Source: Mycobacterium saskatchewanense
GTDB lineage: Bacteria > Actinomycetota > Actinomycetes > Mycobacteriales > Mycobacteriaceae
Assembly (NCBI RefSeq): GCF_010729105.1
Contig: NZ_AP022573.1
Coordinates: 1,612,001 to 1,676,000 of the forward strand
Length of the DNA stretch: 64,000 nt
Direction: 5' to 3'
Below, piece by piece: positions 1-64,000 of the stretch (positions are counted from its first letter, which is position 1; each line of letters begins with the position of its first letter). Position numbers and translations under genes: made by a program. The notes beneath the pieces were generated by a model that was not told the origin of the DNA, searched no databases, and worked only from the letters and a program-made list of their open reading frames with translations.

Positions 1-421
1 ATTGCCGCGCCGCCGATCGGGCGACGGCGCGCCAGCGGCGCAGGCCCTTCTCCACCCGGGATCCCTCCCAGTTCGCCACGCAGCGGGCGGCCCGCCACGC
101 GAGGAACGAGTCGGCGCCGGCCTCGGTCGCCAGCTCGACCGCCAACTCCGAGCGCTCCGATTTGGGCAGCGCCTGCACCACCGTGACCGGGGGCCGCGGG
201 GGTGCGACGTGCCAGCGCTCCAGCACCCGCGCGCGTAGCCCGTCTCGCCCGGCGTGCTCGACCCGGCAGTGGGCGAGCGCCCCGGCGCCGTCCCCGAGCA
301 CCAGCTCCTCGCCAGGGCGGATGCGCCGCACGGTGGCGGCGTGGAAGCCCTCCTCGCCCTCGACCGCGGCCAGTTCGCCCGGGGCGGGCAGCGCGTCGAC
401 GTAGAACAGCGTCGCCACCAT
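1..421 (-). CDS. rsmE: RsmE, 16S rRNA (uracil1498-N3)-methyltransferase, partial at window edge
   Basis: N-terminal 140 codons of an RsmE-family SPOUT methyltransferase; the 3' part lies outside the window. The translation begins [12 protein letters not shown] and contains the PUA-like N-terminal part with [14 protein letters not shown] and the conserved [18 protein letters not shown] and GADSF segments that lead into the SPOUT domain. The family methylates U1498 of 16S rRNA in the 30S subunit. The ATG at 421 lies 22 nt after the dnaJ2 stop, so it is probably the last gene read from the hrcA-dnaJ2 transcript. The same neighbour order (Rv2372c-Rv2373c-Rv2374c) is known in M. tuberculosis. Confidence 0.85.
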
Positions 422-443
422 GTGCGCGGGTCCGTAAGCCCGG

Positions 444-1592
444 CTAGCGCCCGGTGAAGGTCTCGCGCAGCCGGCTGAACAGCCCGCCGCCGGCGGCGTG
501 CGTCGAGCGCACCTCGGGCACGTCGCGGCTGCGGCGGTTCTTCAGCTCGCGCAGCAGTTCGGTGTCGTGGTGGTCCAGCCGGGTGGGGACGACGACCTCG
601 ACGTGCACATGCAGGTTGCCGCGCACCCCGGAGCGCAGGTGCGGCATGCCGTGGCCGCGCAGCGTGATCACGGCGCCGGGCTGGGTCCCCGGTGGGATGG
701 TGATCTCGCTCATGCCGTCCAGGATGGCGTCGACGGTGACCGTCGCGCCCAGCGCCGCGTCGACCATCGGCACCGACACCGTGCAGTGCAGGTCGTCGCC
801 CTCGCGGACGAAGATGTCGTGGGCCTGCTCGTGGACCTCGACGTATAGGTCGCCGGCCGGCCCGCCCCCCGGCCCGACCTCGCCCTGGGCGGCGAGCCGA
901 ACCCGCATGCCCTCGCCGACGCCGGCAGGGATCTTGACGCTGATCTCCCGGCGGGCGCGGACGCGGCCGTCGCCCATGCACTGGTGGCAGGGGTCCGGGA
1001 TGACGGTGCCGACGCCGCGGCAGGTCGGGCAGGGCCGCGACGTCACCATCTGGCCCAGCAGCGAGCGCTGCACCGTCTGCACCTCGCCGCGGCCGCCGCA
1101 CGTGTCGCACGGGATCGGCGCCGAGTCGCCGTTGGTGCCCTTGCCCTGGCAGCGGTCGCAGAGGATGGCGGTGTCGACGGTCACCTGCTTCGTGACCCCG
1201 GTGGCGCACTCTTCGAGATCGAGCCGCATCCGCAGCAGCGAATCCGAGCCGGGCCGCACCCGGCCCGACGGGCCGCGGGAGGCCGAACCCCCGCCGAAGC
1301 CGCCGCCGAAGAAGGCCTCGAACACGTCGCCCAGGTTGCCGAAGCCGCCGAACCCGCCGCCGGCCGCGGCGGCGTTCTCCAGCGGGTCGCCGCCGAGGTC
1401 CACGATCCGGCGCTTCTCGGGGTCGCTGAGGACCTCGTAGGCGGCGCTGATCTCCTTGAACTTCGCCTGCGCGGCCTCGTCGGGATTGACGTCGGGATGC
1501 AGTTCGCGCGCCAGTTTGCGGTACGCGCGCTTGATCTCCGCGTCGCTGGCGTTTCTGCTCACGCCGAGCAGCCCGTAATAGTCGCGTGCCAC
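444..1592 (-). CDS. dnaJ2: DnaJ2, type I Hsp40 co-chaperone
   Basis: 382 residues, the normal length for a type I J protein. Domains in order: J domain (about 1-70) with the DnaK-stimulating HPD tripeptide in [11 protein letters not shown]; a Gly/Phe-rich linker (about 80-120); a zinc-binding region with four CxxCxGxG-type repeats ([32 protein letters not shown]); then the C-terminal substrate-binding beta domains. It delivers unfolded clients to DnaK and stimulates its ATPase. Translation starts at a GTG preceded by AGAAAGG. It follows hrcA by 53 nt on the same strand, the usual hrcA-dnaJ2 heat-shock pair of actinobacteria. Confidence 0.93.
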
Positions 1593-1645
1593 GCTTGACC
1601 TTTCTTATGCCTTTTCTTGCCGCGTGATCGCGGCCGGGTGCGCGC

Positions 1646-2713
<1,068 letters not shown>

Positions 2714-2870
2714 TCATTTTACGGTGTTGAGGCGGGCTGACCGCCACACAGCAACCCGCGGATGCCTCCGGCCAGCGATCGCTGCGCAAACCGTTTCGGG
2801 CTAGCCTGTCGTGCATGAACCGGTCGGGCCGCGGTGACGCGTCGGGGCGGGCAGCGGGGAAGGCGCGGCG

Positions 2871-3185
2871 ATGATCTTCAAGGGCGTGCGCGAAGGCAAG
2901 CCGTATCCGGAGCACGGGCTGTCCTACCGCGACTGGTCGCAGATCCCCCCGCAGCAGATCCGGCTCGACGAATTGGTCACCACCACAACGGTGCTCGCGC
3001 TCGACCGGCTGCTCTCGGAGGACTCCACCTTCTACGGCGACCTGTTCCCGCACGCCGTGAAGTGGAAGGGCATCACCTATCTCGAGGACGGGCTGCACCG
3101 GGCGGTCCGCGCGGCCCTGCGGAACCGCACGGTGCTGCACGCCCGGGTGTTCGACATGGACGCGCTGGTGAGCCAACACCGGTAG
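2871..3185 (+). CDS. Conserved small protein, Rv2375-type, function unknown
   Basis: 104 residues, divergent from hrcA. The protein is soluble-looking, with no signal peptide or membrane segment; it has an acidic C-terminal half and a WKGITYLEDGLHRAVRAALRNR segment. The first residues (MIFKGVREGKPYPEHGLSYRDW) look like the conserved N-terminus of the Rv2375 family, and the position between hrcA and cfp2 matches Rv2375. No catalytic motif is visible. A GGGGAAGG stretch lies about 8 nt before the ATG. The upstream ATG at 2815 is out of frame. Function unknown. Confidence 0.8.
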   Translation: MIFKGVREGKPYPEHGLSYRDWSQIPPQQIRLDELVTTTTVLALDRLLSEDSTFYGDLFPHAVKWKGITYLEDGLHRAVRAALRNRTVLHARVFDMDALVSQHR

Positions 3186-3193
3186 GAGGGCTC

Positions 3194-3220
3194 GGTCACG
3201 TTTAGGCCTCGCCGGGTGTC
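3194..3220 (+). promoter_or_regulatory. Candidate ECF41-type promoter
   Basis: GGTCACG followed 16 nt later by TGTC, 45 nt before the decarboxylase start. The ECF41 group is known to recognise TGTCACA-N16-CGTC upstream of its paired gene; this site matches 8 of 11 positions with the exact spacing. The assignment rests on the neighbouring ECF41-like sigma gene and is an inference. Confidence 0.35.
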
Positions 3221-3264
3221 GACGTAGTCAGAACCGTCGAGCCACACCCTCAAGGAGGTTTGCC

Positions 3265-3867
3265 ATGTCCCGGCTACCGGGAGTCTCCGACCGCGACGCC
3301 GGTTTCGGCGCCAAGATCGCCTTCTTCTTCACCCGGCGCAAGCTGGCGCGGCTGACCGGGCTCGGCCCGGACGCGGCGGGGATGCTCGAGCCGCTGCGCA
3401 TGTACGCGCACATCCCCCGGTTGCTCACCGCGTACGGAAGGCTGGAGCAGGCCGAATCCAGGCTGGACATCCTCACTCCCCGCCACCGCGCCCTGGCCGA
3501 GCTGAAGGCCGCGACGACGGTGCGCTGCGAGTACTGCATCGACCTGGGCTCGCAGATCGCCCGCCGGTGGGGCATCACCGACGAGGAGCTGCTGGCCCTG
3601 TCGGACCACCGCGACGCGCCCTGCTTCTCCGAGGTCGACAAGCTGATCCTCGACTACGCCACCGCGGTCAGCCGCACCCCGGTCGAGGTGAGCGACCGCC
3701 TCTTCGACGCCCTGCACGCCCACTTCGACACCGCCCAGCTCGTCGGGCTCACCCACGTCATCGGGCTGGGCAACCTGCGGGCCCGCTTCAACATCCCGCT
3801 CGGGATCGGGGCGGCCGGATTCTCCGGTGACAGGGTGTGCGCGCTGCCCGGCGCCGGTGGCAGGTGA
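3265..3867 (+). CDS. Carboxymuconolactone decarboxylase / AhpD-like protein
   Basis: 200 residues of the AhpD/CMD fold. The redox CxxC appears as CEYC in TTVRCEYCIDLGSQIARRWG (about residues 91-110), with the following helix and the family's DYATAVSRTPVEVSD segment. Relatives act as peroxidase-linked thiol-disulfide enzymes or decarboxylases; the substrate here is unknown. Start chosen from a near-perfect ribosome binding site (AAGGAGG) 6 nt before the ATG. The stop is only 3 nt from the ECF sigma factor start, so the two are one operon. CMD proteins are one of the three protein types known to be encoded with ECF41 sigma factors. This gene pair is not in the M. tuberculosis gene order at this spot. 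Confidence 0.85.
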   Translation: MSRLPGVSDRDAGFGAKIAFFFTRRKLARLTGLGPDAAGMLEPLRMYAHIPRLLTAYGRLEQAESRLDILTPRHRALAELKAATTVRCEYCIDLGSQIARRWGITDEELLALSDHRDAPCFSEVDKLILDYATAVSRTPVEVSDRLFDALHAHFDTAQLVGLTHVIGLGNLRARFNIPLGIGAAGFSGDRVCALPGAGGR

Positions 3868-3870
3868 TCG

Positions 3871-4743
3871 ATGGACGCGTCGCTGACCGCGCGGTTCGAG
3901 GCGGCCCGGCCGCGGCTCGGCGCGATCGCCTACCGCATGCTGGGCTCGGTCGACGACGCGCAGGACGCCGTGCAGGAGGCGTGGCTGCGCTGGTCCGGCA
4001 GCGTCGGCGAGGAGATCGCCAATCCCGACGCCTGGCTGACGACCGTGGTCGCCCGCGTCTGCCTCAACGCGTTGCGCGACCGGCACGCCCGCGGGCGGGA
4101 GGAACCGGCCCGCCGCCTGCCTGACCCGATCGTGGCCGCCGAGGGCGAGTTCGATCCGGAACACCAGGCCATGCTGGCCGACGCGGTGGGCCTGGCCCTG
4201 TTCGTGGTGCTCGACACGCTGCCGCCGTCGGAGCGGCTGGCGTTCGTCCTGCACGACGTGTTCGGCGTCCCGTTCGACCAGATCGCCCCGATCGTCGAGC
4301 GCACGCCGGAGGCGGCTCGCAAGCTGGCCAGCCGGGCGCGCCGGCGCATCGAGCGCGCCGACCCCGCCCCCGACGGCGACATCTCGGCGCAGCGCGAGGC
4401 CGTCGACGCCTTCTTCGCGGCCGGCCGCACGGGCGATTTCGATCGGCTGGTGGCGGTGCTGCACCCCGACGTGGTGTTGCGGGGCGACTTCGGCCCCCGG
4501 GCCCCGGGCTTCCGGGCCGAAGGCGCCGCGTCGGTGGCCGAGTTGGCCCGCGGATACGGGCGGCCCGAGCGGGAGGTGCGCGCGGCCACCGTCAACGGCG
4601 CCGCGGGCGCGGTGATCCTGGTCGCCGGCGCGCCGACGGCGATCATGGCGTTCCTGGTGCGCCACGGGCGGGTTGCGGCGATCGACGTGCTGTCCGACCC
4701 CGGGCGCGTCGCCAGGCTGGCCGCAAACGCGACGGGCGGGTAG
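3871..4743 (+). CDS. ECF sigma factor of the ECF41 type with fused SnoaL-like domain
   Basis: 290 residues, longer than a bare ECF sigma factor. Region 2 lies at about 8-75 (RLGAIAYRMLGSVDDAQDAVQEAWLRW, NPDAWLTTVV), region 4 at about 120-175 (LPPSERLAFVLHDVFGVPFD, then EAARKLASRARRRI as the recognition helix), followed by an about 110-residue SnoaL-like C-terminal domain. In ECF41 factors that extension replaces a separate anti-sigma factor, and the CMD, oxidoreductase or epimerase gene next door is the target. Both are seen here. The glycine-rich DGGG motif usual in the ECF41 extension is not obvious; RGDFG stands near the expected place. SigJ-like factors are close alternatives. Confidence 0.82.
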   Translation: MDASLTARFEAARPRLGAIAYRMLGSVDDAQDAVQEAWLRWSGSVGEEIANPDAWLTTVVARVCLNALRDRHARGREEPARRLPDPIVAAEGEFDPEHQAMLADAVGLALFVVLDTLPPSERLAFVLHDVFGVPFDQIAPIVERTPEAARKLASRARRRIERADPAPDGDISAQREAVDAFFAAGRTGDFDRLVAVLHPDVVLRGDFGPRAPGFRAEGAASVAELARGYGRPEREVRAATVNGAAGAVILVAGAPTAIMAFLVRHGRVAAIDVLSDPGRVARLAANATGG

Positions 4744-4770
4744 CGACGGCTCGCGTCCGCTACCCGCCCG
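4733..4770. terminator. Long hairpin between convergent genes
   Basis: A 13-bp perfect inverted repeat, CGGGCGGGTAGCG and its complement CGCTACCCGCCCG, with a 12-nt loop. It begins inside the last codons of the sigma factor gene, includes its TAG stop and ends 8 nt before the cfp2 stop. It can serve both converging genes. There is no U-tract, which is common for mycobacterial terminators. Confidence 0.65.
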
Positions 4771-4778
4771 GGCGGGGG

Positions 4779-5297
4779 CTACTGGCCGGCGGCCTGGATC
4801 AGCTCCATGGCCGAGGACCGCGACAGCATCCACCCGCCCTGGTTGACGAAGGTGACGCTCTGGGTGACCGGGGTCGGGAGCTTCGGGCCCGACACGGCGA
4901 CGTCGGCGGTCGCCGAGCCGGCGGCGGCGGCGGGCTGGATGTTGGTGACGCTGAACGCGAGCGGCAGGTCGCCGTTCTTGTCGGCCTTCTTCAGCTTCTT
5001 GTCGGCGACATGCGCCTCCATCCCGCTGATGCCGCCCTCGACCAGGTTGCTCTTGTTGGCGAACGGCACGTTGGGATCGGCCAGGCTGGTCAGTACGCCG
5101 GTCAGCTGGGCGGCGGTCGGAACGCTGGCGGCCAGGGCCGGGTCCTGCGGCAAGGGGGCGCCGACCGCGACGAGCCGCACCTGGGCGGCGGCACCGCCCG
5201 CCTCCGAGGGCGTCAGGGCCGCGAACCCGATGGCCGCCGCCCCGATGGCGCCGACGGCCGCCACGCTGGTGGCGAGCGATGTGATGGTGAGCTTCAC
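4779..5297 (-). CDS. cfp2: CFP2-like secreted antigen (MTB12 family)
   Basis: 172 residues. An N-terminal signal peptide of about 37 residues has a basic start and a long Ala/Gly-rich core. The mature part has the family features [29 protein letters not shown] and a C-terminal [22 protein letters not shown]. The family (Rv2376c, low-molecular-weight antigen) is found in mycobacterial culture filtrate; its function is not settled. The GTG start at 5297 has GGGGAGGA 9 nt upstream. It lies two genes downstream of mbtH, as in M. tuberculosis, but with a second copy in between. Confidence 0.88.
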
Positions 5298-5449
5298 GGG
5301 TAGGTCCTCCCCCTCCGATTCGCGGGTGCCGCGAGTGATTGTGCTTGCTGTGACTGGTGTTTCGCGACTCAGGCCGGTGACGTTACGGCCGAGCCCTGTG
5401 TGCGCGCACAGAGGATTCTGTGCCGCAGCTGTGTGGCAGCCCAGGAAGC

Positions 5450-5478
5450 CGGCGGGTTCGTGGGCCGCTAACCCGTCG
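5450..5478 (-). terminator. Hairpin at the end of the second cfp2-like gene
   Basis: CGGCGGGTT pairs with AACCCGTCG: 9 bp with one G-U pair and an 11-nt loop. It overlaps the stop codon of the gene it would terminate, like the hairpin at the end of the sigma factor gene. No U-tract follows. Confidence 0.4.
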
Positions 5479-5977
5479 CCGCCTGCAGCAGCGCGATCGC
5501 GGAATCGTGCTGCAGGATCCAGTTGCCGCCCTGGTCGATGAACGCCAGGTGCTTGGAGACCGGCCCGGCGAACTTCGGGCCCGAGATCGCCACGTCGGCC
5601 TGGGCGGCGTTCGGGCCGGCCGGCGCGATGTTCGTCACGGCGAAGGTCTCCGGGAACTTGCCGTCTCGATATGCCTTCCTCAGGTCGTGATCGGCGAGAT
5701 GGCCCTCGTCCGGGGTGATGCCGTTCTCGACCAGGTTCATCTTGGTGGTGTACGAGACGCCGGGGTCGGTGACCTGGTTGCAGAGGTTCGACAGCTGGTC
5801 GGGGGTCGGCAAGCCCGGTGGGGGCGGCGGGTCCTGCGGCAACGCCGGCCCGTGGGCGGCGCCGATCGCGGCCGGCTGAGCCGCCGCGGTACCGGTGGCG
5901 GCGCAGGTCACGCCGACGGCCGCCGCGCCGACGGCGCCCAAAGCCGCCATCCCGGTGGCGGCGACAGTGATTCGCAT
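5468..5977 (-). CDS. Second CFP2-like secreted protein, tandem paralogue
   Basis: 169 residues from the ATG at 5977, which has GGGGAGGAACC just upstream; a longer reading from 6094 has no ribosome binding site and a non-protein-like lead. The signal peptide is followed by a Pro-rich stretch ([16 protein letters not shown]) and the same core as its neighbour: [32 protein letters not shown], and [22 protein letters not shown] at the C-terminus. It differs by carrying a Cys in the signal region and one in [10 protein letters not shown]. The pair looks like an old tandem duplication, since identity is moderate and spread over the length. Confidence 0.85.
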
Positions 5978-6115
5978 GGTTGGTTCCTCCCCTTGGTTTG
6001 CATGGGCTGACGTGCGTCCTCGCGGGACGGCGCGATCACCCAACAGCCGCAATTCTGCCTGCCCCACCGCGGTCCCGGGTCTCGGGCGGGTCACGGTACG
6101 GGCACGCTCGGACGG

Positions 6116-6343
6116 TCACTCGTGGGCCAGGTCGCCGGCCATGGCCTCGCGCAGGCTCTTCGGACGCAGGTCGGTCCAGTGGCGTTCGACGTAGTCGAGA
6201 CACGCGGCGCGGTCGGCCTCGCCGAAAGCTACCCGCCAGCCGGCCGGCACGCTCGCGGCCGCGGGCCACAGGCTGTGCTGCTCCTCGTCGTTCACCAGCA
6301 CCAGGAAGGCGCCGTTGTCGTCGTCAAAGGGGTTGGTGCTCAT
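6116..6343 (-). CDS. mbtH: MbtH, adenylation-domain chaperone
   Basis: 75 residues, the founding type of the MbtH-like family. It has the family signature [42 protein letters not shown], including the three conserved tryptophans. These small proteins bind NRPS adenylation domains and are needed for their solubility or activity, here presumably MbtB, MbtE and MbtF. The ATG has AAGGAGA 6 nt upstream. The first 20 nt overlap the end of mbtG in another frame, so translation is coupled. It is the last gene of the minus-strand mbt operon; 138 nt separate it from the cfp2-like pair. Confidence 0.95.
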
Positions 6344-7628
6344 CGCGTCTCCTTGTCGTGTGGTGCCTGGACGCGTCGCCCGGGCCCGCGGCGTTCAGGG
6401 TAGACCCCAGCACCCGGTCGGACAGTAGTCCGAGGCAGCTGAGGTTGGGGAATCCGGGCCCCTGGGTGAGCCCGGACAGGTTGGGCAGGAACAACTTCGG
6501 CGTCAGGTCGACGACGGACAGGTCGTGGCCGATCGCTTCCTGCAGGCTATCCGCATTCAGGGGCCGACCCAGCGCCAGCTCGAGCAGGTCGAGGGCGTCC
6601 TGACGGAACAGTGAGGTGAACCAGAGCGGGTCGGCGCCCGACCCGTCGATGACGAGGTCGAAGCCGTGCACGGTCTCGAGGTGCTCGCTGCCCCGATTGG
6701 TCGACAGTGTCAACCGGATCTGTCCCTGCCGCGCCACCGCGTGCGCGACCCGGCCGCGCAGGTGATGGATGCGGTCGTCGGCCAGCAGCGCCTCCTGCAC
6801 GCTCGCCGAGAACACGCCGCGGTCGGTGCGGGCCAGCGCGTCGCGGCGTTCGTCCAGCGTCAGGGCCCCCCAATCGGTCGGGTCCGAGAACAGCGAGTTC
6901 TCGAAGAAGCCCTCCCCCCTGGTGAACAGCGTCACCTGCGGGGAGATGACCGTGATGGTCGAAACACGGTGCCGGAAAAGCTCGTTGAGCATCGAGGCGG
7001 CCGTCTCCCCGCCACCGATGACCGCCACCCGCTCGGCGGTGATGCGGTCGTGGCCCGCGGCGCGATCCCAGAACTGCGCGATCGACAACACCCGCGGATT
7101 GCCGGGCAGCAGCGACTTCTCTGCCTGGCCCGGCCCGGTGATCATCAGCGCGTCGGCGTCCACGGTGGCTTCCCGCGTGTGCAGCGCCCACCGATCACCG
7201 GTCACGGCCAGACCCTCCACCTCTCCGTGCACCACGTTGAGGCCGACGTGGTCGGCCACCCAGGCCAGGTACTGGCTCCATCGGCGATGGGTCGGGGCCG
7301 GCCTGCCGCGGTCGACCCACTCGGCGAACGACCCCGTCGCGATCAGGTAGGACTGCCAGCTGTAGCGGGTCATCCGTTCGTCGAGTTCGGCGTTGCGGCG
7401 GGGAACCAGCGCCGAGCGGTAGGGGAAGCCGACGTCCTTTTCGGGGCTGGTGCCCAGCCGGTGCGCCCCGTCGGTCCAGCCGCCGCTGGCCCGCCAGTTG
7501 GCCCCCACGCCGGCGCGCTCGACCGCGACCACCTCGGGCACCTCGACGCCCATGTCGCGCAACACCGATGCCTTGGCGGCCACGGCCACCGCCTTCGCCC
7601 CCGCGCCCAGGATCGCCAGTGTGCTCAT
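6324..7628 (-). CDS. mbtG: MbtG, mycobactin lysine N6-monooxygenase
   Basis: 434 residues of the flavin-dependent N-hydroxylase family (IucD/PvdA-like). An FAD-binding [13 protein letters not shown] motif lies at residues 8-20 and the NADPH motif [14 protein letters not shown] near 200. The enzyme hydroxylates the side-chain nitrogen of the lysine residues of mycobactin, which creates the hydroxamate iron ligands, using O2 and NADPH. The ATG overlaps the mbtF stop as ATGA. The last about 10 residues, rich in Arg and His, are encoded where the frame runs into mbtH. Confidence 0.93.
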
Positions 7629-10600
7629 CGCGCCAACTCCTCCAGCTCTTCAGTCCAAATCTGTTGCAGCGCAGCAATATCTGTGTCGCTGAGAATGTCG
7701 GGCAGCGTCCGCCACTGGGTGGCCAGCACGCGCGCATCGCCCGTCCCGAGGATGCCCGCCACCACGGTCAGCTCGTGGCGCACCGCCTGGTGTGGTTCCG
7801 GCGCCCACCGCACGCCCGACAGTAGTTCGCGATCGAGGTTCAGGTCGCCGACACCGACGTGGAGGCTGCCGAGGTAGTTGAGCAACAGCTGCGGCTCGGG
7901 GTGGTGGCGGAGCGCGCCGTGGGGCCGCAGGTACCGCAGCAGGCCGTAGTCGACGCGGCTGCCCGGGATGCGGGCCAGGTCGGTGGGGCCGTCGGAGTGG
8001 ATGCGCAGGGGGAAGATCGCGGTGAGCAGGCCGACGGTGTCGCTGGTATCGGCGGCCCCGTCGATGTCGACCTCCGCGCGGCCGTGCGTCTCGAGCGCCA
8101 GCAGGGGCGCCGGTGTGGCCTGGCCGCGCCGGCGCCGCCACGCGGTCACCGTGCGCGCCGCCGCGGTGACCAGCAGCTCGTCGATCGGTTGCGCCGCCGA
8201 CGCTTTGGCCAGCAAGCGGGCGGTCAGGTCGGCGCCACAGGCCGCGACGCTGATCGTCAGATCGCCGACCCGGTCGGTCTCCGGCCGCAGCCGGCGGGCG
8301 CCCAGTCGCGGGTCGGGGCCTGCGATTTCGGCGGCCCAGAAGCCCTCGGTGTCCAGGGTCCGGGCCCGTTCGGCCAGCAGCCCCGACCACCGCCGGTAGC
8401 TGGTGTGCTCACGCGCGGGTGCGGGTTCCCGCCCCGCGGCGAGAGCGTGCAGACCGGCGTCGAGCTCGCTCAGCACGATGCGCCATGAGGCCGGATCCAT
8501 CGCCATCACGTGGGCCGTCAGCACCAGCACGCCGGGCGCGCGCAGCCACACCGCCGACACGAGCCGACCGGCCTCCGGGTCGAGGCCCTCGGTCGCGTTC
8601 AGCACCTCCTTCGCGACCTCGTCGATCAGGTCGCCTTCGGCCCACGCCTCGGTGAGGAGGCCCGACTTCGGTTGCGGGACAAGCGCCATCGCGCCGCGGT
8701 CCAGCCGGCACCGTAGCACCTCGTGCCCGTCGACGACGGCGGACAGCAGCGCGTCCAGGCCCTGGCGGGTGATGGCCTCGGGCAGCGTGATGACTTCGGT
8801 CTGCGCGAGGCGGCGCGGGTCCCCGTGCTCGTAGAGCCAATGGACGTTGGGCAGCACCGGGATCGGCTCGCCGGTCTCGGCGTCGCCCGTGGTCAGCGGC
8901 TGCGCCGCGGCCGAGTCGACGGCCGCGGCGAGCTCCCGGATCGTTTCGCATTCCACCATCAGCCTGGCCCGCAGCGCGATGCCGCGCCGGCGTGCGGCCT
9001 GCACGACCGACAGGGCCACGATGCTGTCCAGACCGAGCTGCAGGAAGCCGGCCGTGATGTCGACGTCGCCGGTGTCCGCCCCCAGGACGTCGGCGAACGC
9101 CTCGGCCAGCGCCGTCTCGGTGGGCGTCTCCGGCGGCGTCGCGGAACCCTCGGCCAGATCGATTGCCGCCAGAACCTTTTCGTCGACCTTGCCGTGTGGG
9201 GTCAGGGGCAACTGGCTCAGGACGACGATGTGGTGGGGAACCAGGTGGCGGGGCAGGCGGTCGGTCAGCATCGAGCGCAGTTCGGCCGGCGCCGGCGGGT
9301 TCGTCCCGCCCGCGACGTAGGCGACGAGCCGGGGACCGCTCGCATGGGGCCGGGTCGTCACGTGGGCTCCGTGTACCCCCGGGTGGGCGCTCAGGACCGC
9401 GGCGATCTCTCCCGGCTCGACGCGGAAACCGCGGATCTTCACCTGGTTGTCGCTGCGGCCGAGGAACTCCAGCCCGCCGTCGGGCAGGCGGCGCACCACG
9501 TCTCCGGTGCGGTACATGCGGCCGCCCCGGCCGTGCGGGTCGGCAACGAAGCGGGTGGCCGTCTCGGCCGCGCGCCCGAGGTAGCCCCGGGTCAACTGGT
9601 CGCCCGCGAGGTAGAGCTCACCCGCGGCGCCGTCCGGCACCGGCCGCAGCCAGGAGTCCAGGATGTACGCCCGGGTGGTGCGGGTCGGGCGCCCGATGGT
9701 GGGTCGCGGGTGCTCGTCGATGGCGGCGACGACGGCCTCGACGGTAGTTTCGGTCGGCCCGTAGCAGTTGAAGGCCGTCATGTCCGTGCGCGCGCATTCC
9801 GCGCGGATCCCGTTCCACGCCGCGGTGCCCAGGGCCTCCCCCCCGAGCGCGAGGACCGCCAGTGGCACCCGTCGGAGCAGTCCCGCGCTGTACAGCTGGG
9901 CGAACATCGACGGCGTGGTGTCGATCATGTCAAGGCCCCACCGGTCGATCACGTCGACCAGCGCCTCGGCGTCGCGCTGGCGGGCGTCGTCGACGATGTA
10001 CAGCGAGTGGCCGCCGAGCAGGGCCGCCAGCGGTTGCCACGCCGCGTCGAAGGTGAAGGACCACGCGTGCGCGACGCACAGCGGGCGCCCAATTCGGGCC
10101 GCCGCCGGCCGCAGCACGCGGTCGATGTGGTCGTCGGCGTAGGCCAGGAGGGCGCCGTGGGTGCCGACGACGCCCTTGGGTGCGCCGGTGGTTCCCGAGG
10201 TGAACACCGCGTAGGCGGCCCCGTCGGGGGCCACGATGGCCGCGAGGTAATCATCAGGCGGCCCTTGGGTTTCGGCCGCCGCCATCGCCTCCTCGTCGAC
10301 GACCACCGAGGCAGACGTCTGCCGCAGGATTTCGCTCAGCCGCTCGGCCGGCATCGACGGGTCCAGCGGCACGATCATGCCGCCGGCCTTCAGGATCGCC
10401 AGCATGGCGACGACGTAACTCGGGCCCCGGGGCAGCACGATCGCCACGGGGGCTTCGTCGGCCACGCCTGCCCGGCTGAGCGTGGCGGCCAGCCGGTCGG
10501 CCCGCGCATCGAGCTCCCGGTAGGTCAGCCGGCCGTCGGCCCACCGCAGAGCGACCGAATCCGGTTGAGCGGCGGCGACTTCGGAGAATCGGAGGTGCAC

Positions 10601-11989
10601 CGCGCCGCCCGCCGCGCGGGGGTGGGCCGGCCCGGCCACGGCGGAGGCGCGCTCGGCCTCGAGCAGGACGTCGACCTCACGCAGCGGCCGGTCCCACGAC
10701 GCCACCAACCGCTGCAACACCGCCAGCAGGCGGCCGCCGAGTTCCGCCGGCTTCATGGCGCCCAGCGCGCCGTCGAGCACCTCTACCAGGACGGTCAGCC
10801 GCCCCGCCGTCAGGTGCGCGGCGATGGTCACCGGGAAATGCGACACGCTGTCCAGGGCCATCGGGCGGAAGATCGCGCCGTTGGCGGCGAGCTCGGTGGC
10901 GCCCACCACCTCGCCCGGTGGGAAGTTCTCGTACACCAGCAGGGTGTCGAACAGCTCGCCGACGCCGGCGATCGAACGCAGTTCGGCGTGCCCCAGATAG
11001 CTGTGGTCGCGCAGCGTGGCCGATTCCCGTTGCAGGGCAAGGCATTGCGAACCGACGGGGTGCCGGGGGTCGAGCCGCACCCGTAACGGGACGGTGTTGA
11101 TGAACAGGCCGACCATTGTCTCCACGCCGGACAGTTCGCCGGGCCTGCCGGACACCGTCACGCCGAAGGTCACGTCGTCGCGACCGGTGAGCGCCGAAAG
11201 GGTTATAGCCCAGGCCATCTGAGCCAGCGTGTTGAGCGTTACGCCGCGGTCCCGGGCGGCCTCGGCCAGCGCGGCGGTGGCGCCGGTGTCGAGATCCAGC
11301 GTGGTGCGCCGCGGGATGCCCGCCCCGGGCGGGGCGGCGGTGAGCGCCGGCGACAGCAGCGTCGGGCCGTCCAGGCCGTCGAGGTGTTCGGCCCACAGCG
11401 CCCGGCTGGCCGACTGGTCGCGGGCGGCCAGCCAGCCGATGTAGTCGCGGTAGGGCCGGGGCGCGGGCGGCAGGGCGGCGGGGTCACCAGCGGCCCGGTA
11501 CAGCGTGAGCAGCTCGGAGACGAACAGGGGCAGCGACCAACCGTCGATGACGATGTGATGCGCGACGACCGATAGCCGCCACCGCTGCCCGGGCAGTTCG
11601 ATGAGCAGGAACCGGATCAGCGGGCCGCGGCCCAGATCGAAACGTCGATTGCGCTCTTCGGCTTCCAGCGCCCCGACGTCGCCGGGTTCGGCGCGCACGC
11701 AGCGCCAGGGCACCTGCACGCTGGCGGGGATCACCTGTACGGGCCGGCTGAGGTTGCCGTGCACGAAGCTCGCCCGCAGGTTCGGGTGCCGGGTCAGCAT
11801 CGCCGCGGCGCACCCGCGCAGGAGGGCGACGTCGAGCGGCCCGGCAACATCGGCCGCCATCGCGATGACGTAGGGGTCGGCGTCGCCGGATTCGGTGTCG
11901 CTGAGCGCCGCCATCGAGAACAGCCCCTGCTGGAGGGGGCTGAGTGCCAGCACGTCCTCAATGGCCGGTCGCTCGTCGGCCCGCGTCAC
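7625..11989 (-). CDS. mbtF: MbtF, nonribosomal peptide synthetase (C-A-PCP-E-like)
   Basis: 1454 residues from the GTG at 11989, which forms a GTGA overlap with the mbtE stop; a GTG five codons earlier is also in frame. Domains: condensation (about 10-440) with HHIVIDGWS near 145; adenylation (about 465-940) with YAVFTSGTTGAPKGV and a MYRTGDVVRRLPDG block; carrier protein with GLDSI (Ser near 989); then an epimerisation-like domain (about 1045-1454) with DTVGLLTAIFPLRI and LLLNYLG. MbtF loads the terminal lysine that becomes the seven-membered cobactin ring. No thioesterase is present. In the last domain the HHxxxDxxSW motif reads AHVMAMDPASW, so the second catalytic His appears to be Val. 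Confidence 0.93.
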   Translation of the reverse strand: MTRADERPAIEDVLALSPLQQGLFSMAALSDTESGDADPYVIAMAADVAGPLDVALLRGCAAAMLTRHPNLRASFVHGNLSRPVQVIPASVQVPWRCVRAEPGDVGALEAEERNRRFDLGRGPLIRFLLIELPGQRWRLSVVAHHIVIDGWSLPLFVSELLTLYRAAGDPAALPPAPRPYRDYIGWLAARDQSASRALWAEHLDGLDGPTLLSPALTAAPPGAGIPRRTTLDLDTGATAALAEAARDRGVTLNTLAQMAWAITLSALTGRDDVTFGVTVSGRPGELSGVETMVGLFINTVPLRVRLDPRHPVGSQCLALQRESATLRDHSYLGHAELRSIAGVGELFDTLLVYENFPPGEVVGATELAANGAIFRPMALDSVSHFPVTIAAHLTAGRLTVLVEVLDGALGAMKPAELGGRLLAVLQRLVASWDRPLREVDVLLEAERASAVAGPAHPRAAGGAVHLRFSEVAAAQPDSVALRWADGRLTYRELDARADRLAATLSRAGVADEAPVAIVLPRGPSYVVAMLAILKAGGMIVPLDPSMPAERLSEILRQTSASVVVDEEAMAAAETQGPPDDYLAAIVAPDGAAYAVFTSGTTGAPKGVVGTHGALLAYADDHIDRVLRPAAARIGRPLCVAHAWSFTFDAAWQPLAALLGGHSLYIVDDARQRDAEALVDVIDRWGLDMIDTTPSMFAQLYSAGLLRRVPLAVLALGGEALGTAAWNGIRAECARTDMTAFNCYGPTETTVEAVVAAIDEHPRPTIGRPTRTTRAYILDSWLRPVPDGAAGELYLAGDQLTRGYLGRAAETATRFVADPHGRGGRMYRTGDVVRRLPDGGLEFLGRSDNQVKIRGFRVEPGEIAAVLSAHPGVHGAHVTTRPHASGPRLVAYVAGGTNPPAPAELRSMLTDRLPRHLVPHHIVVLSQLPLTPHGKVDEKVLAAIDLAEGSATPPETPTETALAEAFADVLGADTGDVDITAGFLQLGLDSIVALSVVQAARRRGIALRARLMVECETIRELAAAVDSAAAQPLTTGDAETGEPIPVLPNVHWLYEHGDPRRLAQTEVITLPEAITRQGLDALLSAVVDGHEVLRCRLDRGAMALVPQPKSGLLTEAWAEGDLIDEVAKEVLNATEGLDPEAGRLVSAVWLRAPGVLVLTAHVMAMDPASWRIVLSELDAGLHALAAGREPAPAREHTSYRRWSGLLAERARTLDTEGFWAAEIAGPDPRLGARRLRPETDRVGDLTISVAACGADLTARLLAKASAAQPIDELLVTAAARTVTAWRRRRGQATPAPLLALETHGRAEVDIDGAADTSDTVGLLTAIFPLRIHSDGPTDLARIPGSRVDYGLLRYLRPHGALRHHPEPQLLLNYLGSLHVGVGDLNLDRELLSGVRWAPEPHQAVRHELTVVAGILGTGDARVLATQWRTLPDILSDTDIAALQQIWTEELEELAR

Positions 11990-14900
11990 GGCTGGTGACC
12001 CCACGACGAGGTCAGCTCCGCCAGTTCGTCGGCGGACAGCCCCGACGCGCTCATCGGCGCGTGGTGCGTGTCTGCCGAATCGGTTTCGCTTTCCGACTTG
12101 GCGTCGAGGGCGGCGGCGAGCTCATGGAGCACGGGATGCTCGAACACCATCCGCGGGGTCAGCGGCAGGCCGGCGTCGCGCGCCTGTGCGGCCACCCGTA
12201 CGGCGCAGATGCTATCTCCGCCAAGGCTGAAGAACTCGTCGGAGCGCCCGACCTCCCCGGCGTCGAGCACGGCGGCGAGGATGGCGGCCAGGGTGCGCTC
12301 GGTGGCGGTGCCGGGCGGCTCGGCGGGCCCGGGGGCCGGTGTGGGCGCCGGCTGCCGCGAGGCCGTGGCCCCGGGCAGCAACACCAGCAGGCCGGCGTCG
12401 TCCCACACCCCGCGCTCACCGGTGCGGTAGAGTCTCGAACCCGGTTGCGCCGCAAACGGATCGGCGACGAAGCGGGTGGCGGTCGACGCCGCCTCCGGCA
12501 GCCGGGCGCTCGCGGCCGCGCCACCGCCGTAGTACACGTCGCCCACCACACCGACCGGGACGGGCTTCAGCGCGGCGTCCAGCAGGTACACCAGCGCCGC
12601 GCCCGAGCGGTCGAGGATGCGCCGCCTCTCCTCGGCGCCGCCGATCTCGACGTCGCGCAGCCGCTGATCGGGGTGGTCAGCGAACGCGTCGAGGACGCGC
12701 CCCAGCCACCCGGCGAACCGTTCGACGCTCCCGCGTTTGTACAGTTCGGGGCGGTAGATGACGTGGCCGCGGTAGCCGTTTTCGGACGCGAAGAAGTTGA
12801 CGGACATGTCGGCGTGCGCGACGTCGAACGTCGGCTCCAGCGCACTGAACGTGGTGTCACCGTCGGGCCCGCTGTCGATCACCTGGGCCTGCGGCAGCTG
12901 CTCGCGCACGTGCACCACCACGTCGAACAGCGGGTTGCGCGACAGCGACCGCCCCGGCCGGACGGCGTCCACCACCCGGTCGAACGGCAGGTCCTGGTGG
13001 GCGTAGGCCGCCAGCGCCATCTCCCTGGTCCGCCGCAGCACCTCGCGCAGCGTCGGGTCGCCGCGCAGGTCGTTGCGCAGCACCACGATGTTGACGAAGA
13101 ACCCGATCAGCCGGTCCAAGTCGGCCTCGCCACGGCCGGCCACCGGGGTACCGATGGGGACGTCCGTGCTGCCCCCCGCCTTGTGCAGCACGACGGCGAC
13201 GGCGGCCTGCAGGAGCATGAACTCCGTGACGCCGAGGTCGCGGGCCAGGGCGGTCAGCTTCCGGCGGGTCGCCGGCCCGAACTCGAACTCGACGGCGTCG
13301 CCCGCGCCGCTGAGCAACGCCGGGCGCTCGAAGTCCGGGCGCAGGCCGTCCTCGGGGGTCAACCCCGCCAGCTGGCGCACCCAGTAATCACGTTGGCGGC
13401 CGGCGACATCCGCCGCCTCGTCCAGCAGCGCCGCCTGCCAGGCCCCGTAATCCGCGTACTGCACCGGCAGCGGCTCCCAGGCCGGACGCTGGCCCCGGGT
13501 CCGGGCCCGGTAGGCGGTCAGCAGATCGGTGAAGAGCACTCCCGCGGACCACTGGTCGCCGGCGATGTGGTGCACCACCAGGGACAGCACGCTCTGACCC
13601 GGTACCCGCAGCAGCGCCGCACGGATCGGCCAGTCCGTTTCGAGGTCGAAGACGTGGCGCCGCTCGTCGTCGAGCCGCGCCCGCAGCCAGTCTTCGTCGG
13701 GCCCGTCGGCGCGGCGCACCGGCACCTCGGCGGGTGAGTGCACGATCTGGTGCGGCACCCCGTCGATCTCGCGGTAGGTGGTGCGCAGGATCTCGTGCCG
13801 CGCCACGACGTCGGTGATGGCCGCCGCCAGCGCGTCGGCGTCGCAGGGGCCGCGCAGGGCGGCCGCGAACGGAATGTTGTTGACGGCGTTGGCGCCGTCG
13901 AACCGATAGGTGAACCAGGTCCGCAGCTGCGACGACGACAGCGGCGCGGCACCGTCCCGCGCGGTCGGCACCAACCGCGGCCGGGCCGCCCCGGCGTCGA
14001 GCGTGTCGATGTGCCCGGCGATCCGCGCCACCGTCGCGAGCTCGAAGATCTCCCGCACTCCGAGGTCGACCCCGAACGCATTGCGCACCCCCGCAACGAA
14101 CTTCGTCGCCACCAGCGAGTGGCCGCCGAGGTCGAAGAACGAGTCGTCGGCGCCCACCCGGTCCCGGCCGAGCAGCTCGGCGAACAGTTCGGCGACCCGC
14201 CGTTCGGTCGCCGTCCCCGGTTCGCGGAACTCGGCGCCGGCGGTGACCTCGGGTTCGGGCAGCGCGGCCCGGTCGATCTTGCCGTGCGCGGTGATGGGGA
14301 TCTCGTCGAGCACGACGTACGCTGCCGGCACCATGTATTCGGGCAGCGCCGCGGCCACCCGGGCCCTGATCCGGTCGAGGTCGACGGCCGACACGTCGGC
14401 CCTGCCGTCGTCGCCCACCGCGGGCGTCACGTAGCCGACCAGGCTCTTGCCCAGGCGGGGCAGGTCGCTCACCACCACAACGGCCTGCCCGACGCTGGGG
14501 TCGACCGAGATCGCCGCGGCGACGTCACCCAATTCGATGCGGAACCCGCGGATCTTGACCTGTTCGTCGGCGCGCCCGACGAATTCGACGTCGCCGTCCG
14601 CATTGCGGCGAGCGAGGTCCCCGGTGCGGTACATGCGGGCGCCCGGGCTGAAGGGGTCGGCGACGAAGCGTTCGGCGGTCAGCCGGGGGCGGCGATGGTA
14701 ACCGTGCGCCAGATGCGTTCCGCCGAGGTAGATTTCGCCGATGACGCCGACCGGTACCGGTTGCAGCGCGTCGTCGAGCAGGTACATGGTGGTGTTGATC
14801 TTGGGCCGGCCGATGGGCACGATGCGGGTGCCCTGCGGGCCCTCGACCTTGTACCGGCTGGCGTTGATGACGGTCTCGGTGGGTCCGTAGAAGTTGTGCA

Positions 14901-17151
14901 GCAGCGCGTCAAAGGTGGCGTGGAACTTGTCGGCCACCTCGCCGGGCAGCGGCTCGCCCCCGATGGGTACCCGCTGCAGCGTGCGCCACTCGTTGACCCC
15001 GGGCAGCGACAGGAACAGGCCCAGCAGGGACGGCACGAAATGCATCGCCGTGATGCCCTCGTCGCGCAGCAGGGCGGTGAGGTAGCCGATGTCGTTGAGG
15101 CCGCCCGGGCGCGGGATCACCATCCGCGCGCCGCAGGCCAGCGTGCCGAAGATCTCGGCGATCGACACGTCGAAGCTCGGCGAGGCCACCTGCAGCAGTC
15201 GGTCGGTGTCGTCGACGCCGTATTCACCCCGGAACCAGGCGAAGTACTCCGCGACCGGGCGGTGCGACACCGCAACGCCTTTCGGCAACCCGGTGGTCCC
15301 CGACGTGTAGATCACGTAGGCGGTGTTGTCCGGCCTCAGCGGCCGGACGCGGTTGGCGTCCGTGGGGTCGTCGGCACGCTGGCTGGCCAGGCCACCGACC
15401 GGCTCGCGCAGCACCAGCTTCGCGTCGCAGTCGCCGAGGATGAACGTCAGGCGATCGGGCGGGTACGTGGGGTCGACGGGCACATACACCGCGCCGGCCT
15501 TGGCGACCCCCAGCGCGGTGATGACCAGGTCCGGCGACTTGTCCAGCAGCACGGCGACCCGGTCCTCGGCGCCGATCCCCCGCTCGATCAGCCAGTGCGC
15601 CAAGCGATTTGCGGCCTCGTTGATGTCGCGGTAGGTGAACCGCCTGCCCTCGTAGCTGACGGCGACGGCGTCGGGGGTGCGCGCGGCCTGAGCGGACACC
15701 AGCTCGGCCAGCGTGTTGGGTGCGGCGTCGAAGGATTCGCCGCGCGACACCTGGCGCAGCCACGCCGCGTCGGCCTCGCCCATCAGGTTTAGCCGGGCCA
15801 GCGGCTTGTCCGGCGCGGCGAGGGCGTCGTCGAGCAGCACGGCGAAGTGGTCGAGCAGCTGGCGCACCAGGGCCGGCTCGAGGATGTCCAGCAGGTGCTC
15901 GGCCTCGACCAGCGCACCGGCGCCGTCGAATTCGACCATGAAGCCCAGCGGGAGCTGGGTGAGGTTGCTGCGCAGGTCGTAACGCTCGCACTCGACCCCG
16001 GGCGGCCGGAACCCGCCACCGTCGGGCTCGCGGAAGCCGAAGCTGACCCGGGTCATCCGTTCGGCCCCGTGGCGGCGGTCCGGGTTCAGCTCGCGCACCG
16101 CGCGATCCAGGCTGACCCGCTGGTGCGCGAACGCGCCGGTGGCGACGTCGCGCGTCGCGGTCAGGAACTGGCGGAAGGTCATCGCCGGGCGTGGCCGCAG
16201 CCGCAGCGCCACCGTGTTGCCGAAATACCCGATGCTGTCGTCGGTTCCGGCACCGCGGTTGAGCACGGGCGCGGCCACCAGGAAGTCGTCGCTGTGGCTG
16301 TAGCGGTGCATCAGGGCGCCGAACGCGGCCAACAGCACCATGTAGGGGGTGCAGCCGGTGTCGCGCGCCATCGAAATCACCCGCTGGGCGACGTCGGCCG
16401 GGAGCCGCAGCGTGCTGCGGGCGGCGCGCCAGTTGCCCGGCATGTTCGTCCCGGCGGGCCCGGGCAGTTCCAGCGGCTCGGGCGGGTCGGCCATCACGGC
16501 CCGCCAGTAGTCGAGGTCGGCCTCGGTGGTGTCGGGGCCGGCGGGCGCTGACGCATGGCGCTCCGGTCCCAGACCGGCACCGGTGTAAGCCGTAGTCAGG
16601 TCGGCGAAGAACACCCGCCAGGAGCCGTCGTCCCAGGCGATGTGGTGGGCGACCAGCAGCAGGACGTGTTCGTCGGGTGCCGTGCGGGCGACGGTGATCC
16701 GCAGCGGCGCGTCTGCGGAAAGGTCGAAGGGCGTGGCGAATTCCCGCTGGGCCAGCACTTCGAGCCGGAGTCGGCGCGCATGGTCCGGCAGGTCGCTCAG
16801 ATCGTGCTGCGCCCATCCGGGCCGCAGAGCATCGTGCACCGTCGGGCGGGGGTCGCCCTCGTCGCTGACCGTGTACGTGGTGCGCAGTATCCGGTGGCGC
16901 CTGGCGACCTCGTCGACGGCGTGGTGCAGCCGGGCGAGGTCGACGTGGCCGGTAATCCGGTAGGAGACGCAGACATTGAGCAACGCGCCGCTGGGGTCGG
17001 CCATCTGCACGAACCACATCCGCGCCTGGCCGTCGGACAGCTGGTCGTCGGGCCGGGAGCCCCGGTCCTCGGTACCCGAGGACAGGCCGCGTTCCGCGAG
17101 CCTGCGCCGGAGGAGCTCCAGCCGGGCGCCGGTGTCGGCGATCTCAGTCAC
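11986..17151 (-). CDS. mbtE: MbtE, nonribosomal peptide synthetase with a degenerate second adenylation domain
   Basis: 1721 residues from the GTG at 17151 (GTGA overlap with the mbtD stop); a TTG two codons upstream is possible. Domains: condensation (about 40-450, HHIAWDDGSW near 170); adenylation (about 485-960, VIYTSGTTGLPKGV, MYRTGDLARR, GKIDR); carrier 1 (GGHSL, Ser near 1012); condensation 2 (about 1060-1510, HHIAGDQWS near 1195); a remnant of about 75 residues resembling only the middle of an adenylation domain; carrier 2 (GGDSI, Ser near 1647). It adds the acylated N-hydroxylysine of mycobactin. The remnant (VYLLDAALKPVPVGVVGDVY, then SRLYRTGERG) aligns with residues about 790-860 of the intact domain, lacks the ATP-binding core, and cannot activate an amino acid. 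Confidence 0.94.
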   Translation of the reverse strand: MTEIADTGARLELLRRRLAERGLSSGTEDRGSRPDDQLSDGQARMWFVQMADPSGALLNVCVSYRITGHVDLARLHHAVDEVARRHRILRTTYTVSDEGDPRPTVHDALRPGWAQHDLSDLPDHARRLRLEVLAQREFATPFDLSADAPLRITVARTAPDEHVLLLVAHHIAWDDGSWRVFFADLTTAYTGAGLGPERHASAPAGPDTTEADLDYWRAVMADPPEPLELPGPAGTNMPGNWRAARSTLRLPADVAQRVISMARDTGCTPYMVLLAAFGALMHRYSHSDDFLVAAPVLNRGAGTDDSIGYFGNTVALRLRPRPAMTFRQFLTATRDVATGAFAHQRVSLDRAVRELNPDRRHGAERMTRVSFGFREPDGGGFRPPGVECERYDLRSNLTQLPLGFMVEFDGAGALVEAEHLLDILEPALVRQLLDHFAVLLDDALAAPDKPLARLNLMGEADAAWLRQVSRGESFDAAPNTLAELVSAQAARTPDAVAVSYEGRRFTYRDINEAANRLAHWLIERGIGAEDRVAVLLDKSPDLVITALGVAKAGAVYVPVDPTYPPDRLTFILGDCDAKLVLREPVGGLASQRADDPTDANRVRPLRPDNTAYVIYTSGTTGLPKGVAVSHRPVAEYFAWFRGEYGVDDTDRLLQVASPSFDVSIAEIFGTLACGARMVIPRPGGLNDIGYLTALLRDEGITAMHFVPSLLGLFLSLPGVNEWRTLQRVPIGGEPLPGEVADKFHATFDALLHNFYGPTETVINASRYKVEGPQGTRIVPIGRPKINTTMYLLDDALQPVPVGVIGEIYLGGTHLAHGYHRRPRLTAERFVADPFSPGARMYRTGDLARRNADGDVEFVGRADEQVKIRGFRIELGDVAAAISVDPSVGQAVVVVSDLPRLGKSLVGYVTPAVGDDGRADVSAVDLDRIRARVAAALPEYMVPAAYVVLDEIPITAHGKIDRAALPEPEVTAGAEFREPGTATERRVAELFAELLGRDRVGADDSFFDLGGHSLVATKFVAGVRNAFGVDLGVREIFELATVARIAGHIDTLDAGAARPRLVPTARDGAAPLSSSQLRTWFTYRFDGANAVNNIPFAAALRGPCDADALAAAITDVVARHEILRTTYREIDGVPHQIVHSPAEVPVRRADGPDEDWLRARLDDERRHVFDLETDWPIRAALLRVPGQSVLSLVVHHIAGDQWSAGVLFTDLLTAYRARTRGQRPAWEPLPVQYADYGAWQAALLDEAADVAGRQRDYWVRQLAGLTPEDGLRPDFERPALLSGAGDAVEFEFGPATRRKLTALARDLGVTEFMLLQAAVAVVLHKAGGSTDVPIGTPVAGRGEADLDRLIGFFVNIVVLRNDLRGDPTLREVLRRTREMALAAYAHQDLPFDRVVDAVRPGRSLSRNPLFDVVVHVREQLPQAQVIDSGPDGDTTFSALEPTFDVAHADMSVNFFASENGYRGHVIYRPELYKRGSVERFAGWLGRVLDAFADHPDQRLRDVEIGGAEERRRILDRSGAALVYLLDAALKPVPVGVVGDVYYGGGAAASARLPEAASTATRFVADPFAAQPGSRLYRTGERGVWDDAGLLVLLPGATASRQPAPTPAPGPAEPPGTATERTLAAILAAVLDAGEVGRSDEFFSLGGDSICAVRVAAQARDAGLPLTPRMVFEHPVLHELAAALDAKSESETDSADTHHAPMSASGLSADELAELTSSWGHQP

Positions 17152-20141
17152 GCGCAATATCCACCTTCTGTGCTCGGGCGCTCGTTCGCGCCCTCGAGTT
17201 GGTCGACGAGTCCCTCGCCGGTGATCTCGCCCATCAGCGTCGCCAGGGTCACCGTCCGGCCGGTCGTGCGCTGGAGACGCTTTCGTAGGTCGAGCGCCAT
17301 CAGCGAGTCGATGCCCAGGTCGAAGAGCGATTCGGTCAGGTCGATCTCGCCGGGCCGCCCGGTGCCGAGCACGTCTGCCAACTCGCGGCGCACCGCATCG
17401 ATGATCGGAACCCGTAGCTCGGGCGTCGGCCGCTCGGTGAGAGTCTCAGACCGCCTGCCGTCCAGGAAGATTCGCAACCGGCCCGCGTCGGCGGCGAACA
17501 CCAGCGGGTCGTCGCCCCACTCGCGCAGGCTCGCCTCGATCGCCTTGCCCGGCTCCATCGGGCGCAGTCCGGACCGTTCGACGTCCGCGACGCCGGCCGC
17601 GTCGGCGATGCCCCGGCCCAGGGTCGCCTGGCCCTGCCACAGCCCCCAGCGCACCGCCGCGCAATGCCTGCCCCGGGACCGGATCTGGGCGGCCAGCACG
17701 TCGAGCAGGCGGTTGGCGGCCGAATACGCGGCGTGTCCGCGCCCGCCCCACACCCCGGAGACAGAGGAACACAACAGCATTCGCGCGTCGCCCCGCAGAG
17801 GCCACAGTTCGGCCAGCTGCTCCAGCCCCTTGACCTTGGCGGCGAAGGTGTCCGCGACGGCGGCCGCCGACAATCCGGCGGGGGCACCGAACGCGGCGGC
17901 GCCGGCGGCATGCACGATCAGCGAAGCACCGCCACCGCCGTATTGCGCCGCGACGCTGGACAGTTCGGCGGCGTCGGTGATGTCGCACGGCGCCGCCACG
18001 ACCCGCGTGCCGTATCGGCCCGTCAGGCCCCGCAGCACTTCGGGGTCCGCCGGGCGGCGGCTCAGCAGGACGATGCGCCCGGCGCCGCGGTCGGCGAGGT
18101 GGCGGGCGTAGTGGGTGCCGACAGTGCCCGACCCGCCGGTGATGACGACATCCTCCAGCGCGCCGGGATCCAACGGCCGCGGCAGGGCGGGCACGTCGCG
18201 GAACGTGCGCTCGAACAACGCGCAGCCGTCGGCAAAGTCGCGCAGCGCGGCGTCACCGCGACCGGACAGCAACGCCTCCACGACGACCTCGGCGGCCGCC
18301 GGTGTCAGCTCCCATGACGGCAGATCCATCTGTGTGAAGGCGTGCTCGGGATGCTCGTACCCGACGCTGCGGTGCATAGCGGCCAGCGCCGCCTGCACGG
18401 CCGACGGGGGGGCGCCTTGGCCGCCGACGCGCTCGGCGGCCACGGTGACCAGACAGACGGCGCGGCACCGCGGCCCGAGCGCGTCCGCGTAGCCGAGCAG
18501 GCCGGTCCCGATCAGGTCGGTCACGGTATCGGCGGCCCGGCCGGCGTCGGGCACGTCGAGCGCGGGCGCAACCGCCACGACGACGTCGGACTCCCGCGGC
18601 CCGCCGAGCTCGGCCAACGGGTGCGACCCGATCGCCGCGCGCAGCGCCCCGCCGAGCGCGCCGTCACGGCCCAGATCGATCACGGCGACGCGCACGCGCG
18701 GCCCGGCGTACGCCAAGTTCCGCGGCGCCGGTTCCCAGCGCTCGACGGTGGCCTTGAGCGCGAGGCCGGCGCCGGGCAGGGGAGGCAGCGGCTCGGGGTG
18801 CGCCCACAGCGGGATGGCCCGCATCGGCGCGTTCGGAAAACCGTGCAGGAAAGCGCCGTCGCCATCAAGGTAGTCGCCCCAGGCGTGGCCCGGATCGGCC
18901 ACCGCCACGGTGGCGATGTTCGCCGACAGCGCGTCGGCCAGCGGCTCGCCGCGGCGCGCCGAGCCGACCAGTACCGCCGCGTCCTCGGCCTGACGGTCCT
19001 CGAAGACCTGGCCGATCGACACCAGCAGCGCGGGATGCGGCGACACCTCGACGAACGACCGCGCGCCGCAGCGGATCGCCGAGGAGAACGCCCGGTCCAG
19101 CCGGACCGTGTTGCGGAGGTTCGCAAACCAGTAGTCGCCGAACGGGGTGCCGGGCGTGACGACGTCGCCGTTTGCGCCACCGATGAATTGCACGGGTGTG
19201 TCGGCGAATTCGGCGGCGGGCAGCAGGGCGAGGAATTCGTCGCGGAGCCCATCGAGCAGGCTGGTGTGTCCCGGGAAGCCCGCGGTGATCTCGCGGGCGA
19301 ACCGACCGCCGGCGTGCACCGCGTCGACGAGTGCGGCCACCGCGTCGCGATCGCCAGACACCGCGACGCTCGATCCGGAGTACACGACCGACAACTCCGC
19401 CCAGCCGTCGGTCGCCGCGATGAGGGCCTCGGCCGCCCCGGCGTCGACGCCCAGGGTCGCCATCGCGTAGCGCCCGGGGAGGCGGCCGACCACGCTCGCG
19501 CGGGCGGCGACGACGGCGACGGCGTCCGGCAGCGTGATGCTGCCGGCGACGTACGCCGCGGCGACCTCGCCGAGGCTCTGGCCGACGGTGAGGTCGGGGC
19601 GCACACCGCAGCCGCGCCACACCTCCGCCAGGCCGACGGCGTGCACGAATTGCGCCGTCTGGACCTCGATCTCCGAGAAGGCTTCTGTTTCGTCGGCGGC
19701 CGTCAGATAGCGCAGCGCCGATCCGGCGCCGGCGGCCGCGAACGCCTCGGCACAGCGGTCGACCGCGGCGCGATAGTCCGCAAGCGTCTGGTAGGCGGCG
19801 GCGCCCATGCCCGGCCAGTGCCGGCCCTGGCCCGGGAACACGAACGCCTGGCGCGGGGCGGCGCCGAGGGCCGATCTGGAGACGAGCGGATGCTCGCGCC
19901 CTGCGGACAGCGCGCGCAGCCCGTCGGCGAGCTCGCGGCGGTCCCCGGCCCGTAACACCGCGCGGTGCTTGCGGACGCGCCGGGTGGAGCGCAGCTGCCC
20001 GGCCACGTCGGCCACAGTCGCCTCGGGGTGGCGGTCGAGGTAGTCGGCGATCGCCCGCGCGTCCGCGGCGACCAGGTCATCGCCGTGTGCGCTGAGCAGC
20101 ACCGGGATTCGCCCGTCGGGCAGCCGTTTGAGGACTGTCAC
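17148..20141 (-). CDS. mbtD: MbtD, polyketide synthase (AT-KR-ACP)
   Basis: 997 residues from the GTG at 20141, which makes a GTGA overlap with the mbtC stop; a longer reading to 20255 would overlap mbtC by more than 100 nt and begins with a low-complexity Arg-rich lead. Domains: acyltransferase (about 95-400) with the GxSxG nucleophile in LTVGQSLGEVAAAY (Ser near 199); ketoreductase (about 640-820) with the NADPH motif VVITGGSGTVGTHYARHLADRG and SSVSGVWGGRGHAAYSAAN; acyl carrier protein with FDLGIDSLMALD (Ser near 946). No ketosynthase, dehydratase or enoylreductase is present. With MbtC it forms one module that extends the chain with malonate and reduces the keto group, giving the hydroxy-acid unit of mycobactin. 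Confidence 0.94.
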   Translation of the reverse strand: MTVLKRLPDGRIPVLLSAHGDDLVAADARAIADYLDRHPEATVADVAGQLRSTRRVRKHRAVLRAGDRRELADGLRALSAGREHPLVSRSALGAAPRQAFVFPGQGRHWPGMGAAAYQTLADYRAAVDRCAEAFAAAGAGSALRYLTAADETEAFSEIEVQTAQFVHAVGLAEVWRGCGVRPDLTVGQSLGEVAAAYVAGSITLPDAVAVVAARASVVGRLPGRYAMATLGVDAGAAEALIAATDGWAELSVVYSGSSVAVSGDRDAVAALVDAVHAGGRFAREITAGFPGHTSLLDGLRDEFLALLPAAEFADTPVQFIGGANGDVVTPGTPFGDYWFANLRNTVRLDRAFSSAIRCGARSFVEVSPHPALLVSIGQVFEDRQAEDAAVLVGSARRGEPLADALSANIATVAVADPGHAWGDYLDGDGAFLHGFPNAPMRAIPLWAHPEPLPPLPGAGLALKATVERWEPAPRNLAYAGPRVRVAVIDLGRDGALGGALRAAIGSHPLAELGGPRESDVVVAVAPALDVPDAGRAADTVTDLIGTGLLGYADALGPRCRAVCLVTVAAERVGGQGAPPSAVQAALAAMHRSVGYEHPEHAFTQMDLPSWELTPAAAEVVVEALLSGRGDAALRDFADGCALFERTFRDVPALPRPLDPGALEDVVITGGSGTVGTHYARHLADRGAGRIVLLSRRPADPEVLRGLTGRYGTRVVAAPCDITDAAELSSVAAQYGGGGASLIVHAAGAAAFGAPAGLSAAAVADTFAAKVKGLEQLAELWPLRGDARMLLCSSVSGVWGGRGHAAYSAANRLLDVLAAQIRSRGRHCAAVRWGLWQGQATLGRGIADAAGVADVERSGLRPMEPGKAIEASLREWGDDPLVFAADAGRLRIFLDGRRSETLTERPTPELRVPIIDAVRRELADVLGTGRPGEIDLTESLFDLGIDSLMALDLRKRLQRTTGRTVTLATLMGEITGEGLVDQLEGANERPSTEGGYCA

Positions 20142-21454
20142 GCGACCTTGCCCCCGGGCGCGTCGTCGGGCATCGAGACGATCAGGTGGGTGTTGGTGCC
20201 GCTCATCCCGAACGCGGACACCGCCGCGGTGCGCCAGCCATCGACGGCCGGCCATGGCGTCAGCTTGTCCGCCAGCCGCAAGCCCTGGCTCTCCCAGTCG
20301 ATTTCGCGGCTGGGCTCGTCGACGTGCAGGGTCGGGGGTATCGCGGCGTGTTCGGCCGACACGATGACCTTGGCCAGGCCCAGTGCGCCCGCCGCGGCCT
20401 GCGCATGCCCGATGTTGGACTTGACCGATCCGAGGAGCGGGCCCCGTCCGGCCGGCGCGGTGCCGTAACTGGCCGCGAGCGAGAGCAATTCGGCCCTGTC
20501 GCCGAGGCGGGTTCCGGTCGCGTGCCCCTCGACCATCCCGACCCCGGCGGGCTCGACCCCCGCCTGCACCAGCGCGCGCCGAAACAGCCGCAGCTGCGCC
20601 TCACCGCTGGGAGCCATCAGGCCGTTGCTGCGTCCGTCGGAGTTCAGGCCACTGGCACGCACCTGGGCGAGGATGCGCCGCCCGTCGGCCAGCGCCCTCG
20701 ACCGGCGCTGCAGCACGAACATGGCCGCGCCCTCGGCCCAGACCGTTCCGCTGGCATGCGCGCTGTAGGGCCGGCAGTGGCCGTCGTCGGACAGGGCGTG
20801 CTTCTTGGAGAATTCGACGAAATACCCCGGCGTGCCCATCACGCAGACGGCGCCCGCAAGCGCGAGATCGCAGTCGCCGGAGCGGATCGACTGCACGGCA
20901 CTGTGGATCGCCGATATCGCCGACGAGCAGGCGGTGTCGACCGTCACCGCCGGCCCCGCCAGGTCCAGCGTGTAGGCGATGCGCCCGGAGATGACCGCCA
21001 GCGACGTCCCGGTGATCAGATGGCCACTGTGGTGGGAGAACTCGGACAGGCCCGGGCCGTATTCGAGTCCGGAGGCACCGACGTAACAACCCACGTCGTG
21101 CCCGGCGAGGTCGTCGGGGTTCATGCCGCCGTTTTCCAGGCTGCGCCACGCCACCCGCAGCGCGACCCGCTGCTGGGGGTCCATGGCGGCCGCTTCGCGG
21201 CGGGAGATGCCGAAGAAGTCGGGATCGAATGTCGTTGCGCTGGAGAGGAATCCGCCGAGATCACAGATCGGTTTGAAGCCGTCCCGCCGCGATCCGTCGA
21301 AGAGCTCGCGCAGCGCCCAGCCGCGGTCGGCGGGGAACGGGCTGAGCGCCTCCCGCTGTTCGGACAGCAACGCCCAGTAGTCCTCCGGGGTTTCGACCCC
21401 GCCCGGCGCCTCGAGCGCCAGGCCCACGATGACGACGGGGTCGTTATCGGACAT
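20138..21454 (-). CDS. mbtC: MbtC, polyketide ketosynthase
   Basis: 438 residues, a stand-alone ketosynthase. The active-site Cys is in TVDTACSSAISA (Cys176) and the two catalytic His in VEGHATGTRLGD (His311) and SNIGHAQAAAG (His350). It catalyses decarboxylative condensation for the PKS module whose AT, KR and ACP are in MbtD. The ATG at 21454 overlaps the end of mbtB by 11 nt, and the stop overlaps the mbtD GTG by 4 nt. Residue 312 is Ala where many modular PKSs have Gly (HGTGT). Confidence 0.94.
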   Translation of the reverse strand: MSDNDPVVIVGLALEAPGGVETPEDYWALLSEQREALSPFPADRGWALRELFDGSRRDGFKPICDLGGFLSSATTFDPDFFGISRREAAAMDPQQRVALRVAWRSLENGGMNPDDLAGHDVGCYVGASGLEYGPGLSEFSHHSGHLITGTSLAVISGRIAYTLDLAGPAVTVDTACSSAISAIHSAVQSIRSGDCDLALAGAVCVMGTPGYFVEFSKKHALSDDGHCRPYSAHASGTVWAEGAAMFVLQRRSRALADGRRILAQVRASGLNSDGRSNGLMAPSGEAQLRLFRRALVQAGVEPAGVGMVEGHATGTRLGDRAELLSLAASYGTAPAGRGPLLGSVKSNIGHAQAAAGALGLAKVIVSAEHAAIPPTLHVDEPSREIDWESQGLRLADKLTPWPAVDGWRTAAVSAFGMSGTNTHLIVSMPDDAPGGKVA

Positions 21455-24400
21455 GGGCGCTCACCATCCGGGCCACCGCGTCGAGGTGATCGTTGAGGTA
21501 AAAGTGGCCGCCCTCGAATTCGGACACCGTGAATCGGCCGGAGGTGTGAGTCTCCCAGCTGGCCAACACCTCTCGGCTGATCCGATGGTCGTGATGGCCA
21601 CCGATCGCGTGGATGTCGGCACCGATCCGGACGTCGGGTCGACAGGAATACGTGTTCAGGGCGCGGTAGTCGGCCTGGACCGCACGCACCAGCAGGTCGA
21701 CGAATTCCTCGTCGTCGAGCAGCGCGGGATCGGTGCCGCCGAGGTCGACCATGTCGGCCAGCACGCCGTCGGCACTGGTCGGCAGCGGCCCGTACCCGGA
21801 TGCGGTCGACGGGGATTGCCCGGCGGATGCCCACAGGACGCGCACCGGCACCCCGTTGCGTTCGGCGACGCGGGCGAATTCGAAGGCGACCACCGCCCCC
21901 ATGCAATGGCCGAACAGGCTCAGCGGGGCCACCGAAGCCCAGTCGCCCGCCTCGAACAGCTCGTGCGCGAGCGCCTCGATGCTGTCCGCCGCGGGGTGGC
22001 TTCGCCGGTCGGCGCGCTGCGGGTACTGCACCACATAGGCGTCTACGTCGTTGGCCGACAGCGCTTTGGCCAGCGGTCGGTAGGCCGCAGCGGCGCCACC
22101 GGCATGCGGGAACACCACCACCGAGCCGCGTGTCGCGCCGCCGGTGAATCGCTTGATCCAGGGTTGGAACTCCCGCTTGTCGGGTTCGGTTGCCGCTGGT
22201 TGGCCGGCGTCCGAGTCGAGCTCGGTCAGCACGTCGACGCTCGACATGTCCACGATCTCCAGGTAGACCTCGGCGACCAGCTCGAGGCGTTCGCCGTCGG
22301 GTTCCCGGCCGACGAGCAGCCGGGCAAGGGTGGCGGGGGTCCGGGCGGCGAAGACGTCGGCCACCATCAGGCTCGGCGAATCGAGCCACTGCCGGATGCT
22401 CGCGACGGCCTGCGTAGCGCGCACGGAATCGCCACCGAGGGAGAAGAAGTCGTCGTGGATGCCGACGGTCTCCGCGTCCCGGTCGAGGAGACCCGCGACG
22501 ATATGGCAGAGCGCCCGCTCCAGCCGCGACCGGGGCGCCTCGTACGAGGCCGACGTGCCACCCGGTTGATCGGTGATCGCCGCCGCGAGGTGGGCGGTGA
22601 CGGCGCGCCGGTCGATTTTGCCGCCGATGAACGGGATGCGCTCGACGACACAGACGTGTTTCGGAACCATGTGCGCCGGAACGAGATCGGCGACCGCCTC
22701 GCGGATCCCCTGGGTCGTCAGCGAACCGTCGTCGAGGCAGACGGCGGCGGCGAGCACGTCGGTGCCCGGCAACAGGGCCGCCACCGCCGAGCGCACCCCG
22801 GCCACCCGGCGCAGCGCGGACTCGATCTCGCCGAGTTCGACCCGGTACCCGCTGACCTTGATCCGGTGATCGGCCCGGCCGACGAACTCAAGGGTGCCGT
22901 CGGGCCAGTAGCGGGCCAGATCGCCGCTGCGGTACCAGGTCCGGCCCTCGTGGTGGACGAACCGCTGCGCGGTCAGTTCGGGGCGCCCCCGGTAACCGCG
23001 GGCGATCCCCCGCCCGGAGAACCACAGCTCACCCGCGACCCAGTCCGGGCAGTCGGCGCCCGCGTCGTTGACCACCCGGCAGGCCATGTTGGGGAACGGC
23101 CGGCCGTAGGGCACCGCGGTCCAGTCCGAAGGCAGCTCCTCGGTCACCTCGAAAAGGGTTGCGTGCACCGCGGTTTCGGTGGCACCGCCGAGTCCCGCGA
23201 AGCGAAGGTCCGGCGCCTGTTCCCGCAGCCGGCGGGCCAGGCCGGGCCGCACCCAATCGCCGCCGGTGAGCACGGCCCGCACGGACGACAGCCGGTCGTG
23301 GCCGACCTCGACGAGCATTTCGAGCCAGCCGGGCAGGAAATTCAGGACGGTGACCCGGTGGTTGTCGATGAGCCGGGCCCAGGCGTCGGGATCGCGGCGC
23401 TGTGCTTCGTCCACCACCACGATCGCACCGCCCGAACGCAGCGTGGCGAAGACGTCCAACACCGACAGGTCGCATTCCAGGTGCGACAGGGCCAGGCAGC
23501 GGTCGGCCGGACCGAAATCGAAATGGCCGCTGAGAAATTCGACGGTGTTCATCGCGCCGTCGTGCGTCATCTCGACACCCTTGGGCTCGCCGGTCGAGCC
23601 GGAGGTGAACAAGACATACGCGAGGCCCGCGGGGTCCACCGCCGGAAGGTGGACGTCGACCGCGGCGGGCGCGTCGCGGATCACATCGGCGAGCATCACC
23701 TCGGTCACCGGCACCGACAGGCGCCGCCCGCCACAGACCAGCGCCAGCCGCACGCCGCCGGTCGCGAGGATCCGCTCCGCGCGGTCGCTCGGCTGGTCGA
23801 CTCCGATCGGCAGGTAGACCGCGCCGGCGGCGAGGATGCCCAGCAGCGCCGGCAGCTGCTCGGCGGTCTTCGGACCCATCACCGCGACGGTGTCCCCGGC
23901 GCCGACCCCCGCCGCGCCCAGGGCCGCCGCCACCGCCAGCGCCTGGTCACGCAGCCGCGCATACGTCAGGTCGCCGGAGGACGCGAACACCGCGGGCGCG
24001 TCCGGCCGGGCGGCGGCCCGCCGAAAGAACCCGTCGTGCAACGCATCTCCGCTGGGCTCGGCGGCGCGGTCGTTGTCCGCGTCGCGCACCGCCCGCTGCC
24101 CGGCCGGCAGGCATGAGATATCCGGCGCGTCCCACGCGTCGTCGGCGGAGGCCAGCCGGACCAGTTCGTCGACGTGGGCGGCGAACATGGCGTCGATGAC
24201 GCCCGGCGGGAAGACACCGTCGCGCACGTCCCAGTTCACCAACACCCCGCCGCCGAACTCGGTGACCTGCGCGTCAAGGAGCACCTGCGGCCCCTGCGAG
24301 ATGATCCAGGCGGGGGTGCCGAACTGCCCCGTGACCTCGGCGCTGAACAGCTCCCCCAGGCCCAGCGCGCTGGTGAAGACGACCGGCGCCAGCACCTGGG

Positions 24401-25688
24401 TGCCGCGATGGCGGCTGAGATCGCGCAGCACGGACAGCCCGGGGTAGGCGGAATGGGCGGCCGCCGTTCGCATCGCGTCCTGCACCGCGAGTCCGCGCGC
24501 CGATGCGGTTTGCGCCCCGGTCAGGTCGACGTCGAGCAGGAGCGACGAGGTGAAGTCGCCGACGAGCGAGTCGACGTCGGGGTGCAGGGCCTGGCGCCCG
24601 AACAGCGGCACGTTCAGGAGGAATCGAGGCGTGGTCGACCAGCGCGCCAGCGCGTTGGCGAACGCCGCGGCCAGCGCCATGGCCGGGGTGATGCCCCGCG
24701 CCTGGGCGCGGGCGAACAGTGCGTCGCGGATGGTCGGCTCCAGCCAGTGCCAGCGCCGGGTGCTCTGCCGCGACTTCCGCCCGCCGATCGACGGCAGGGC
24801 CGGCGGGTCGGGCAGTTCCGGGATGCGCCGCGCCCACCAGTCGCGGTCGGCGTCGCGCGCCGGGTGCGACCGCGTCTCGGCCGCCTCGACGGTCACGCGA
24901 TACTCGCGATAGGTGTAGCCCAGTTCCGGGAGGTCCCGGCCGCCATACAGCGCCGCCAGGTCGGCCATCAGGGTGCGGTAGCTCATCGCGTCGGCGGCCT
25001 GCATGTCCAAGTCGACGTGCAGGCGCGAGCGCTCGCCGGGCAACAGCGTCACCGCGAGCTCGAAGACCGCACCGTCGAGCTGCTGGTGCGATTTGGCGTT
25101 GCGGATGGCGGCCAGCCGCCGGTCGACATCCCGGTCGAAGCGGAGATCTTCCACGCCGACCGGAAAATCGCCGCATTCGTCCGGCTCGGGTATCCGCTGG
25201 GTGCCGTCGGGCAGGAACCGCACCCGCAGCATCGGGTGCCGGACCGCCAGCGCGGTGGCTGCCGCACGCAGGCGGTCGGGATCGATGGGCCCGCCGTCAA
25301 ATTCGACGTAGAGGTGCCCGGCCACGCCGCCGAGCTGCTGGTCGTCATGGCGGCCGACCCACATCGCGTGCTGCATGGGGGCCAGCGGGAAGGGCTCACC
25401 GGCGTGCGAGGGCGCGCCGTCCGGCGCGGTGGGCGGCGCGGCTTCGGTGGCGGGCGCAGAGGTCGCCACCAGCTGCGCCCAGGCCGCGATGGTCGGCTCG
25501 GCGGCCAGCGTCGCGAAATCGACGGCGATGCCCTGGCGCCGCCAGCGTCCGGCCAGCGTCATCATCCGGATGGAGTCCAGGCCTTGGCTGATCAGGTTGC
25601 CGTCCGGCCGCACGGCGCCGGCCTCGACGCCAAGCAGGTCGGCCACCTCCGCACGGATCTCCTCCACGCAGGCCGGGGCATGCACCAC
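21444..25688 (-). CDS. mbtB: MbtB, phenyloxazoline synthetase (ArCP-Cy-A-PCP-TE)
   Basis: 1414 residues. Aryl carrier protein (1-75, SQGLDSIRM, Ser39) receives salicylate from MbtA; heterocyclisation domain (about 95-525) has the DLDMQAADAMS form of the Cy DxxxxDxxS motif (226-236) in place of HHxxxDG; adenylation domain (about 550-1030, YVLFTSGSTGEPKGV near 691-705, GGKIDR); carrier (FFSLGGDSV, Ser1088); thioesterase (about 1185-1414). Together they make the salicyl-oxazoline cap from Ser or Thr. The TE nucleophile elbow reads GHCMG (Cys1262) instead of GHSMG; a likely catalytic His is in EGGHFYLND. GTG start with AAGGAGGG upstream. First gene of the operon and directly behind the IdeR-like box. 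Confidence 0.95.
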   Translation of the reverse strand: MVHAPACVEEIRAEVADLLGVEAGAVRPDGNLISQGLDSIRMMTLAGRWRRQGIAVDFATLAAEPTIAAWAQLVATSAPATEAAPPTAPDGAPSHAGEPFPLAPMQHAMWVGRHDDQQLGGVAGHLYVEFDGGPIDPDRLRAAATALAVRHPMLRVRFLPDGTQRIPEPDECGDFPVGVEDLRFDRDVDRRLAAIRNAKSHQQLDGAVFELAVTLLPGERSRLHVDLDMQAADAMSYRTLMADLAALYGGRDLPELGYTYREYRVTVEAAETRSHPARDADRDWWARRIPELPDPPALPSIGGRKSRQSTRRWHWLEPTIRDALFARAQARGITPAMALAAAFANALARWSTTPRFLLNVPLFGRQALHPDVDSLVGDFTSSLLLDVDLTGAQTASARGLAVQDAMRTAAAHSAYPGLSVLRDLSRHRGTQVLAPVVFTSALGLGELFSAEVTGQFGTPAWIISQGPQVLLDAQVTEFGGGVLVNWDVRDGVFPPGVIDAMFAAHVDELVRLASADDAWDAPDISCLPAGQRAVRDADNDRAAEPSGDALHDGFFRRAAARPDAPAVFASSGDLTYARLRDQALAVAAALGAAGVGAGDTVAVMGPKTAEQLPALLGILAAGAVYLPIGVDQPSDRAERILATGGVRLALVCGGRRLSVPVTEVMLADVIRDAPAAVDVHLPAVDPAGLAYVLFTSGSTGEPKGVEMTHDGAMNTVEFLSGHFDFGPADRCLALSHLECDLSVLDVFATLRSGGAIVVVDEAQRRDPDAWARLIDNHRVTVLNFLPGWLEMLVEVGHDRLSSVRAVLTGGDWVRPGLARRLREQAPDLRFAGLGGATETAVHATLFEVTEELPSDWTAVPYGRPFPNMACRVVNDAGADCPDWVAGELWFSGRGIARGYRGRPELTAQRFVHHEGRTWYRSGDLARYWPDGTLEFVGRADHRIKVSGYRVELGEIESALRRVAGVRSAVAALLPGTDVLAAAVCLDDGSLTTQGIREAVADLVPAHMVPKHVCVVERIPFIGGKIDRRAVTAHLAAAITDQPGGTSASYEAPRSRLERALCHIVAGLLDRDAETVGIHDDFFSLGGDSVRATQAVASIRQWLDSPSLMVADVFAARTPATLARLLVGREPDGERLELVAEVYLEIVDMSSVDVLTELDSDAGQPAATEPDKREFQPWIKRFTGGATRGSVVVFPHAGGAAAAYRPLAKALSANDVDAYVVQYPQRADRRSHPAADSIEALAHELFEAGDWASVAPLSLFGHCMGAVVAFEFARVAERNGVPVRVLWASAGQSPSTASGYGPLPTSADGVLADMVDLGGTDPALLDDEEFVDLLVRAVQADYRALNTYSCRPDVRIGADIHAIGGHHDHRISREVLASWETHTSGRFTVSEFEGGHFYLNDHLDAVARMVSAHVR

Positions 25689-25697
25689 GAACCCTCC

Positions 25698-25716
25698 TTA
25701 GCAAAGGCTTGCCTAA
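25698..25716. promoter_or_regulatory. IdeR-like iron box
   Basis: TTAGCAAAGGCTTGCCTAA, a 19-bp imperfect palindrome; on the mbtB strand it reads TTAGGCAAGCCTTTGCTAA and matches the IdeR consensus TTAGGTTAGSCTAACCTAA at 14 of 19 positions, including both outer TTA/TAA ends. IdeR is known to repress mbtA and mbtB in M. tuberculosis when iron is plentiful. The box covers the mbtA -35 element and ends 9 nt before the mbtB GTG, overlapping its ribosome binding site, so it can switch off both directions. Confidence 0.8.
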
Positions 25717-25736
25717 TTTTCTCGTTACCCTATCGT
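25709..25736 (+). promoter_or_regulatory. Candidate mbtA promoter
   Basis: TTGCCT (25709-25714) and TATCGT (25731-25736) with a 16-nt spacer, reading toward mbtA. The -35 hexamer lies within the IdeR-like box, which fits repression by iron-loaded IdeR. I found no equally convincing pair on the mbtB strand. Confidence 0.45.
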
Positions 25737-25789
25737 TGAGCCCTGCGTCCCGCTACTACGCCCCCGGCTACACCTCAAGAAGGAGCCCA

Positions 25790-27424
25790 ATGGCTTCGAG
25801 CACGCCGCCAGGCTTGGCCGGCTTCGTCCCGTTTCCCGCCGAGCGCGCCGCCTCCTACCGGGCGGCCGGCTACTGGTCGGGACGAACCCTGGACACGATC
25901 TTGAGCGACGCGGCGCAGCGATGGCCCGAGCGGATCGCCGTCGTCGACGCTCTCGCCGAGCGCGGACTGAGCTATGCCGAATTCGACGCGCAGGCCGATG
26001 GGGCGGCAGCCGGGTTGCGCGACGCGGGCATCGCGCCGGGTGATCGCGTGCTGCTGCAGCTGCCGAACGGCAGCCGATTCGCGGTGGCGCTCTTCGGCGT
26101 GCTGCGCGCGGGCGCCATTCCGGTGATGTGCCTGCCGGGCCATCGGGCGGGCGAACTGGCTCACTTCGCGACGGTCAGCCAGGCCGTCGGGCTGATCATC
26201 GCCGACATCGTGGGGGGGTTCGACTACCGGGCGATGGCGCGCGGGCTGGTCGCCGACCATCCCGGCCTCCAGCATGTTTTCGTCGACGGCGATCCTGGCC
26301 CGTTCACGTCGTGGCGCGGCGTGTGCGAGTCGGCCCCGGCCGGACCGGCCGCGCCGCCCGCCGATCCGGGCTCACCCGCGTTGCTGTTGGTCTCCGGAGG
26401 CACCACCGGCGTCCCCAAACTGATCCCCCGCACGCACGACGACTATGTGTTCAACGCGACGGCGAGCGCCGAGCTGTGCCGACTGACCGCCGACGACGTC
26501 TACCTGGTGGCGCTTCCCGCCGGGCATAACTTCCCGCTGGCGTGTCCGGGCCTGCTCGGGGCGATGACCGTCGGGGCCACCACCGTGTTCGGCACCGACC
26601 CCAGCCCGGAGGCCGCCTTCGAAGCGATCGCGCGCCACGGTGTCACGGTCACCGCGCTGGTGCCGGCGCTGGCCAAGCTGTGGGCGCACGCCTGCGAGTG
26701 GGAACCTTTGCCGCCGAAGTCGTTGCGGCTGTTGCAGGTTGGCGGGGCCCGGCTGGAACCTGAGGACGCGGCCCTGGTGCGCGCGGCGTTGACCCCGGGG
26801 CTGCAGCAGGTGTTCGGCATGGCCGAGGGGTTGCTGAACTTCACCCGCCTCGACGACCCGCCGGAGCTGCTCGACCACACCCAAGGGCGACCGCTGTGCG
26901 CCGCCGACGAGCTGCGCATCGTCGACGGCGACGGCAACCCCGCGCCGCCGGGCGGCGAGGGCGAGTTGTTGGTGCGCGGGCCGTATACGTTCAACGGCTA
27001 CTTCCGCGCCCAGCGCGACAACGAACGCTGCTTCGACCCCGACGGCTTCTACCGAAGCGGCGATCTCGTCCGGCTCCGCGACGACGGCTACCTGCTGGTC
27101 ACCGGGCGCGTCAAGGACGTCATCTGCCGCGGCGGGGAAACGATTTCCGCGGCGGACCTCGAGGAGCACATGCTGAGCCACCCGGCGATCTTCGCGGCCG
27201 CCGCGGTCGCGTTACCTGATCCCTACCTAGGCGAAAAGATCTGCGCCGCGGCCGTGTTCGCCGGACCGGCGATCACCCTGGCGGAACTCAACGCCCACCT
27301 CGACGAACGCGGCGTCGCGGCGCATGCCCGCCCCGATGTGCTCGTCCCGATGGCGGCCCTGCCGACCACGCCGATCGGCAAGGTGGACAAGAAGGCCATC
27401 GCGCGGCACGTCAGCGGGAGATGA
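25790..27424 (+). CDS. mbtA: MbtA, salicyl-AMP ligase
   Basis: 544 residues of the stand-alone aryl-acid adenylation family (DhbE/EntE-like). The ATP-binding core LLLVSGGTTGVPKLIPRTHDDY lies near 198-215, followed by FGMAEGLLNFTRLDDP, FYRSGDLVRLRDDGYLLVTGR and the C-terminal Lys in PIGKVDKK. It activates salicylate to salicyl-AMP and transfers it to the aryl carrier of MbtB. The ATG at 25790 has AAGAAGGAG 4 nt upstream. A longer reading to a TTG at 25709 would start inside the iron box and is rejected. It is transcribed divergently from the rest of the cluster. Confidence 0.95.
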   Translation: MASSTPPGLAGFVPFPAERAASYRAAGYWSGRTLDTILSDAAQRWPERIAVVDALAERGLSYAEFDAQADGAAAGLRDAGIAPGDRVLLQLPNGSRFAVALFGVLRAGAIPVMCLPGHRAGELAHFATVSQAVGLIIADIVGGFDYRAMARGLVADHPGLQHVFVDGDPGPFTSWRGVCESAPAGPAAPPADPGSPALLLVSGGTTGVPKLIPRTHDDYVFNATASAELCRLTADDVYLVALPAGHNFPLACPGLLGAMTVGATTVFGTDPSPEAAFEAIARHGVTVTALVPALAKLWAHACEWEPLPPKSLRLLQVGGARLEPEDAALVRAALTPGLQQVFGMAEGLLNFTRLDDPPELLDHTQGRPLCAADELRIVDGDGNPAPPGGEGELLVRGPYTFNGYFRAQRDNERCFDPDGFYRSGDLVRLRDDGYLLVTGRVKDVICRGGETISAADLEEHMLSHPAIFAAAAVALPDPYLGEKICAAAVFAGPAITLAELNAHLDERGVAAHARPDVLVPMAALPTTPIGKVDKKAIARHVSGR

Positions 27425-27455
27425 GTCTCCGCGACCGCACCCCTTTCGCGGGCTC
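27423..27455. terminator. Hairpin between convergent mbtA and exporter genes
   Basis: CCGCGA (27429-27434) pairs with TCGCGG (27446-27451), extended by an outer GAG/CTC after a small internal loop. It overlaps the mbtA stop codon and ends 3 nt before the stop of the opposing exporter gene. Modest stem, no U-tract. Confidence 0.3.
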
Positions 27456-27457
27456 CT

Positions 27458-29146
27458 CTACCGATGGACCCGTAAAGCGAGGTAATAATCGTGACGGTGG
27501 GCGTTGTCAATGGTGTAGCGCTGCGCCTGTGCGACGGCGTCGTGGTCGGAATCGAGCCAACGCTCGGTGCGCTGCCGCTTGAACTCGGCCCAGGACGACA
27601 CGGTGAATCTCTCCAGGACCACGTCGGGGCGTTCCGCACTCCGATACAGCTGCCAGCTATGACCACCGGTCCGCAGTCGTGATCGCCTCACCGCCGTCAT
27701 CGCGGCGACGAAGTCGTTGAGGTTCTCAGACGACACCTGATACTGCACGGTGACAAGCACCGGTCCATCGTTGGGACGCGGTTCGAACACGATCATCGGT
27801 GAAGCCCAACACGTGGAGATATCGCGGCTCAGCAGGCCGGTAGACGCCCGCAACGGAAGCGCGGCGACGCTGACGGCGACTGCCCCCAGCAACGCCGCCG
27901 ACCAGGTCAGCGCGAGAACCAGCCCCGCTCGCGTCGCAACGACGCCCCAGAGCCACGAGCCCGCGGCCTGAGATCCCGTGAAAACCAACAGATACACAGA
28001 CAGCCCGCGGGCCCGGACCCACCTCGGCAGGTGCAGCTGTGCCGCCGCGTTCAATGTCGCCAGCGTGATCAGCCAGGACATGCCCGAAAACACCAGAATG
28101 GGCGTTGCCGCGGCGAAAGGCAGCCAGGCCACCGCCAGCGGTGCGCAGCCGTACACGCCAGCGCAACCCGCCAGCAACACGTTGGCTGACACTTTCCGGC
28201 GCAACGGCGTGGCGACCACGACAGCGAGCGTCGCGCCGAAACCTATGGCGCCCAGCGCCATACCGTAGCCACTGGCTCCCAGGTGCCACCGGTGGGCGGC
28301 GGCTACCGGCAACAGAGCCAGCATGGCCGACGCGGGAAACAGGAAAAGCGCCGCACGCAACAGGATCCTGCGGAAGATAGGACTGTTGACGACGTACAGC
28401 AGGCCAGTGCCGATGGCCTGGAGGACGTGTTCTCGTTCGACGGAGACGGCGGGCGGGGGTCGCTTCCACCGGACCAGTGCCACGATGATCCCGGCAAACG
28501 ATATTGCGTTGATCCCGAACACCGCCGCCGGGCCGGCCAGCGCCACCGCGACGCCGCCGATTGCCGGCCCAATCGCCAGGGCGGCGTTGGCCGAGACGCT
28601 GGACAACGTCGAGGCGGCCGGTATCTGCTCGCGGGGGACTACCTCGGGCTGAATCGCTTGCCAGGCGGGTGCGGTCAGCGCAGAGGCACAGCCGATGGCG
28701 ACGGTGAACATCAACAGTGCCGTGGGGGTTAGGCGACCGGCGAAGGTCAGTGACGCCAGCGCCAGCCCGACCAAGACCGCATACGACTGCAGAACGATCA
28801 GTAACCGCCGCCGGTCGAACAGGTCGGCCAACACTCCGGCGAGTAATCCCAGGAGGAGCGTTGGCCCCAGACTGGCCGTCTGGACGAGTGCCACCGTGAC
28901 GGCGTTGCTGTGTTCCTCGATCAGGAACCACTGCGCAGCAACACTTTGCATCCATGTCCCGATGTTGGAAACGAACTGCGCGATGAACAGCGAGCGGTAC
29001 AAGCGATTGCGCAACGGCGTTGCCGGTTGGAGGCCGACGGCGCTTCCCCGGCCTGCAGTCGCCGTCGGCTCGGTCGGCGACAGGTCGTCCGCCCGGCCCA
29101 CCGGCCCTGGACGACGAGCCTCTTGCAACGGCCAATTATCTGACAT
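27458..29146 (-). CDS. MFS exporter, MFS_3/EntS-like, with C-terminal alpha-beta domain
   Basis: 562 residues. A 45-residue hydrophilic N-terminus is followed by about 12 membrane segments (about 48-440); motifs include LYRSLFIAQFVSNIGTWMQSVAAQWF at the first helix and LLAGVLADLFDRRRLLI, the family's loop 2-3 motif. The last about 110 residues form a soluble domain (VLVTVQYQVSSENLNDFVAAM) that looks like a dimeric alpha-beta barrel, as in many MFS_3 proteins. The family includes the enterobactin exporter EntS. It converges on mbtA where M. tuberculosis has mbtJ and mbtI, so export of a siderophore or precursor is possible but only inferred; no iron box was seen upstream. Confidence 0.8.
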   Translation of the reverse strand: MSDNWPLQEARRPGPVGRADDLSPTEPTATAGRGSAVGLQPATPLRNRLYRSLFIAQFVSNIGTWMQSVAAQWFLIEEHSNAVTVALVQTASLGPTLLLGLLAGVLADLFDRRRLLIVLQSYAVLVGLALASLTFAGRLTPTALLMFTVAIGCASALTAPAWQAIQPEVVPREQIPAASTLSSVSANAALAIGPAIGGVAVALAGPAAVFGINAISFAGIIVALVRWKRPPPAVSVEREHVLQAIGTGLLYVVNSPIFRRILLRAALFLFPASAMLALLPVAAAHRWHLGASGYGMALGAIGFGATLAVVVATPLRRKVSANVLLAGCAGVYGCAPLAVAWLPFAAATPILVFSGMSWLITLATLNAAAQLHLPRWVRARGLSVYLLVFTGSQAAGSWLWGVVATRAGLVLALTWSAALLGAVAVSVAALPLRASTGLLSRDISTCWASPMIVFEPRPNDGPVLVTVQYQVSSENLNDFVAAMTAVRRSRLRTGGHSWQLYRSAERPDVVLERFTVSSWAEFKRQRTERWLDSDHDAVAQAQRYTIDNAHRHDYYLALRVHR

Positions 29147-29353
29147 GGCGGCAACGCCTTTCGCGTTGTGCAGGGAAGCAAAAGTTTAAGTCACGCGTCC
29201 GACGCGACGGCAGCCGGGGCCGCCACCATGCTCGGGTCGACCCGAGCGCCGAGGCCGACTATGAGGCAATTGGCCGGGTGGTTAAACAGGCCATCAGGGA
29301 TTGGTGGGCTCCAGACCGGAATAGCTTCGAGCGGTGTCGCGTTACACCCGTCC

Positions 29354-30448
29354 GTGGCAATCGACGACCTCTTCCGACCGTTGAGCGTTCGGTCACTGAC
29401 CGTGCCGAACCGGTTCGCCATGGCGCCGATGACGCGCCAGGCGTCACCTGGCGGAATACCCGGCGCCGACGTCGCCGAGTACTACCGGCGCCGCGCCGCC
29501 GGCGGCGTCGGGCTGATCATCACCGAAGGCATCCGACTGCCCGACCCGGCCGCGGGTTACCCGCACGCGATTCCGACGCTTGCGGGCAACGACGTCCTCG
29601 CGGGCTGGACTCGGGTCGTCGACGCCGTCCACGGCGAGGGCGCCACGATCGCTGCACAACTGTGGCACCAGGGCGCCCAACGCGACGACGCCGACGGTGT
29701 CGCGGCGGTCAGCCCATCGGGCGTCGACGGGCTCGGCAAGCCAAGGGGCCGCGCGCTCACAACCGACGAACTCCCCTGGATCGCAGAGCTCTACGCCAAG
29801 AGCGCCGCGACCGCGCGAGACATCGGCTTCGACGCCGTCGAGTTACACGGCGCTCACGGCTATCTGCTGGACCAGTTCCTTTGGGAGCGAACGAATCTGC
29901 GCACCGACGGCTACGGGGGGACGCAGGCTGCGCGGACCCTATTCCCGGCCGAGGTGGTCGCCGCGGTGCGTGCCGCGGTCGGACCGGACTACCCCATCAT
30001 CTTTCGGTTCTCACAATGGAAGGGCACCGATTACTCGGCGTCGATCGCCGATCATCCGACACAGCTGCAGGAAGTACTCTCCCCGCTGACTGATGCGGGG
30101 GTGGACATGCTTCATCCCTCGACGCGCAGACACTACGTGCCCGCCTTTCCCGACTACGACCGCGAGCTGAGTCTCGCAGGCTGGACTAAGAAGGTCACCG
30201 GGCTGCCGGTCATCGCGGTCGGCTCCATCGGGCTACAGACGCAGTTTCGCAGCGAGAAACAAGGTCAGGTGATCCAGCCCGCCCCCATCGACCGCCTGGT
30301 CGAGCAGTTCGAGGCCGGCGAATTCGACATCGCGGCGATCGGCCGGGCGCTGCTCGCCGAGCCGGCGTGGGTGAATCGGCTGCGCAACGGCGACCTCGAC
30401 GGATTCATCGGTTACGACCCGCAGACTGCGCTGGCCTCGCTTACCTGA
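29354..30448 (+). CDS. NADH:flavin oxidoreductase, Old Yellow Enzyme family
   Basis: 364 residues from the GTG at 29354, chosen because the family begins with a segment like AIDDLFRPLSVRSLTVPNRFAMAPMTR. An open frame continues upstream to 29168 but the 62 extra residues are not protein-like for this family. Seen: QLWHQGAQ, HGAHGYLLDQFLWERTN followed by RTDGYGG, and a FMN phosphate-binding end (FDIAAIGRALLAEPAWVNRL). These enzymes reduce activated C=C bonds with NAD(P)H and FMN. No clear ribosome binding site, so the start is uncertain. Its end overlaps by 8 nt the degraded gene on the other strand. Confidence 0.82.
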   Translation: MAIDDLFRPLSVRSLTVPNRFAMAPMTRQASPGGIPGADVAEYYRRRAAGGVGLIITEGIRLPDPAAGYPHAIPTLAGNDVLAGWTRVVDAVHGEGATIAAQLWHQGAQRDDADGVAAVSPSGVDGLGKPRGRALTTDELPWIAELYAKSAATARDIGFDAVELHGAHGYLLDQFLWERTNLRTDGYGGTQAARTLFPAEVVAAVRAAVGPDYPIIFRFSQWKGTDYSASIADHPTQLQEVLSPLTDAGVDMLHPSTRRHYVPAFPDYDRELSLAGWTKKVTGLPVIAVGSIGLQTQFRSEKQGQVIQPAPIDRLVEQFEAGEFDIAAIGRALLAEPAWVNRLRNGDLDGFIGYDPQTALASLT

Positions 30449-31052
30449 CGGCGGCGCAGCCTTCGAAGATGTGCTGTTGCTTCCTGACTACCCCCCAGGG
30501 GGTCGGTAGCCCCCCGCCGTTGCGTGGGCCGATCGCTGCCAGCAGCACGGGGGATGCATTCGCGGACCGGTCGCCCGATGATCTTCTGTGGTTTGCCGAG
30601 GCCTGAGCCTCCTTGATCGGGGCCCAACGGCAACGAATAGTGGCTACCGCGGTACTCGCTGGGTTCCCTCCGCCAGATCCGACGACAGATCTCTCGACGT
30701 GTTCGCGGGCACGCGCGACTGGCGCGTCGTACTTCACCCCATGAAGAGCCTCGATGACCTGTGGGCCTGAAGCGCCGGTGCCCAGAATGCAACGAGCGCC
30801 GCTGACGTAGTCCGCGCCGGCGGCGGTCATCGCCAAGTTGGTGGGTGTCCATGAGTACATCGGCAAGAGACCGAACGCGAGTTCGACACGATGCGTCTTG
30901 GCCGCCACATATCCCATCTGGCTGACGGCGTCGAAGCTGTATGCCTCGGCGATCATCACTCGGTCGAGGCCGATTGCCTCGCACGAAGTCAGCTGCGCGA
31001 CCACGTCGCCGAAATCGCTGCCGTAGTAGCGCAGCGGCATGCCGAGTTTCAT
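30441..31052 (-). pseudogene. LLM-class F420-dependent oxidoreductase, frameshifted and truncated
   Basis: A good start (GGAGGTGG then ATG at 31052) gives 120 intact codons (MKLGMPLRYYGSDFGDVVAQ; GLLPMYSWTPTNLAMTAAGA) typical of luciferase-like F420 enzymes. Near 30692 an extra GA in GAGAGATC shifts the frame; the true sequence continues in a second frame as EICRRIWRREPSEYRGSHYSLPL and LGKPQKIIGRPVRE. Near 30550 it shifts back (LLAAIGPRN) and then loses similarity, so the C-terminal part of about 130 residues is gone. The single open frame spanning it hides these breaks. Not expected to be functional. Confidence 0.8.
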
Positions 31053-31591
31053 ATTTCCACCTCCGGTGTTGTGTTCGCCTGGACCGCCGATGGCCTCGCC
31101 GACCGCGACATAGCGGGCGGGAAAAGCGGGCGCGAGCGCGCCTTCCAGTTGCGGCCGCATAAGTTCCAGGCGCTGTAGGTCGGGTCGAAGCGCCACCTGC
31201 TCATAGCCCACGACAATGTAGGGGGCGGCGTCCGCAAACTTCATCGCCCGTTCATGGCACGGGAGTGACCTGAAGCGCCGAGTCGCAGACCGGCACAGCG
31301 ATTGTCAGACCGTAGGCGTTTGCTGATGTCCTCGATCTATTCTAATAGTCAATAGATATTGATTTCTCTGGCCTTGGTCTGCCTGCGATCGGAGGCAACG
31401 GAGCGGACGGTGGCCTGAGTGAGACTACCTATTTACCAGTATATTTATCGGCTATCGATACCCGAAGGTGAGGGCGCTCGTCCGGCATAGTCGGGTTCTA
31501 ATTGCCTTTAAATATCGACCGCACAAGCAGTCTGGCGGGCAAGCGGCGTACCGAGAACCCAATGCAAGTCATCCGAGAGCGCGAGGAAAAG
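31053..31591. other. Intergenic region with an AT-rich operator-like element
   Basis: No convincing gene. The frame of the degraded LLM gene stays open upstream to 31244 (MKFADAAPYIVVGYEQVALR and on) but this stretch has no recognisable family and may be a remnant. AT-rich patches at 31335-31365 and 31430-31455 stand out from the high GC. TATTCTAATAG at 31338-31348 shares ten bases exactly with the element before the SCP2 gene at 45293-45302. Promoters for both divergent flanks are probably here. Confidence 0.5.
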
Positions 31592-32623
31592 ATGGCGGAT
31601 CGATCGAGTCTTGTCCCTGACCAAATGTGGCGGTATCCGGCGGGTGTGGTGGAGTGGTTGACCCGTTACGGCCAGCAGGTGAGAGCCCCGATCGAAATCA
31701 CGCGGGTGGGCGTCGGCCAGTCGAACATAACCACTGTCATTGTCGACGCGGACGGCCGACAATGGGTAATGCGCGAACCACCACCGGGAGAGGCGGCTTC
31801 CGCGGCACACGACATCGAGCGCGAGGCACGAATCTTGCGGTCGCTGGCGGCCAGCGGTGTGCCGGTCCCCCGCGTCGTCGGAACGGGCCACGGCCCCGTC
31901 GGGGTGCCGTTCCTGGTCATGGAGAAAGTCGCGGGCGTGGCGCTGGAAATGGAGGGCGACGCCCGCACTCTTGACCTGAATAGCCGCCGCCGGCTGGGCC
32001 TTTCGGTGGCGGCGACGCTGGCGCGGCTGCACCGCCTGGATCCGGGCATTCTTGGGATCCCGGTCTCGACCATTCCGTACGTCGTGCGGCAGCTGCGTAG
32101 ACTGACCGCGGCATGGGAGCGGCACGGCGAGGGCAGCAAACATGCCGGTGAATGGCGTGCGCTGCGCGCACGACTGGAGGTTCGCGCGCCCGCGGCGCCG
32201 GCGCCTGTCATCGTGCATGGCGATTACCGACTGTCAAACCTGTTGGTCGGCAACGGGGTCATCACCGCGGTCTTGGACTGGGAACTGTGCACAATCGGCG
32301 ATCCGCTCGCCGATTTGGCTTGGCTGCTTGACGATTGGCGCCCTCCCGAGGAGCCGGCAATCGTGATGCCCAGTCCCACTCGCGCCGGCGGCTTCCCCGA
32401 TCGCGACGAAATGGTGGGGGTCTACCGCGAGCTCACCGGATTCAACCTCGACGCGCTCGATTACTATCGGGCGTTTTCCCAGTGGCGCGCCGCGAGCCTG
32501 CTGCAGGGCGTTCTCGTCCGTCGGCGCCGGGGCGCGATGGGGACGCACGCTGCCGTGGGCTGCGACGAGCTCGACCATTCGATCGGGGTGCTGCTGGCTT
32601 CGGCAGGCGCGTGTTTGGCATAA
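31592..32623 (+). CDS. Phosphotransferase family protein (APH/ACAD10-like kinase fold)
   Basis: 343 residues. The kinase-like signature is complete: VIVHGDYRLSNLLVG near 208-222 (catalytic Asp) and VLDWELCTIGDPLADLAWLL near 229-248 (metal-binding Asp). Such proteins are often encoded with acyl-CoA dehydrogenases in actinobacterial catabolic clusters and may phosphorylate a hydroxyacyl-CoA, as in ACAD10/11-type metabolism; here that is inference from neighbours. The ATG at 31592 has GAGGAAAAG next to it; in-frame starts at 31562 and 31502 are weaker. Confidence 0.85.
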   Translation: MADRSSLVPDQMWRYPAGVVEWLTRYGQQVRAPIEITRVGVGQSNITTVIVDADGRQWVMREPPPGEAASAAHDIEREARILRSLAASGVPVPRVVGTGHGPVGVPFLVMEKVAGVALEMEGDARTLDLNSRRRLGLSVAATLARLHRLDPGILGIPVSTIPYVVRQLRRLTAAWERHGEGSKHAGEWRALRARLEVRAPAAPAPVIVHGDYRLSNLLVGNGVITAVLDWELCTIGDPLADLAWLLDDWRPPEEPAIVMPSPTRAGGFPDRDEMVGVYRELTGFNLDALDYYRAFSQWRAASLLQGVLVRRRRGAMGTHAAVGCDELDHSIGVLLASAGACLA

Positions 32624-32713
32624 GTTGACATAAGCGCCGCGCGTGCACGGTACCTGCGACCACGCAGCGACGGGGCTTTGTCGTGTAGCCGCCAGGCGGT
32701 GTGCCGTGCTCTG

Positions 32714-33376
32714 TTATGCGGCGGGATCGCCGGCCAGACCGTGACGGATAATCGACTGCGCGTTCTGAACCACGGCTTCGATCGAGCCGCGACGCGGATT
32801 CCACCATTCCACCGCCCAATTCAGCGCACCGAGGACGAGCATTTGGGCGATGTAGAGGTCCAGCTCCGGCGTCAGCATGCCCTCGCGGGCCACGTCATTG
32901 ATGAGCCGGCGCCAAATATCACCGTAGCGCTCCTCCTCGAGGATCTGCCTCTTGCGGATCGCCAGCGGGACCTGGCCCGCGTTGCGGATCGACGCCGTGG
33001 TGTAGTCGGATATCTCCAGCTCGTGACGTAAATGCGCTTCGGCGGCTACCAGGAGGCGCTCGAGCGCCGGGGTGCCGTCCGCAACATCGTTGAGCGCCGC
33101 TGCGACATGCTCACGCATATCGGCGATGCCAGACCACATCACCTCCTCGATAAGGTCGTCGCGCGAAGGAAAGTAGTAATAAATCGCCGGGGCCTGCAGA
33201 TGCGCCGCGGCCGCAACGTCCGTGAGCCGCAACCCCGCGTAGCCACGCTCGGAGAGCACGCGCGCGGCCGCATCCAGGATTCGCGACCGAGTCAACGCCG
33301 ACTTCGATTCCGACGTCGCGTCCTCCTGGTCGATCGAGACGGGAACCGTCGTCGACCGGGCGCTTTGCCTTGCCAT
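32714..33376 (-). CDS. TetR-family regulator, copy 1
   Basis: 220 residues from the ATG at 33376. N-terminal HTH (about 30-75): TRSRILDAAARVLSERGYAG, then LTDVAAAAHLQAPAIYYYFP. The C-terminal ligand domain contains HLRHELEISDYTTASIRNAGQVP and LVLGALNWAVEWWNPRR. It is a close paralogue of the regulator at 35947 over the full length, which points to duplication or shared ligand type. TetR proteins of this kind usually repress fatty acid or steroid catabolism genes and are released by acyl-CoA; target and ligand are not known here. It converges on the phosphotransferase gene. Confidence 0.88.
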   Translation of the reverse strand: MARQSARSTTVPVSIDQEDATSESKSALTRSRILDAAARVLSERGYAGLRLTDVAAAAHLQAPAIYYYFPSRDDLIEEVMWSGIADMREHVAAALNDVADGTPALERLLVAAEAHLRHELEISDYTTASIRNAGQVPLAIRKRQILEEERYGDIWRRLINDVAREGMLTPELDLYIAQMLVLGALNWAVEWWNPRRGSIEAVVQNAQSIIRHGLAGDPAA

Positions 33377-33505
33377 CCGCTCATGATACGACCCCGGTGG
33401 GCGCATGTGACGACGGCGGTGCCGCGCGGCTAACAGCGATTAAATCCAGGGCACAGCGCCGGACGTCTCGGTGCGGCCCGCTTGTGACCGCGGGCTGCGC
33501 AGCCG

Positions 33506-33775
33506 TCAGGCGAACAGGTAGAGGCCGGTCAGGACGCTCGCGACAATCAGCGTCCAGCCCTCGAAGATCGCCTGTAGGAAGGCGGGCGCGTGGCGCAGTT
33601 CCATGAAGTATCGCCCGACGAAGCGCACCTTGATGAAGGCGATGATGATGATGCTGACGGCGGCGTAGGCCGTGGGCAGCTCATGGCCGACCCCGAGCAG
33701 CCACGATGTCAGGGTGGCCACGATCAGCGCCAGCCAGACGACGGAGATTTTCTCTCGCACAAGGCTTGTCAGCAC
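33506..33775 (-). CDS. Cytochrome c oxidase subunit IV-like membrane protein
   Basis: 89 residues from the GTG at 33775, whose G is shared with the TAG stop of the subunit III gene. Three membrane helices are visible: VVWLALIVATLTSWLLG, AYAAVSIIIIAFIKVRFVG and a C-terminal GWTLIVASVLTGLYLFA, with the family's YFMELRHAP between the last two. This is the small prokaryotic COX4 type that accompanies NorE-like subunit III proteins. A longer upstream reading to 33841 lies inside the neighbouring gene. Confidence 0.82.
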   Translation of the reverse strand: MLTSLVREKISVVWLALIVATLTSWLLGVGHELPTAYAAVSIIIIAFIKVRFVGRYFMELRHAPAFLQAIFEGWTLIVASVLTGLYLFA

Positions 33776-34515
33776 TATTTCACCAGATATACCAGCGCGA
33801 AGATGACGATCCACAGCACGTCCACCATGTGCCAGAAGCAACCGGCACCTTCAAGATAGCCTTGCTCGCGTCCCGTAAGAGTTGCCCGGCGGGTCAGGTG
33901 CGCCATCAGGCCGAGCAAGGCCATGCCGAGCACCACGTGCAGCAGGTGCAGCCCGGTCATGACGTAGAAGTACATGAAGAATTGGTTTGAGGAAGGCACC
34001 AGTCCATGCGAGATCTTCTGACCGTATTCGATCGCCTTGTTCACCACGAAGATCGCGCCGCATGTCATGGCGCCGTAGACCAACCGCCGCGCCAATCGGG
34101 GCGCGCCGGCACGGACCGCGCGTACCGCCGTCACCACCAGCAGCGAACTGGTCAACAGCACAAGCGTATTGACCGCGCCGAACGCCTGGTTCAGGTGCGA
34201 CTGGGAGCGTTCGAAGAGCTGGGGCTGACCGGCGCGGTAGTACAGATAGACTCCGAACAGCACAGCGAAGACGGTCATGTCCCCGAAGATCAAGACCCAA
34301 ACACCCTCCTCCCCGGGCAGATGACGCGAGGGTGCCGACGGGCGGCCATGCGCGGTCGATGATGCGATGTCCGAGGGTGTCACTGCGCCGCGCATGTGCC
34401 GATGACATGGCCGGATATGACCCGATTCCAGACTGCGTGCATCGGCAACCCCGCTATCCGACGCATCCTGTCCCCTGCCATCCTGCGGTCCTTCGACGTC
34501 GAGGTGATCCTCCAT
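33775..34515 (-). CDS. Heme-copper oxidase subunit III-like protein (NorE/CtaE type)
   Basis: Up to 246 residues; the conserved part starts around RHLPGEEGVWVLIFGDMTVFAVLFGVYLYYR, so the ATG at 34395 (206 residues) is an equally good start. Five membrane helices, with FFMYFYVMTGLHLLHVVLGMALLGLMAHLTR and a C-terminal GAGCFWHMVDVLWIVIFALVYLVK that matches the subunit III family. Subunits I and II are not nearby, so it may belong with NorE-like accessory proteins that support an oxygenase or oxidase encoded elsewhere. It is divergent from the acyl-CoA dehydrogenase gene across a 43-nt AT-rich gap (from the longest start). Confidence 0.8.
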   Translation of the reverse strand: MEDHLDVEGPQDGRGQDASDSGVADARSLESGHIRPCHRHMRGAVTPSDIASSTAHGRPSAPSRHLPGEEGVWVLIFGDMTVFAVLFGVYLYYRAGQPQLFERSQSHLNQAFGAVNTLVLLTSSLLVVTAVRAVRAGAPRLARRLVYGAMTCGAIFVVNKAIEYGQKISHGLVPSSNQFFMYFYVMTGLHLLHVVLGMALLGLMAHLTRRATLTGREQGYLEGAGCFWHMVDVLWIVIFALVYLVK

Positions 34516-34558
34516 TCACAATTTAACACAGAATAAAATAAGAGCTAAGGTGTGAAAT
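34515..34558 (+). promoter_or_regulatory. AT-rich operator and leaderless promoter of the acyl-CoA dehydrogenase
   Basis: A strikingly AT-rich gap. It contains ATTTAACACAGAATAAAATA (34521-34540), which matches the complement of 36654-36673 at 17 of 20 positions. TTCACA (34515-34520) and TGTGAA (34551-34556) form an inverted repeat around it. TAAGGT (34546-34551) followed by 7 nt and then ATG fits a -10 element for a leaderless message. Confidence 0.5.
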
Positions 34559-35722
34559 ATGGCGCCCCTTCTCAGCGATGAAGAAACCATGCTGGTCGAA
34601 ACGGTTCGGGCGTTCGTCGACCGCGACGTCAAGCCGACCGTGCGCGAGGCCGAGCACGCCAACATTTATCCCGAGGCGTGGATCGAGCAGATGAAGCACA
34701 TCGGCATATACGGCTTGGCGATACCCGAACAATACGGCGGTTCACCGGTCTCGACGCGCTGCTACGTCCTCGTCACTCAAGAGCTCGCGCGCGGATGGAT
34801 GAGCCTGGCCGGGGCAATGGGCGGGCATACCGTCGTGGCCAAACTGCTGACGCTGTTCGGCACCGAGGATCAAAAGCAGAAATACCTTCCCTCCATGGCC
34901 ACCGGCGAAACACGGGCAACGATGGCGCTCACCGAACCGGGGGGCGGCTCGGACCTGCAGAACATGACCACCACCGCGCTGCCCGTCGGCCACAACGACG
35001 CCGAACTGACCATCAACGGGTCGAAGACCTGGATTTCCAACGCCCGCCGATCGGGCCTGATCGCGCTGCTGTGCAAGACCGATCCCCATGCCACGCCCAA
35101 GCATAAAGGGATATCGGTCGTCCTAGTCGAGCACGGCCAGGGGCTGAGTGTCTCCCGGGACCTGCCGAAGCTCGGCTATAAGGGTGTCGAAAGCTGCGAG
35201 CTGTCGTTCGATGACTGCCGAGTTCCCGCGTCGGCGGTCCTCGGCGGCGAGCCGGGGCGCGGCTTTGCACAGATGATGAAGGGCCTCGAGACGGGCCGCA
35301 TCCAAGTCGCGTCACGCGCTCTCGGCGTCGCCACGGCCGCACTCGAAGACGCCCTGGCGTACGCCCAGGAACGGCAGAGCTTCGGCAAGCCGATCTGGCA
35401 GCACCAATCAGTCGGCAATTACCTGGCCGACATGGCGACCAAGCTGACGGCCGCGCGACAACTGACACTGCACGCCGCCGACCGTTACGACGCCGGCGAG
35501 CGGGCCGACATGGAGGCGGGCATGGCCAAACTCTTCGCCTCTGAGGCAGCGATGGAAATCGCCTTGAACGCGGTGCGCATTCACGGCGGCTACGGCTACT
35601 CATGCGAGTACGACGTCGAGCGCTACTTCCGGGACGCACCGCTGATGATCGTCGGGGAAGGCACCAACGAGATCCAGCGCAACGTCATCGCCGCACAACT
35701 GGTGGCCCGTGGTGGCATTTAG
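34559..35722 (+). CDS. Acyl-CoA dehydrogenase
   Basis: 387 residues. N-terminal helical domain, then MALTEPGGGSDLQNMTTTA (FAD-binding middle domain), LGVATAALEDALAYAQERQSFGKPIWQHQ, and the C-terminal HGGYGYSCEYDVERYFRDAP with LMIVGEGTNEIQRNVIA. The Glu in GEGT stands where medium- and short-chain enzymes place the catalytic base. It oxidises an acyl-CoA to the 2-enoyl-CoA and passes electrons to ETF; the substrate is unknown. There is no ribosome binding site; the ATG looks leaderless. Followed by a TetR gene on the same strand. Confidence 0.92.
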   Translation: MAPLLSDEETMLVETVRAFVDRDVKPTVREAEHANIYPEAWIEQMKHIGIYGLAIPEQYGGSPVSTRCYVLVTQELARGWMSLAGAMGGHTVVAKLLTLFGTEDQKQKYLPSMATGETRATMALTEPGGGSDLQNMTTTALPVGHNDAELTINGSKTWISNARRSGLIALLCKTDPHATPKHKGISVVLVEHGQGLSVSRDLPKLGYKGVESCELSFDDCRVPASAVLGGEPGRGFAQMMKGLETGRIQVASRALGVATAALEDALAYAQERQSFGKPIWQHQSVGNYLADMATKLTAARQLTLHAADRYDAGERADMEAGMAKLFASEAAMEIALNAVRIHGGYGYSCEYDVERYFRDAPLMIVGEGTNEIQRNVIAAQLVARGGI

Positions 35723-35946
35723 GCCGCCCGTGGGCGATCCGCCTGAAGACCTTCGCGCCGCACACGGACTTATCGCACGGCTGCTCGCCCGACATGTTCG
35801 CCGCCAGATCGAACTGATCGAACCGGGAATGCCGGACGCGCGCGGCGTCGCGGTGCAAGCCGTCGACTGGTCGGCGAAACCCGTTTCGTGACGCGGTTGC
35901 GACCACAATGACCGGTGTCGGAGGGTGGCACTCCTATCATCGAATG

Positions 35947-36621
35947 ATGCCGCGGAAGCCGACAGATGCTGAGACCGACGACTCGAAGTCGCAACGCACC
36001 CGATCGCGCATCCTGGATGCGGCAGCCCACGTGCTGAGCGTCAAAGGGTACGCCGGAACGCGGTTGACCGATGTCGCCGAGTATGCCCAGCTGCAGGCAC
36101 CGGCCATCTACTACTACTTCCCTTCCCGGGAGGACCTCATCGAAGAGGTCATGCATACCGGCATCGGCGATATGCGCAGGTTCCTGCGGGAGCGACTCGA
36201 CGAACTGCCTCCGGATACGGCGCCGATGGATCGCATCATGGCCGCAGTCTCGGCGCATCTGCGTCACGAGCTTGAATTGTCCGACTACGCACGGGCTTCG
36301 ATCCGCAACTCCGGTCAGATCCCCGACCGACTCAAGACTCGGCAGAAAAAGGAGCAGGCGGCCTACAACCGCATCTGGCGCGATCTGCTCGACGATGCCG
36401 TCTCCGAAGGCCAGATCCGCAGCGACTTAGATGCGCCCCTGGCTCAGGCCCTGGTGTTGGGCGCATTGAACTGGGCCGCCGAGTGGTGGGACCCCCGCCG
36501 AACTTCGGTCGAAGCCATGGTTGCCAACGCCCAGGTGTTCGTACGGCACAGCCTCGCCCCGGCGGCGCGGCCGAAGAAGCGGCAATCCAAGCGCCGACCG
36601 AAAGCTCCCGCCGCCCGCTAG
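35947..36621 (+). CDS. TetR-family regulator, copy 2
   Basis: 224 residues from the second ATG of an ATGATG pair. TATCAT ends 6 nt before it, a good -10 for a leaderless message; starts at 35944 and 35908 are also in frame. The HTH region (TRSRILDAAAHVLSVKGYAG; LTDVAEYAQLQAPAIYYYFP) and the C-terminal LVLGALNWAAEWWDPRRTSVEAM closely resemble the TetR at 32714. A basic tail (KKRQSKRRPKAP) is unique to this copy. It sits between an acyl-CoA dehydrogenase and a thiolase whose upstream regions share an AT-rich element, so it is the best candidate to bind that element. Confidence 0.87.
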   Translation: MPRKPTDAETDDSKSQRTRSRILDAAAHVLSVKGYAGTRLTDVAEYAQLQAPAIYYYFPSREDLIEEVMHTGIGDMRRFLRERLDELPPDTAPMDRIMAAVSAHLRHELELSDYARASIRNSGQIPDRLKTRQKKEQAAYNRIWRDLLDDAVSEGQIRSDLDAPLAQALVLGALNWAAEWWDPRRTSVEAMVANAQVFVRHSLAPAARPKKRQSKRRPKAPAAR

Positions 36622-36653
36622 ACCGCCGGCTCACGTTATCGCAGCCGAGCCCA

Positions 36654-36676
36654 TTTTTGATTCTATGTTAAATTAT
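36654..36676 (+). promoter_or_regulatory. AT-rich operator and leaderless promoter of the thiolase gene
   Basis: TTTTTGATTCTATGTTAAAT (36654-36673) is, on the other strand, ATTTAACATAGAATCAAAAA, matching the element at 34521-34540 in 17 of 20 positions. TAAATT (36669-36674) then 6 nt then ATG fits a leaderless promoter. The block ATAATTTAAC on the other strand also recurs at 50887-50896. Confidence 0.5.
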
Positions 36677-36680
36677 ATCC

Positions 36681-37832
36681 ATGACTGAGGCATACATCGT
36701 TGACGCTGTTCGCACGGCGGTCGGGAAGCGCGGTGGCGGCCTGGCCGGAGCGCATCCAGCCGACATCGCCGCCCATGTGATCAAGACGGTCGTGGGCCGC
36801 CACGATATCGACCCGGCAGCTATCGACGACGTCATCCTGGGGTGCCTCGACAACATCGGGGCGCAGGCCGGAGACATCGCCAGGACCGCCGCTCTGGCCG
36901 CAGGACTGCCCGAGTCGGTGCCCGGTGTGACCATCGACCGCCAATGTGGATCCGCCCAGCAGGCAGTGCATTTCGCCGCCCAGGCGGTGATGAGCGGAAC
37001 GTGCGACCTGATCGTGGCCGGCGGTGTCCAGAAAATGAGCCAGTTCCCCATCCTCAGTGCGTTCAGCGCCGGCGAGCCGTATGGTTCGACTGATCCGTGG
37101 AGAGGGTGCGACGGGTGGCGGGCGCGCTACGGCGATCAGGAGATCTCGCAATTCCGCGGCGCGGAATTGATTGCTGCCCAATGGAAGTTGTCCCGCGAGG
37201 ACAACGAGCGGTTTGCGCTCGCCAGCCACCGGCGTGCCGTCAGCGCGATCTCCGAAGGCCGCTTCACCCGAGAGATCACTCCTTTCGTCGGGCTCACTGC
37301 CGACGAAGGACCTCGGGCAGACACGAGCCTGGAGAAGATGGCGTCGCTACCCACCCTCGTCGAGGGAGGTGTGCTGACCGCCGCGGCGGCCAGCCAAATC
37401 TCAGATGGCGCAGCCGCACTGCTCGTCGCGTCTCAGGGCGCCGTCGACCGGTTCGGGTTGACCCCGCGGGCCAGGATCCACCATATGTCGGTGCGCGGTG
37501 CGGACCCGGTGATGATGTTGACGGCGCCGATCCCGGCAACCCAGCACGCCCTGAAGCGCACGGGACTCTCGATCGACGACATCGACACCGTCGAGATCAA
37601 CGAGGCCTTCGCCCCGGTGGTGCTGGCATGGCTGACCGAACTGGGCGCCGACCCGGAAAAGGTCAATCCGAACGGCGGTGCAATCGCACTGGGCCATCCG
37701 ATTGGATGCACCGGCGCGCGTTTGATGACTTCGATGCTGCACGAATTGGAACGCACCGGGGGTCGGTTCGGGTTGCAGACGATGTGCGAAGGCGGCGGGC
37801 AGGCCAACGTCACGATCATCGAACGGATCTAA
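36681..37832 (+). CDS. Acetyl-CoA C-acyltransferase (thiolase)
   Basis: 383 residues, complete thiolase. The acyl-accepting Cys is in TIDRQCGSAQQAVHFAAQ, the catalytic His in ALGHPIGCTGARLMTS and the second Cys in LQTMCEGGGQANVTI. It cleaves 3-ketoacyl-CoA with CoA. The ATG follows an AT-rich element without a ribosome binding site. The following acyl-CoA dehydrogenase gene begins 3 nt after the stop, so the two form an operon. Thiolases of this group are common in degradative clusters for long or branched acyl chains. Confidence 0.92.
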   Translation: MTEAYIVDAVRTAVGKRGGGLAGAHPADIAAHVIKTVVGRHDIDPAAIDDVILGCLDNIGAQAGDIARTAALAAGLPESVPGVTIDRQCGSAQQAVHFAAQAVMSGTCDLIVAGGVQKMSQFPILSAFSAGEPYGSTDPWRGCDGWRARYGDQEISQFRGAELIAAQWKLSREDNERFALASHRRAVSAISEGRFTREITPFVGLTADEGPRADTSLEKMASLPTLVEGGVLTAAAASQISDGAAALLVASQGAVDRFGLTPRARIHHMSVRGADPVMMLTAPIPATQHALKRTGLSIDDIDTVEINEAFAPVVLAWLTELGADPEKVNPNGGAIALGHPIGCTGARLMTSMLHELERTGGRFGLQTMCEGGGQANVTIIERI

Positions 37833-37835
37833 GCC

Positions 37836-38987
37836 GTGCGGCGTTTGCTGTACGAGGAGGACCACGAGACGTACCGCAATACCGTCCGGGAGTTTCTGGC
37901 CCGCGAAGTGGCGCCTCATCAACACGACTGGGATCGTGACCGCTGGATCGACCGCGCGGTATTCGTCCGAGCCGCCAAGGCGGGCATCTACGCCCTACAG
38001 ATCGATGAGCGATACGGAGGGTCCGGCGAGCCGGATTACCGCTACCGCATGGTGGTGTGTGAGGAGATCGCGCGCATCAATGCGCTCTCGTTCGGGCTGA
38101 CTGTGAGTCTGCAAGACGACCTGGTCCTGCACTACCTGCTCGATCTGACCACCGACGAGCAGAAGGGGCGATGGCTTCCCGGGTTTGCCACGGGAGAGAT
38201 CATCGGCGCGCTCGCGATGACCGAGCCGGGCGCGGGCAGCGACCTGCGGGGAATGCGGACCACCGCTCGGCGCGACGGCGACGCCTGGATTCTCAACGGG
38301 CAGAAAACGTTCATCTCCAGCGGCATCATGGCCGACGTCGTGGTGGTGGCCGCGCGCACAAACGCCGACGGCGGTTCACATTCGTTCAGTCTCTTCGTCG
38401 TCGAGCGTGACACCCCGGGCTTCGAGCGCGGCCGCAAGCTGGACAAGATCGGGCTGCCCGCGCAGGACACCGCCGAACTGTACTTCCGTGACGCACGGGT
38501 GCCGGCGGCCAATATGCTCGGGACTGCCGGAGAAGGCCTCCAGTACCTGATGGGTCACCTGCCGCGCGAACGACTCGGAGTCACTGCCAAGGCTCTGGCA
38601 ACGACACGCGCCATCTATCAGTCGACCGTCGAGTACTGCAAGCTACGCAAGGCCTTTGGCGGTCCGCTCACCGACCAGCAGCACATTCGGTTCGAGCTCG
38701 CGGAGATGTCCACCGAGATTGACGTCGCCCAAGCCTACGTAGACAAATCCGTCCTGTCCTACAACGCCGGCGAACTCACTGCGGTCGACGCGGCGAAAGG
38801 CAAGTGGTATGTGAGCGAGCTACAGAAGCGCGTTGTCGATCGTTGCCTGCAGTTGCACGGCGGGTATGGATACATGACCGAATACCCGGTTGCCCGTGCG
38901 TATCTGGATACGCGTGTGCAGACCATCTATGGTGGAACCACCGAAATCATGAAGGAGATCATCGGACGCGACATAGCCGCCGGATGA
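37836..38987 (+). CDS. Acyl-CoA dehydrogenase, long-chain type
   Basis: 383 residues from a GTG 3 nt after the thiolase stop. Motifs: LAMTEPGAGSDLRGMRTTA, a FAD/substrate loop, LMGHLPRERLGVTAKALAT, and LHGGYGYMTEYPVARAYLD. The C-terminal site reads YGGTTEIMKEII, without the Glu used by medium-chain enzymes; the Glu in PRERLG occupies the place of the base in long-chain and isovaleryl types. Operon with the thiolase, suggesting two steps of the same beta-oxidation round. Confidence 0.92.
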   Translation: MRRLLYEEDHETYRNTVREFLAREVAPHQHDWDRDRWIDRAVFVRAAKAGIYALQIDERYGGSGEPDYRYRMVVCEEIARINALSFGLTVSLQDDLVLHYLLDLTTDEQKGRWLPGFATGEIIGALAMTEPGAGSDLRGMRTTARRDGDAWILNGQKTFISSGIMADVVVVAARTNADGGSHSFSLFVVERDTPGFERGRKLDKIGLPAQDTAELYFRDARVPAANMLGTAGEGLQYLMGHLPRERLGVTAKALATTRAIYQSTVEYCKLRKAFGGPLTDQQHIRFELAEMSTEIDVAQAYVDKSVLSYNAGELTAVDAAKGKWYVSELQKRVVDRCLQLHGGYGYMTEYPVARAYLDTRVQTIYGGTTEIMKEIIGRDIAAG

Positions 38988-38995
38988 GGAGGCGA

Positions 38996-39018
38996 TGGTC
39001 GAGCCCCGCCGTCGACCA
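38996..39018. terminator. Hairpin between convergent genes
   Basis: TGGTCGA and TCGACCA, a 7-bp perfect inverted repeat with a 9-nt loop, 9 nt after the acyl-CoA dehydrogenase stop and 75 nt before the end of the opposing ferredoxin reductase gene. Short stem without U-tract. Confidence 0.3.
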
Positions 39019-39093
39019 CGGCTGGGAGTGGTCAAGCAACCCCCGTCGAACAGACCTCTTCGTGGGCCGCAAAACGGCTGACCGCCACACGCC

Positions 39094-40683
39094 CTAACCA
39101 GCCGTCGCCGCGGCGAGCAGCGCGTCAATGTCAATCACCTTGACCCGCGGACGCGAGACTTCCGTCCCGCGCTGGCGTTCGAACGCGTCGATGCAGCGCC
39201 AACCTGGCCAATCGATGACGTTGAGCCGACGTGAGGAGATCAGCGCTGCAAGGGAAGCGGTGTTGGATGGCGCGGTAGGCAGAATTCCAGCGCGAGCGTC
39301 TGAGACAAGGTTGGCGACTGTCTCGCGGGCGCACGTTTTGTTGGTGCCGATCACGCCACGAGGTCCACGCTTGATCCAGCCCGTCACATACACGCCCGGC
39401 ACCGGGGCTCGGTCGCGCATCACTCGGCCGCCCTCGTTGGGCACTATGCCGGTGGCATCGTCGAACGGCAGCCCGTCGATCGGCGTCCCCCGATAGCCGA
39501 TCGACCGCAAAACCAGCGGTGTCGCGATCGTCGTTGTGCCGCTGCGATCTTCTATGACGAGGCCTTCGACGCGGTCCTGTCCGGCGAACCGCACAGGGCG
39601 AGAGCCGAACCGCAGCACAATCCGCCGGTTCCCGGCCCGGCGAGGGCGGACGGCATATTCGACGATCACGTCGTATTTCAGTGCCCGTTCGAAACCATCG
39701 GGCCGGTCGCCGATATCGCCTTCGACGACCACGTCGACGTCACGCAGGTTGCCCAGGGCCAGTAACTCCCCCACGGAGAAGGCGGCGTCTGCGGCACCGC
39801 GCCTGCCCATCACGACGACTTCCTCGATCCCGCTGCGCCACAACCGGGCCAGCGCGTGGTCGGCGACGTCGGTAGTGACCAAATCGTCGTGATTCATCAC
39901 CAGTACTCGCGCCACGTCGAGCGCGACATTGCCGTTGCCGACAATCACCGCCCGAGGTCCGGACAGGTCTAGATCGTCACCGGCGCGCCCGGGATGCCCG
40001 TTGTACCAACCGACCACATCAGCGGCGGCGTGGCTACCGGCCAATTGCTCGCCGGGGATTCCCAGTTCGAGGCTGCGGGGCGCGCCGACCGCGTAGATCA
40101 CGGCGTCATGGTGAGTCGACAGCTCTGCGTGGCTGATGTCTCGACCCACCGCGACGTTGAAGAAACACCTCACGTCGCGGTGCGCGAACGCCGACTCGAA
40201 TTCGTGGATGACGTCCTTCGTGCGCTGGTGGTCTGGGGCGACGCCGAAGCGAATCAGACCGTAAGGAGTGGGCAGCTGTTCGAACACGTTGACCTCGACG
40301 CCGCGGGTGCGTACGAGGTCGGACACGGCATAGCAGGCGGCGGGGCCGGTACCGACGACGGCCACCCGCAACGGTTCTCGCTGGACGGGATCCTGGGACC
40401 TCGGCGGCGTCGTCGACCGAATTGCCAATGGCCGAGCGGCGAAGTAGGCGGCATTGACGTCCCTGAATCGCGTTTGGTCGTTGGGCAACTCGTCCTCGTG
40501 GTAGATCGCATCCACCGGGCACACCTCGGCACACGCGCCGCAGTCGACGCAAGTCTCGGGATCGATGTACAGCATCGGCGCCTCGACGCCGTCCTCCCCC
40601 GGCACGGGACGGATGCAATCGACCGGGCATGCCGGAACGCAGCTGGCGTCGGTACAACAATTCTGGGTAATCACAAAAGCCAT
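39094..40683 (-). CDS. Ferredoxin--NADP+ reductase with N-terminal 7Fe ferredoxin domain (FprB-like)
   Basis: 529 residues. The first about 75 residues are a bacterial ferredoxin with CTDASCVPACPVDCI and CVDCGACAEVCPVDAI cysteine sets. Then an adrenodoxin-reductase-like flavoprotein: FAD motif VAVVGTGPAACYAVSDL near 108 and NADP motif VIVGNGNVALDVARVL near 230. It moves electrons from NADPH to ferredoxin. Last gene of the operon P450-SDR-ALDH-ferredoxin-reductase, 67 nt behind the ferredoxin, so it probably reduces that ferredoxin for the P450. Start has GAGGAGCGG upstream. FprB of M. tuberculosis has the same fusion. Confidence 0.92.
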   Translation of the reverse strand: MAFVITQNCCTDASCVPACPVDCIRPVPGEDGVEAPMLYIDPETCVDCGACAEVCPVDAIYHEDELPNDQTRFRDVNAAYFAARPLAIRSTTPPRSQDPVQREPLRVAVVGTGPAACYAVSDLVRTRGVEVNVFEQLPTPYGLIRFGVAPDHQRTKDVIHEFESAFAHRDVRCFFNVAVGRDISHAELSTHHDAVIYAVGAPRSLELGIPGEQLAGSHAAADVVGWYNGHPGRAGDDLDLSGPRAVIVGNGNVALDVARVLVMNHDDLVTTDVADHALARLWRSGIEEVVVMGRRGAADAAFSVGELLALGNLRDVDVVVEGDIGDRPDGFERALKYDVIVEYAVRPRRAGNRRIVLRFGSRPVRFAGQDRVEGLVIEDRSGTTTIATPLVLRSIGYRGTPIDGLPFDDATGIVPNEGGRVMRDRAPVPGVYVTGWIKRGPRGVIGTNKTCARETVANLVSDARAGILPTAPSNTASLAALISSRRLNVIDWPGWRCIDAFERQRGTEVSRPRVKVIDIDALLAAATAG

Positions 40684-40750
40684 AGCCGCTCCTCGATGCG
40701 ATGGCGGGAAACGAGTCTGGTGGGCACGGCGCCCATAGCTGCGGCGCTGG

Positions 40751-40942
40751 TCAGTCGTCGACCGAGATGGCGCCCGTCGGACAGCTCGACGCCGCTTCCT
40801 TGGCCACGGTGAGATCGTCTCCGACAGCGGACTCGAGGACCACGCGGGATTGGCCGTCGTCCGCGACCTCGAACACCGCGGGCGCGGTCACCTCACACAG
40901 GCCGATACCCGAACACTTGGTCCGGTCCACTCGGATCGTCAT
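40751..40942 (-). CDS. Small 3Fe-4S-type ferredoxin, P450 partner
   Basis: 63 residues. The cluster ligands are in TKCSGIGLCEVTAPAVFEV and SSCPTGAIS; the usual second Cys is missing (CSGIGLC), as in [3Fe-4S] ferredoxins that serve cytochromes P450. The acidic protein is typical. Its ATG shares one base with the ALDH stop (TGATG), so translation is coupled. Position between the P450-SDR-ALDH genes and the ferredoxin reductase completes an electron chain. Confidence 0.9.
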   Translation of the reverse strand: MTIRVDRTKCSGIGLCEVTAPAVFEVADDGQSRVVLESAVGDDLTVAKEAASSCPTGAISVDD

Positions 40943-42342
40943 CAGAACAACTTCCTCATGATCTTGATCGCACGGTCGGTGTAGGGCGGATATACCAGCG
41001 CAGGATCCGGCTTGGCCGGCTTGGCCAGCACGGCCCGGCGGTGGCTGAGCGCTTCGAATCCCCACTGGCCGTGATAAGCGCCGATTCCGCTCGCACCGAC
41101 ACCGCCGAACGGCAACTGCGGCACCAGGCAGTGCATCGCGACGTGATTGATCACCGCACCACCCGAAGGCATGGCGTCGATGAGGCCGCGGCCTCTCCCT
41201 CGCGACGAGGTGAACACATATAGCGCCAGTGGTTTGGGTCGTGAGTTGACGAATTGCACTCCTGCCGAGTCTGTGTCGACGCGCAGGATGGGCAGGATTG
41301 GGCCGAAGATCTCGTCGGACATGACCCCGTCGGCGGGAGCGGGATCGACGATCACCGTCGGCTCGATGCTCAACGACGCGGCATCCGTGCCGCCGCCGGT
41401 GACGACCGTTCCGGACGTCGTCTCGATGAGCGAGGCCAGCCGCCGGAACTGGCGCTCGTTGACGATACGCAACGCGGGGCGTGGCTCGGCTGACCTGAAG
41501 TCGGCGATAACCCGGATGACCTTGTCGATGAACGCATCGGCGACCGCGCGGTGGACCAACACGTAGTCCGGGGCGATGCAGGTCTGGCCCGAGTTGAGCA
41601 GCTTCACCCAGACGATGCGGCGTGCGGCGACGTCGAGGTCGGCGTCCGCGGTTACGATGACCGGGCTCTTCCCGCCGAGCTCGAGGGTGACCGGCGTCAG
41701 CGTCGGTGCCGCGGCCGCCATGACCTTGCGCCCGACCTCGGTGCCTCCGGTGAACAGAATGTGGTCGAAGCCCTCGGCGATAAGACCCTGGGTGGTCGAG
41801 GCCTCACCTTCGACGACCCGGATCGCCTCGGCGTCCAGATAGCGTGGAATCAACCGGCTCAGCAATTCAGAGGTGGCCGGGGCGAGTTCCGAGGGTTTGA
41901 TCACCGCGCAGTTCCCGGCGGCAACCGCGGCAACCAACGGGCCCAGACTCAGGTAGACGGGATAGTTCCACGGCCCGATGACCAGGACCACTCCCAGCGG
42001 GTCGTACTGAACCCAGGCGCGCCCGGGTAGCTGCGCCAGGGGTAATGGCCGGCGACGTCGGCGCATCCACTTCCTAAGATGTTTCCGGGCGTAGGCTGCC
42101 TCGCCCTTTGATGACGCGATGTCGCCGAGCCACGCTTCAACGGGCGTGCGCCCGAGGTCCTGGCTCAGCGCCTCGGCTATCGCCGATTCCTCGTCGTGAC
42201 AGAATGTTTCGATGCCTTCAAGCTGGCGAAGGCGCCATTGCAACGATCGGGTCCGACCTGAGGCGAAAACACGACGCAGGCCGGGCAACACAGCGGCATT
42301 CTGGGCCCCGTGTGCGGTATCGGCAGGAGCATGCAGCGTCAT
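40942..42342 (-). CDS. Aldehyde dehydrogenase
   Basis: 466 residues, of the shorter class-3-like group without a long N-terminus. NAD(P) segment VIGPWNYPVYLSLGPLVAAVAAGN, then LFTGGTEVGRKVMAAAA, the base in TLELGGKSPVIV, and the catalytic Cys in LLNSGQTCIAPDYVLV; the C-terminus has LPFGGVGASGIGAYHG. It would oxidise an aldehyde made by the P450 and SDR of the same operon to the acid. The SDR stop is 8 nt upstream. Confidence 0.92.
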   Translation of the reverse strand: MTLHAPADTAHGAQNAAVLPGLRRVFASGRTRSLQWRLRQLEGIETFCHDEESAIAEALSQDLGRTPVEAWLGDIASSKGEAAYARKHLRKWMRRRRRPLPLAQLPGRAWVQYDPLGVVLVIGPWNYPVYLSLGPLVAAVAAGNCAVIKPSELAPATSELLSRLIPRYLDAEAIRVVEGEASTTQGLIAEGFDHILFTGGTEVGRKVMAAAAPTLTPVTLELGGKSPVIVTADADLDVAARRIVWVKLLNSGQTCIAPDYVLVHRAVADAFIDKVIRVIADFRSAEPRPALRIVNERQFRRLASLIETTSGTVVTGGGTDAASLSIEPTVIVDPAPADGVMSDEIFGPILPILRVDTDSAGVQFVNSRPKPLALYVFTSSRGRGRGLIDAMPSGGAVINHVAMHCLVPQLPFGGVGASGIGAYHGQWGFEALSHRRAVLAKPAKPDPALVYPPYTDRAIKIMRKLF

Positions 42343-42350
42343 GGCACTCT

Positions 42351-43142
42351 TTAAAACTCCGGCTTGGGGACGACTCCTGACGCCACGGCACCCGTGATGC
42401 CGCCGTCCACTGCCAGGGCCTGACCGTTGACCCAGCGTGCCGCGTCGGACGCCAGGAACAGCACCACCGAAGCGACGTCATCCGGTTTCGCATGCCGCCC
42501 GAGCAGATCCTTGACGCCGTCGAGCGTGTCTTTTCCCATCGATTGCTCGAAATCAGCCAGGATCGGGGTTTCGACCGGCCCAGGAAGCACGGCATTGATA
42601 CGAAAACCCATCTGTGCCATGCCCAAACCCATCGACATCGTGTAGACGGTGGTGACTTCCTTCGAGAAGTTGTACGCGTTGCCCTGCTGCGGGTGAGCCT
42701 TGAACCAGGCCGCACCTTCCTCGAACGTGTCGGTGGCCAGCAGGTCCCGGATGGCTTCGAGACGTTCGGGCCAGCCGAATCCGGCGGTGGATGAGACGAT
42801 GATGACTGAGCCCGCCGGGGCAAGACGCTCGAAGAATGCCTCGGTCAGGTGGCGCACGGCCAAGCTGTTGACCGCGACCACGAGATCGGCCGCAGCGGTG
42901 CCCGGTATCCCTGCGACGTTCATCAGCCCGTCGAACAGACCGTCCAGTGATTCCAGCGCCGCGTCGATGCTGCGCGGGTTGGCAAGATCGACTTCGATGT
43001 GGCGGGTAACCGCGGTGGTCGGTGTATTGCGATCCAGGCAGATCACCTCTGCACCGGCCGTCAGCAACTCTTGGGCGACGGCATGCCCGATCCCCGACGC
43101 CGCGCCGGTGACCAGGTAGCGTTTACCTGTGAATTCCGACAT
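42351..43142 (-). CDS. Short-chain dehydrogenase/reductase
   Basis: 263 residues from the ATG at 43142 (GGAGAACAG upstream); an ATG five codons earlier is possible. Cofactor motif YLVTGAASGIGHAVAQ, then NVAGIPG, the catalytic Ser in VIIVSSTAGFGW and the YxxxK as YNFSK after a long insertion of about 40 residues. That insertion and the late motif resemble the coniferyl-alcohol / 3-alpha-hydroxysteroid dehydrogenase group. Probably oxidises the alcohol formed by the P450. The P450 stop lies 11 nt upstream. Confidence 0.9.
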   Translation of the reverse strand: MSEFTGKRYLVTGAASGIGHAVAQELLTAGAEVICLDRNTPTTAVTRHIEVDLANPRSIDAALESLDGLFDGLMNVAGIPGTAAADLVVAVNSLAVRHLTEAFFERLAPAGSVIIVSSTAGFGWPERLEAIRDLLATDTFEEGAAWFKAHPQQGNAYNFSKEVTTVYTMSMGLGMAQMGFRINAVLPGPVETPILADFEQSMGKDTLDGVKDLLGRHAKPDDVASVVLFLASDAARWVNGQALAVDGGITGAVASGVVPKPEF

Positions 43143-43153
43143 CTGTTCTCCGG

Positions 43154-44422
43154 TCAATTGAGAGTGTAGGGAAGAGATTTGACCGCGCGCACGAAATTTC
43201 CGGTCAAGTACTCCGGCTCTCCCACACGCAATGTCGGAGCGCGGAAGACGAGTTCGCGGAAGAAGGCCTCGAGCTGCATCTTGGCCAGAAACGCTCCCAT
43301 GCAGTAATGCGGTCCGCCGCCCCCGAACGCCACGTGCGGATTCGGTTTGCGCCGAATGTCAAAGACACCCGGGTTGGTGAATACACGTTCGTCGCGGTTG
43401 CCCGACGAGTACATCATCACGACCCAGTCTCCTTCCCGGATCAGCTGACCATGCAGCACGGTGTCCTGAATGGCGGTGCGGCGGAACGTCATCACTGGGC
43501 TCGCCCATCGGACAAATTCTTCAATCGCACACTTGATGTGGCCGTCGAAGTCGTCAACGAGAAGTTGGCGCTGCTCCGGATACTGCTGCAGCGCCATCGT
43601 TGTCAACGTCATGGTGTTACGCGTGGTGTCATTGCCGGCGACCGACAGCAGCACGAAGAACGCACCGAGCTCGTCGTCGGTAATCTGCCTGCCCTCGACC
43701 TCCGCCGCCACCAGTTGCGACATCAGGTCATCCTTTGGGTCAGCGCGCCGCTCCTCGGCAAGTTCCAGCCCTATCGTCAGAAGACCCACGAGCGAATCGC
43801 TCACGACCGCCCCGGGTTCCCGCCCGGCCGCGACATCGGCATCGGCCCACGACACCATGCCGTCGGCGTGCCTGGCTGCTTCGTCGCGCCGCTCGGGAGG
43901 CAGGCCCACCATCTCGTAGATCGTCCACATGGGCAGCCGCTTGGACACCTGCTCGACGAAATCACCCTCGGCGGTGGCCAGGAGATCGTCGACGATCCGG
44001 ACAGCTTGATTAGTCACCTGACCTTGAATCTTCGCTACCTGTCGTGGCGTGAAGACGGAGCTGATCAACCGGCGCAGGCTTGAGTGCCTCGCACCGTCCA
44101 TGCCCAAGAAGGACTCCGCCGCATCAAGAATGTCCTCCGGGACCGCTTCAATCTGAACCCCTTGAGCGGACGAGAAGATCTCCGGGTGTTTGCTCACATG
44201 GGCGATGTCCTCGTTACGGGTGATCGCCCAGACTCCGTCGACCGGGGCGGGAATCAGCGTGCCTTCAATGGGGCGATGCCAGCTGACCGGGCGCTCGTCC
44301 CGCAGGATCTTGAAGTTTGGTTCGCGCTCCTCAGCCGTGAGTTTCCAGAAGCTGATCGGCGAGATACTCACTGGGTCGTAAGGCGGACGATCCAGATGGT
44401 GTTGGGTGGCTTCAAGTGTCAT
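43154..44422 (-). CDS. Cytochrome P450
   Basis: 422 residues from the ATG at 44422 (GTGGAGGC upstream). Oxygen-binding helix LLSVAGNDTTRNTMTL, the ExxR in IEEFVRWASPVMTFRRTA and the heme loop FGGGGPHYCMGAFLAKMQLE with the Cys thiolate ligand. It is a soluble bacterial class I P450 needing ferredoxin and reductase, both encoded downstream. The ATG overlaps the relic stop of a decayed acyl-CoA ligase (ATGA), which shows the older operon order SCP2-ligase-P450. The CYP family number cannot be given from inspection. Confidence 0.93.
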   Translation of the reverse strand: MTLEATQHHLDRPPYDPVSISPISFWKLTAEEREPNFKILRDERPVSWHRPIEGTLIPAPVDGVWAITRNEDIAHVSKHPEIFSSAQGVQIEAVPEDILDAAESFLGMDGARHSSLRRLISSVFTPRQVAKIQGQVTNQAVRIVDDLLATAEGDFVEQVSKRLPMWTIYEMVGLPPERRDEAARHADGMVSWADADVAAGREPGAVVSDSLVGLLTIGLELAEERRADPKDDLMSQLVAAEVEGRQITDDELGAFFVLLSVAGNDTTRNTMTLTTMALQQYPEQRQLLVDDFDGHIKCAIEEFVRWASPVMTFRRTAIQDTVLHGQLIREGDWVVMMYSSGNRDERVFTNPGVFDIRRKPNPHVAFGGGGPHYCMGAFLAKMQLEAFFRELVFRAPTLRVGEPEYLTGNFVRAVKSLPYTLN

Positions 44423-44873
44423 GCCTTTGCCTCCACGTAGCGGTTGATCAGAATCCGTTTGGCAAGTCTGCCGGTTGCCAGTCGTGTAACTCGTCGACGA
44501 AGCCGACGGACCGTGGCGTCTTGTGGTGGGCGATCGACCGACACACATGGGCCATTAGCTCGGTCGCCAACTCATCTGAGCCGCCCAGGCCGCCACGTAG
44601 CTGGACCACCGCTTTGGCCCGTTCGCCCATATCGGGATCGGGTGCGCGGATGACCGCGACGTCGGACATCTTGGGATGCAAGGCGAGAACATTCTCGATC
44701 TCCTGCGGATAGATGTTGACGCCATCACCTCGGTGCACGACCATTTCGCGGATAGCGCTCGCGAAGAGCGCCGAATGATGTTCGAGTTCAACGAAGGTCG
44801 GTACACGGCCGCTTTCGGCCATGATCACCGCGGGCCGCTCCGGGGCGGACAGTGCGTGGACTCCGGGAAACAT
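44419..44873 (-). pseudogene. Acyl-CoA ligase (FadD) remnant with internal deletion and frameshift
   Basis: The reading frame gives 141 residues. The first about 45 (VHALSAPERPAVIMAESGRV; LEHHSALFASAIRE) are a normal ligase N-terminus; it then jumps to the C-terminal domain (GDGVNIYPQEIENVLALHPK; VAVIRAPDPDMGERAKAVVQ). The whole ATP-binding core of about 350 residues is missing. Near 44485 one base is lost after GACGAGTTA; in the shifted frame the true end continues as RLATGRLAKRILINRYVEAK and stops in TGA, overlapping the P450 ATG. Two independent lesions make it non-functional. Context suggests it once activated the acid made by this operon. Confidence 0.85.
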
Positions 44874-44876
44874 GAC

Positions 44877-45281
44877 TCAGACGAGGAGGTCGTCGCGGCC
44901 GTCGGCCTTCAACCGCTCGATGTACGGCGAATACAGCCTCTTTCCGAGCGGCGCCAGTTTCAACAGGCTCGCCACGTTGCCGTCGACCTTGATCTTCTTC
45001 TTGGCCATAGCCAGGGGCAGATTGACCTTGCCCTGCCAGTAGGCGTTGCCCGTATCGGCGGTCATCGACATGGTCGCGCTGGGCGTCGACTCTGCGTTGA
45101 CGCCTTGACGAACGGACTTGTTGGCCATGTCGACGACCACGATCACGTCCGGATCGGTGAAGTCGAACGCCACCACAAGCCCGGTAGCCACCAGCTTGGG
45201 GCCGATTTCCGGGTCCTGGAATGCCGTCTCGAAGATGCCCCCGATGTACTTGGCCACTTCGCCCGAGTCGGTGAACCCCAT
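44877..45281 (-). CDS. SCP2 sterol-carrier domain protein
   Basis: 134 residues, a single SCP2 domain: an N-terminal helix, the beta-sheet with VVAFDFTDPDVIVVVDM and the family's NAYWQGKVNLPLAMAKKKIKVDGNVASLLKLAPLGKRLY. These proteins bind hydrophobic ligands such as acyl-CoA or sterols. The ATG has AAAGGAGAACG. It is the first gene of the operon with the P450; the ligase remnant follows after 3 nt. Fits handling of a hydrophobic substrate. Confidence 0.88.
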   Translation of the reverse strand: MGFTDSGEVAKYIGGIFETAFQDPEIGPKLVATGLVVAFDFTDPDVIVVVDMANKSVRQGVNAESTPSATMSMTADTGNAYWQGKVNLPLAMAKKKIKVDGNVASLLKLAPLGKRLYSPYIERLKADGRDDLLV

Positions 45282-45289
45282 CGTTCTCC

Positions 45290-45310
45290 TTTTATTCTAA
45301 TATCGATTCA
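45290..45310 (-). promoter_or_regulatory. AT-rich promoter/operator of the SCP2-P450 operon
   Basis: On the gene strand it reads GAATCGATATTAGAATAAAA, directly before the ribosome binding site. TATTAGAATA is identical to the element at 31338-31347 on that strand, and AGAATAAAA is shared with 34530-34538. TAGAAT or GATATT could serve as -10. Confidence 0.4.
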
Positions 45311-45668
45311 AAAATGTGGGCCGCAAATCGGTGCGTACTACCCGTCCAGGGTGCCCCGTTGAGAGCATCGTCACACCTTAACCCCGATAAGTCAACTCGC
45401 GGTGCCGTGCGGCCAGAGTGATGCCGCGCCGCGAAGGCGACGAGTCGCCGCAGGTCGGTAGGCACCTATCCCGGCACGTGCCAAGAGAATCTCGGAGCGG
45501 AGCGTTCGCTGAGCACCGGCCACGGTGGGGCTCTCCCGATCCGACGGCCGCGACAATGTCGCTGTCCGTTGCATCGGCACTACTCGCCGAGAAAAAGGCT
45601 CTGGCGTGTGTCGCCGAGAAATTTAATGTGACGTCAACGTTGTCCGCCGGTCGGGTGCGGGCCTGAGT
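45311..45668. other. Intergenic stretch without a supported gene
   Basis: About 360 nt between two genes of the same strand. Short open frames on both strands are Arg- and Ser-rich and lack ribosome binding sites. An AT-rich patch (GAGAAATTTAATGTGACG) lies at 45618-45635. I see no RNA gene or clear terminator. Confidence 0.4.
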
Positions 45669-46373
45669 TCAAGCCGCGACGACTATCGACGCCGCTTCGC
45701 CGGCCGGGCGTAACGCCGCGTAGCGCAACACCAGGCCCATGCCGACGAGGAACACGCTGTATGTCGTCAACGCCAGCCAGAACACGAAGATGCCACGCCA
45801 CGAGAACGGCCCACTGTGGAAGAAGAAGGCCAAAACGTCGGGCACGAATGACGCTGCTATCCAGAAGTTCATATATCCGACCCACCTCGGCAAGATTTGC
45901 GCCCGATCTCCGAGGATCGCGGCGCCGATCGCGATGTTCTGGATCATGAACGGCGCGATCGGGGTGATGAAGACCAGCCAGGCGATGTCGTTGAGCGTGA
46001 CCGTGAGCTCGGGGTCGCGGTCGGGCCGAAAGGCGATGACAGCCATCAACAACATCGGCAGGAGCAGCAACACACCAGTTGCCGCTCCGGTGACGAGCTG
46101 GACGAAAGCCAAGACCGGGTGTCGGCCCTCGATGCGCAGCAAGATGTAGCCGATCAAGCCGATCAACGGAAAAACGAGGCAGATGCTGAGTTGCGAGACG
46201 ACAAGCCCGGTCAGTACGCGCGTGGTGTGGCCGTAGAAGGTGACCACATCGTGTGTGGTGCTCGACGGTCCCAGCGGCATCGGCAGGATGCCCGCGATCA
46301 ACCAGCCCAGCAGGGTCACCAGCACTGTGCCGGGGCCGGTCCATGCACACAGCTTTTGCGCCCGGTGAGACAT
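45669..46373 (-). CDS. Integral membrane protein of unknown function
   Basis: 234 residues from the ATG at 46373, which has GGAGGAACGGC. About seven hydrophobic helices: VLVTLLGWLIAGILPMPLG, VLTGLVVSQLSICLVFPLIG, a segment with VLLLLPMLLMAVIAF, LVFITPIAPFMIQNIAIGAAI, NFWIAASFVPDVLAFFF, IFVFWLALTTYSVFLVGMGL. No transport signature recognised. Similar hypothetical membrane proteins are common in mycobacterial catabolic clusters. Spaced from both neighbours, so probably its own transcript; an AT-rich patch (46396-46421) lies upstream. Confidence 0.8.
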   Translation of the reverse strand: MSHRAQKLCAWTGPGTVLVTLLGWLIAGILPMPLGPSSTTHDVVTFYGHTTRVLTGLVVSQLSICLVFPLIGLIGYILLRIEGRHPVLAFVQLVTGAATGVLLLLPMLLMAVIAFRPDRDPELTVTLNDIAWLVFITPIAPFMIQNIAIGAAILGDRAQILPRWVGYMNFWIAASFVPDVLAFFFHSGPFSWRGIFVFWLALTTYSVFLVGMGLVLRYAALRPAGEAASIVVAA

Positions 46374-46877
46374 AGCCGTTCCTCCGTCCGCTCGGGAAAA
46401 TATTGAATATTGGATAGAATCTTGGCCCCGCAAGGAATCGCGAGGTAGTAGTCGGCAGGACACCATGCTGCACCCGTCGGCGGGTGACCGCACAACAAGT
46501 GAACACCGCCAAACTCGGCATCATCCATCTCGCCTTACATCGGCTATGCGGCGGGGCGATCTGTCACCGGTCGGCCGGCAGCCAAACCGTGCGAGGAATG
46601 ACGCAATCACACCTGATTCTAATTGCAGTTCGATTTCCGTCCAAGACCTTTCTGGACAACGCGGACCTCTGTGCACCGGCAGCACGACCCGCACGCACCA
46701 GAATCCGCTGCGGGCGACCGACGACGGGCTTGTCGCCCACCATCGGGTCGTCAACCCCACCACCGCGCCACCCGCGAAGCTGCGGTCACCACTGCGCGCC
46801 CAGACGAGGTCGTCCGGCTTCGCTCCGGCGACGGCGCCCTCGAGCACCAGCACGATCCCGCTGGCGAGGCATGAGAC
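46374..46877. other. Intergenic region, AT-rich promoter and possible small remnant
   Basis: The part nearest the membrane protein gene (46396-46421, AAAATATTGAATATTGG then ATAGAATC) is AT-rich and likely its promoter; ATAGAATC also occurs, on the other strand, at 36659-36666. A minus-strand frame from 46853 to 46521 (110 codons) starts in a protein-like way (VLEGAVAGAKPDDLVWARSG) but degenerates; I do not recognise it and treat it as a possible relic. Confidence 0.4.
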
Positions 46878-48197
46878 TTAGTTCCGGACCACCGGCCGGT
46901 GACTGGCCACGATTTTGTCGACAACCAATTTCGCGGTTTCCGCACACGCGGTGGTCCCGCCATTGGCGTACTCCTTGACCGCGTCGCCCACGTTCCACAG
47001 TCCTCGAAACGGTGTGTCGTGCGGGAGGTCGAAACCGGCGACCGCCCGCTGGGGTGGCCAGTCATCGCGAGTGACCGTGATGTTGATGATGCGGGCGCGC
47101 GTGTCGAAGTTTTCGATGTTGTCGCGCAAATCCTGCAGCAGGAACTCGGTCTCAGCCGCTTCGTCGAAATCCCCGGTGGGGTTCTTCGGCACGGAAGTCC
47201 CGACGTACAGGTTCCAGCCTTCGGGAGCCATTTCCGGACACAGATCGGTAAAGTTGGCGATGTAGGCCAGCCGACGTGATTTCGCGAAGCTCAGCATCCC
47301 GGGGACGTCGACGAGACGGTCGCGGCTGGCGAAATTGACCGTGATCATCGAAGTGGGCCGGTCGCCCTGCTTGACCAGGTCCTGGTAGTCGGTGGGCACC
47401 TTGTCCGCACCGAGCAGCGACACCGTTGCGGCGGGGCCGATATCGCTGACGATGACAGGCGCATCGACGCGGACCGTCGACCCGTCTCGGGTGACTTCGA
47501 CGGCTGTGGCGGTGCCGCCCGCGGAGCAGATCTTGGTCACCGCGGTCGACAGCCAGATTTCTCCGCCGTTGGCTTCGATGACTTCGGCCAGTGCCCGCCA
47601 CAAACCGATCGTGCCCTCGGGGTGGAAGCCGAATCGTTTGAATGCGCTCTTGCGGGTGAAATAAGTGAGAAATACGCGCGCGGGCAGATCCTCAGATCCG
47701 ACCGCGAATATCGACGCGCACATGTTCCGGAAGATCCCGTGCACGCCTTCATTTTTCGTGTATTTCGAGACCCACTCGGCGGTGGAAAGCTCGCCTTCGG
47801 GCAGCCCGGAGTCGTTGCGGGCGGCACCGATTCCCTTCACCAACTTGGCGCCTTGCCGACTCAGCTTGCTCAGCAGGAACCCCCAGCCACCACCGGTCAC
47901 GTCGACGTCCTTGCCGCCGATCCGATAGAGGATGGGCGGCCTGGGTTCGCGGATGTCGAACCGTGCTCCGACCTCTTTACAGGTTTCCTCGGTGATGCCG
48001 CCGAGCTCGATGACGATGGCCCCGGTGTTGACCTTGAAACCGTCGATGTCGTCGGTCGAGGCCCGGCCGCCGACCTTGGGCAACCGCTCCACGACGAGGG
48101 TGCGGTATCCCTGCTTCGTCAACCGGGCAGCGGTGAACAGGCCGCCCGCGCCGGCACCGATCACCACGGCGTCGAAACGCTGTTCGGTTAGCGTCAT
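46878..48197 (-). CDS. FAD-dependent oxidoreductase, phytoene desaturase / amine oxidase-like
   Basis: 439 residues. N-terminal dinucleotide motif AVVIGAGAGGLFTAARLTKQGYRTLVVE with VGGRAST, and the C-terminal FAD segment FRGLWNVGDAVKEYANGGTTACAETAKLV. The middle contains VTKICSAGGTATAVEVTRDG, a typical flavoprotein substrate-binding beta segment. It could desaturate or oxidise a hydrophobic intermediate. ATG with AGGAGCAA upstream. It follows an acyl-CoA dehydrogenase gene by 29 nt and ends a four-gene operon from the small ORF at 50774. Confidence 0.87.
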   Translation of the reverse strand: MTLTEQRFDAVVIGAGAGGLFTAARLTKQGYRTLVVERLPKVGGRASTDDIDGFKVNTGAIVIELGGITEETCKEVGARFDIREPRPPILYRIGGKDVDVTGGGWGFLLSKLSRQGAKLVKGIGAARNDSGLPEGELSTAEWVSKYTKNEGVHGIFRNMCASIFAVGSEDLPARVFLTYFTRKSAFKRFGFHPEGTIGLWRALAEVIEANGGEIWLSTAVTKICSAGGTATAVEVTRDGSTVRVDAPVIVSDIGPAATVSLLGADKVPTDYQDLVKQGDRPTSMITVNFASRDRLVDVPGMLSFAKSRRLAYIANFTDLCPEMAPEGWNLYVGTSVPKNPTGDFDEAAETEFLLQDLRDNIENFDTRARIINITVTRDDWPPQRAVAGFDLPHDTPFRGLWNVGDAVKEYANGGTTACAETAKLVVDKIVASHRPVVRN

Positions 48198-48226
48198 TCC
48201 ATTGCTCCTACGATGCTGTTAGTGGT

Positions 48227-49387
48227 TCAGTACGAGCGGGGCAGGCCCAGCGAGGTTTGAGCCACGAAGTTGAGGACCATTTCTCGGCTGACCGGCGCAG
48301 TGCGCATGAGCCGGGTGATGAACCACAGCTCGGACAAGCCATATTCATGGGAAAGTCCGTTCCCACCGTGGGTCTGGATGGCCTGATCCAGCGCCTTGAG
48401 GGCGGCCTCCGAGGCGGCGAATTTGGCGATGTTGGCGGCTTCGCCCGCGGGTTGGCCGGCGTCGAACAGTTCGGCGCTACGAGCAGTCGCCATTCGGCCG
48501 ACTTCCACAGCAATGTGGCTTTCCGCCAGAGGATGTGCGATGCCCTGATGCGCGCCGATCGGCGTCGACCAGACCAGTCGTTGTTTGGCGTAATCCGCAG
48601 CTTTGCTCACCGCGTAGCGCCCTACCCCGCCGCAAATGGCACCGACGAGAATCCGTTCGGGGTTCAAGCCGTCGAAGACTTGCCGCAAGCCGTTGCCCGC
48701 CTCGCCGATGAGGGAATCACCTCCGACCGCCACCTCGTCGAGGAAGACGGTGAACTGCTTATCGGGCGACACGATCGACGTGTCGATCTGCTGGTACGTC
48801 AGACCGGGACTGTCGGTGGGGACGACAAATAGCGAAAGGCGGGACTTCTCCGGGCCGGACTTCTCGACGTCGCGGGCGACGACGAGAACGGCATCGCACT
48901 GGTCGATGGCGGAGATGTAATACTTCGAACCCGAAAGCACCCAACCGGTTGCCGTCTTATGAGCGGTGGTCTTGATGTTGTGGCTGTTCGAACCGGCGTC
49001 GGGCTCGGTGATGCTGAAAGCCATCTTTTGGGTGCCATCGGCGATGCCGGGCAGCCAACGCTCCTTCATATGATGTGAACCGTGGTGGGAAAGGATGCTC
49101 CCGCAGATCGCCGGCGAGATGACCCAGATGAGCATTGGCATGCCATGCGCCGCAAGTTCTTCGACCACAACGACGGCTTCGGACATACCACCCCCACCGC
49201 CACCGAATTCCTCGGGCAGGTGCACACCGAGCAAGCCGGCGGCACCGAGGTCTTTCCACAGTTCCCCGACGTCTTGGCCACTGCGGGCTCGCTGCAGAAA
49301 ATATTGTGGCCCATAGCTGTCGGCGATACCGCCTACGCTTTCGCGGATCGCACGGTGCTCGTCGGAGTCGTGGATCAATCCGGGCAT
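48227..49387 (-). CDS. Acyl-CoA dehydrogenase, third copy
   Basis: 386 residues. AFSITEPDAGSNSHNIKTTA in the middle domain, VFDGLNPERILVGAICGG with the Glu of long-chain-type enzymes, HGGNGLSHEYGLSELWFITR near the end. The C-terminal site where other family members have EGT reads TAPVSREMVLNF. It starts 3 nt after the SnoaL-hydratase stop with AGGAAGG inside that gene. Substrate unknown; context suggests it works with the fused hydratase. Confidence 0.9.
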   Translation of the reverse strand: MPGLIHDSDEHRAIRESVGGIADSYGPQYFLQRARSGQDVGELWKDLGAAGLLGVHLPEEFGGGGGGMSEAVVVVEELAAHGMPMLIWVISPAICGSILSHHGSHHMKERWLPGIADGTQKMAFSITEPDAGSNSHNIKTTAHKTATGWVLSGSKYYISAIDQCDAVLVVARDVEKSGPEKSRLSLFVVPTDSPGLTYQQIDTSIVSPDKQFTVFLDEVAVGGDSLIGEAGNGLRQVFDGLNPERILVGAICGGVGRYAVSKAADYAKQRLVWSTPIGAHQGIAHPLAESHIAVEVGRMATARSAELFDAGQPAGEAANIAKFAASEAALKALDQAIQTHGGNGLSHEYGLSELWFITRLMRTAPVSREMVLNFVAQTSLGLPRSY

Positions 49388-49390
49388 TGA

Positions 49391-50602
49391 TTACCTTCCT
49401 GTATACGTCGGAGGGCGCTTAGCCACGAAGGCGGCAATGGCGTCGGCGGCGTCGGCGGTGTCCCCGGTGACCTTGAGTGCGCGTGTCTCCGCGGTCAGCT
49501 GGGCGGACAGATCATTTCGCCAGCTGTCCCGGAGCAGCGCCCGCATGGCCGCGAACCCGACCGTGGGTCCGTGGGCGAGCTCGGCCGCGAATGCCGCTGC
49601 GCGCTCACGGAGTTCCGCCGCCGGCACGACCTCGTTGACCAGTCCCCAATCCAGTGCTTCCTGGGCGCTGATGGGCGTATTGCGCAGGTAGGCCGCCGCG
49701 GCGCGGCGCGGGCCGATCAGTCGAGGCAGGTGCCAGGTCCCGCCGCCGTCGCCGGACAAGCCGAGCCCGGCGAAAGCGGTGACGAATTGGGTGGTGTCGG
49801 CCGCCAGCACGATATCGGCGGCGTAGACGTAGCCGAGTCCCCCACCTGCGACCGCTCCGTGAGCCGCCGTGACGATCGGCGCCTCGACGCGGCTGAGAAT
49901 CTCGAGCGCTTGGTGGAAGGGCATGGTCATCTCGACGAACAGGTCTCCGAAGCCGCCGTTGGCGTTGTCGAGGAAGTACGTGATGTCACCGCCGACGCTC
50001 AGTGCGGCCCCGTTGCCGCAGATCAGCACAGCGCGGACTGTGCTGTCGGCGGTGATGCGCCGAGCGACCTCCAATGTGTCCCAACCCATCTGGAAGTCAA
50101 TCGCGTTGCGGGCCTGGGGGCGGTTGAGACAGACCGTGGCCACACCGTGGTCAACGTGATAATCGATCGTCCGTAGTCGACCACTGCCGTCGAGAGCAGC
50201 GCGCCACGCCGCGGTGTCAGTGAGTTGGCGCAGCGTGGCGATGCGCCCATCGGGGGCGAATCCGATCAGGTGAATGAAGGCGGCGTCAAGTATGTTGCCG
50301 CTACGACGCGCCGATCCGCGGTAGGTACCGCTCACCATGAGCCGGCCATCCTCGAGCACCTGGAAGGCCTCGGCGACGGCACGGGCCTTGAAGTGCTCGC
50401 CGATCCGCCACCACAGTTTGTCGCGCATGGCGTCAGGGCCGACATGGATTCCGCCCATGCCCAGCGGCAGTCCTTCCGCGGCATGCCCGACGAAGTCCGG
50501 ATGCAGCAGCCGGCTCAGAGCATCGCGGTTGCCGGATGCCAGCCCCTCGTACAGACCTCGAGCGGCAGAGATTTTCGCGTCCCTTAAATGATCAGCCGAC
50601 AT
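49391..50602 (-). CDS. Fusion of a SnoaL-like domain and an enoyl-CoA hydratase/isomerase
   Basis: 403 residues in two parts. Residues 1 to about 140 are a SnoaL-like alpha-beta barrel (GLASGNRDALSRLLHPDFVG; FIHLIGFAPDGRIATLRQLTD). Residues about 145-403 are a crotonase: VATVCLNRPQARNAIDFQM, the oxyanion segment SVGGDITYF, and GAVAGGGLGYVYAADIVLAA followed by FAGLGLSGDGGGTWHLPRLIG. The joining is in frame with a short linker, with no sign of a lost stop. Crotonases hydrate or isomerise enoyl-CoA; the SnoaL part may give a second activity, such as an aldol-type or hydratase step. ATG at 50602 overlaps the preceding small ORF by 11 nt. Confidence 0.88.
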   Translation of the reverse strand: MSADHLRDAKISAARGLYEGLASGNRDALSRLLHPDFVGHAAEGLPLGMGGIHVGPDAMRDKLWWRIGEHFKARAVAEAFQVLEDGRLMVSGTYRGSARRSGNILDAAFIHLIGFAPDGRIATLRQLTDTAAWRAALDGSGRLRTIDYHVDHGVATVCLNRPQARNAIDFQMGWDTLEVARRITADSTVRAVLICGNGAALSVGGDITYFLDNANGGFGDLFVEMTMPFHQALEILSRVEAPIVTAAHGAVAGGGLGYVYAADIVLAADTTQFVTAFAGLGLSGDGGGTWHLPRLIGPRRAAAAYLRNTPISAQEALDWGLVNEVVPAAELRERAAAFAAELAHGPTVGFAAMRALLRDSWRNDLSAQLTAETRALKVTGDTADAADAIAAFVAKRPPTYTGR

Positions 50603-50774
50603 AGCGCACGATCAACTCGGCGCCAGCGGCGGGTTCGGGTACACCGTCGATTTCGACCCCAGTGCTCAGCATCGCTTGAACGGCGGTGCCGATGCGAGTG
50701 ACCTGTTCGATGCGCCGGCCCGAGATTGATTGCCGTGCCGGGCGACGCGCCGCTGTGTCCGTACGGAATGTCAT
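50592..50774 (-). CDS. Small ORF of unknown function, coupled to the fusion gene
   Basis: 60 residues from the ATG at 50774 (GGGAGAGG upstream); a longer reading to 50810 is possible. The C-terminal half (RIGTAVQAMLSTGVEIDG, then AGAELIVRYVG) is protein-like; no family recognised. Its stop overlaps the next start by 11 nt, which suggests real translation. It could also be the tail of a deleted gene, since the sequence upstream shows other losses. Confidence 0.5.
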   Translation of the reverse strand: MTFRTDTAARRPARQSISGRRIEQVTRIGTAVQAMLSTGVEIDGVPEPAAGAELIVRYVG

Positions 50775-50861
50775 CGGCGCCGCGGCCTCTCCCTGCGACG
50801 AAAGCATCAATTCGAATAGCCCTTCGAAAGCCCATCACCCATTAACGGGCCTCACCCCGGC

Positions 50862-50900
50862 ACACTAACACAGTTTTCTAGTTTAGGTTAAATTATGCCC
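50862..50900 (+). promoter_or_regulatory. AT-rich operator and leaderless promoter at a gene relic
   Basis: Contains TAACACAG (50866-50873, also at 34524-34531) and GTTAAATTAT (50887-50896, also at 36667-36676). TAAATT (50889-50894), 6 nt, then GTG at 50901 repeats the leaderless layout of the thiolase gene. It also lies before the minus-strand operon starting at 50774. Confidence 0.45.
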
Positions 50901-51191
50901 GTGACGGTGTCGGTGGACGCCGCCCAGCACTACGCGATCGACGGCCGCAGTCAGGTCGGGAGTGGCCCTCGTCGTGATCGCTGGCCAATCGCCGTTTCGC
51001 CGCCGCTACAGTCGCCAGCGGGGGTTCACCTCTGCGGTATCACTCGAGCTGCCGGCTCGGCGGCGCGCCGGGTCGATCAGCTGTCGGTCTCTAGAACCGG
51101 CCGACGCACAGCGTGTGGGATATTAAGGAGATCCACCCGACCTGAGATAGCAGATCAAAAGATGGTGCAGAGCAGCAAGATTAGATTTTGA
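50901..51191 (+). pseudogene. Truncated gene start behind an intact-looking promoter
   Basis: A GTG directly after the promoter opens a frame of 96 codons. Only the first about 16 residues (VTVSVDAAQHYAIDGR) look like protein; the rest is Arg- and Ser-rich and has no domain. I read it as the first codons of a gene whose body was lost by deletion. The original family cannot be told. Confidence 0.35.
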
Positions 51192-51378
51192 CCGCCGTTT
51201 CAGTCAGGCCCGGCATTGGATACTCATCAAGATTCCCCGACGGGCGGGCGGATGCTTCCAGACGACGGTCCAGCCGGGACGGCTGCGGTGGGTCGGACTG
51301 GACTGTGCTTTGGTCCCGGGTCACGCGACGCCCTCAGACTTGTTTGCAGCATCAGCCCGAGCGATGCTGGCAATCCCA

Positions 51379-51755
51379 TCACGTTCCGGGCAGGGCGGGG
51401 ATTCGCGCGGCCAGATCGGTAATCTCCAGCGCCAAGCGGAGGTTGAGGCTATTAAGTTGTGCGCCAACGCTCCCCGAATAATCCGGTGATGGAGTCCAAG
51501 CGCTGATAAAGAGTGTTGACGTGGATGTGCAATTCCTGCGCGGCGTGCTGCATGTGCTGATTGCGACGGACCTTGATCATGCACAACTGCACCTCGATGG
51601 ATGTAGGTAAGGATCGCCCGTTCGTTCCGCTTGCCGTCGGCCCGCAGCCTCGCTCGCCAGGGATCGGAGATCGACCGCACCAATGTGAGGTCGTGACAAT
51701 TGGACGCGGCGACTCGCACTACGGTGCGGTCATTGTCCTGCCGACGTGTTGGCAA
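51379..51755 (-). pseudogene. PucR/CdaR-type regulator remnant, frameshifted
   Basis: Three frames together give the C-terminal HTH of a PucR-family regulator: LRADGKRNERAILTYIHRG, then after a shift near 51590 VRRNQHMQHAAQELHIHVNT followed by LYQRLDSITGLFGERWR, then after a shift near 51455 NSLNLRLALEITDLAARIPA and a stop. The HVNTLYQRLDSI block is the PucR signature helix. The large N-terminal part of the protein is missing. At least two frameshifts and a truncation, so non-functional. Confidence 0.7.
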
Positions 51756-52285
51756 AAATCGAGCGGGACATAAGTCGCTGATACGACTTCCTCAAGAAAC
51801 CGGTTAGTCCGGCGCCCGGCGTCTCCGGTCGTCGGCGCAAAGGAACCGCAACGACGCCCGGAACGAGTCCTGCCTGGAGTCGACACGCCGGTGACCTCCT
51901 CAGCACTTTTGAATCCGTAATAGATGCCTACGGACCACGCTACTCCTAGAACCCGCGGCTGCCTGGCAGTCGGCTTGATCCCACCCTTTGGGCACCGCGA
52001 TCAGCACCGACGATGCGCCGGTCGTGGCACGGCATGCGCCTTTCGAGAGCATCGCGTCAAGCCGCTCTTTGAACCACGTAGCGAGCCGGCGTGAACGTCG
52101 GGCACGGCTCGCGCCTGTGCACACCGACCGGTCCGGTGCACGTGCCGCCAAACTGACTGCGCGCATGGACAACTGTCGCCTCCAGCATCGGGTGAAACTG
52201 GTGATGACGGAGCACCAGCCTCGTGGTTGGTGCACGAGCAGCGCGGGGGCTGTCATCGATGCGGACTCAAGGGGGACCCAAGAGC
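51756..52285. other. Intergenic, no supported gene
   Basis: About 530 nt between the PucR remnant and the acyltransferase. A minus-strand frame at 51900-52310 (WFKERLDAMLSKGACRATTG inside) has no start signal and no family I can name. Codon use is unlike the neighbouring genes. Probably more debris of the same deletion events. Confidence 0.4.
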
Positions 52286-53536
52286 GTGACACGAGAAATG
52301 ACTGCGGCAAAACCTAATACCTATCTTCGTGGGCTCGGCTCACAGGAGCGCTTTTTCTGGCGTTACGCTCAGCGCAATCCAGGGCACTTCGTGCTGGCCG
52401 CCGAATTTGACTTAAATTTGGATGCGCGGCGAGTCCGTGACGCCCTCGACGCCGTGCAGCGCCGCCACACATTGTTGTCAGCTCACGTCGAAGACGATCC
52501 AGAATTGCGCCTGGGGTTCTACCGCAACGACACGGTGGCACCGATCACACTTACGTGTCACCTTGACCTCACCGAAGACTGGCAGGTGATCGCTGCCGAC
52601 GAACTGACCCGGCCCCTCGATCGCTCGGCTGCTCCGTTCGTGCGGGCGGCACTTCTCACCAAGGGCGAACAGTCGACCCTCCTGCTGACATTCGACCACG
52701 TCATCGCCGACGGCATTTCGGCGTTGTTGGTGCTCAACGATTTGTTGGTCGCGTTGAACGGCCAAGCGTTGGCACCACTGGAATTGCCGATATCGGTGGA
52801 GGACTTGGTCAGTCGTAGGCTCGGCCCTCCTCAGGGAACTGTGTCGCTGGAGGCCGGTGATCCGCGCATTGCTGCGCCGACCTCGTTTCGACCGTTTGAC
52901 GCTACCCCGCAGCACCTGCACAGGGTTCAGATGAGCCGCGCCGAGACTGAGCGTCTGATTGCGCGCTGCCGTGCAGAAGGAACAACCGTACATGCGGCGA
53001 TTGTGGTTGCCGCCTCCGTCGTGCGCAGCGCGGAATCCGCCGAGGAATTCGTTCGCACGTACAGCCCGATAAACGTCAGGGATTTCCTCGGTCAGCGTGC
53101 CGGTAGCTGCGTATGCATCGGAGGTGCCCTCACCGGCATGACACCGGGCGACGGAACTCCTTTTTGGAGTCAAGCTCGCCAGGTCAGCAACCAGCTGAAC
53201 GCCGCCAGGTCGGCCGCTGGCTTGGCGGCTGGGTCGGCGATAGCCGAGCAATTGTTGCCCATTGACGCTGATTGCGACGCGGCAGAGCACTTCTTTCGCA
53301 CTGTTTTACCGTTTGAACTGGCGATTACCAACCTTGGTGTACAAGATTTCCCTCGCATTGGACCGGTTCGGCCACGGGCCGTCTGGGGGCCAATGGTGCT
53401 CACGCAAGTCGAACGCGAGTACGTGACAGGCATCGTGACCTACGGAGGCCAACTGCGTATGGTCACATGCGGACACTCCCCCACGGCCGGCTTCCTCGAG
53501 CGCGTCCGCGAAATGTTGCTCGGCATCGGGTCATAA
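52286..53536 (+). CDS. Condensation-domain-like acyltransferase (PapA/WES-like fold)
   Basis: 416 residues from the GTG at 52286, preceded by AAGGGGG; ATGs at 52259 and 52298 are also possible. The catalytic HxxxD is in LLTFDHVIADGISALLVLND near 148-165, and the second half has YSPINVRDFLGQRAG and LPFELAITNLGVQDFPRIGP, matching stand-alone condensation-domain proteins such as the Pap acyltransferases. These move acyl groups from a carrier or CoA to an alcohol or amine. No PKS or NRPS genes are nearby. Somewhat lower GC than neighbours. Confidence 0.8.
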   Translation: MTREMTAAKPNTYLRGLGSQERFFWRYAQRNPGHFVLAAEFDLNLDARRVRDALDAVQRRHTLLSAHVEDDPELRLGFYRNDTVAPITLTCHLDLTEDWQVIAADELTRPLDRSAAPFVRAALLTKGEQSTLLLTFDHVIADGISALLVLNDLLVALNGQALAPLELPISVEDLVSRRLGPPQGTVSLEAGDPRIAAPTSFRPFDATPQHLHRVQMSRAETERLIARCRAEGTTVHAAIVVAASVVRSAESAEEFVRTYSPINVRDFLGQRAGSCVCIGGALTGMTPGDGTPFWSQARQVSNQLNAARSAAGLAAGSAIAEQLLPIDADCDAAEHFFRTVLPFELAITNLGVQDFPRIGPVRPRAVWGPMVLTQVEREYVTGIVTYGGQLRMVTCGHSPTAGFLERVREMLLGIGS

Positions 53537-53702
53537 AGCTTGACGGATGCTTTCCCATGATCGGTCCATCCAGCGCCCCTTCACATGTTTCACCGGAGGC
53601 AAGGAATTCGGGTGGCCGTCCGTGTCGGTAGCCGGGCTGCCCGGATGATGCCGAGCATCGCGCCGCCGCCGCCGCACCTCTGTCTGAACCGGTAGCGACT
53701 TG

Positions 53703-55469
53703 TCACGAGTCCGTGCACGGTGCCCCGTTGGCGCCGGCCTGACCTCTTGGACGGAGTTGTTGCGCCCGAAGCTGCTCGGCGAGCCGGAACTTCTGGACCT
53801 TGCCGGTGGGGGTGAGCGGCAGGTCTTCGGGCCGGTAGAGCACAACTTTCTTGGGAACCTTGAACCGCGCCACCTTGTCTCGGCACATGGTGAGTACGTC
53901 GTCTTCGGTGATACTTGCCCCGGGTGTTGGAACGACCACCACGCAGCCAATTTCACCCCACCGTTCATCGGTCAGGCCGATGGCGAAGGCTTGGCTGATG
54001 TCCTCGTGGCCGGCCAACAGATCCTCGATCTCCTTGGGCATGACGAGCTCTCCACCGCTCTTGTAGAGCTCTTTGCTGCGGCCCGTCACCTGCAGGTAGC
54101 CGTCGGCACGAACACGGCCCAGATCCCCCGAGTGCAACCAGCCGTCGCGCATCGCGTTGGCGGTGTCGGTCGGCCGGTTCCAATAGCCGATCATCGTGGC
54201 CGGCCCGGCAGACACCAATTCGCCCTCAGCACCGACGGGGACGTCCTCACCGGTGTCCGGGTCCACTGCGCGATAGGCCACCAAGGCGTCGCTGCCGGAT
54301 ATCCCGGCCGCGCCCGCGAGCTTAGGTCGCCCGACTGTTTCGGCTGTCAGCGATAGCGGATCCTCGGGCAGGGTCAGCGTCATGGCTCCCCCACACTCCG
54401 TCATGCCGTAGCCGGTGACGATCTCGTCGACACCGAAATCACGTACGATCTGCTGCCACAACCAGATTGGCGCCGCGGCGGATCCGCACAAGAGGGCTCT
54501 GAGCGAACTCAGGTCGTAGTCGGCACGTACCGGACTCTCGACCATCGCGACGGCCATTGTGGGCACGCAGAGCATATCGGTGGCCCGATACTGTTCGATG
54601 CCGCGAAAGTATCCTTCGGCGGTGAAGCGCGGCTGCATGACCACCGCCCCACCGACGAACATCACCGACAACAACCCCTCCACGTAGCCGAACATGTGGT
54701 AACAGGGCAGAGCGAACAAGACCCGCCGCCCGTCTTCATACGCGCGGGTCAGCGCCGAGGCGTAGGCGGTGCGAAGTACGCCGTCGTGGGAGATCACGAC
54801 CCCCTTGGGCGAACCGGTGGTTCCGGAGGTGTACAGCATGTCTCCGGGACCCGACGGGTCGACCTCGAGACTTGTTGATCGGTGCCGGCTGTATTGGCCC
54901 AGCCGGGCCAGCTCCGCGACCGACATGACGCCAAGGCGTATCGGCTCTTCGGTTTCCACCAGCACGACACGGCGCAGGGTGGGCACTGGGTCCGCGTTCG
55001 GCCGCCGTTCGGCGAAACCAGGGGTGTCCCATCCTGGAACGATGTCGTCGAGCATGGATTGATAGTTCAAGGCGGCGAAACTGGTCATCGACACCAGGAC
55101 TCGGCACCCCGAATCGGCAAGGACGAAGGCCAGTTCGTCGCGGCGATACAGATAATTGAACGGGACCGCGACCGCGCCGAGGCGCGCGATGGCGAATTTC
55201 AGGGTGACGAACTCGGGGTAATTGGCCATCAGCATGCCGACCCGGTCGCCGGGACGGACCCCCAGTTCGCTCAGTCCCGCAGCCAGCCGATGCGAATGCT
55301 CCGCCACTTCCCGGTAGGTCAGGGTCGCCGTATCGGACAACACGAACGGACGGGAGCCGAAATCGGCAGCGCAGCGATCCAGCCACTCGGCCATGCTGCG
55401 GACATGCCACACCGGGAATCGGTCACGCAGGGCCCTACGACGTGCGGCAACGTCCGGCTCCCGCCTCAT
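53703..55469 (-). CDS. Acyl-CoA ligase (FadD), copy A
   Basis: 588 residues of the ANL superfamily. ATP-binding P-loop DMLYTSGTTGSPKGVVISHDG near 213-233, GYGMTECGGAMTLTLPEDP, the hinge GDLGRVRADGYLQVTGRSKELYKSGGELVMPKEIE and the C-terminal Lys in PLTPTGKVQKF. It makes an acyl-CoA through an acyl-AMP. The ATG overlaps the stop of the next ligase upstream as ATGA, so the two ligases are co-translated; both follow an SDR. Either could replace the dead ligase at 44.4-44.9 kb. Confidence 0.92.
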   Translation of the reverse strand: MRREPDVAARRRALRDRFPVWHVRSMAEWLDRCAADFGSRPFVLSDTATLTYREVAEHSHRLAAGLSELGVRPGDRVGMLMANYPEFVTLKFAIARLGAVAVPFNYLYRRDELAFVLADSGCRVLVSMTSFAALNYQSMLDDIVPGWDTPGFAERRPNADPVPTLRRVVLVETEEPIRLGVMSVAELARLGQYSRHRSTSLEVDPSGPGDMLYTSGTTGSPKGVVISHDGVLRTAYASALTRAYEDGRRVLFALPCYHMFGYVEGLLSVMFVGGAVVMQPRFTAEGYFRGIEQYRATDMLCVPTMAVAMVESPVRADYDLSSLRALLCGSAAAPIWLWQQIVRDFGVDEIVTGYGMTECGGAMTLTLPEDPLSLTAETVGRPKLAGAAGISGSDALVAYRAVDPDTGEDVPVGAEGELVSAGPATMIGYWNRPTDTANAMRDGWLHSGDLGRVRADGYLQVTGRSKELYKSGGELVMPKEIEDLLAGHEDISQAFAIGLTDERWGEIGCVVVVPTPGASITEDDVLTMCRDKVARFKVPKKVVLYRPEDLPLTPTGKVQKFRLAEQLRAQQLRPRGQAGANGAPCTDS

Positions 55470-57106
55470 AGCTCGTCCAACTCGTTACGCAGGATGGCCT
55501 CGCGCAGCGCGAAACGGCGGACTTTGCCGGTCGCCGTCACCGGGAACTGATCGGCGAGAAACCACCGCACTGGCACCTTGTAAGCGGCCATGCGTGCGCG
55601 ACAGTGGGCGATCAGATCATCTTTCAGCGCGCTGCGACGGAGGCCCGCCCCCCGGCAGACGACGCATACGATTTCACCGAGTCGGTCGTCGGGCAGCCCG
55701 ACCGCGACGGACTCCTCGACGCAGTCGAATTGAGTCACGACGCGCTCAATCTCCGCCGGCGAGAGGTTCTCGCCGCCGCGGATGATGAGTTCTTTCAACC
55801 TGCCGGTGACGGTGATGAATCCACGATCGTCCATGGTCCCGAGATCCCCGGTTCGCAAAAACCCGTCGGCGTCGAGCGCCCGTGCCGTGCCCTCGGGGTC
55901 GTGCAGATACTCGACGAATTGTTGGTATCCGCGCGCGCAGATTTCGCCCGTTTGTCCGACCGGCACGACGTGACCCTCGCAGGGATCGATGACCTTGCAG
56001 TCCACCTGCGGCAGTGGACGTCCGACGGTACAGAGGCGGTCGGCGTGGCTGTCGGATGGCCGGGTCAAGGTGAGCACCGGCGCGAGTTCCGTTTGGCCGT
56101 AAAGGTTGTAGACGTTGGCACCGAACACCGCTGCGGCGCCATCGATCAGCTCGGCGGATACATCGGCAGCGCCGCCCATGATGATGCGCAACGCGGGCGC
56201 CGGCTCGTTGCTGGCACGCTGGTGTTCCAGCAGGGCGCGAAGCAGGGTTGGCACATAGAACAGCACTGTGGCCCCATGCGCGCGAAGGGCGCTGAGCGCA
56301 GAGCCGGGGGTAAACCGCCCGCACACCACGGCCGTACCGCCTACCCATAACGGCCCTAGGGTGGCGATCACACATCCGGCGGTGTGGAAAAGAGGAAGCG
56401 GGTTCATGCAGACCGCGGCCTTCGGGACCCGGGTCGCTTCCATCGTGAGCTTGGCGACGTTCACCAGTGCGCGGTGGGTCAGCAACACGCCTTTGGGTAG
56501 ACCGGTGGTCCCGGACGTGTACTGCAACATGACAGGAGTGTCCGGATCGACCGGTGCGCGTGAAAAAATATGAGGGTCAACGCCGGTGGACTTCCACGCG
56601 GCAGTGTCCGACAGCGAAACACGTCGCAGTCCGGCAATGTCGCGGCATACCCGCTCCGCGACATCGACCATCCGGTAGTCGCGGCTGACGTCGGCGTGCA
56701 GCAGCACGCTGGCCCGACAATGCCGTAATGCGTAGTCCAGTTCGCTTTCCCGCAGCAGCGGGTTCAGCGCTACCAGCACCACACCGGCCAGGGCCGCCCC
56801 GTATTGAATGAGCGTCCACTCCACCACGTTGGGCGCCCAGAGCGCCACGAAATCGCCGGGGTCTGCGAGCGCAGCCAGCGCGCCCGCTACGCGGCGGGCC
56901 TCCTCGAACAACTCGGCATAGCTCAACTGCACGCTATCGCCGCCATCATGGCTCGCCGCGACGAGCGCCTTGCGCCCGGGATGCTCGGCAGCACGCGCGG
57001 CCAGCAGCCCTCCCACGGTGTCATCGACTAGAGGCACGCTGCGGTCTGCGGCCCAGAAGGCCTCGGCCAGTTGGCGTGTGGCACACCCCGCCGGGGACGT
57101 GGTCAT
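55466..57106 (-). CDS. Acyl-CoA ligase (FadD), copy B
   Basis: 546 residues from the ATG at 57106; an open lead to 57235 is low-complexity Arg-rich and is rejected. P-loop VMLQYTSGTTGLPKGVLLTH near 192-211, YNLYGQTELAPVLTLTRPSD, hinge GDLGTMDDRGFITVTGRLKELIIRGGENLSPAEIE and Lys in PVTATGKVRRF. Same reaction as copy A, but the substrate-binding middle is clearly different, so the two likely act on different acids or successive intermediates. 74 nt behind the SDR gene. Confidence 0.92.
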   Translation of the reverse strand: MTTSPAGCATRQLAEAFWAADRSVPLVDDTVGGLLAARAAEHPGRKALVAASHDGGDSVQLSYAELFEEARRVAGALAALADPGDFVALWAPNVVEWTLIQYGAALAGVVLVALNPLLRESELDYALRHCRASVLLHADVSRDYRMVDVAERVCRDIAGLRRVSLSDTAAWKSTGVDPHIFSRAPVDPDTPVMLQYTSGTTGLPKGVLLTHRALVNVAKLTMEATRVPKAAVCMNPLPLFHTAGCVIATLGPLWVGGTAVVCGRFTPGSALSALRAHGATVLFYVPTLLRALLEHQRASNEPAPALRIIMGGAADVSAELIDGAAAVFGANVYNLYGQTELAPVLTLTRPSDSHADRLCTVGRPLPQVDCKVIDPCEGHVVPVGQTGEICARGYQQFVEYLHDPEGTARALDADGFLRTGDLGTMDDRGFITVTGRLKELIIRGGENLSPAEIERVVTQFDCVEESVAVGLPDDRLGEIVCVVCRGAGLRRSALKDDLIAHCRARMAAYKVPVRWFLADQFPVTATGKVRRFALREAILRNELDEL

Positions 57107-57180
57107 CGGCGGTCCGCGCCTGCGCCGTCGCCCGGTCCCGTCGAATACTCGCCGAACGGCGTGAGCATGTGCCCGCCCGC

Positions 57181-58041
57181 TTAAACCGGGTTGGCGCCGA
57201 GTTTGGCGGCGGACATATCGCTGATCTCGCTCCACCGGGCGGTGATCTCCGACAGGTCGGGAGGTGCAGTGAAGGTGACGCCGTCGTTCTGGAAGATGGC
57301 GACGCGCTGAACCAAACCGCCGCCGACTACGAAAACCGATCCGCTGTCGTGGTTCTCGTCGGAGACCAGGTAGCCGACCGCGGGCGCGACGAGCTCTGGG
57401 TCGAGCTTGTCCAGCATCTCCCGGGGCGCGATGTCGGCCGTCATCCTGGTGGCCGCGAGCGGTGCGACGGCATTGGCGGTGATTCCGTATTTGGCGCCTT
57501 CGATGGCAAGGGTGTTGGTCAGCCCCACCAAACCCGCCTTCGCGGCCCCGTAATTGGACTGCCCGAAGTTGCCGTACAGGCCGCTGGTTGAGGTCGCCAC
57601 CACGACGCGTCCGTGTTTCTGCTCCCGCATGTGCGGCCAGGCCGCTCGGACCACGTGATAGCCCCCGTAGAGATGCACTTTGAGCACCGCATCCCAGTTG
57701 TCGTCGGTCATCTTGTGGAAGGCGCCGTCGCGCAGGATTCCGGCGTTGCTGATGACCGCGTGCACGGCGCCGAACTCCGACAACGCGGTGTTGACGACGG
57801 CTGCGGCACCGTCGGGGTCGGCCACCGAATCGTAGTTGGCCACCGCTCGACCACCCGCGGCTCGGATCTCCTCGACGACCTCGTCGGCCATCGACGTTCC
57901 CGCGCCCGAGCCGTCGCGGGCACCGCCGAGGTCGTTCACCACCACCAGCGCTCCGTTGGCCGCCAGGAATCGCGCATAAGCGCGGCCCAAGCCTCCGCCC
58001 GCACCAGTGACGATCACAACCCTGTCCTGGACTCCAGACAC
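57181..58041 (-). CDS. SDR of the MFE-2 (3R)-hydroxyacyl-CoA dehydrogenase type
   Basis: 286 residues. VVIVTGAGGGLGRAYARFLA, the MFE-2-type VVVNDLGGARDGSGAGTS loop, NAGILRDGAFHKM, catalytic Ser in VVVATSTSGLYGNFGQ and YxxxK as YGAAK. These features match the dehydrogenase part of peroxisomal multifunctional enzyme 2, which oxidises (3R)-hydroxyacyl-CoA. GTG start with GGAGGGGG upstream. First gene of the SDR-ligase-ligase operon. Confidence 0.9.
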   Translation of the reverse strand: MSGVQDRVVIVTGAGGGLGRAYARFLAANGALVVVNDLGGARDGSGAGTSMADEVVEEIRAAGGRAVANYDSVADPDGAAAVVNTALSEFGAVHAVISNAGILRDGAFHKMTDDNWDAVLKVHLYGGYHVVRAAWPHMREQKHGRVVVATSTSGLYGNFGQSNYGAAKAGLVGLTNTLAIEGAKYGITANAVAPLAATRMTADIAPREMLDKLDPELVAPAVGYLVSDENHDSGSVFVVGGGLVQRVAIFQNDGVTFTAPPDLSEITARWSEISDMSAAKLGANPV

Positions 58042-58069
58042 CTCGACCCCCTCCAGAAGGTTGTTACCA

Positions 58070-58099
58070 AATTTATCTTAAAAAATCAGACTCAGTCAA
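58070..58099 (-). promoter_or_regulatory. Candidate sigma-A-type promoter of the SDR-ligase operon
   Basis: On the gene strand TTGACT (58099-58094), an 18-nt spacer and TAAATT (58075-58070), 28 nt before the GTG. The spacer includes a run of six T. AT content is far above the surroundings. Confidence 0.45.
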
Positions 58100-58166
58100 A
58101 TACGTGAGCACGGTATACTGTGTTGCGCAAACTCTTTTGCGTCGGAGACGCCTTGGGTATGGCTAG

Positions 58167-59369
58167 TTAGATTCTTGTGCGCGGTGTACGGGACACGATC
58201 GACACAAACGACACACAGCCGCCGGGCCGTCCACCCAGATTGTGGGTGAGCGCGGTGTGCGGGTCGGACAGCTGCCGTTCGCCGGCCTCCCCGCGGAACT
58301 GCAGCCATGCTTCATAGAGCATCCGCAGGCCACTCGCTCCGACGGGATGGCCGAACGACTTCAGGCCACCATCCGGATTAACCAGGAGCCGACCGTCGGC
58401 GTCGAAGTCACCGTCCAGCACGTGCTTCCACGCGTGGCCGACATCACAGAAGCCCAAGTCTTCCATGAGTACGATCTCGGTGGGGGTGAAACAGTCATGC
58501 ACTTCGGCCAGCGAGAGCTGTGCTGCGGGTCGGTCTATGCCCGCCTGGGCGTAGGCGTCTTTGGCGGACTTGACGACCTCGGGGAAGGTAGTGAAGTCGT
58601 ACCGGGAATCCATTGCAGCCCGGGCGGACCCGGCGACCAGCGACAGCGCTTCGACATACATCGGCGCGGCGGTGTAGTCCAAAGCGCGCGCGGCGGGAAC
58701 GATCAGCGCGCACGCGGCCCCGTCGGAGACACCCGAACAGTCGAACACACCGAGCCGTCCGGCCACCTTGGGCGCATTGTCAATGGTTTCCCGGCTGACG
58801 GGGGAACGGAACTGCGCCTTGGCATTTCGGGCTCCGTTGTCGTGATTCTTCCACGCGACATGGGTCATCGCGGCGCGCATTTCGTCAGCATGCACGCCGT
58901 GGCGCGCGCAGTAGGCTGGATCGAGCATGGAAAAGGCCGCCGGAGCGGTCATCGACAACTCCGGGGCAGTACCGTCGCCGGGCGGGTCTTGGCGCAGCAA
59001 TCCCGAATAGCCGGAATCTTTGAGCTTTTCGACGCCGACGGCCATGGCGACGTCATAGGCTCCGGCCGCCACGGCGTAGCAGGCGTTGCGGAATGCTTCG
59101 GAACCGGTCGCGCAGAAGTTTTCCACCCGGGTCACCGGTTTGTCATCGCTGCCGATGGCCCGGCTCAGGGTCAGCCCGCCCAGCCCCGAACTCAGTGTCC
59201 CCAACCAGTAGGCGTCAATGTCGTCGGCGCGGATACCCGCGGGTGTGTCAAGACACTCGCGATACGCCTCCAGGATCAGGTCGTCGGTTGAGGCTTCCCA
59301 TCGCTCGCCGAACCGGCTGCACCCCATCGCTACGACCGCCACCTTGCCGGTTATGCCCTTACTCGGCAT
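58167..59369 (-). CDS. SCP-x-type thiolase-like protein
   Basis: 400 residues from the ATG at 59369; an upstream lead to 59516 lies in the neighbouring gene. Thiolase fold of the SCP-x branch: nucleophile region VENFCATGSEAFRNACYAVA, EVHDCFTPTEIVLMEDLGF, and GLKSFGHPVGASGLRML; the C-terminus ends LGGRPGGCVSFVSI. SCP-x thiolases often pair with DUF35 OB-fold proteins, and the gene just upstream (11-nt overlap) ends in a DUF35 domain. Likely a thiolase or retro-aldolase step on a branched or cyclic acyl-CoA. Confidence 0.88.
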   Translation of the reverse strand: MPSKGITGKVAVVAMGCSRFGERWEASTDDLILEAYRECLDTPAGIRADDIDAYWLGTLSSGLGGLTLSRAIGSDDKPVTRVENFCATGSEAFRNACYAVAAGAYDVAMAVGVEKLKDSGYSGLLRQDPPGDGTAPELSMTAPAAFSMLDPAYCARHGVHADEMRAAMTHVAWKNHDNGARNAKAQFRSPVSRETIDNAPKVAGRLGVFDCSGVSDGAACALIVPAARALDYTAAPMYVEALSLVAGSARAAMDSRYDFTTFPEVVKSAKDAYAQAGIDRPAAQLSLAEVHDCFTPTEIVLMEDLGFCDVGHAWKHVLDGDFDADGRLLVNPDGGLKSFGHPVGASGLRMLYEAWLQFRGEAGERQLSDPHTALTHNLGGRPGGCVSFVSIVSRTPRTRI

Positions 59370-60714
59370 CGTCTTGGATCGCCTTCCAGAAGTAGTCGTG
59401 CACAGCGCCGGCGGTGAATAACCGGCGGAAGCTGAAACGCACTCGGGCACCGACTCGCAGCTGGTCGGGCCGGGCGTCGGCGACCTCGAGGGTGCAGCGT
59501 CCGCCGCCGTCGACATCGATCACCGCCTGAACCATTGGCGGCGAAGGGGAAAACGCGAGACGATCCACGGTGTAGGTGACCACCGTGCCGCTCAGCCGAG
59601 AGGCTGGCGCCGGATCCATCTCGTCGGTCGCCCCGCAGGACCGGCAGACCCTTACCGAGGGTAGGTGAGTAAAACCACAATGGCGGCAGCGTGATCCGGT
59701 AAGACCGAATTTCCATCGCGCGGCCCGTGAGGCGGGCGGTGCCGCGGAGCGATCGGGTTCGGGCCGCCGGGGCGGCTCAACGGCGACCAGCCCCCGCCAA
59801 GACAGATACCTCAGGTGTTCAACGACAGCGCCCTCGGCACGCTGGTCGCTGAGTGGGCGGGGCTGACGAGCACCGGACAGCTGCGCGGTGGTGCGTAGCA
59901 CCATGGCATCGCAGCCGTCGGTGGCCGAGAGCACCAGCACCGTTTCGCCCGGTTGGGCGATGTCGAGCGCGCCGCACAACGCGATCAGTGCGTCGGCGGC
60001 CCCACTGAACCCTGCCGCGGAGGTGCTGACCGTCTTCTGTCCTTTCACCAGTGTGTGCGCGCGCTTGACGACTCCGCTGTTGGGACAGGCCAACACGACA
60101 TGGTCGGGGTCGGCGATCCCCGCGGCGTCGAGCGCGCCGCGGGCGGCGCTGCGGATGAGGGCCGCATACCGCTGGCCACCGAACCGCTCCTCCCACTGCT
60201 GGCCGGTGATCGCGGTGGGGTCGCGCCATCGGTCGAGGAACTCTTCGGTGACCGACCGTGACGCGAGGTGCTCGGCGATCACGTCTCCCGCACCGAACAG
60301 CAGGGCCGCGGCCCCATCGCCGCCCAACTTCTCGTCGGCCGAACCGGGTTTGCCGACCCGCACATCAGCGGCGACCACCAGTCCCCCGCCGTTCGCCGCA
60401 GCAGCCATGGCAGCGAACGCGCTGCGCCCCGTCCCGCACATGTCGGCAGCCAGCACGTCAGGGGGCAGCCCGAGCGCTGCGTGGAGGGCCGTGGCGTTGG
60501 TTTTGTCGGCGTAGGCCGGCGAGCTGGTGGCAAAGTACAACGCCGCGGGCGCAACGGTGGATGTCACCAGATGGCTGGCGGCGGCCACAGCCATGGTGGT
60601 CGAATCCTCGTCGTACGAAGCGATTACCCGGTCCCCGCCGCGCATCCCGATGTCCTGGCCGCACAGTCGGTGGCGCGGCAGGTAGCTGGCGTAGCCCAAG
60701 AGGCCGGTGTTCAC
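59359..60714 (-). CDS. HMG-CoA-synthase-like protein fused to a DUF35 zinc-ribbon/OB-fold domain
   Basis: 451 residues from the GTG at 60714 (GTGA overlap with the thiolase stop). Residues 1 to about 310 resemble archaeal-type HMG-CoA synthase: LLGYASYLPRHRL, YDEDSTTMAVAAA, ATSSPAYADKTNATALHAAL, and LDIAQPGETVLVLSATDG. Residues about 335-451 are a DUF35 unit: zinc ribbon CRHCGF and CRSCGA, then an OB fold with VVTYTVDRLAFSPSPPMVQAVID. In the synthase part the nucleophile region reads AADMCGTGRSAF; by alignment the catalytic Cys position holds Gly, and the FHQPN His position reads LACPN. It probably does not make HMG-CoA. It may act as a partner or scaffold for the flanking thiolases. Confidence 0.8.
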   Translation of the reverse strand: MNTGLLGYASYLPRHRLCGQDIGMRGGDRVIASYDEDSTTMAVAAASHLVTSTVAPAALYFATSSPAYADKTNATALHAALGLPPDVLAADMCGTGRSAFAAMAAAANGGGLVVAADVRVGKPGSADEKLGGDGAAALLFGAGDVIAEHLASRSVTEEFLDRWRDPTAITGQQWEERFGGQRYAALIRSAARGALDAAGIADPDHVVLACPNSGVVKRAHTLVKGQKTVSTSAAGFSGAADALIALCGALDIAQPGETVLVLSATDGCDAMVLRTTAQLSGARQPRPLSDQRAEGAVVEHLRYLSWRGLVAVEPPRRPEPDRSAAPPASRAARWKFGLTGSRCRHCGFTHLPSVRVCRSCGATDEMDPAPASRLSGTVVTYTVDRLAFSPSPPMVQAVIDVDGGGRCTLEVADARPDQLRVGARVRFSFRRLFTAGAVHDYFWKAIQDDAE

Positions 60715-61919
60715 GCAACCCCCCTGAATAGCGCGGCCAGCCCCTGCCCGCCCCCAATGCACATCGTCTCCAACGCAAGGCCGCCGCGGCGGCGGCGAAG
60801 TTCGTGCAACATCGTGGTGAGAACCCGTACTCCGGTGGCGCCGATCGGATGGCCCAGCGAAATACCCGATCCGTTGACGTTGAGCCGGTCGTCCACGTCG
60901 TCGAGCTTGACTCCCCAGCCCGAGAGCACCGCCAACACCTCCACGGCGAATGCCTCGTTGATCTCGATGAGATCGAGATCGTCGAGACCCACGTTGGTCC
61001 TTTTGAGCAGCTTTTCGACCGCGCCCACCGGACCGATGCCCATGCGGGAGGGCTCGCAGCCAACCGCCGCCCAGCTTTCCAGGAAACCAATTGGCTCCAG
61101 CCCAAGCGCGTCGAGGTGGTCTTCGCCGACGACCAGACAGGCTGCGGCGGCATCGTTTTGCTGACTGGAGTTGCCGGCCGTGACGGTGCCGTCAGGGATG
61201 ATGGGGCGCAGCCGCGCCAGGGTTTCGACCGTGGACTCGGGCCGGATCCCCTCGTCACGGTCCACCACGATGGGCTGGCCCCGGCTTTGTGGGACCTCCA
61301 CGGCGACGATCTCGCCGTGGAACATCCCGGACCGCTGCGCGGCGGCTGCACGCTGATGACTGCGCGCGGCGAACGCGTCAGCTGATGCGCGCTCGATGCC
61401 GTGGTCAACGGCCAGGTTCTCCGCGGTTTCGATCATTCCGCTGATGGGTCCGAAACGCCATACCGGCTGGGAGAGCTCGCGTCCGCGGTCGAGCCGATCG
61501 TAGAGGATTTGGTTTCCCGACCGCGCGCCCCATCGCGTCGTGGTGGTGTAGTGCTCGATGTTGCTCATGGACTCGACGCCGCCGGCGAGCACCACGTCGG
61601 CCGCGCCAGTCTGCACCGTCATCGCGGCGGTGATCACGGCTTGCAGTCCCCCACCGCAGCGGCGGTCGATCTGCAGGCCCGGCGTGCTGACCGGCAAGCC
61701 GGCGTGCAGAGCCGCCCACCGCCCGATGCACGGCGCCTCGGAATTGGCGTAGGACTGAGCGAACACCACGTCCTCGATCAGTTCTGGGTCGATAGCACTC
61801 TGCGCTACAACGGCTCTGATGACATGGGCGGCCAGGTCCTCGGCGCGCATCGGGCGAAGACTGCCACCGAAAGTTCCCACCGCTGTGCGCAGCGGAGCGA
61901 CGATCGCGGCGCGCCTCAT
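60711..61919 (-). CDS. Acetyl-CoA C-acetyltransferase (thiolase)
   Basis: 402 residues from the ATG at 61919, which overlaps the stop of the small gene upstream as ATGA. Complete active site: LQIDRRCGGGLQAVITAAM (nucleophile Cys), SLGHPIGATGVRVLT (His) and LETMCIGGGQGLAALF (Cys). Distinct from the thiolase at 36.7 kb. It lies in the Rieske oxygenase operon, next to the HMG-synthase-like fusion and the SCP-x thiolase. Confidence 0.92.
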   Translation of the reverse strand: MRRAAIVAPLRTAVGTFGGSLRPMRAEDLAAHVIRAVVAQSAIDPELIEDVVFAQSYANSEAPCIGRWAALHAGLPVSTPGLQIDRRCGGGLQAVITAAMTVQTGAADVVLAGGVESMSNIEHYTTTTRWGARSGNQILYDRLDRGRELSQPVWRFGPISGMIETAENLAVDHGIERASADAFAARSHQRAAAAQRSGMFHGEIVAVEVPQSRGQPIVVDRDEGIRPESTVETLARLRPIIPDGTVTAGNSSQQNDAAAACLVVGEDHLDALGLEPIGFLESWAAVGCEPSRMGIGPVGAVEKLLKRTNVGLDDLDLIEINEAFAVEVLAVLSGWGVKLDDVDDRLNVNGSGISLGHPIGATGVRVLTTMLHELRRRRGGLALETMCIGGGQGLAALFRGVA

Positions 61920-62173
61920 GTCGCCTCGCCTCGCCACCGGTCAGCCGACGGATCCAGCAGCTTCTCGAGGCGTTCGGGGGGCAGCCACACGATCGCCTCG
62001 AGTTCCAGGGCGTCCAGGTAGCGCACCCGTCCGGTACGCAGATCTTCTAACCGCAACCGTGGCGAGTTGCCGCGATCGTCGACACTGACTGCCACATCGG
62101 CGAATTCGCTGCCGATCACCGGCCCCGCGCCAGGCACGGTGACCGGCGCGGAGGCGTCGAACTCGATGCCCAT
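61916..62173 (-). CDS. Small protein encoded with Rieske oxygenase, function unknown
   Basis: 85 residues. Good start (GGAGGAGCGGTC before ATG). The C-terminal half is protein-like (TGRVRYLDALELEAIVWLPPERLEKLLD); there are no cysteines or known motifs. Small proteins at this place in ring-hydroxylating dioxygenase operons are often labelled dihydrodiol dehydrogenase, but nothing here supports a dehydrogenase fold. 11 nt after the oxygenase beta subunit and overlapping the thiolase. Confidence 0.7.
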   Translation of the reverse strand: MGIEFDASAPVTVPGAGPVIGSEFADVAVSVDDRGNSPRLRLEDLRTGRVRYLDALELEAIVWLPPERLEKLLDPSADRWRGEAT

Positions 62174-62184
62174 GACCGCTCCTC

Positions 62185-62721
62185 CTAAATCAGAAAGCCC
62201 AGGGTGGGAACGGGCTTGTCGTTGTCGACGAGCACCACCTTCTTGAAGGCCAGCCGCATGCCATCGCCCACCCGACGGATCCGGTAGGTGGCGCGTCCGC
62301 CCCACAGGTGGGTCCCCCGCGCGCGCGCTTCCAGCACCAGGAAGTTGGCCGCGACTTCCAGATCGACACCGCCCTCGGGATTCGACCGTCCCCCAAGCCA
62401 TTCGATGTTGGACAGCAGGTGGCGCAGATGCGATGGCGGCGCCTGGGCGTAGCGCCTGCCGGTGCGGACTTGTTTGAGCCGTGTGGAGATGCGGCTGCGG
62501 TTGTCGAAAATGATGGACATCTGGCCCGCCGGATCCGTGGTGTTCGGCGCCGCGGGCACCCAGTACAGGGCATCATCGGTCCACAGCGCCTCCCAGCTGT
62601 CGTAGTCGCTTTCGTCGGCGTACCGGGCTTCGCGGTAGAGGAACTGCTCGATCTCGAATCGGTCGAAACCCGCGGGGATCGGACCGAGCTCGGTAGCGGG
62701 ACTCGTCGTTGACGCGGTCAT
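62185..62721 (-). CDS. Aromatic-ring-hydroxylating dioxygenase, beta subunit
   Basis: 178 residues, the NTF2-like small subunit of two-component Rieske oxygenases. FEIEQFLYREARYADESDYDSWEALWTDDALYWVPAA is the family's N-terminal signature, and RHLLSNIEW with a C-terminal FKKVVLVDNDKPVPTLGFLI completes it. It supports the alpha subunit in an (alpha-beta)3 complex. 7 nt behind the alpha subunit gene. Confidence 0.92.
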   Translation of the reverse strand: MTASTTSPATELGPIPAGFDRFEIEQFLYREARYADESDYDSWEALWTDDALYWVPAAPNTTDPAGQMSIIFDNRSRISTRLKQVRTGRRYAQAPPSHLRHLLSNIEWLGGRSNPEGGVDLEVAANFLVLEARARGTHLWGGRATYRIRRVGDGMRLAFKKVVLVDNDKPVPTLGFLI

Positions 62722-62728
62722 GGCGGTG

Positions 62729-63997
62729 TCAGTCCTTACTCATCAAAGCCTGGTAGTGAGACCAAAATGCGCGCATCCCGGTCTCATCGGTGGCCGCGCC
62801 GATCGTGAACCCCGCGTCGTCGACGGTTTCACGGTTCAAGCCGCGGCGGACGTCCAACCACTCGGGAGAGAGGGCCGCAAGGCCCTGTTGGTTGCGTTCA
62901 TACATTTCGGTGTCATCGGCCAGCAACATGCCGGCGGGACCCACCGACCCGATGCATTGGGACACCATTCTGCGATTGAGTTCGTGCGCGCCGGCAAGTT
63001 GGACCGCGGTGGAGTACTGGACACACTCATCGACGGCAACCGGCTGGATGTTGAAGACCTGGATTTCGGCGATGAACAGATTCGGGAAGATCATCACGTG
63101 CGGGCCGCCCTCGATCAGGATCTGCTCAGCGGCGGCGCCGTGCAATCGGCGCATCGCCGACACATATTCGGGGACTCGCGATTCCGTGGTGCCGAACCAT
63201 CGCATCGGTTCGGCGAACTTGCGAAACTCCGGGCGCAGGTCGTTTTCGCTGTGCCCGCCGCCCAGATCCCGGGTAACGGCCGCCGAGGAGTCGCTGTAGA
63301 GAGGAGCGATCGTGGAACCGGTGACCCCGAAGATAGAGCCGTGCACGAACTGCGGGTGGTAACCGTCGGTTTCATTCTCGGCGAGCAGTTTCCAGTTTGC
63401 GCGGGTGAGGTGCTGCAGCCAGCCCGCGGTCAGCTCAACGCGTCCCAATGGTGACAGCCGGGTCAAGCGGTCGATCTCGCCGGCGGCGGCCCCGAGGTGC
63501 TCGAGCAGGCAGGGGCCGTCTGCGGCGAAGCTGCCGAACACAAAACCGCCGTAGGAGTCCACGCGGGGCACCCGCCCCATGGGCAGGTCGAGTTTGCGCC
63601 CACCGTATCCCTTGAAGAAAGGGAACCCGACTAGTTCTCCAGTGTTGCGAAAGGTCCACCCGTGGTAGGGGCACCGGAAGGTGCTCGAGTTGCCTCTGGC
63701 GTCGTCACAGACCTGGTTTCCGCGGTGTGAGCACCGGTTGAGGAGCAGATGGATCTGGCCGTCGCGGTCCCGGGTCATGATGACGTCTTGCGGCCCGAGC
63801 TTTTTCCGCACGTAGTCATTGGGCTGACTGACTTCGCTTTCGTGACCCACGAATACCCAAGTGCGATACCAGATTTTGTGCAACTCTTCAGCGAAGATCG
63901 ACGGGTCGGTGTAGAGCGAGCTGTGCACCTTGTCGGGACGGATCAGCTGCTCGTAGCGCGCGCCGGTCGACGCCTCGGGTTGGCTGACCGATGTCAT
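62729..63997 (-). CDS. Aromatic-ring-hydroxylating dioxygenase, Rieske alpha subunit
   Basis: 422 residues, complete; the ATG is 3 nt from the window end. Rieske centre: CSH at 89-91 and CPYH at 109-112 (RCSHRGNQVCDD; RCPYHGWTF). Mononuclear iron site: NETDGYHPQFVHG with Asp211, His214 and His219. It hydroxylates an aromatic or unsaturated ring with O2, using electrons from a reductase and ferredoxin that are not seen beside it; the ferredoxin and reductase at 39-41 kb or genes outside the window could serve. First gene of a six-gene operon reading toward 58.2 kb. Confidence 0.94.
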   Translation of the reverse strand: MTSVSQPEASTGARYEQLIRPDKVHSSLYTDPSIFAEELHKIWYRTWVFVGHESEVSQPNDYVRKKLGPQDVIMTRDRDGQIHLLLNRCSHRGNQVCDDARGNSSTFRCPYHGWTFRNTGELVGFPFFKGYGGRKLDLPMGRVPRVDSYGGFVFGSFAADGPCLLEHLGAAAGEIDRLTRLSPLGRVELTAGWLQHLTRANWKLLAENETDGYHPQFVHGSIFGVTGSTIAPLYSDSSAAVTRDLGGGHSENDLRPEFRKFAEPMRWFGTTESRVPEYVSAMRRLHGAAAEQILIEGGPHVMIFPNLFIAEIQVFNIQPVAVDECVQYSTAVQLAGAHELNRRMVSQCIGSVGPAGMLLADDTEMYERNQQGLAALSPEWLDVRRGLNRETVDDAGFTIGAATDETGMRAFWSHYQALMSKD

Positions 63998-64000
63998 TGG

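Follow-up and report, generated by a model that had tools for sequence, protein, structure and literature searches.

We analysed a window of 64,000 nucleotides from Mycobacterium saskatchewanense (contig NZ_AP022573.1, positions 1,612,001 to 1,676,000), in which genes for a Rieske oxygenase, two thiolases, a dehydrogenase and acyl-CoA ligases lie on one strand (Table 1). As the original prediction had noted, a fusion of an HMG-CoA-synthase (HMGS)-like domain with DUF35, here called HF, is placed between the two thiolases T1 and SX. All three open reading frames are present without internal stops, and they overlap by 4 nt (T1/HF, where the GTG start of HF runs over the T1 stop) and by 11 nt (HF/SX).

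Table 1. Genes surrounding the HMGS-like/DUF35 fusion in the window.
Feature	Position	Strand	Details
Rieske oxygenase alpha subunit	62729..63997	-	Pfam Rieske + Ring_hydroxyl_A
Rieske oxygenase beta subunit	62185..62721	-	Pfam Ring_hydroxyl_B
Conserved 85-aa protein, no family assigned	61916..62173	-	
T1, classical 3-ketoacyl-CoA thiolase, 402 aa	60711..61919	-	ATG...TGA; Pfam Thiolase_N/C
HF, HMG-CoA-synthase-like/DUF35 fusion, 451 aa	59359..60714	-	GTG...TAA
SX, SCP2-type thiolase, 400 aa	58167..59369	-	ATG...TAA; Pfam Thiolase_N + Thiolase_C_1
SDR, MFE-2 (3R)-hydroxyacyl-CoA dehydrogenase type	57181..58041	-	similarity to solved MFE-2 dehydrogenases
Acyl-CoA ligase 1	55466..57106	-	NCBIfam acyl-CoA ligase models
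Acyl-CoA ligase 2	53703..55469	-	NCBIfam acyl-CoA ligase models

The Rieske alpha subunit is benzoate dioxygenase-like, at a score under the model cut-off (TIGR03229, 177 vs 781 bits). The 85-aa protein has no match in Pfam or NCBIfam and is retained next to the Rieske genes in relatives. The best solved relatives of the SDR are 2ET6 (2.6e-137), 17beta-HSD4 (1GZ6, 2e-81) and 3OML (5.2e-73), and it is likely to be the supplier of a 3-keto substrate. Acyl-CoA ligase 1 is likely to activate the substrate; for both ligases, the 25 NCBIfam matches listed are all under the curated cut-offs. NRPS/PKS genes are also found in the window, about 38-51 kb from HF.

SX scores well above the cut-off of its NCBIfam model (NF004810, 605.5 bits vs 403) and carries Cys86, an HDCF motif (291-294) and the GHP histidine His341. 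Residues C86, H291, D292, C293 and H341 are invariant in all 86 SX rows compared, and the aldolase-type motif YDHF or YDCY is not present in SX, which has HDCF and the nucleophile Cys. Judged from these residues, SX is a fully armed thiolase and the sole member of the HF-SX pair with a known active site. The next-best SX relative in the source genome (42% identity) has no HF partner, because this genome has one full-length HF only; therefore, this type of thiolase can live without HF.

Residues ~1-305 of HF are HMGS-like and residues ~330-448 form a DUF35 zinc-ribbon/OB domain, for which Pfam zf-ChsH2 and OB_ChsH2_C are both above cut-off; each of the four Cys of this part in the window protein is retained in 46-47 of 53 rows. 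The predicted fold is the HMGS fold of the thiolase superfamily, and the model best resembles the synthase-like subunits of four complexes: archaeal thiolase/HMGS/DUF35, PhlACB, CsATase and MucABC. The kinship with the archaeal complex proposed previously is supported. The N-terminal part does not reach the curated NCBIfam cut-offs for archaeal-type HMG-CoA synthase (NF003274, 114.2 bits vs 244; TIGR00748, 67.2 bits vs 353.35).

In the profile alignment to chain I of 6ESQ, the catalytic Glu82, Cys114 and His of HMGS are replaced in HF by Ser, Gly and Ala, respectively, and a separate MAFFT alignment agrees; the absence of the synthase Cys and His, claimed in the original prediction, is thus borne out. 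The loss is common to the family: in the MAFFT alignment Glu, Cys or His is kept at the catalytic sites in none of the 87 fused rows (window included), and two armed controls in the same alignment retain all three residues. The old Cys position varies freely across the fused rows (G, A, L, V, P, T, M, I and Q). Cys93 was considered as a shifted nucleophile and rejected: in a smaller alignment just 24 of 53 rows have Cys at this position, and the profile-based alignment places it opposite Glu111 of 6ESQ, three residues ahead of Cys114.

The fused rows come from several phyla. In a quick tree containing some long branches, 92 HF rows cluster together (SH-aLRT 99), and PhlA/CsPhlA/MucA stand in a separate group (99). 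The HMGS-like domain is less conserved than SX, and an argument from evolutionary tempo is weak because the two ligases, whose catalytic role is not in doubt, show no higher conservation than HF (63.2% and 67.7%, 22 loci each).

SX comes after HF on the same strand for all 86 fused HF ORFs of relatives, in searches that used HF as query and that loci having SX without an HMGS-like domain would escape. HF and SX are a constant pair, not a trio. T1 exceeds the cut-off of NF004853/PRK06205 (638.2 bits vs 551), and its best solved relative is the beta-ketothiolase 5BYV. Of 50 HF rows, 32 have T1 as an adjacent gene, all of them Rieske-type loci (one of these, L037, has a partial Rieske gene), with one T1 at only 40% identity; HF-SX loci without Rieske genes exist, and T1 is not adjacent there. 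T1 travels with the Rieske operon rather than with HF-SX and is probably a separate enzyme. It was rejected as a complex member after these neighbourhood counts, and the three-enzyme unit that had been envisaged is not supported.

The neighbours in relatives include a Rieske oxygenase, ligases and crotonase-type enzymes, with an acyl-CoA dehydrogenase in several loci, and these surroundings point to a catabolic role. For three Rieske-free loci (L033, L039 and L044), 10 neighbour proteins were scanned, and they were mixed with no common substrate. Matches to models of cyclohexanecarboxyl-CoA dehydrogenase, cyclohexanecarboxylate-CoA ligase and oxepin-CoA hydrolase were all under the curated cut-offs.

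On this basis we think it probable that HF and SX form one heteromeric breakdown enzyme with an archaeal or PhlACB-like build, in which SX is the sole catalyst and HF a structural partner. HF most likely provides the scaffold for SX in a two-protein cleavage enzyme, directed perhaps at bulky ring-containing compounds. The Rieske enzyme, CoA ligases and enoyl-CoA hydratase homologues would act upstream, the MFE-2-type SDR next door would make the 3-keto substrate, and SX would break this 3-ketoacyl-CoA, a bulky or cyclic one, through a retro-Claisen thiolysis in which Cys86 is the nucleophile and the cysteine of the HDCF motif the acid/base. The synthase-like part of HF, with Glu, Cys and His gone, would be a structural partner to which the DUF35 part clamps SX, and would form a wall or the floor of a CoA/acyl cavity common to both proteins; the fusion would fix one synthase-like domain per DUF35. 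T1 would be the second, ordinary thiolase of the pathway. The earlier suggestion of the synthase fold as a partner or scaffold gains support by inference.

Some observations weigh against this breakdown reading. The SDR is found, at an identity of at least 45%, in only 24 of 56 HF loci, and some of these loci do not extend far enough to include it; the 42% relative of SX lives without HF. The closest studied disarmed relatives, PhlACB and CsATase, form C-C bonds and do not break them, and two conserved HF residues described below (D133 and W174) could mean new chemistry.

A more far-reaching proposal, which we offer only tentatively, is that HF-SX is a widespread class of catabolic thiolases in which the old synthase pocket now serves as a chamber where the ring portion of a tethered acyl-CoA is held or chemically processed while the partner thiolase cuts it; the archaeal substrate-sharing machine would then be run backwards. 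In a Rieske-type operon such an enzyme would serve an undescribed aerobic route for ring acids, which might proceed by CoA activation, Rieske dearomatisation and opening by crotonase-type and thiolytic steps.

Among the alternatives, it is unlikely that the synthase-like site has gained a reaction of its own, such as hydrolysis, decarboxylation or lactone opening, with R97, D133 and W174 as examples of active residues. R97 is Arg in 53/53 HF rows and Lys in both 6ESQ chain I and PhlA, and D133 (51/53) and W174 (52/53) are strongly conserved and absent from both of these proteins; however, their conservation could just as well reflect a place at an interface or in the fold, and the free variation at the old Cys position argues against a new active site.

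We regard as rather improbable a retro-aldolase cleaving a beta-hydroxyacyl-CoA made by Rieske attack on the side-chain-bearing ring carbon. This ibuprofen-type reading was first preferred because of Rieske kinship: the ibuprofen plasmid pIBU218 encodes a Rieske alpha subunit with 42.5% identity to that of the window, and its IpfABDEF genes resemble the window in combining in one cluster a related Rieske oxygenase (alpha and beta), a ligase, a thiolase-fold protein (the thiolase-like IpfD) and a DUF35/OB protein (the OB-fold IpfE). As far as the accessible parts of the sources show, known aldolases have DUF35 partners as well, and a retro-aldol step was proposed for IpfDE by authors who also name it a thiolase. 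That step fits the ibuprofen pathway because IpfD lacks the thiolase residues, reading SEGSTAV and YDAF with no GHP; the reading was set back for HF-SX by the thiolase residues of SX, whose nucleophile Cys and HDC are kept in every row. No HMGS-like gene is found among the annotated features of pIBU218, unlike in the window. According to the available text of PMC12329534, Ltp2/ChsH2 and Sal/Shy are retro-aldolases of steroid degradation with the motifs YDHF (Ltp2) and YDCY (Sal), and in Sal a Gly replaces the thiolase nucleophile; SX differs from them in its HDCF. Since the SX residues and the neighbouring MFE-2-type SDR, which would give the 3-keto form, favour a thiolytic retro-Claisen over an Ipf/Ltp2-type retro-aldol step, and HF-SX occurs also without Rieske genes, the former of the two degradative chemistries named at the outset is preferred. 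The archaeal kinship, the shared loss of the site and the catabolic setting of the original prediction stand; the trio is not supported, and the retro-aldol step is disfavoured.

Slightly less probable still is a working of HF-SX in the building direction, as a PhlACB-like C-acyltransferase or condensing enzyme for a natural product. The nearest disarmed relatives of known structure are PhlA, CsPhlA and MucA, and the window does hold the NRPS/PKS genes mentioned above; on the other side, the neighbours in relatives are those of the catabolic setting, the 25-kb stretches around relatives carry no annotated NRPS/PKS gene (one farther away could lie beyond such short stretches), and HF lies outside the Phl/Muc branch of the quick tree. 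Least likely by our estimate, the synthase-like part has no role and is in decay, carried along by the fused DUF35, a reading for which the loss of all three catalytic residues, the lower conservation than SX and the DUF35 protein that alone accompanies the pIBU218 thiolase-like protein could speak, against the presence of the domain in 87/87 fused rows from several phyla and its 21 invariant positions (residues 1-305) among 28 diverse rows.

The label 'HMG-CoA synthase' on genes in breakdown clusters misleads. EGO55_13555, so annotated in the estrogen edc cluster of Novosphingobium tardaugens, is linked to HF by cluster layout and annotation only: in the accessible part of the report (PMC7793797), its operon has the gene order of a plasmid locus of Novosphingobium sp. 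ES2-1 (L069), save one extra small gene and a gene fusion. At L069, HF is fused and disarmed, and SX comes after it. The authors of the estrogen study, in the same part of the report, could not place this 'HMG-CoA synthase' in the pathway, and a testable role for it is new here. Members of the HF family lack an HMG-CoA synthase active site and their likely partner can be named, so that the annotation is correctable and the pathway testable.

That PhlA is disarmed is already known. What is new is a branch of disarmed HMGS-like proteins that is fused, separate, widespread and, as it appears, catabolic, and no published description of a fused, disarmed HMGS-DUF35/thiolase pair was found in a search of titles, abstract openings and passages from mainly freely available papers. 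A disarmed synthase subunit also exists outside the PhlA/MucA branch, which raises the question of why SX-type thiolases need a dead second thiolase fold.

The PhlACB-type complex is an (A2C2)2B4 heterododecamer. HF-SX shares with it a disarmed HMGS-like subunit, a thiolase with a nucleophilic Cys (C86 in 86/86 rows) and a DUF35 component; Cys is changed to Gly in both PhlA and HF, and Glu and His are lost in both. PhlC and SX match only distantly (8.6e-19), and HF does not group with PhlA in the quick tree with its long branches. PhlACB/PpATase (PDB 5M3K and 5MG5) and CsATase (9SKH), which serve C-acylation for diacetylphloroglucinol and occupy a separate tree branch, are encoded by three separate genes, whereas the HMGS-like and DUF35 parts of HF are one ORF. 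The MucABC acyltransferase of Streptococcus macacae (9VBO), known from PDB entry titles alone, with no paper using this name found in the literature search, is also unfused and 19% identical to HF. In the archaeal thiolase/HMGS/DUF35 complex, the synthase is armed (Glu82, Cys114 and His) and biosynthetic and DUF35 is a separate protein, whereas HF is disarmed and fused.

A fusion of an HMG-CoA-synthase-like (HMGS-like) domain with a DUF35 domain (HF) is followed on the same strand, at most 175 bases downstream, by an SCP2-type thiolase (SX) in 86/86 relatives' loci with a fused HF ORF, these loci having been sampled via HF searches and not via the HF-SX pair. The gap is absent or the genes overlap in 48 of the 86 pairs. 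Residues Cys86, His291, Asp292, Cys293 and His341 of SX are invariant in 86 rows, namely the window SX and 85 partners; one further partner was too short to include. Loci L086-L114 (29 loci) are the best-ranked of 53 matching genomes from a phylum-wide sample of 296 genomes; part of the 53 matches were short unfused proteins only, and beyond the best-ranked ones only the short L115-L119 (five actinobacterial rows) were taken in. In a wider count including partial HF matches, SX is adjacent in 48/50 rows, and the two misses are L037, a truncated mycobacterial copy at a contig end, and L050, an armed archaeal protein (one keeping its catalytic residues) on a short contig.

The original prediction had joined the classical 3-ketoacyl-CoA thiolase before HF (T1) with HF and SX as a trio. 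As a gene pair, HF-SX holds, but T1 is adjacent in only 32 of the 50 HF rows. Rieske genes accompany HF in 36 of these rows, and other HF-SX loci have none. A Rieske alpha gene is carried by 31 of the 32 T1-adjacent rows, the remaining one, L037, being a contig fragment with partial Rieske alpha, and five Rieske loci are without an adjacent T1. Since T1 adjacency tracks the Rieske genes, T1 is part of the Rieske operon and not of the HF-SX pair. Unlike HF with SX, SX-type thiolases are not always paired with HF: the genome's next-best SX relative (42%) is without HF, because the genome has only one full-length HF.

An HF profile was built from 28 relatives and compared with solved structures, giving matches to Chromobacterium PhlA (2.5e-51), the armed archaeal HMG-CoA synthase 6ESQ chain I (2e-50), PhlA (6e-50) and MucA (4e-26). 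In the profile alignment, the active-site block is ungapped, with DMCGTGR of the window opposite DLEFACK of 6ESQ. Gly96 lies opposite Cys114, and Ala of VLACPN opposite His of VFHQPN, in agreement with the predicted absence of the catalytic Cys and His; Glu82 is also replaced, by Ser. Cys93, checked as a candidate active-site Cys, aligns with Glu111.

Residues were surveyed in a 98-row alignment with 87 fused rows (matched stretch >400 residues, window included) and 11 short rows. None of the 87 fused rows has Glu, Cys or His at the three catalytic sites, the Cys column being a gap in two; the armed controls 6ESQ chain I and L050 (Thaumarchaeota) have E-C-H, PhlA and its Chromobacterium relative C-G-Q, and MucA C-E-Q. 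The short rows include L037 and L115-L119, all disarmed, with L119 classed as short on length only. A quick tree, with the armed rows as its root and with several long branches, shows an HF group of 92 rows (87 fused and 5 short disarmed; SH-aLRT 99) and, beside it, the Phl/Muc group (support 99). Judging from the alignment, Cys loss is common to the family, through one or more independent losses, and the whole fused family is disarmed like the window synthase.

In another actinobacterial family (L116, L117 and L118), unfused, disarmed HMGS-like proteins precede a partial SCP2-thiolase-like ORF. Not all relatives keep the zinc-ribbon cysteines in the DUF35 domain of HF: in L033, L034, L038, L039, L040, L041 and L055 they are deleted or are missing wholly or in part; thus zinc is probably dispensable in part of the family and not required in every member.

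Gene starts, stops and overlaps were taken directly from the window sequence, and both the predicted extent (58167..61919) and the gene overlap proved correct. The source contig is a single one of 6.0 Mb, and the quick tree places the window HF protein among Mycobacteriaceae. Upstream in the genome (L068), there are three crotonase-family genes, the last of which shares 4 bases with the start of Rieske alpha. The 85-aa protein has zero Pfam/NCBIfam matches and adjoins Rieske genes also in relatives, which range from Mycobacteriaceae to Conexibacter and Pseudonocardia.

Features of the window, operon genes in transcription order
Feature	Position	Strand	Remarks
Rieske alpha	63997-62729	-	1st within window
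Rieske beta	62721-62185	-	2nd
85-aa protein	62173-61916	-	3rd
T1 thiolase	61919-60711	-	4th
HF	60714-59359	-	5th
SX thiolase	59369-58167	-	6th
SDR	58041-57181	-	125 bases past SX
Two CoA ligases		-	after SDR
Condensation/PapA-like gene	52223-53536	+	opposite strand within catabolic block; Condensation over cut-off, PapA_C slightly under
Acyl-CoA dehydrogenase and 403-aa protein	48227-50602	-	dehydrogenase like acryloyl-CoA reductase/cyclohexanecarboxyl-CoA dehydrogenase models, under cut-off; 403-aa protein enoyl-CoA hydratase in C-terminal part, SnoaL-like by eye in N-terminal part
NRPS/PKS genes	7625-20255	-	three large ORFs scanned: condensation, adenylation, carrier, acyltransferase, ketoreductase domains
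Fourth large ORF	21444-25688		beside NRPS/PKS genes; domain list covers the other three

According to passages of PMC6392133, PhlC alone acts in acyl transfer in PhlACB, and PhlB closes a single cavity that borders on both the PhlA and the PhlC site; in a passage of PMC12955522, PhlC Cys88 of CsATase is essential. The three parts of PhlACB recur in the window pair, divided between two proteins. The closest SX match is an archaeal acetoacetyl-CoA thiolase (1.1e-52), and the downstream SDR is of the MFE-2 (3R)-hydroxyacyl-CoA dehydrogenase type (2.6e-137), with a relative at at least 45% identity in 24/56 HF loci. This parallel, the kinship of SX and the SDR type together suggest oxidation followed by thiolysis: a 3-hydroxyacyl-CoA would be oxidised first, the resulting 3-keto product would be cut by SX with CoA, and a bulky acyl part may be accommodated in a space shaped by the dead synthase fold. 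Mean identity to the window across 28 mycobacterial loci is 68.5% for the HMGS-like domain and 71.8% for Rieske beta, while Rieske alpha, T1 and SX reach 82-85%; since the CoA ligases average only 63-68% (22 loci), the tempo of the HMGS-like domain is weak evidence.

An aldolase function of HF-SX, in the style of ibuprofen or steroid degradation, is a weaker explanation than thiolysis: the ibuprofen plasmid pIBU218 has, unlike SX, a thiolase-fold protein without thiolase residues together with a DUF35 protein, its annotated features include no HMGS-like gene, and aldolases described in the published passages have YDHF or YDCY. An ipf-like set on Rhodococcus sp. DK17 plasmid pDK3 (L058) consists of a thiolase-family protein without thiolase residues, an OB-fold protein, Rieske alpha/beta and ligases.

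HF-SX ranges over Actinomycetota, Chloroflexota, Myxococcota and Pseudomonadota plasmids. The Mycobacterium avium plasmid pP7a (L053), of a mobilizable type, bears the Rieske-T1-HF-SX cluster too, preceded there by a ligase gene and three genes related to enoyl-CoA hydratase. In the estradiol degrader Novosphingobium sp. ES2-1, on a plasmid (L069), acyl-CoA dehydrogenase, SDR and hydratase genes adjoin HF-SX, and the cluster also holds a separate lipid-transfer/OB-fold pair. The listing in Ibero et al. (2020; PMC7793797) gives the same gene set for N. tardaugens and leaves the HMG-CoA synthase homologue EGO55_13555 without assignment there. A dead synthase partnering the adjacent thiolase EGO55_13550 would be a testable role for EGO55_13555, known here from the published listing alone.

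HF-SX gene clusters look like breakdown clusters. DUF35/thiolase complexes are known already, as are PhlA as an inactive member of the thiolase superfamily and, in a passage of PMC2954200, DUF35 domains fused to thiolase-superfamily proteins. As far as our literature searches show, the novelty lies in the HF family of these clusters: it is large and separate, it is fused and disarmed throughout, and its constant partner is an armed SCP2 thiolase.
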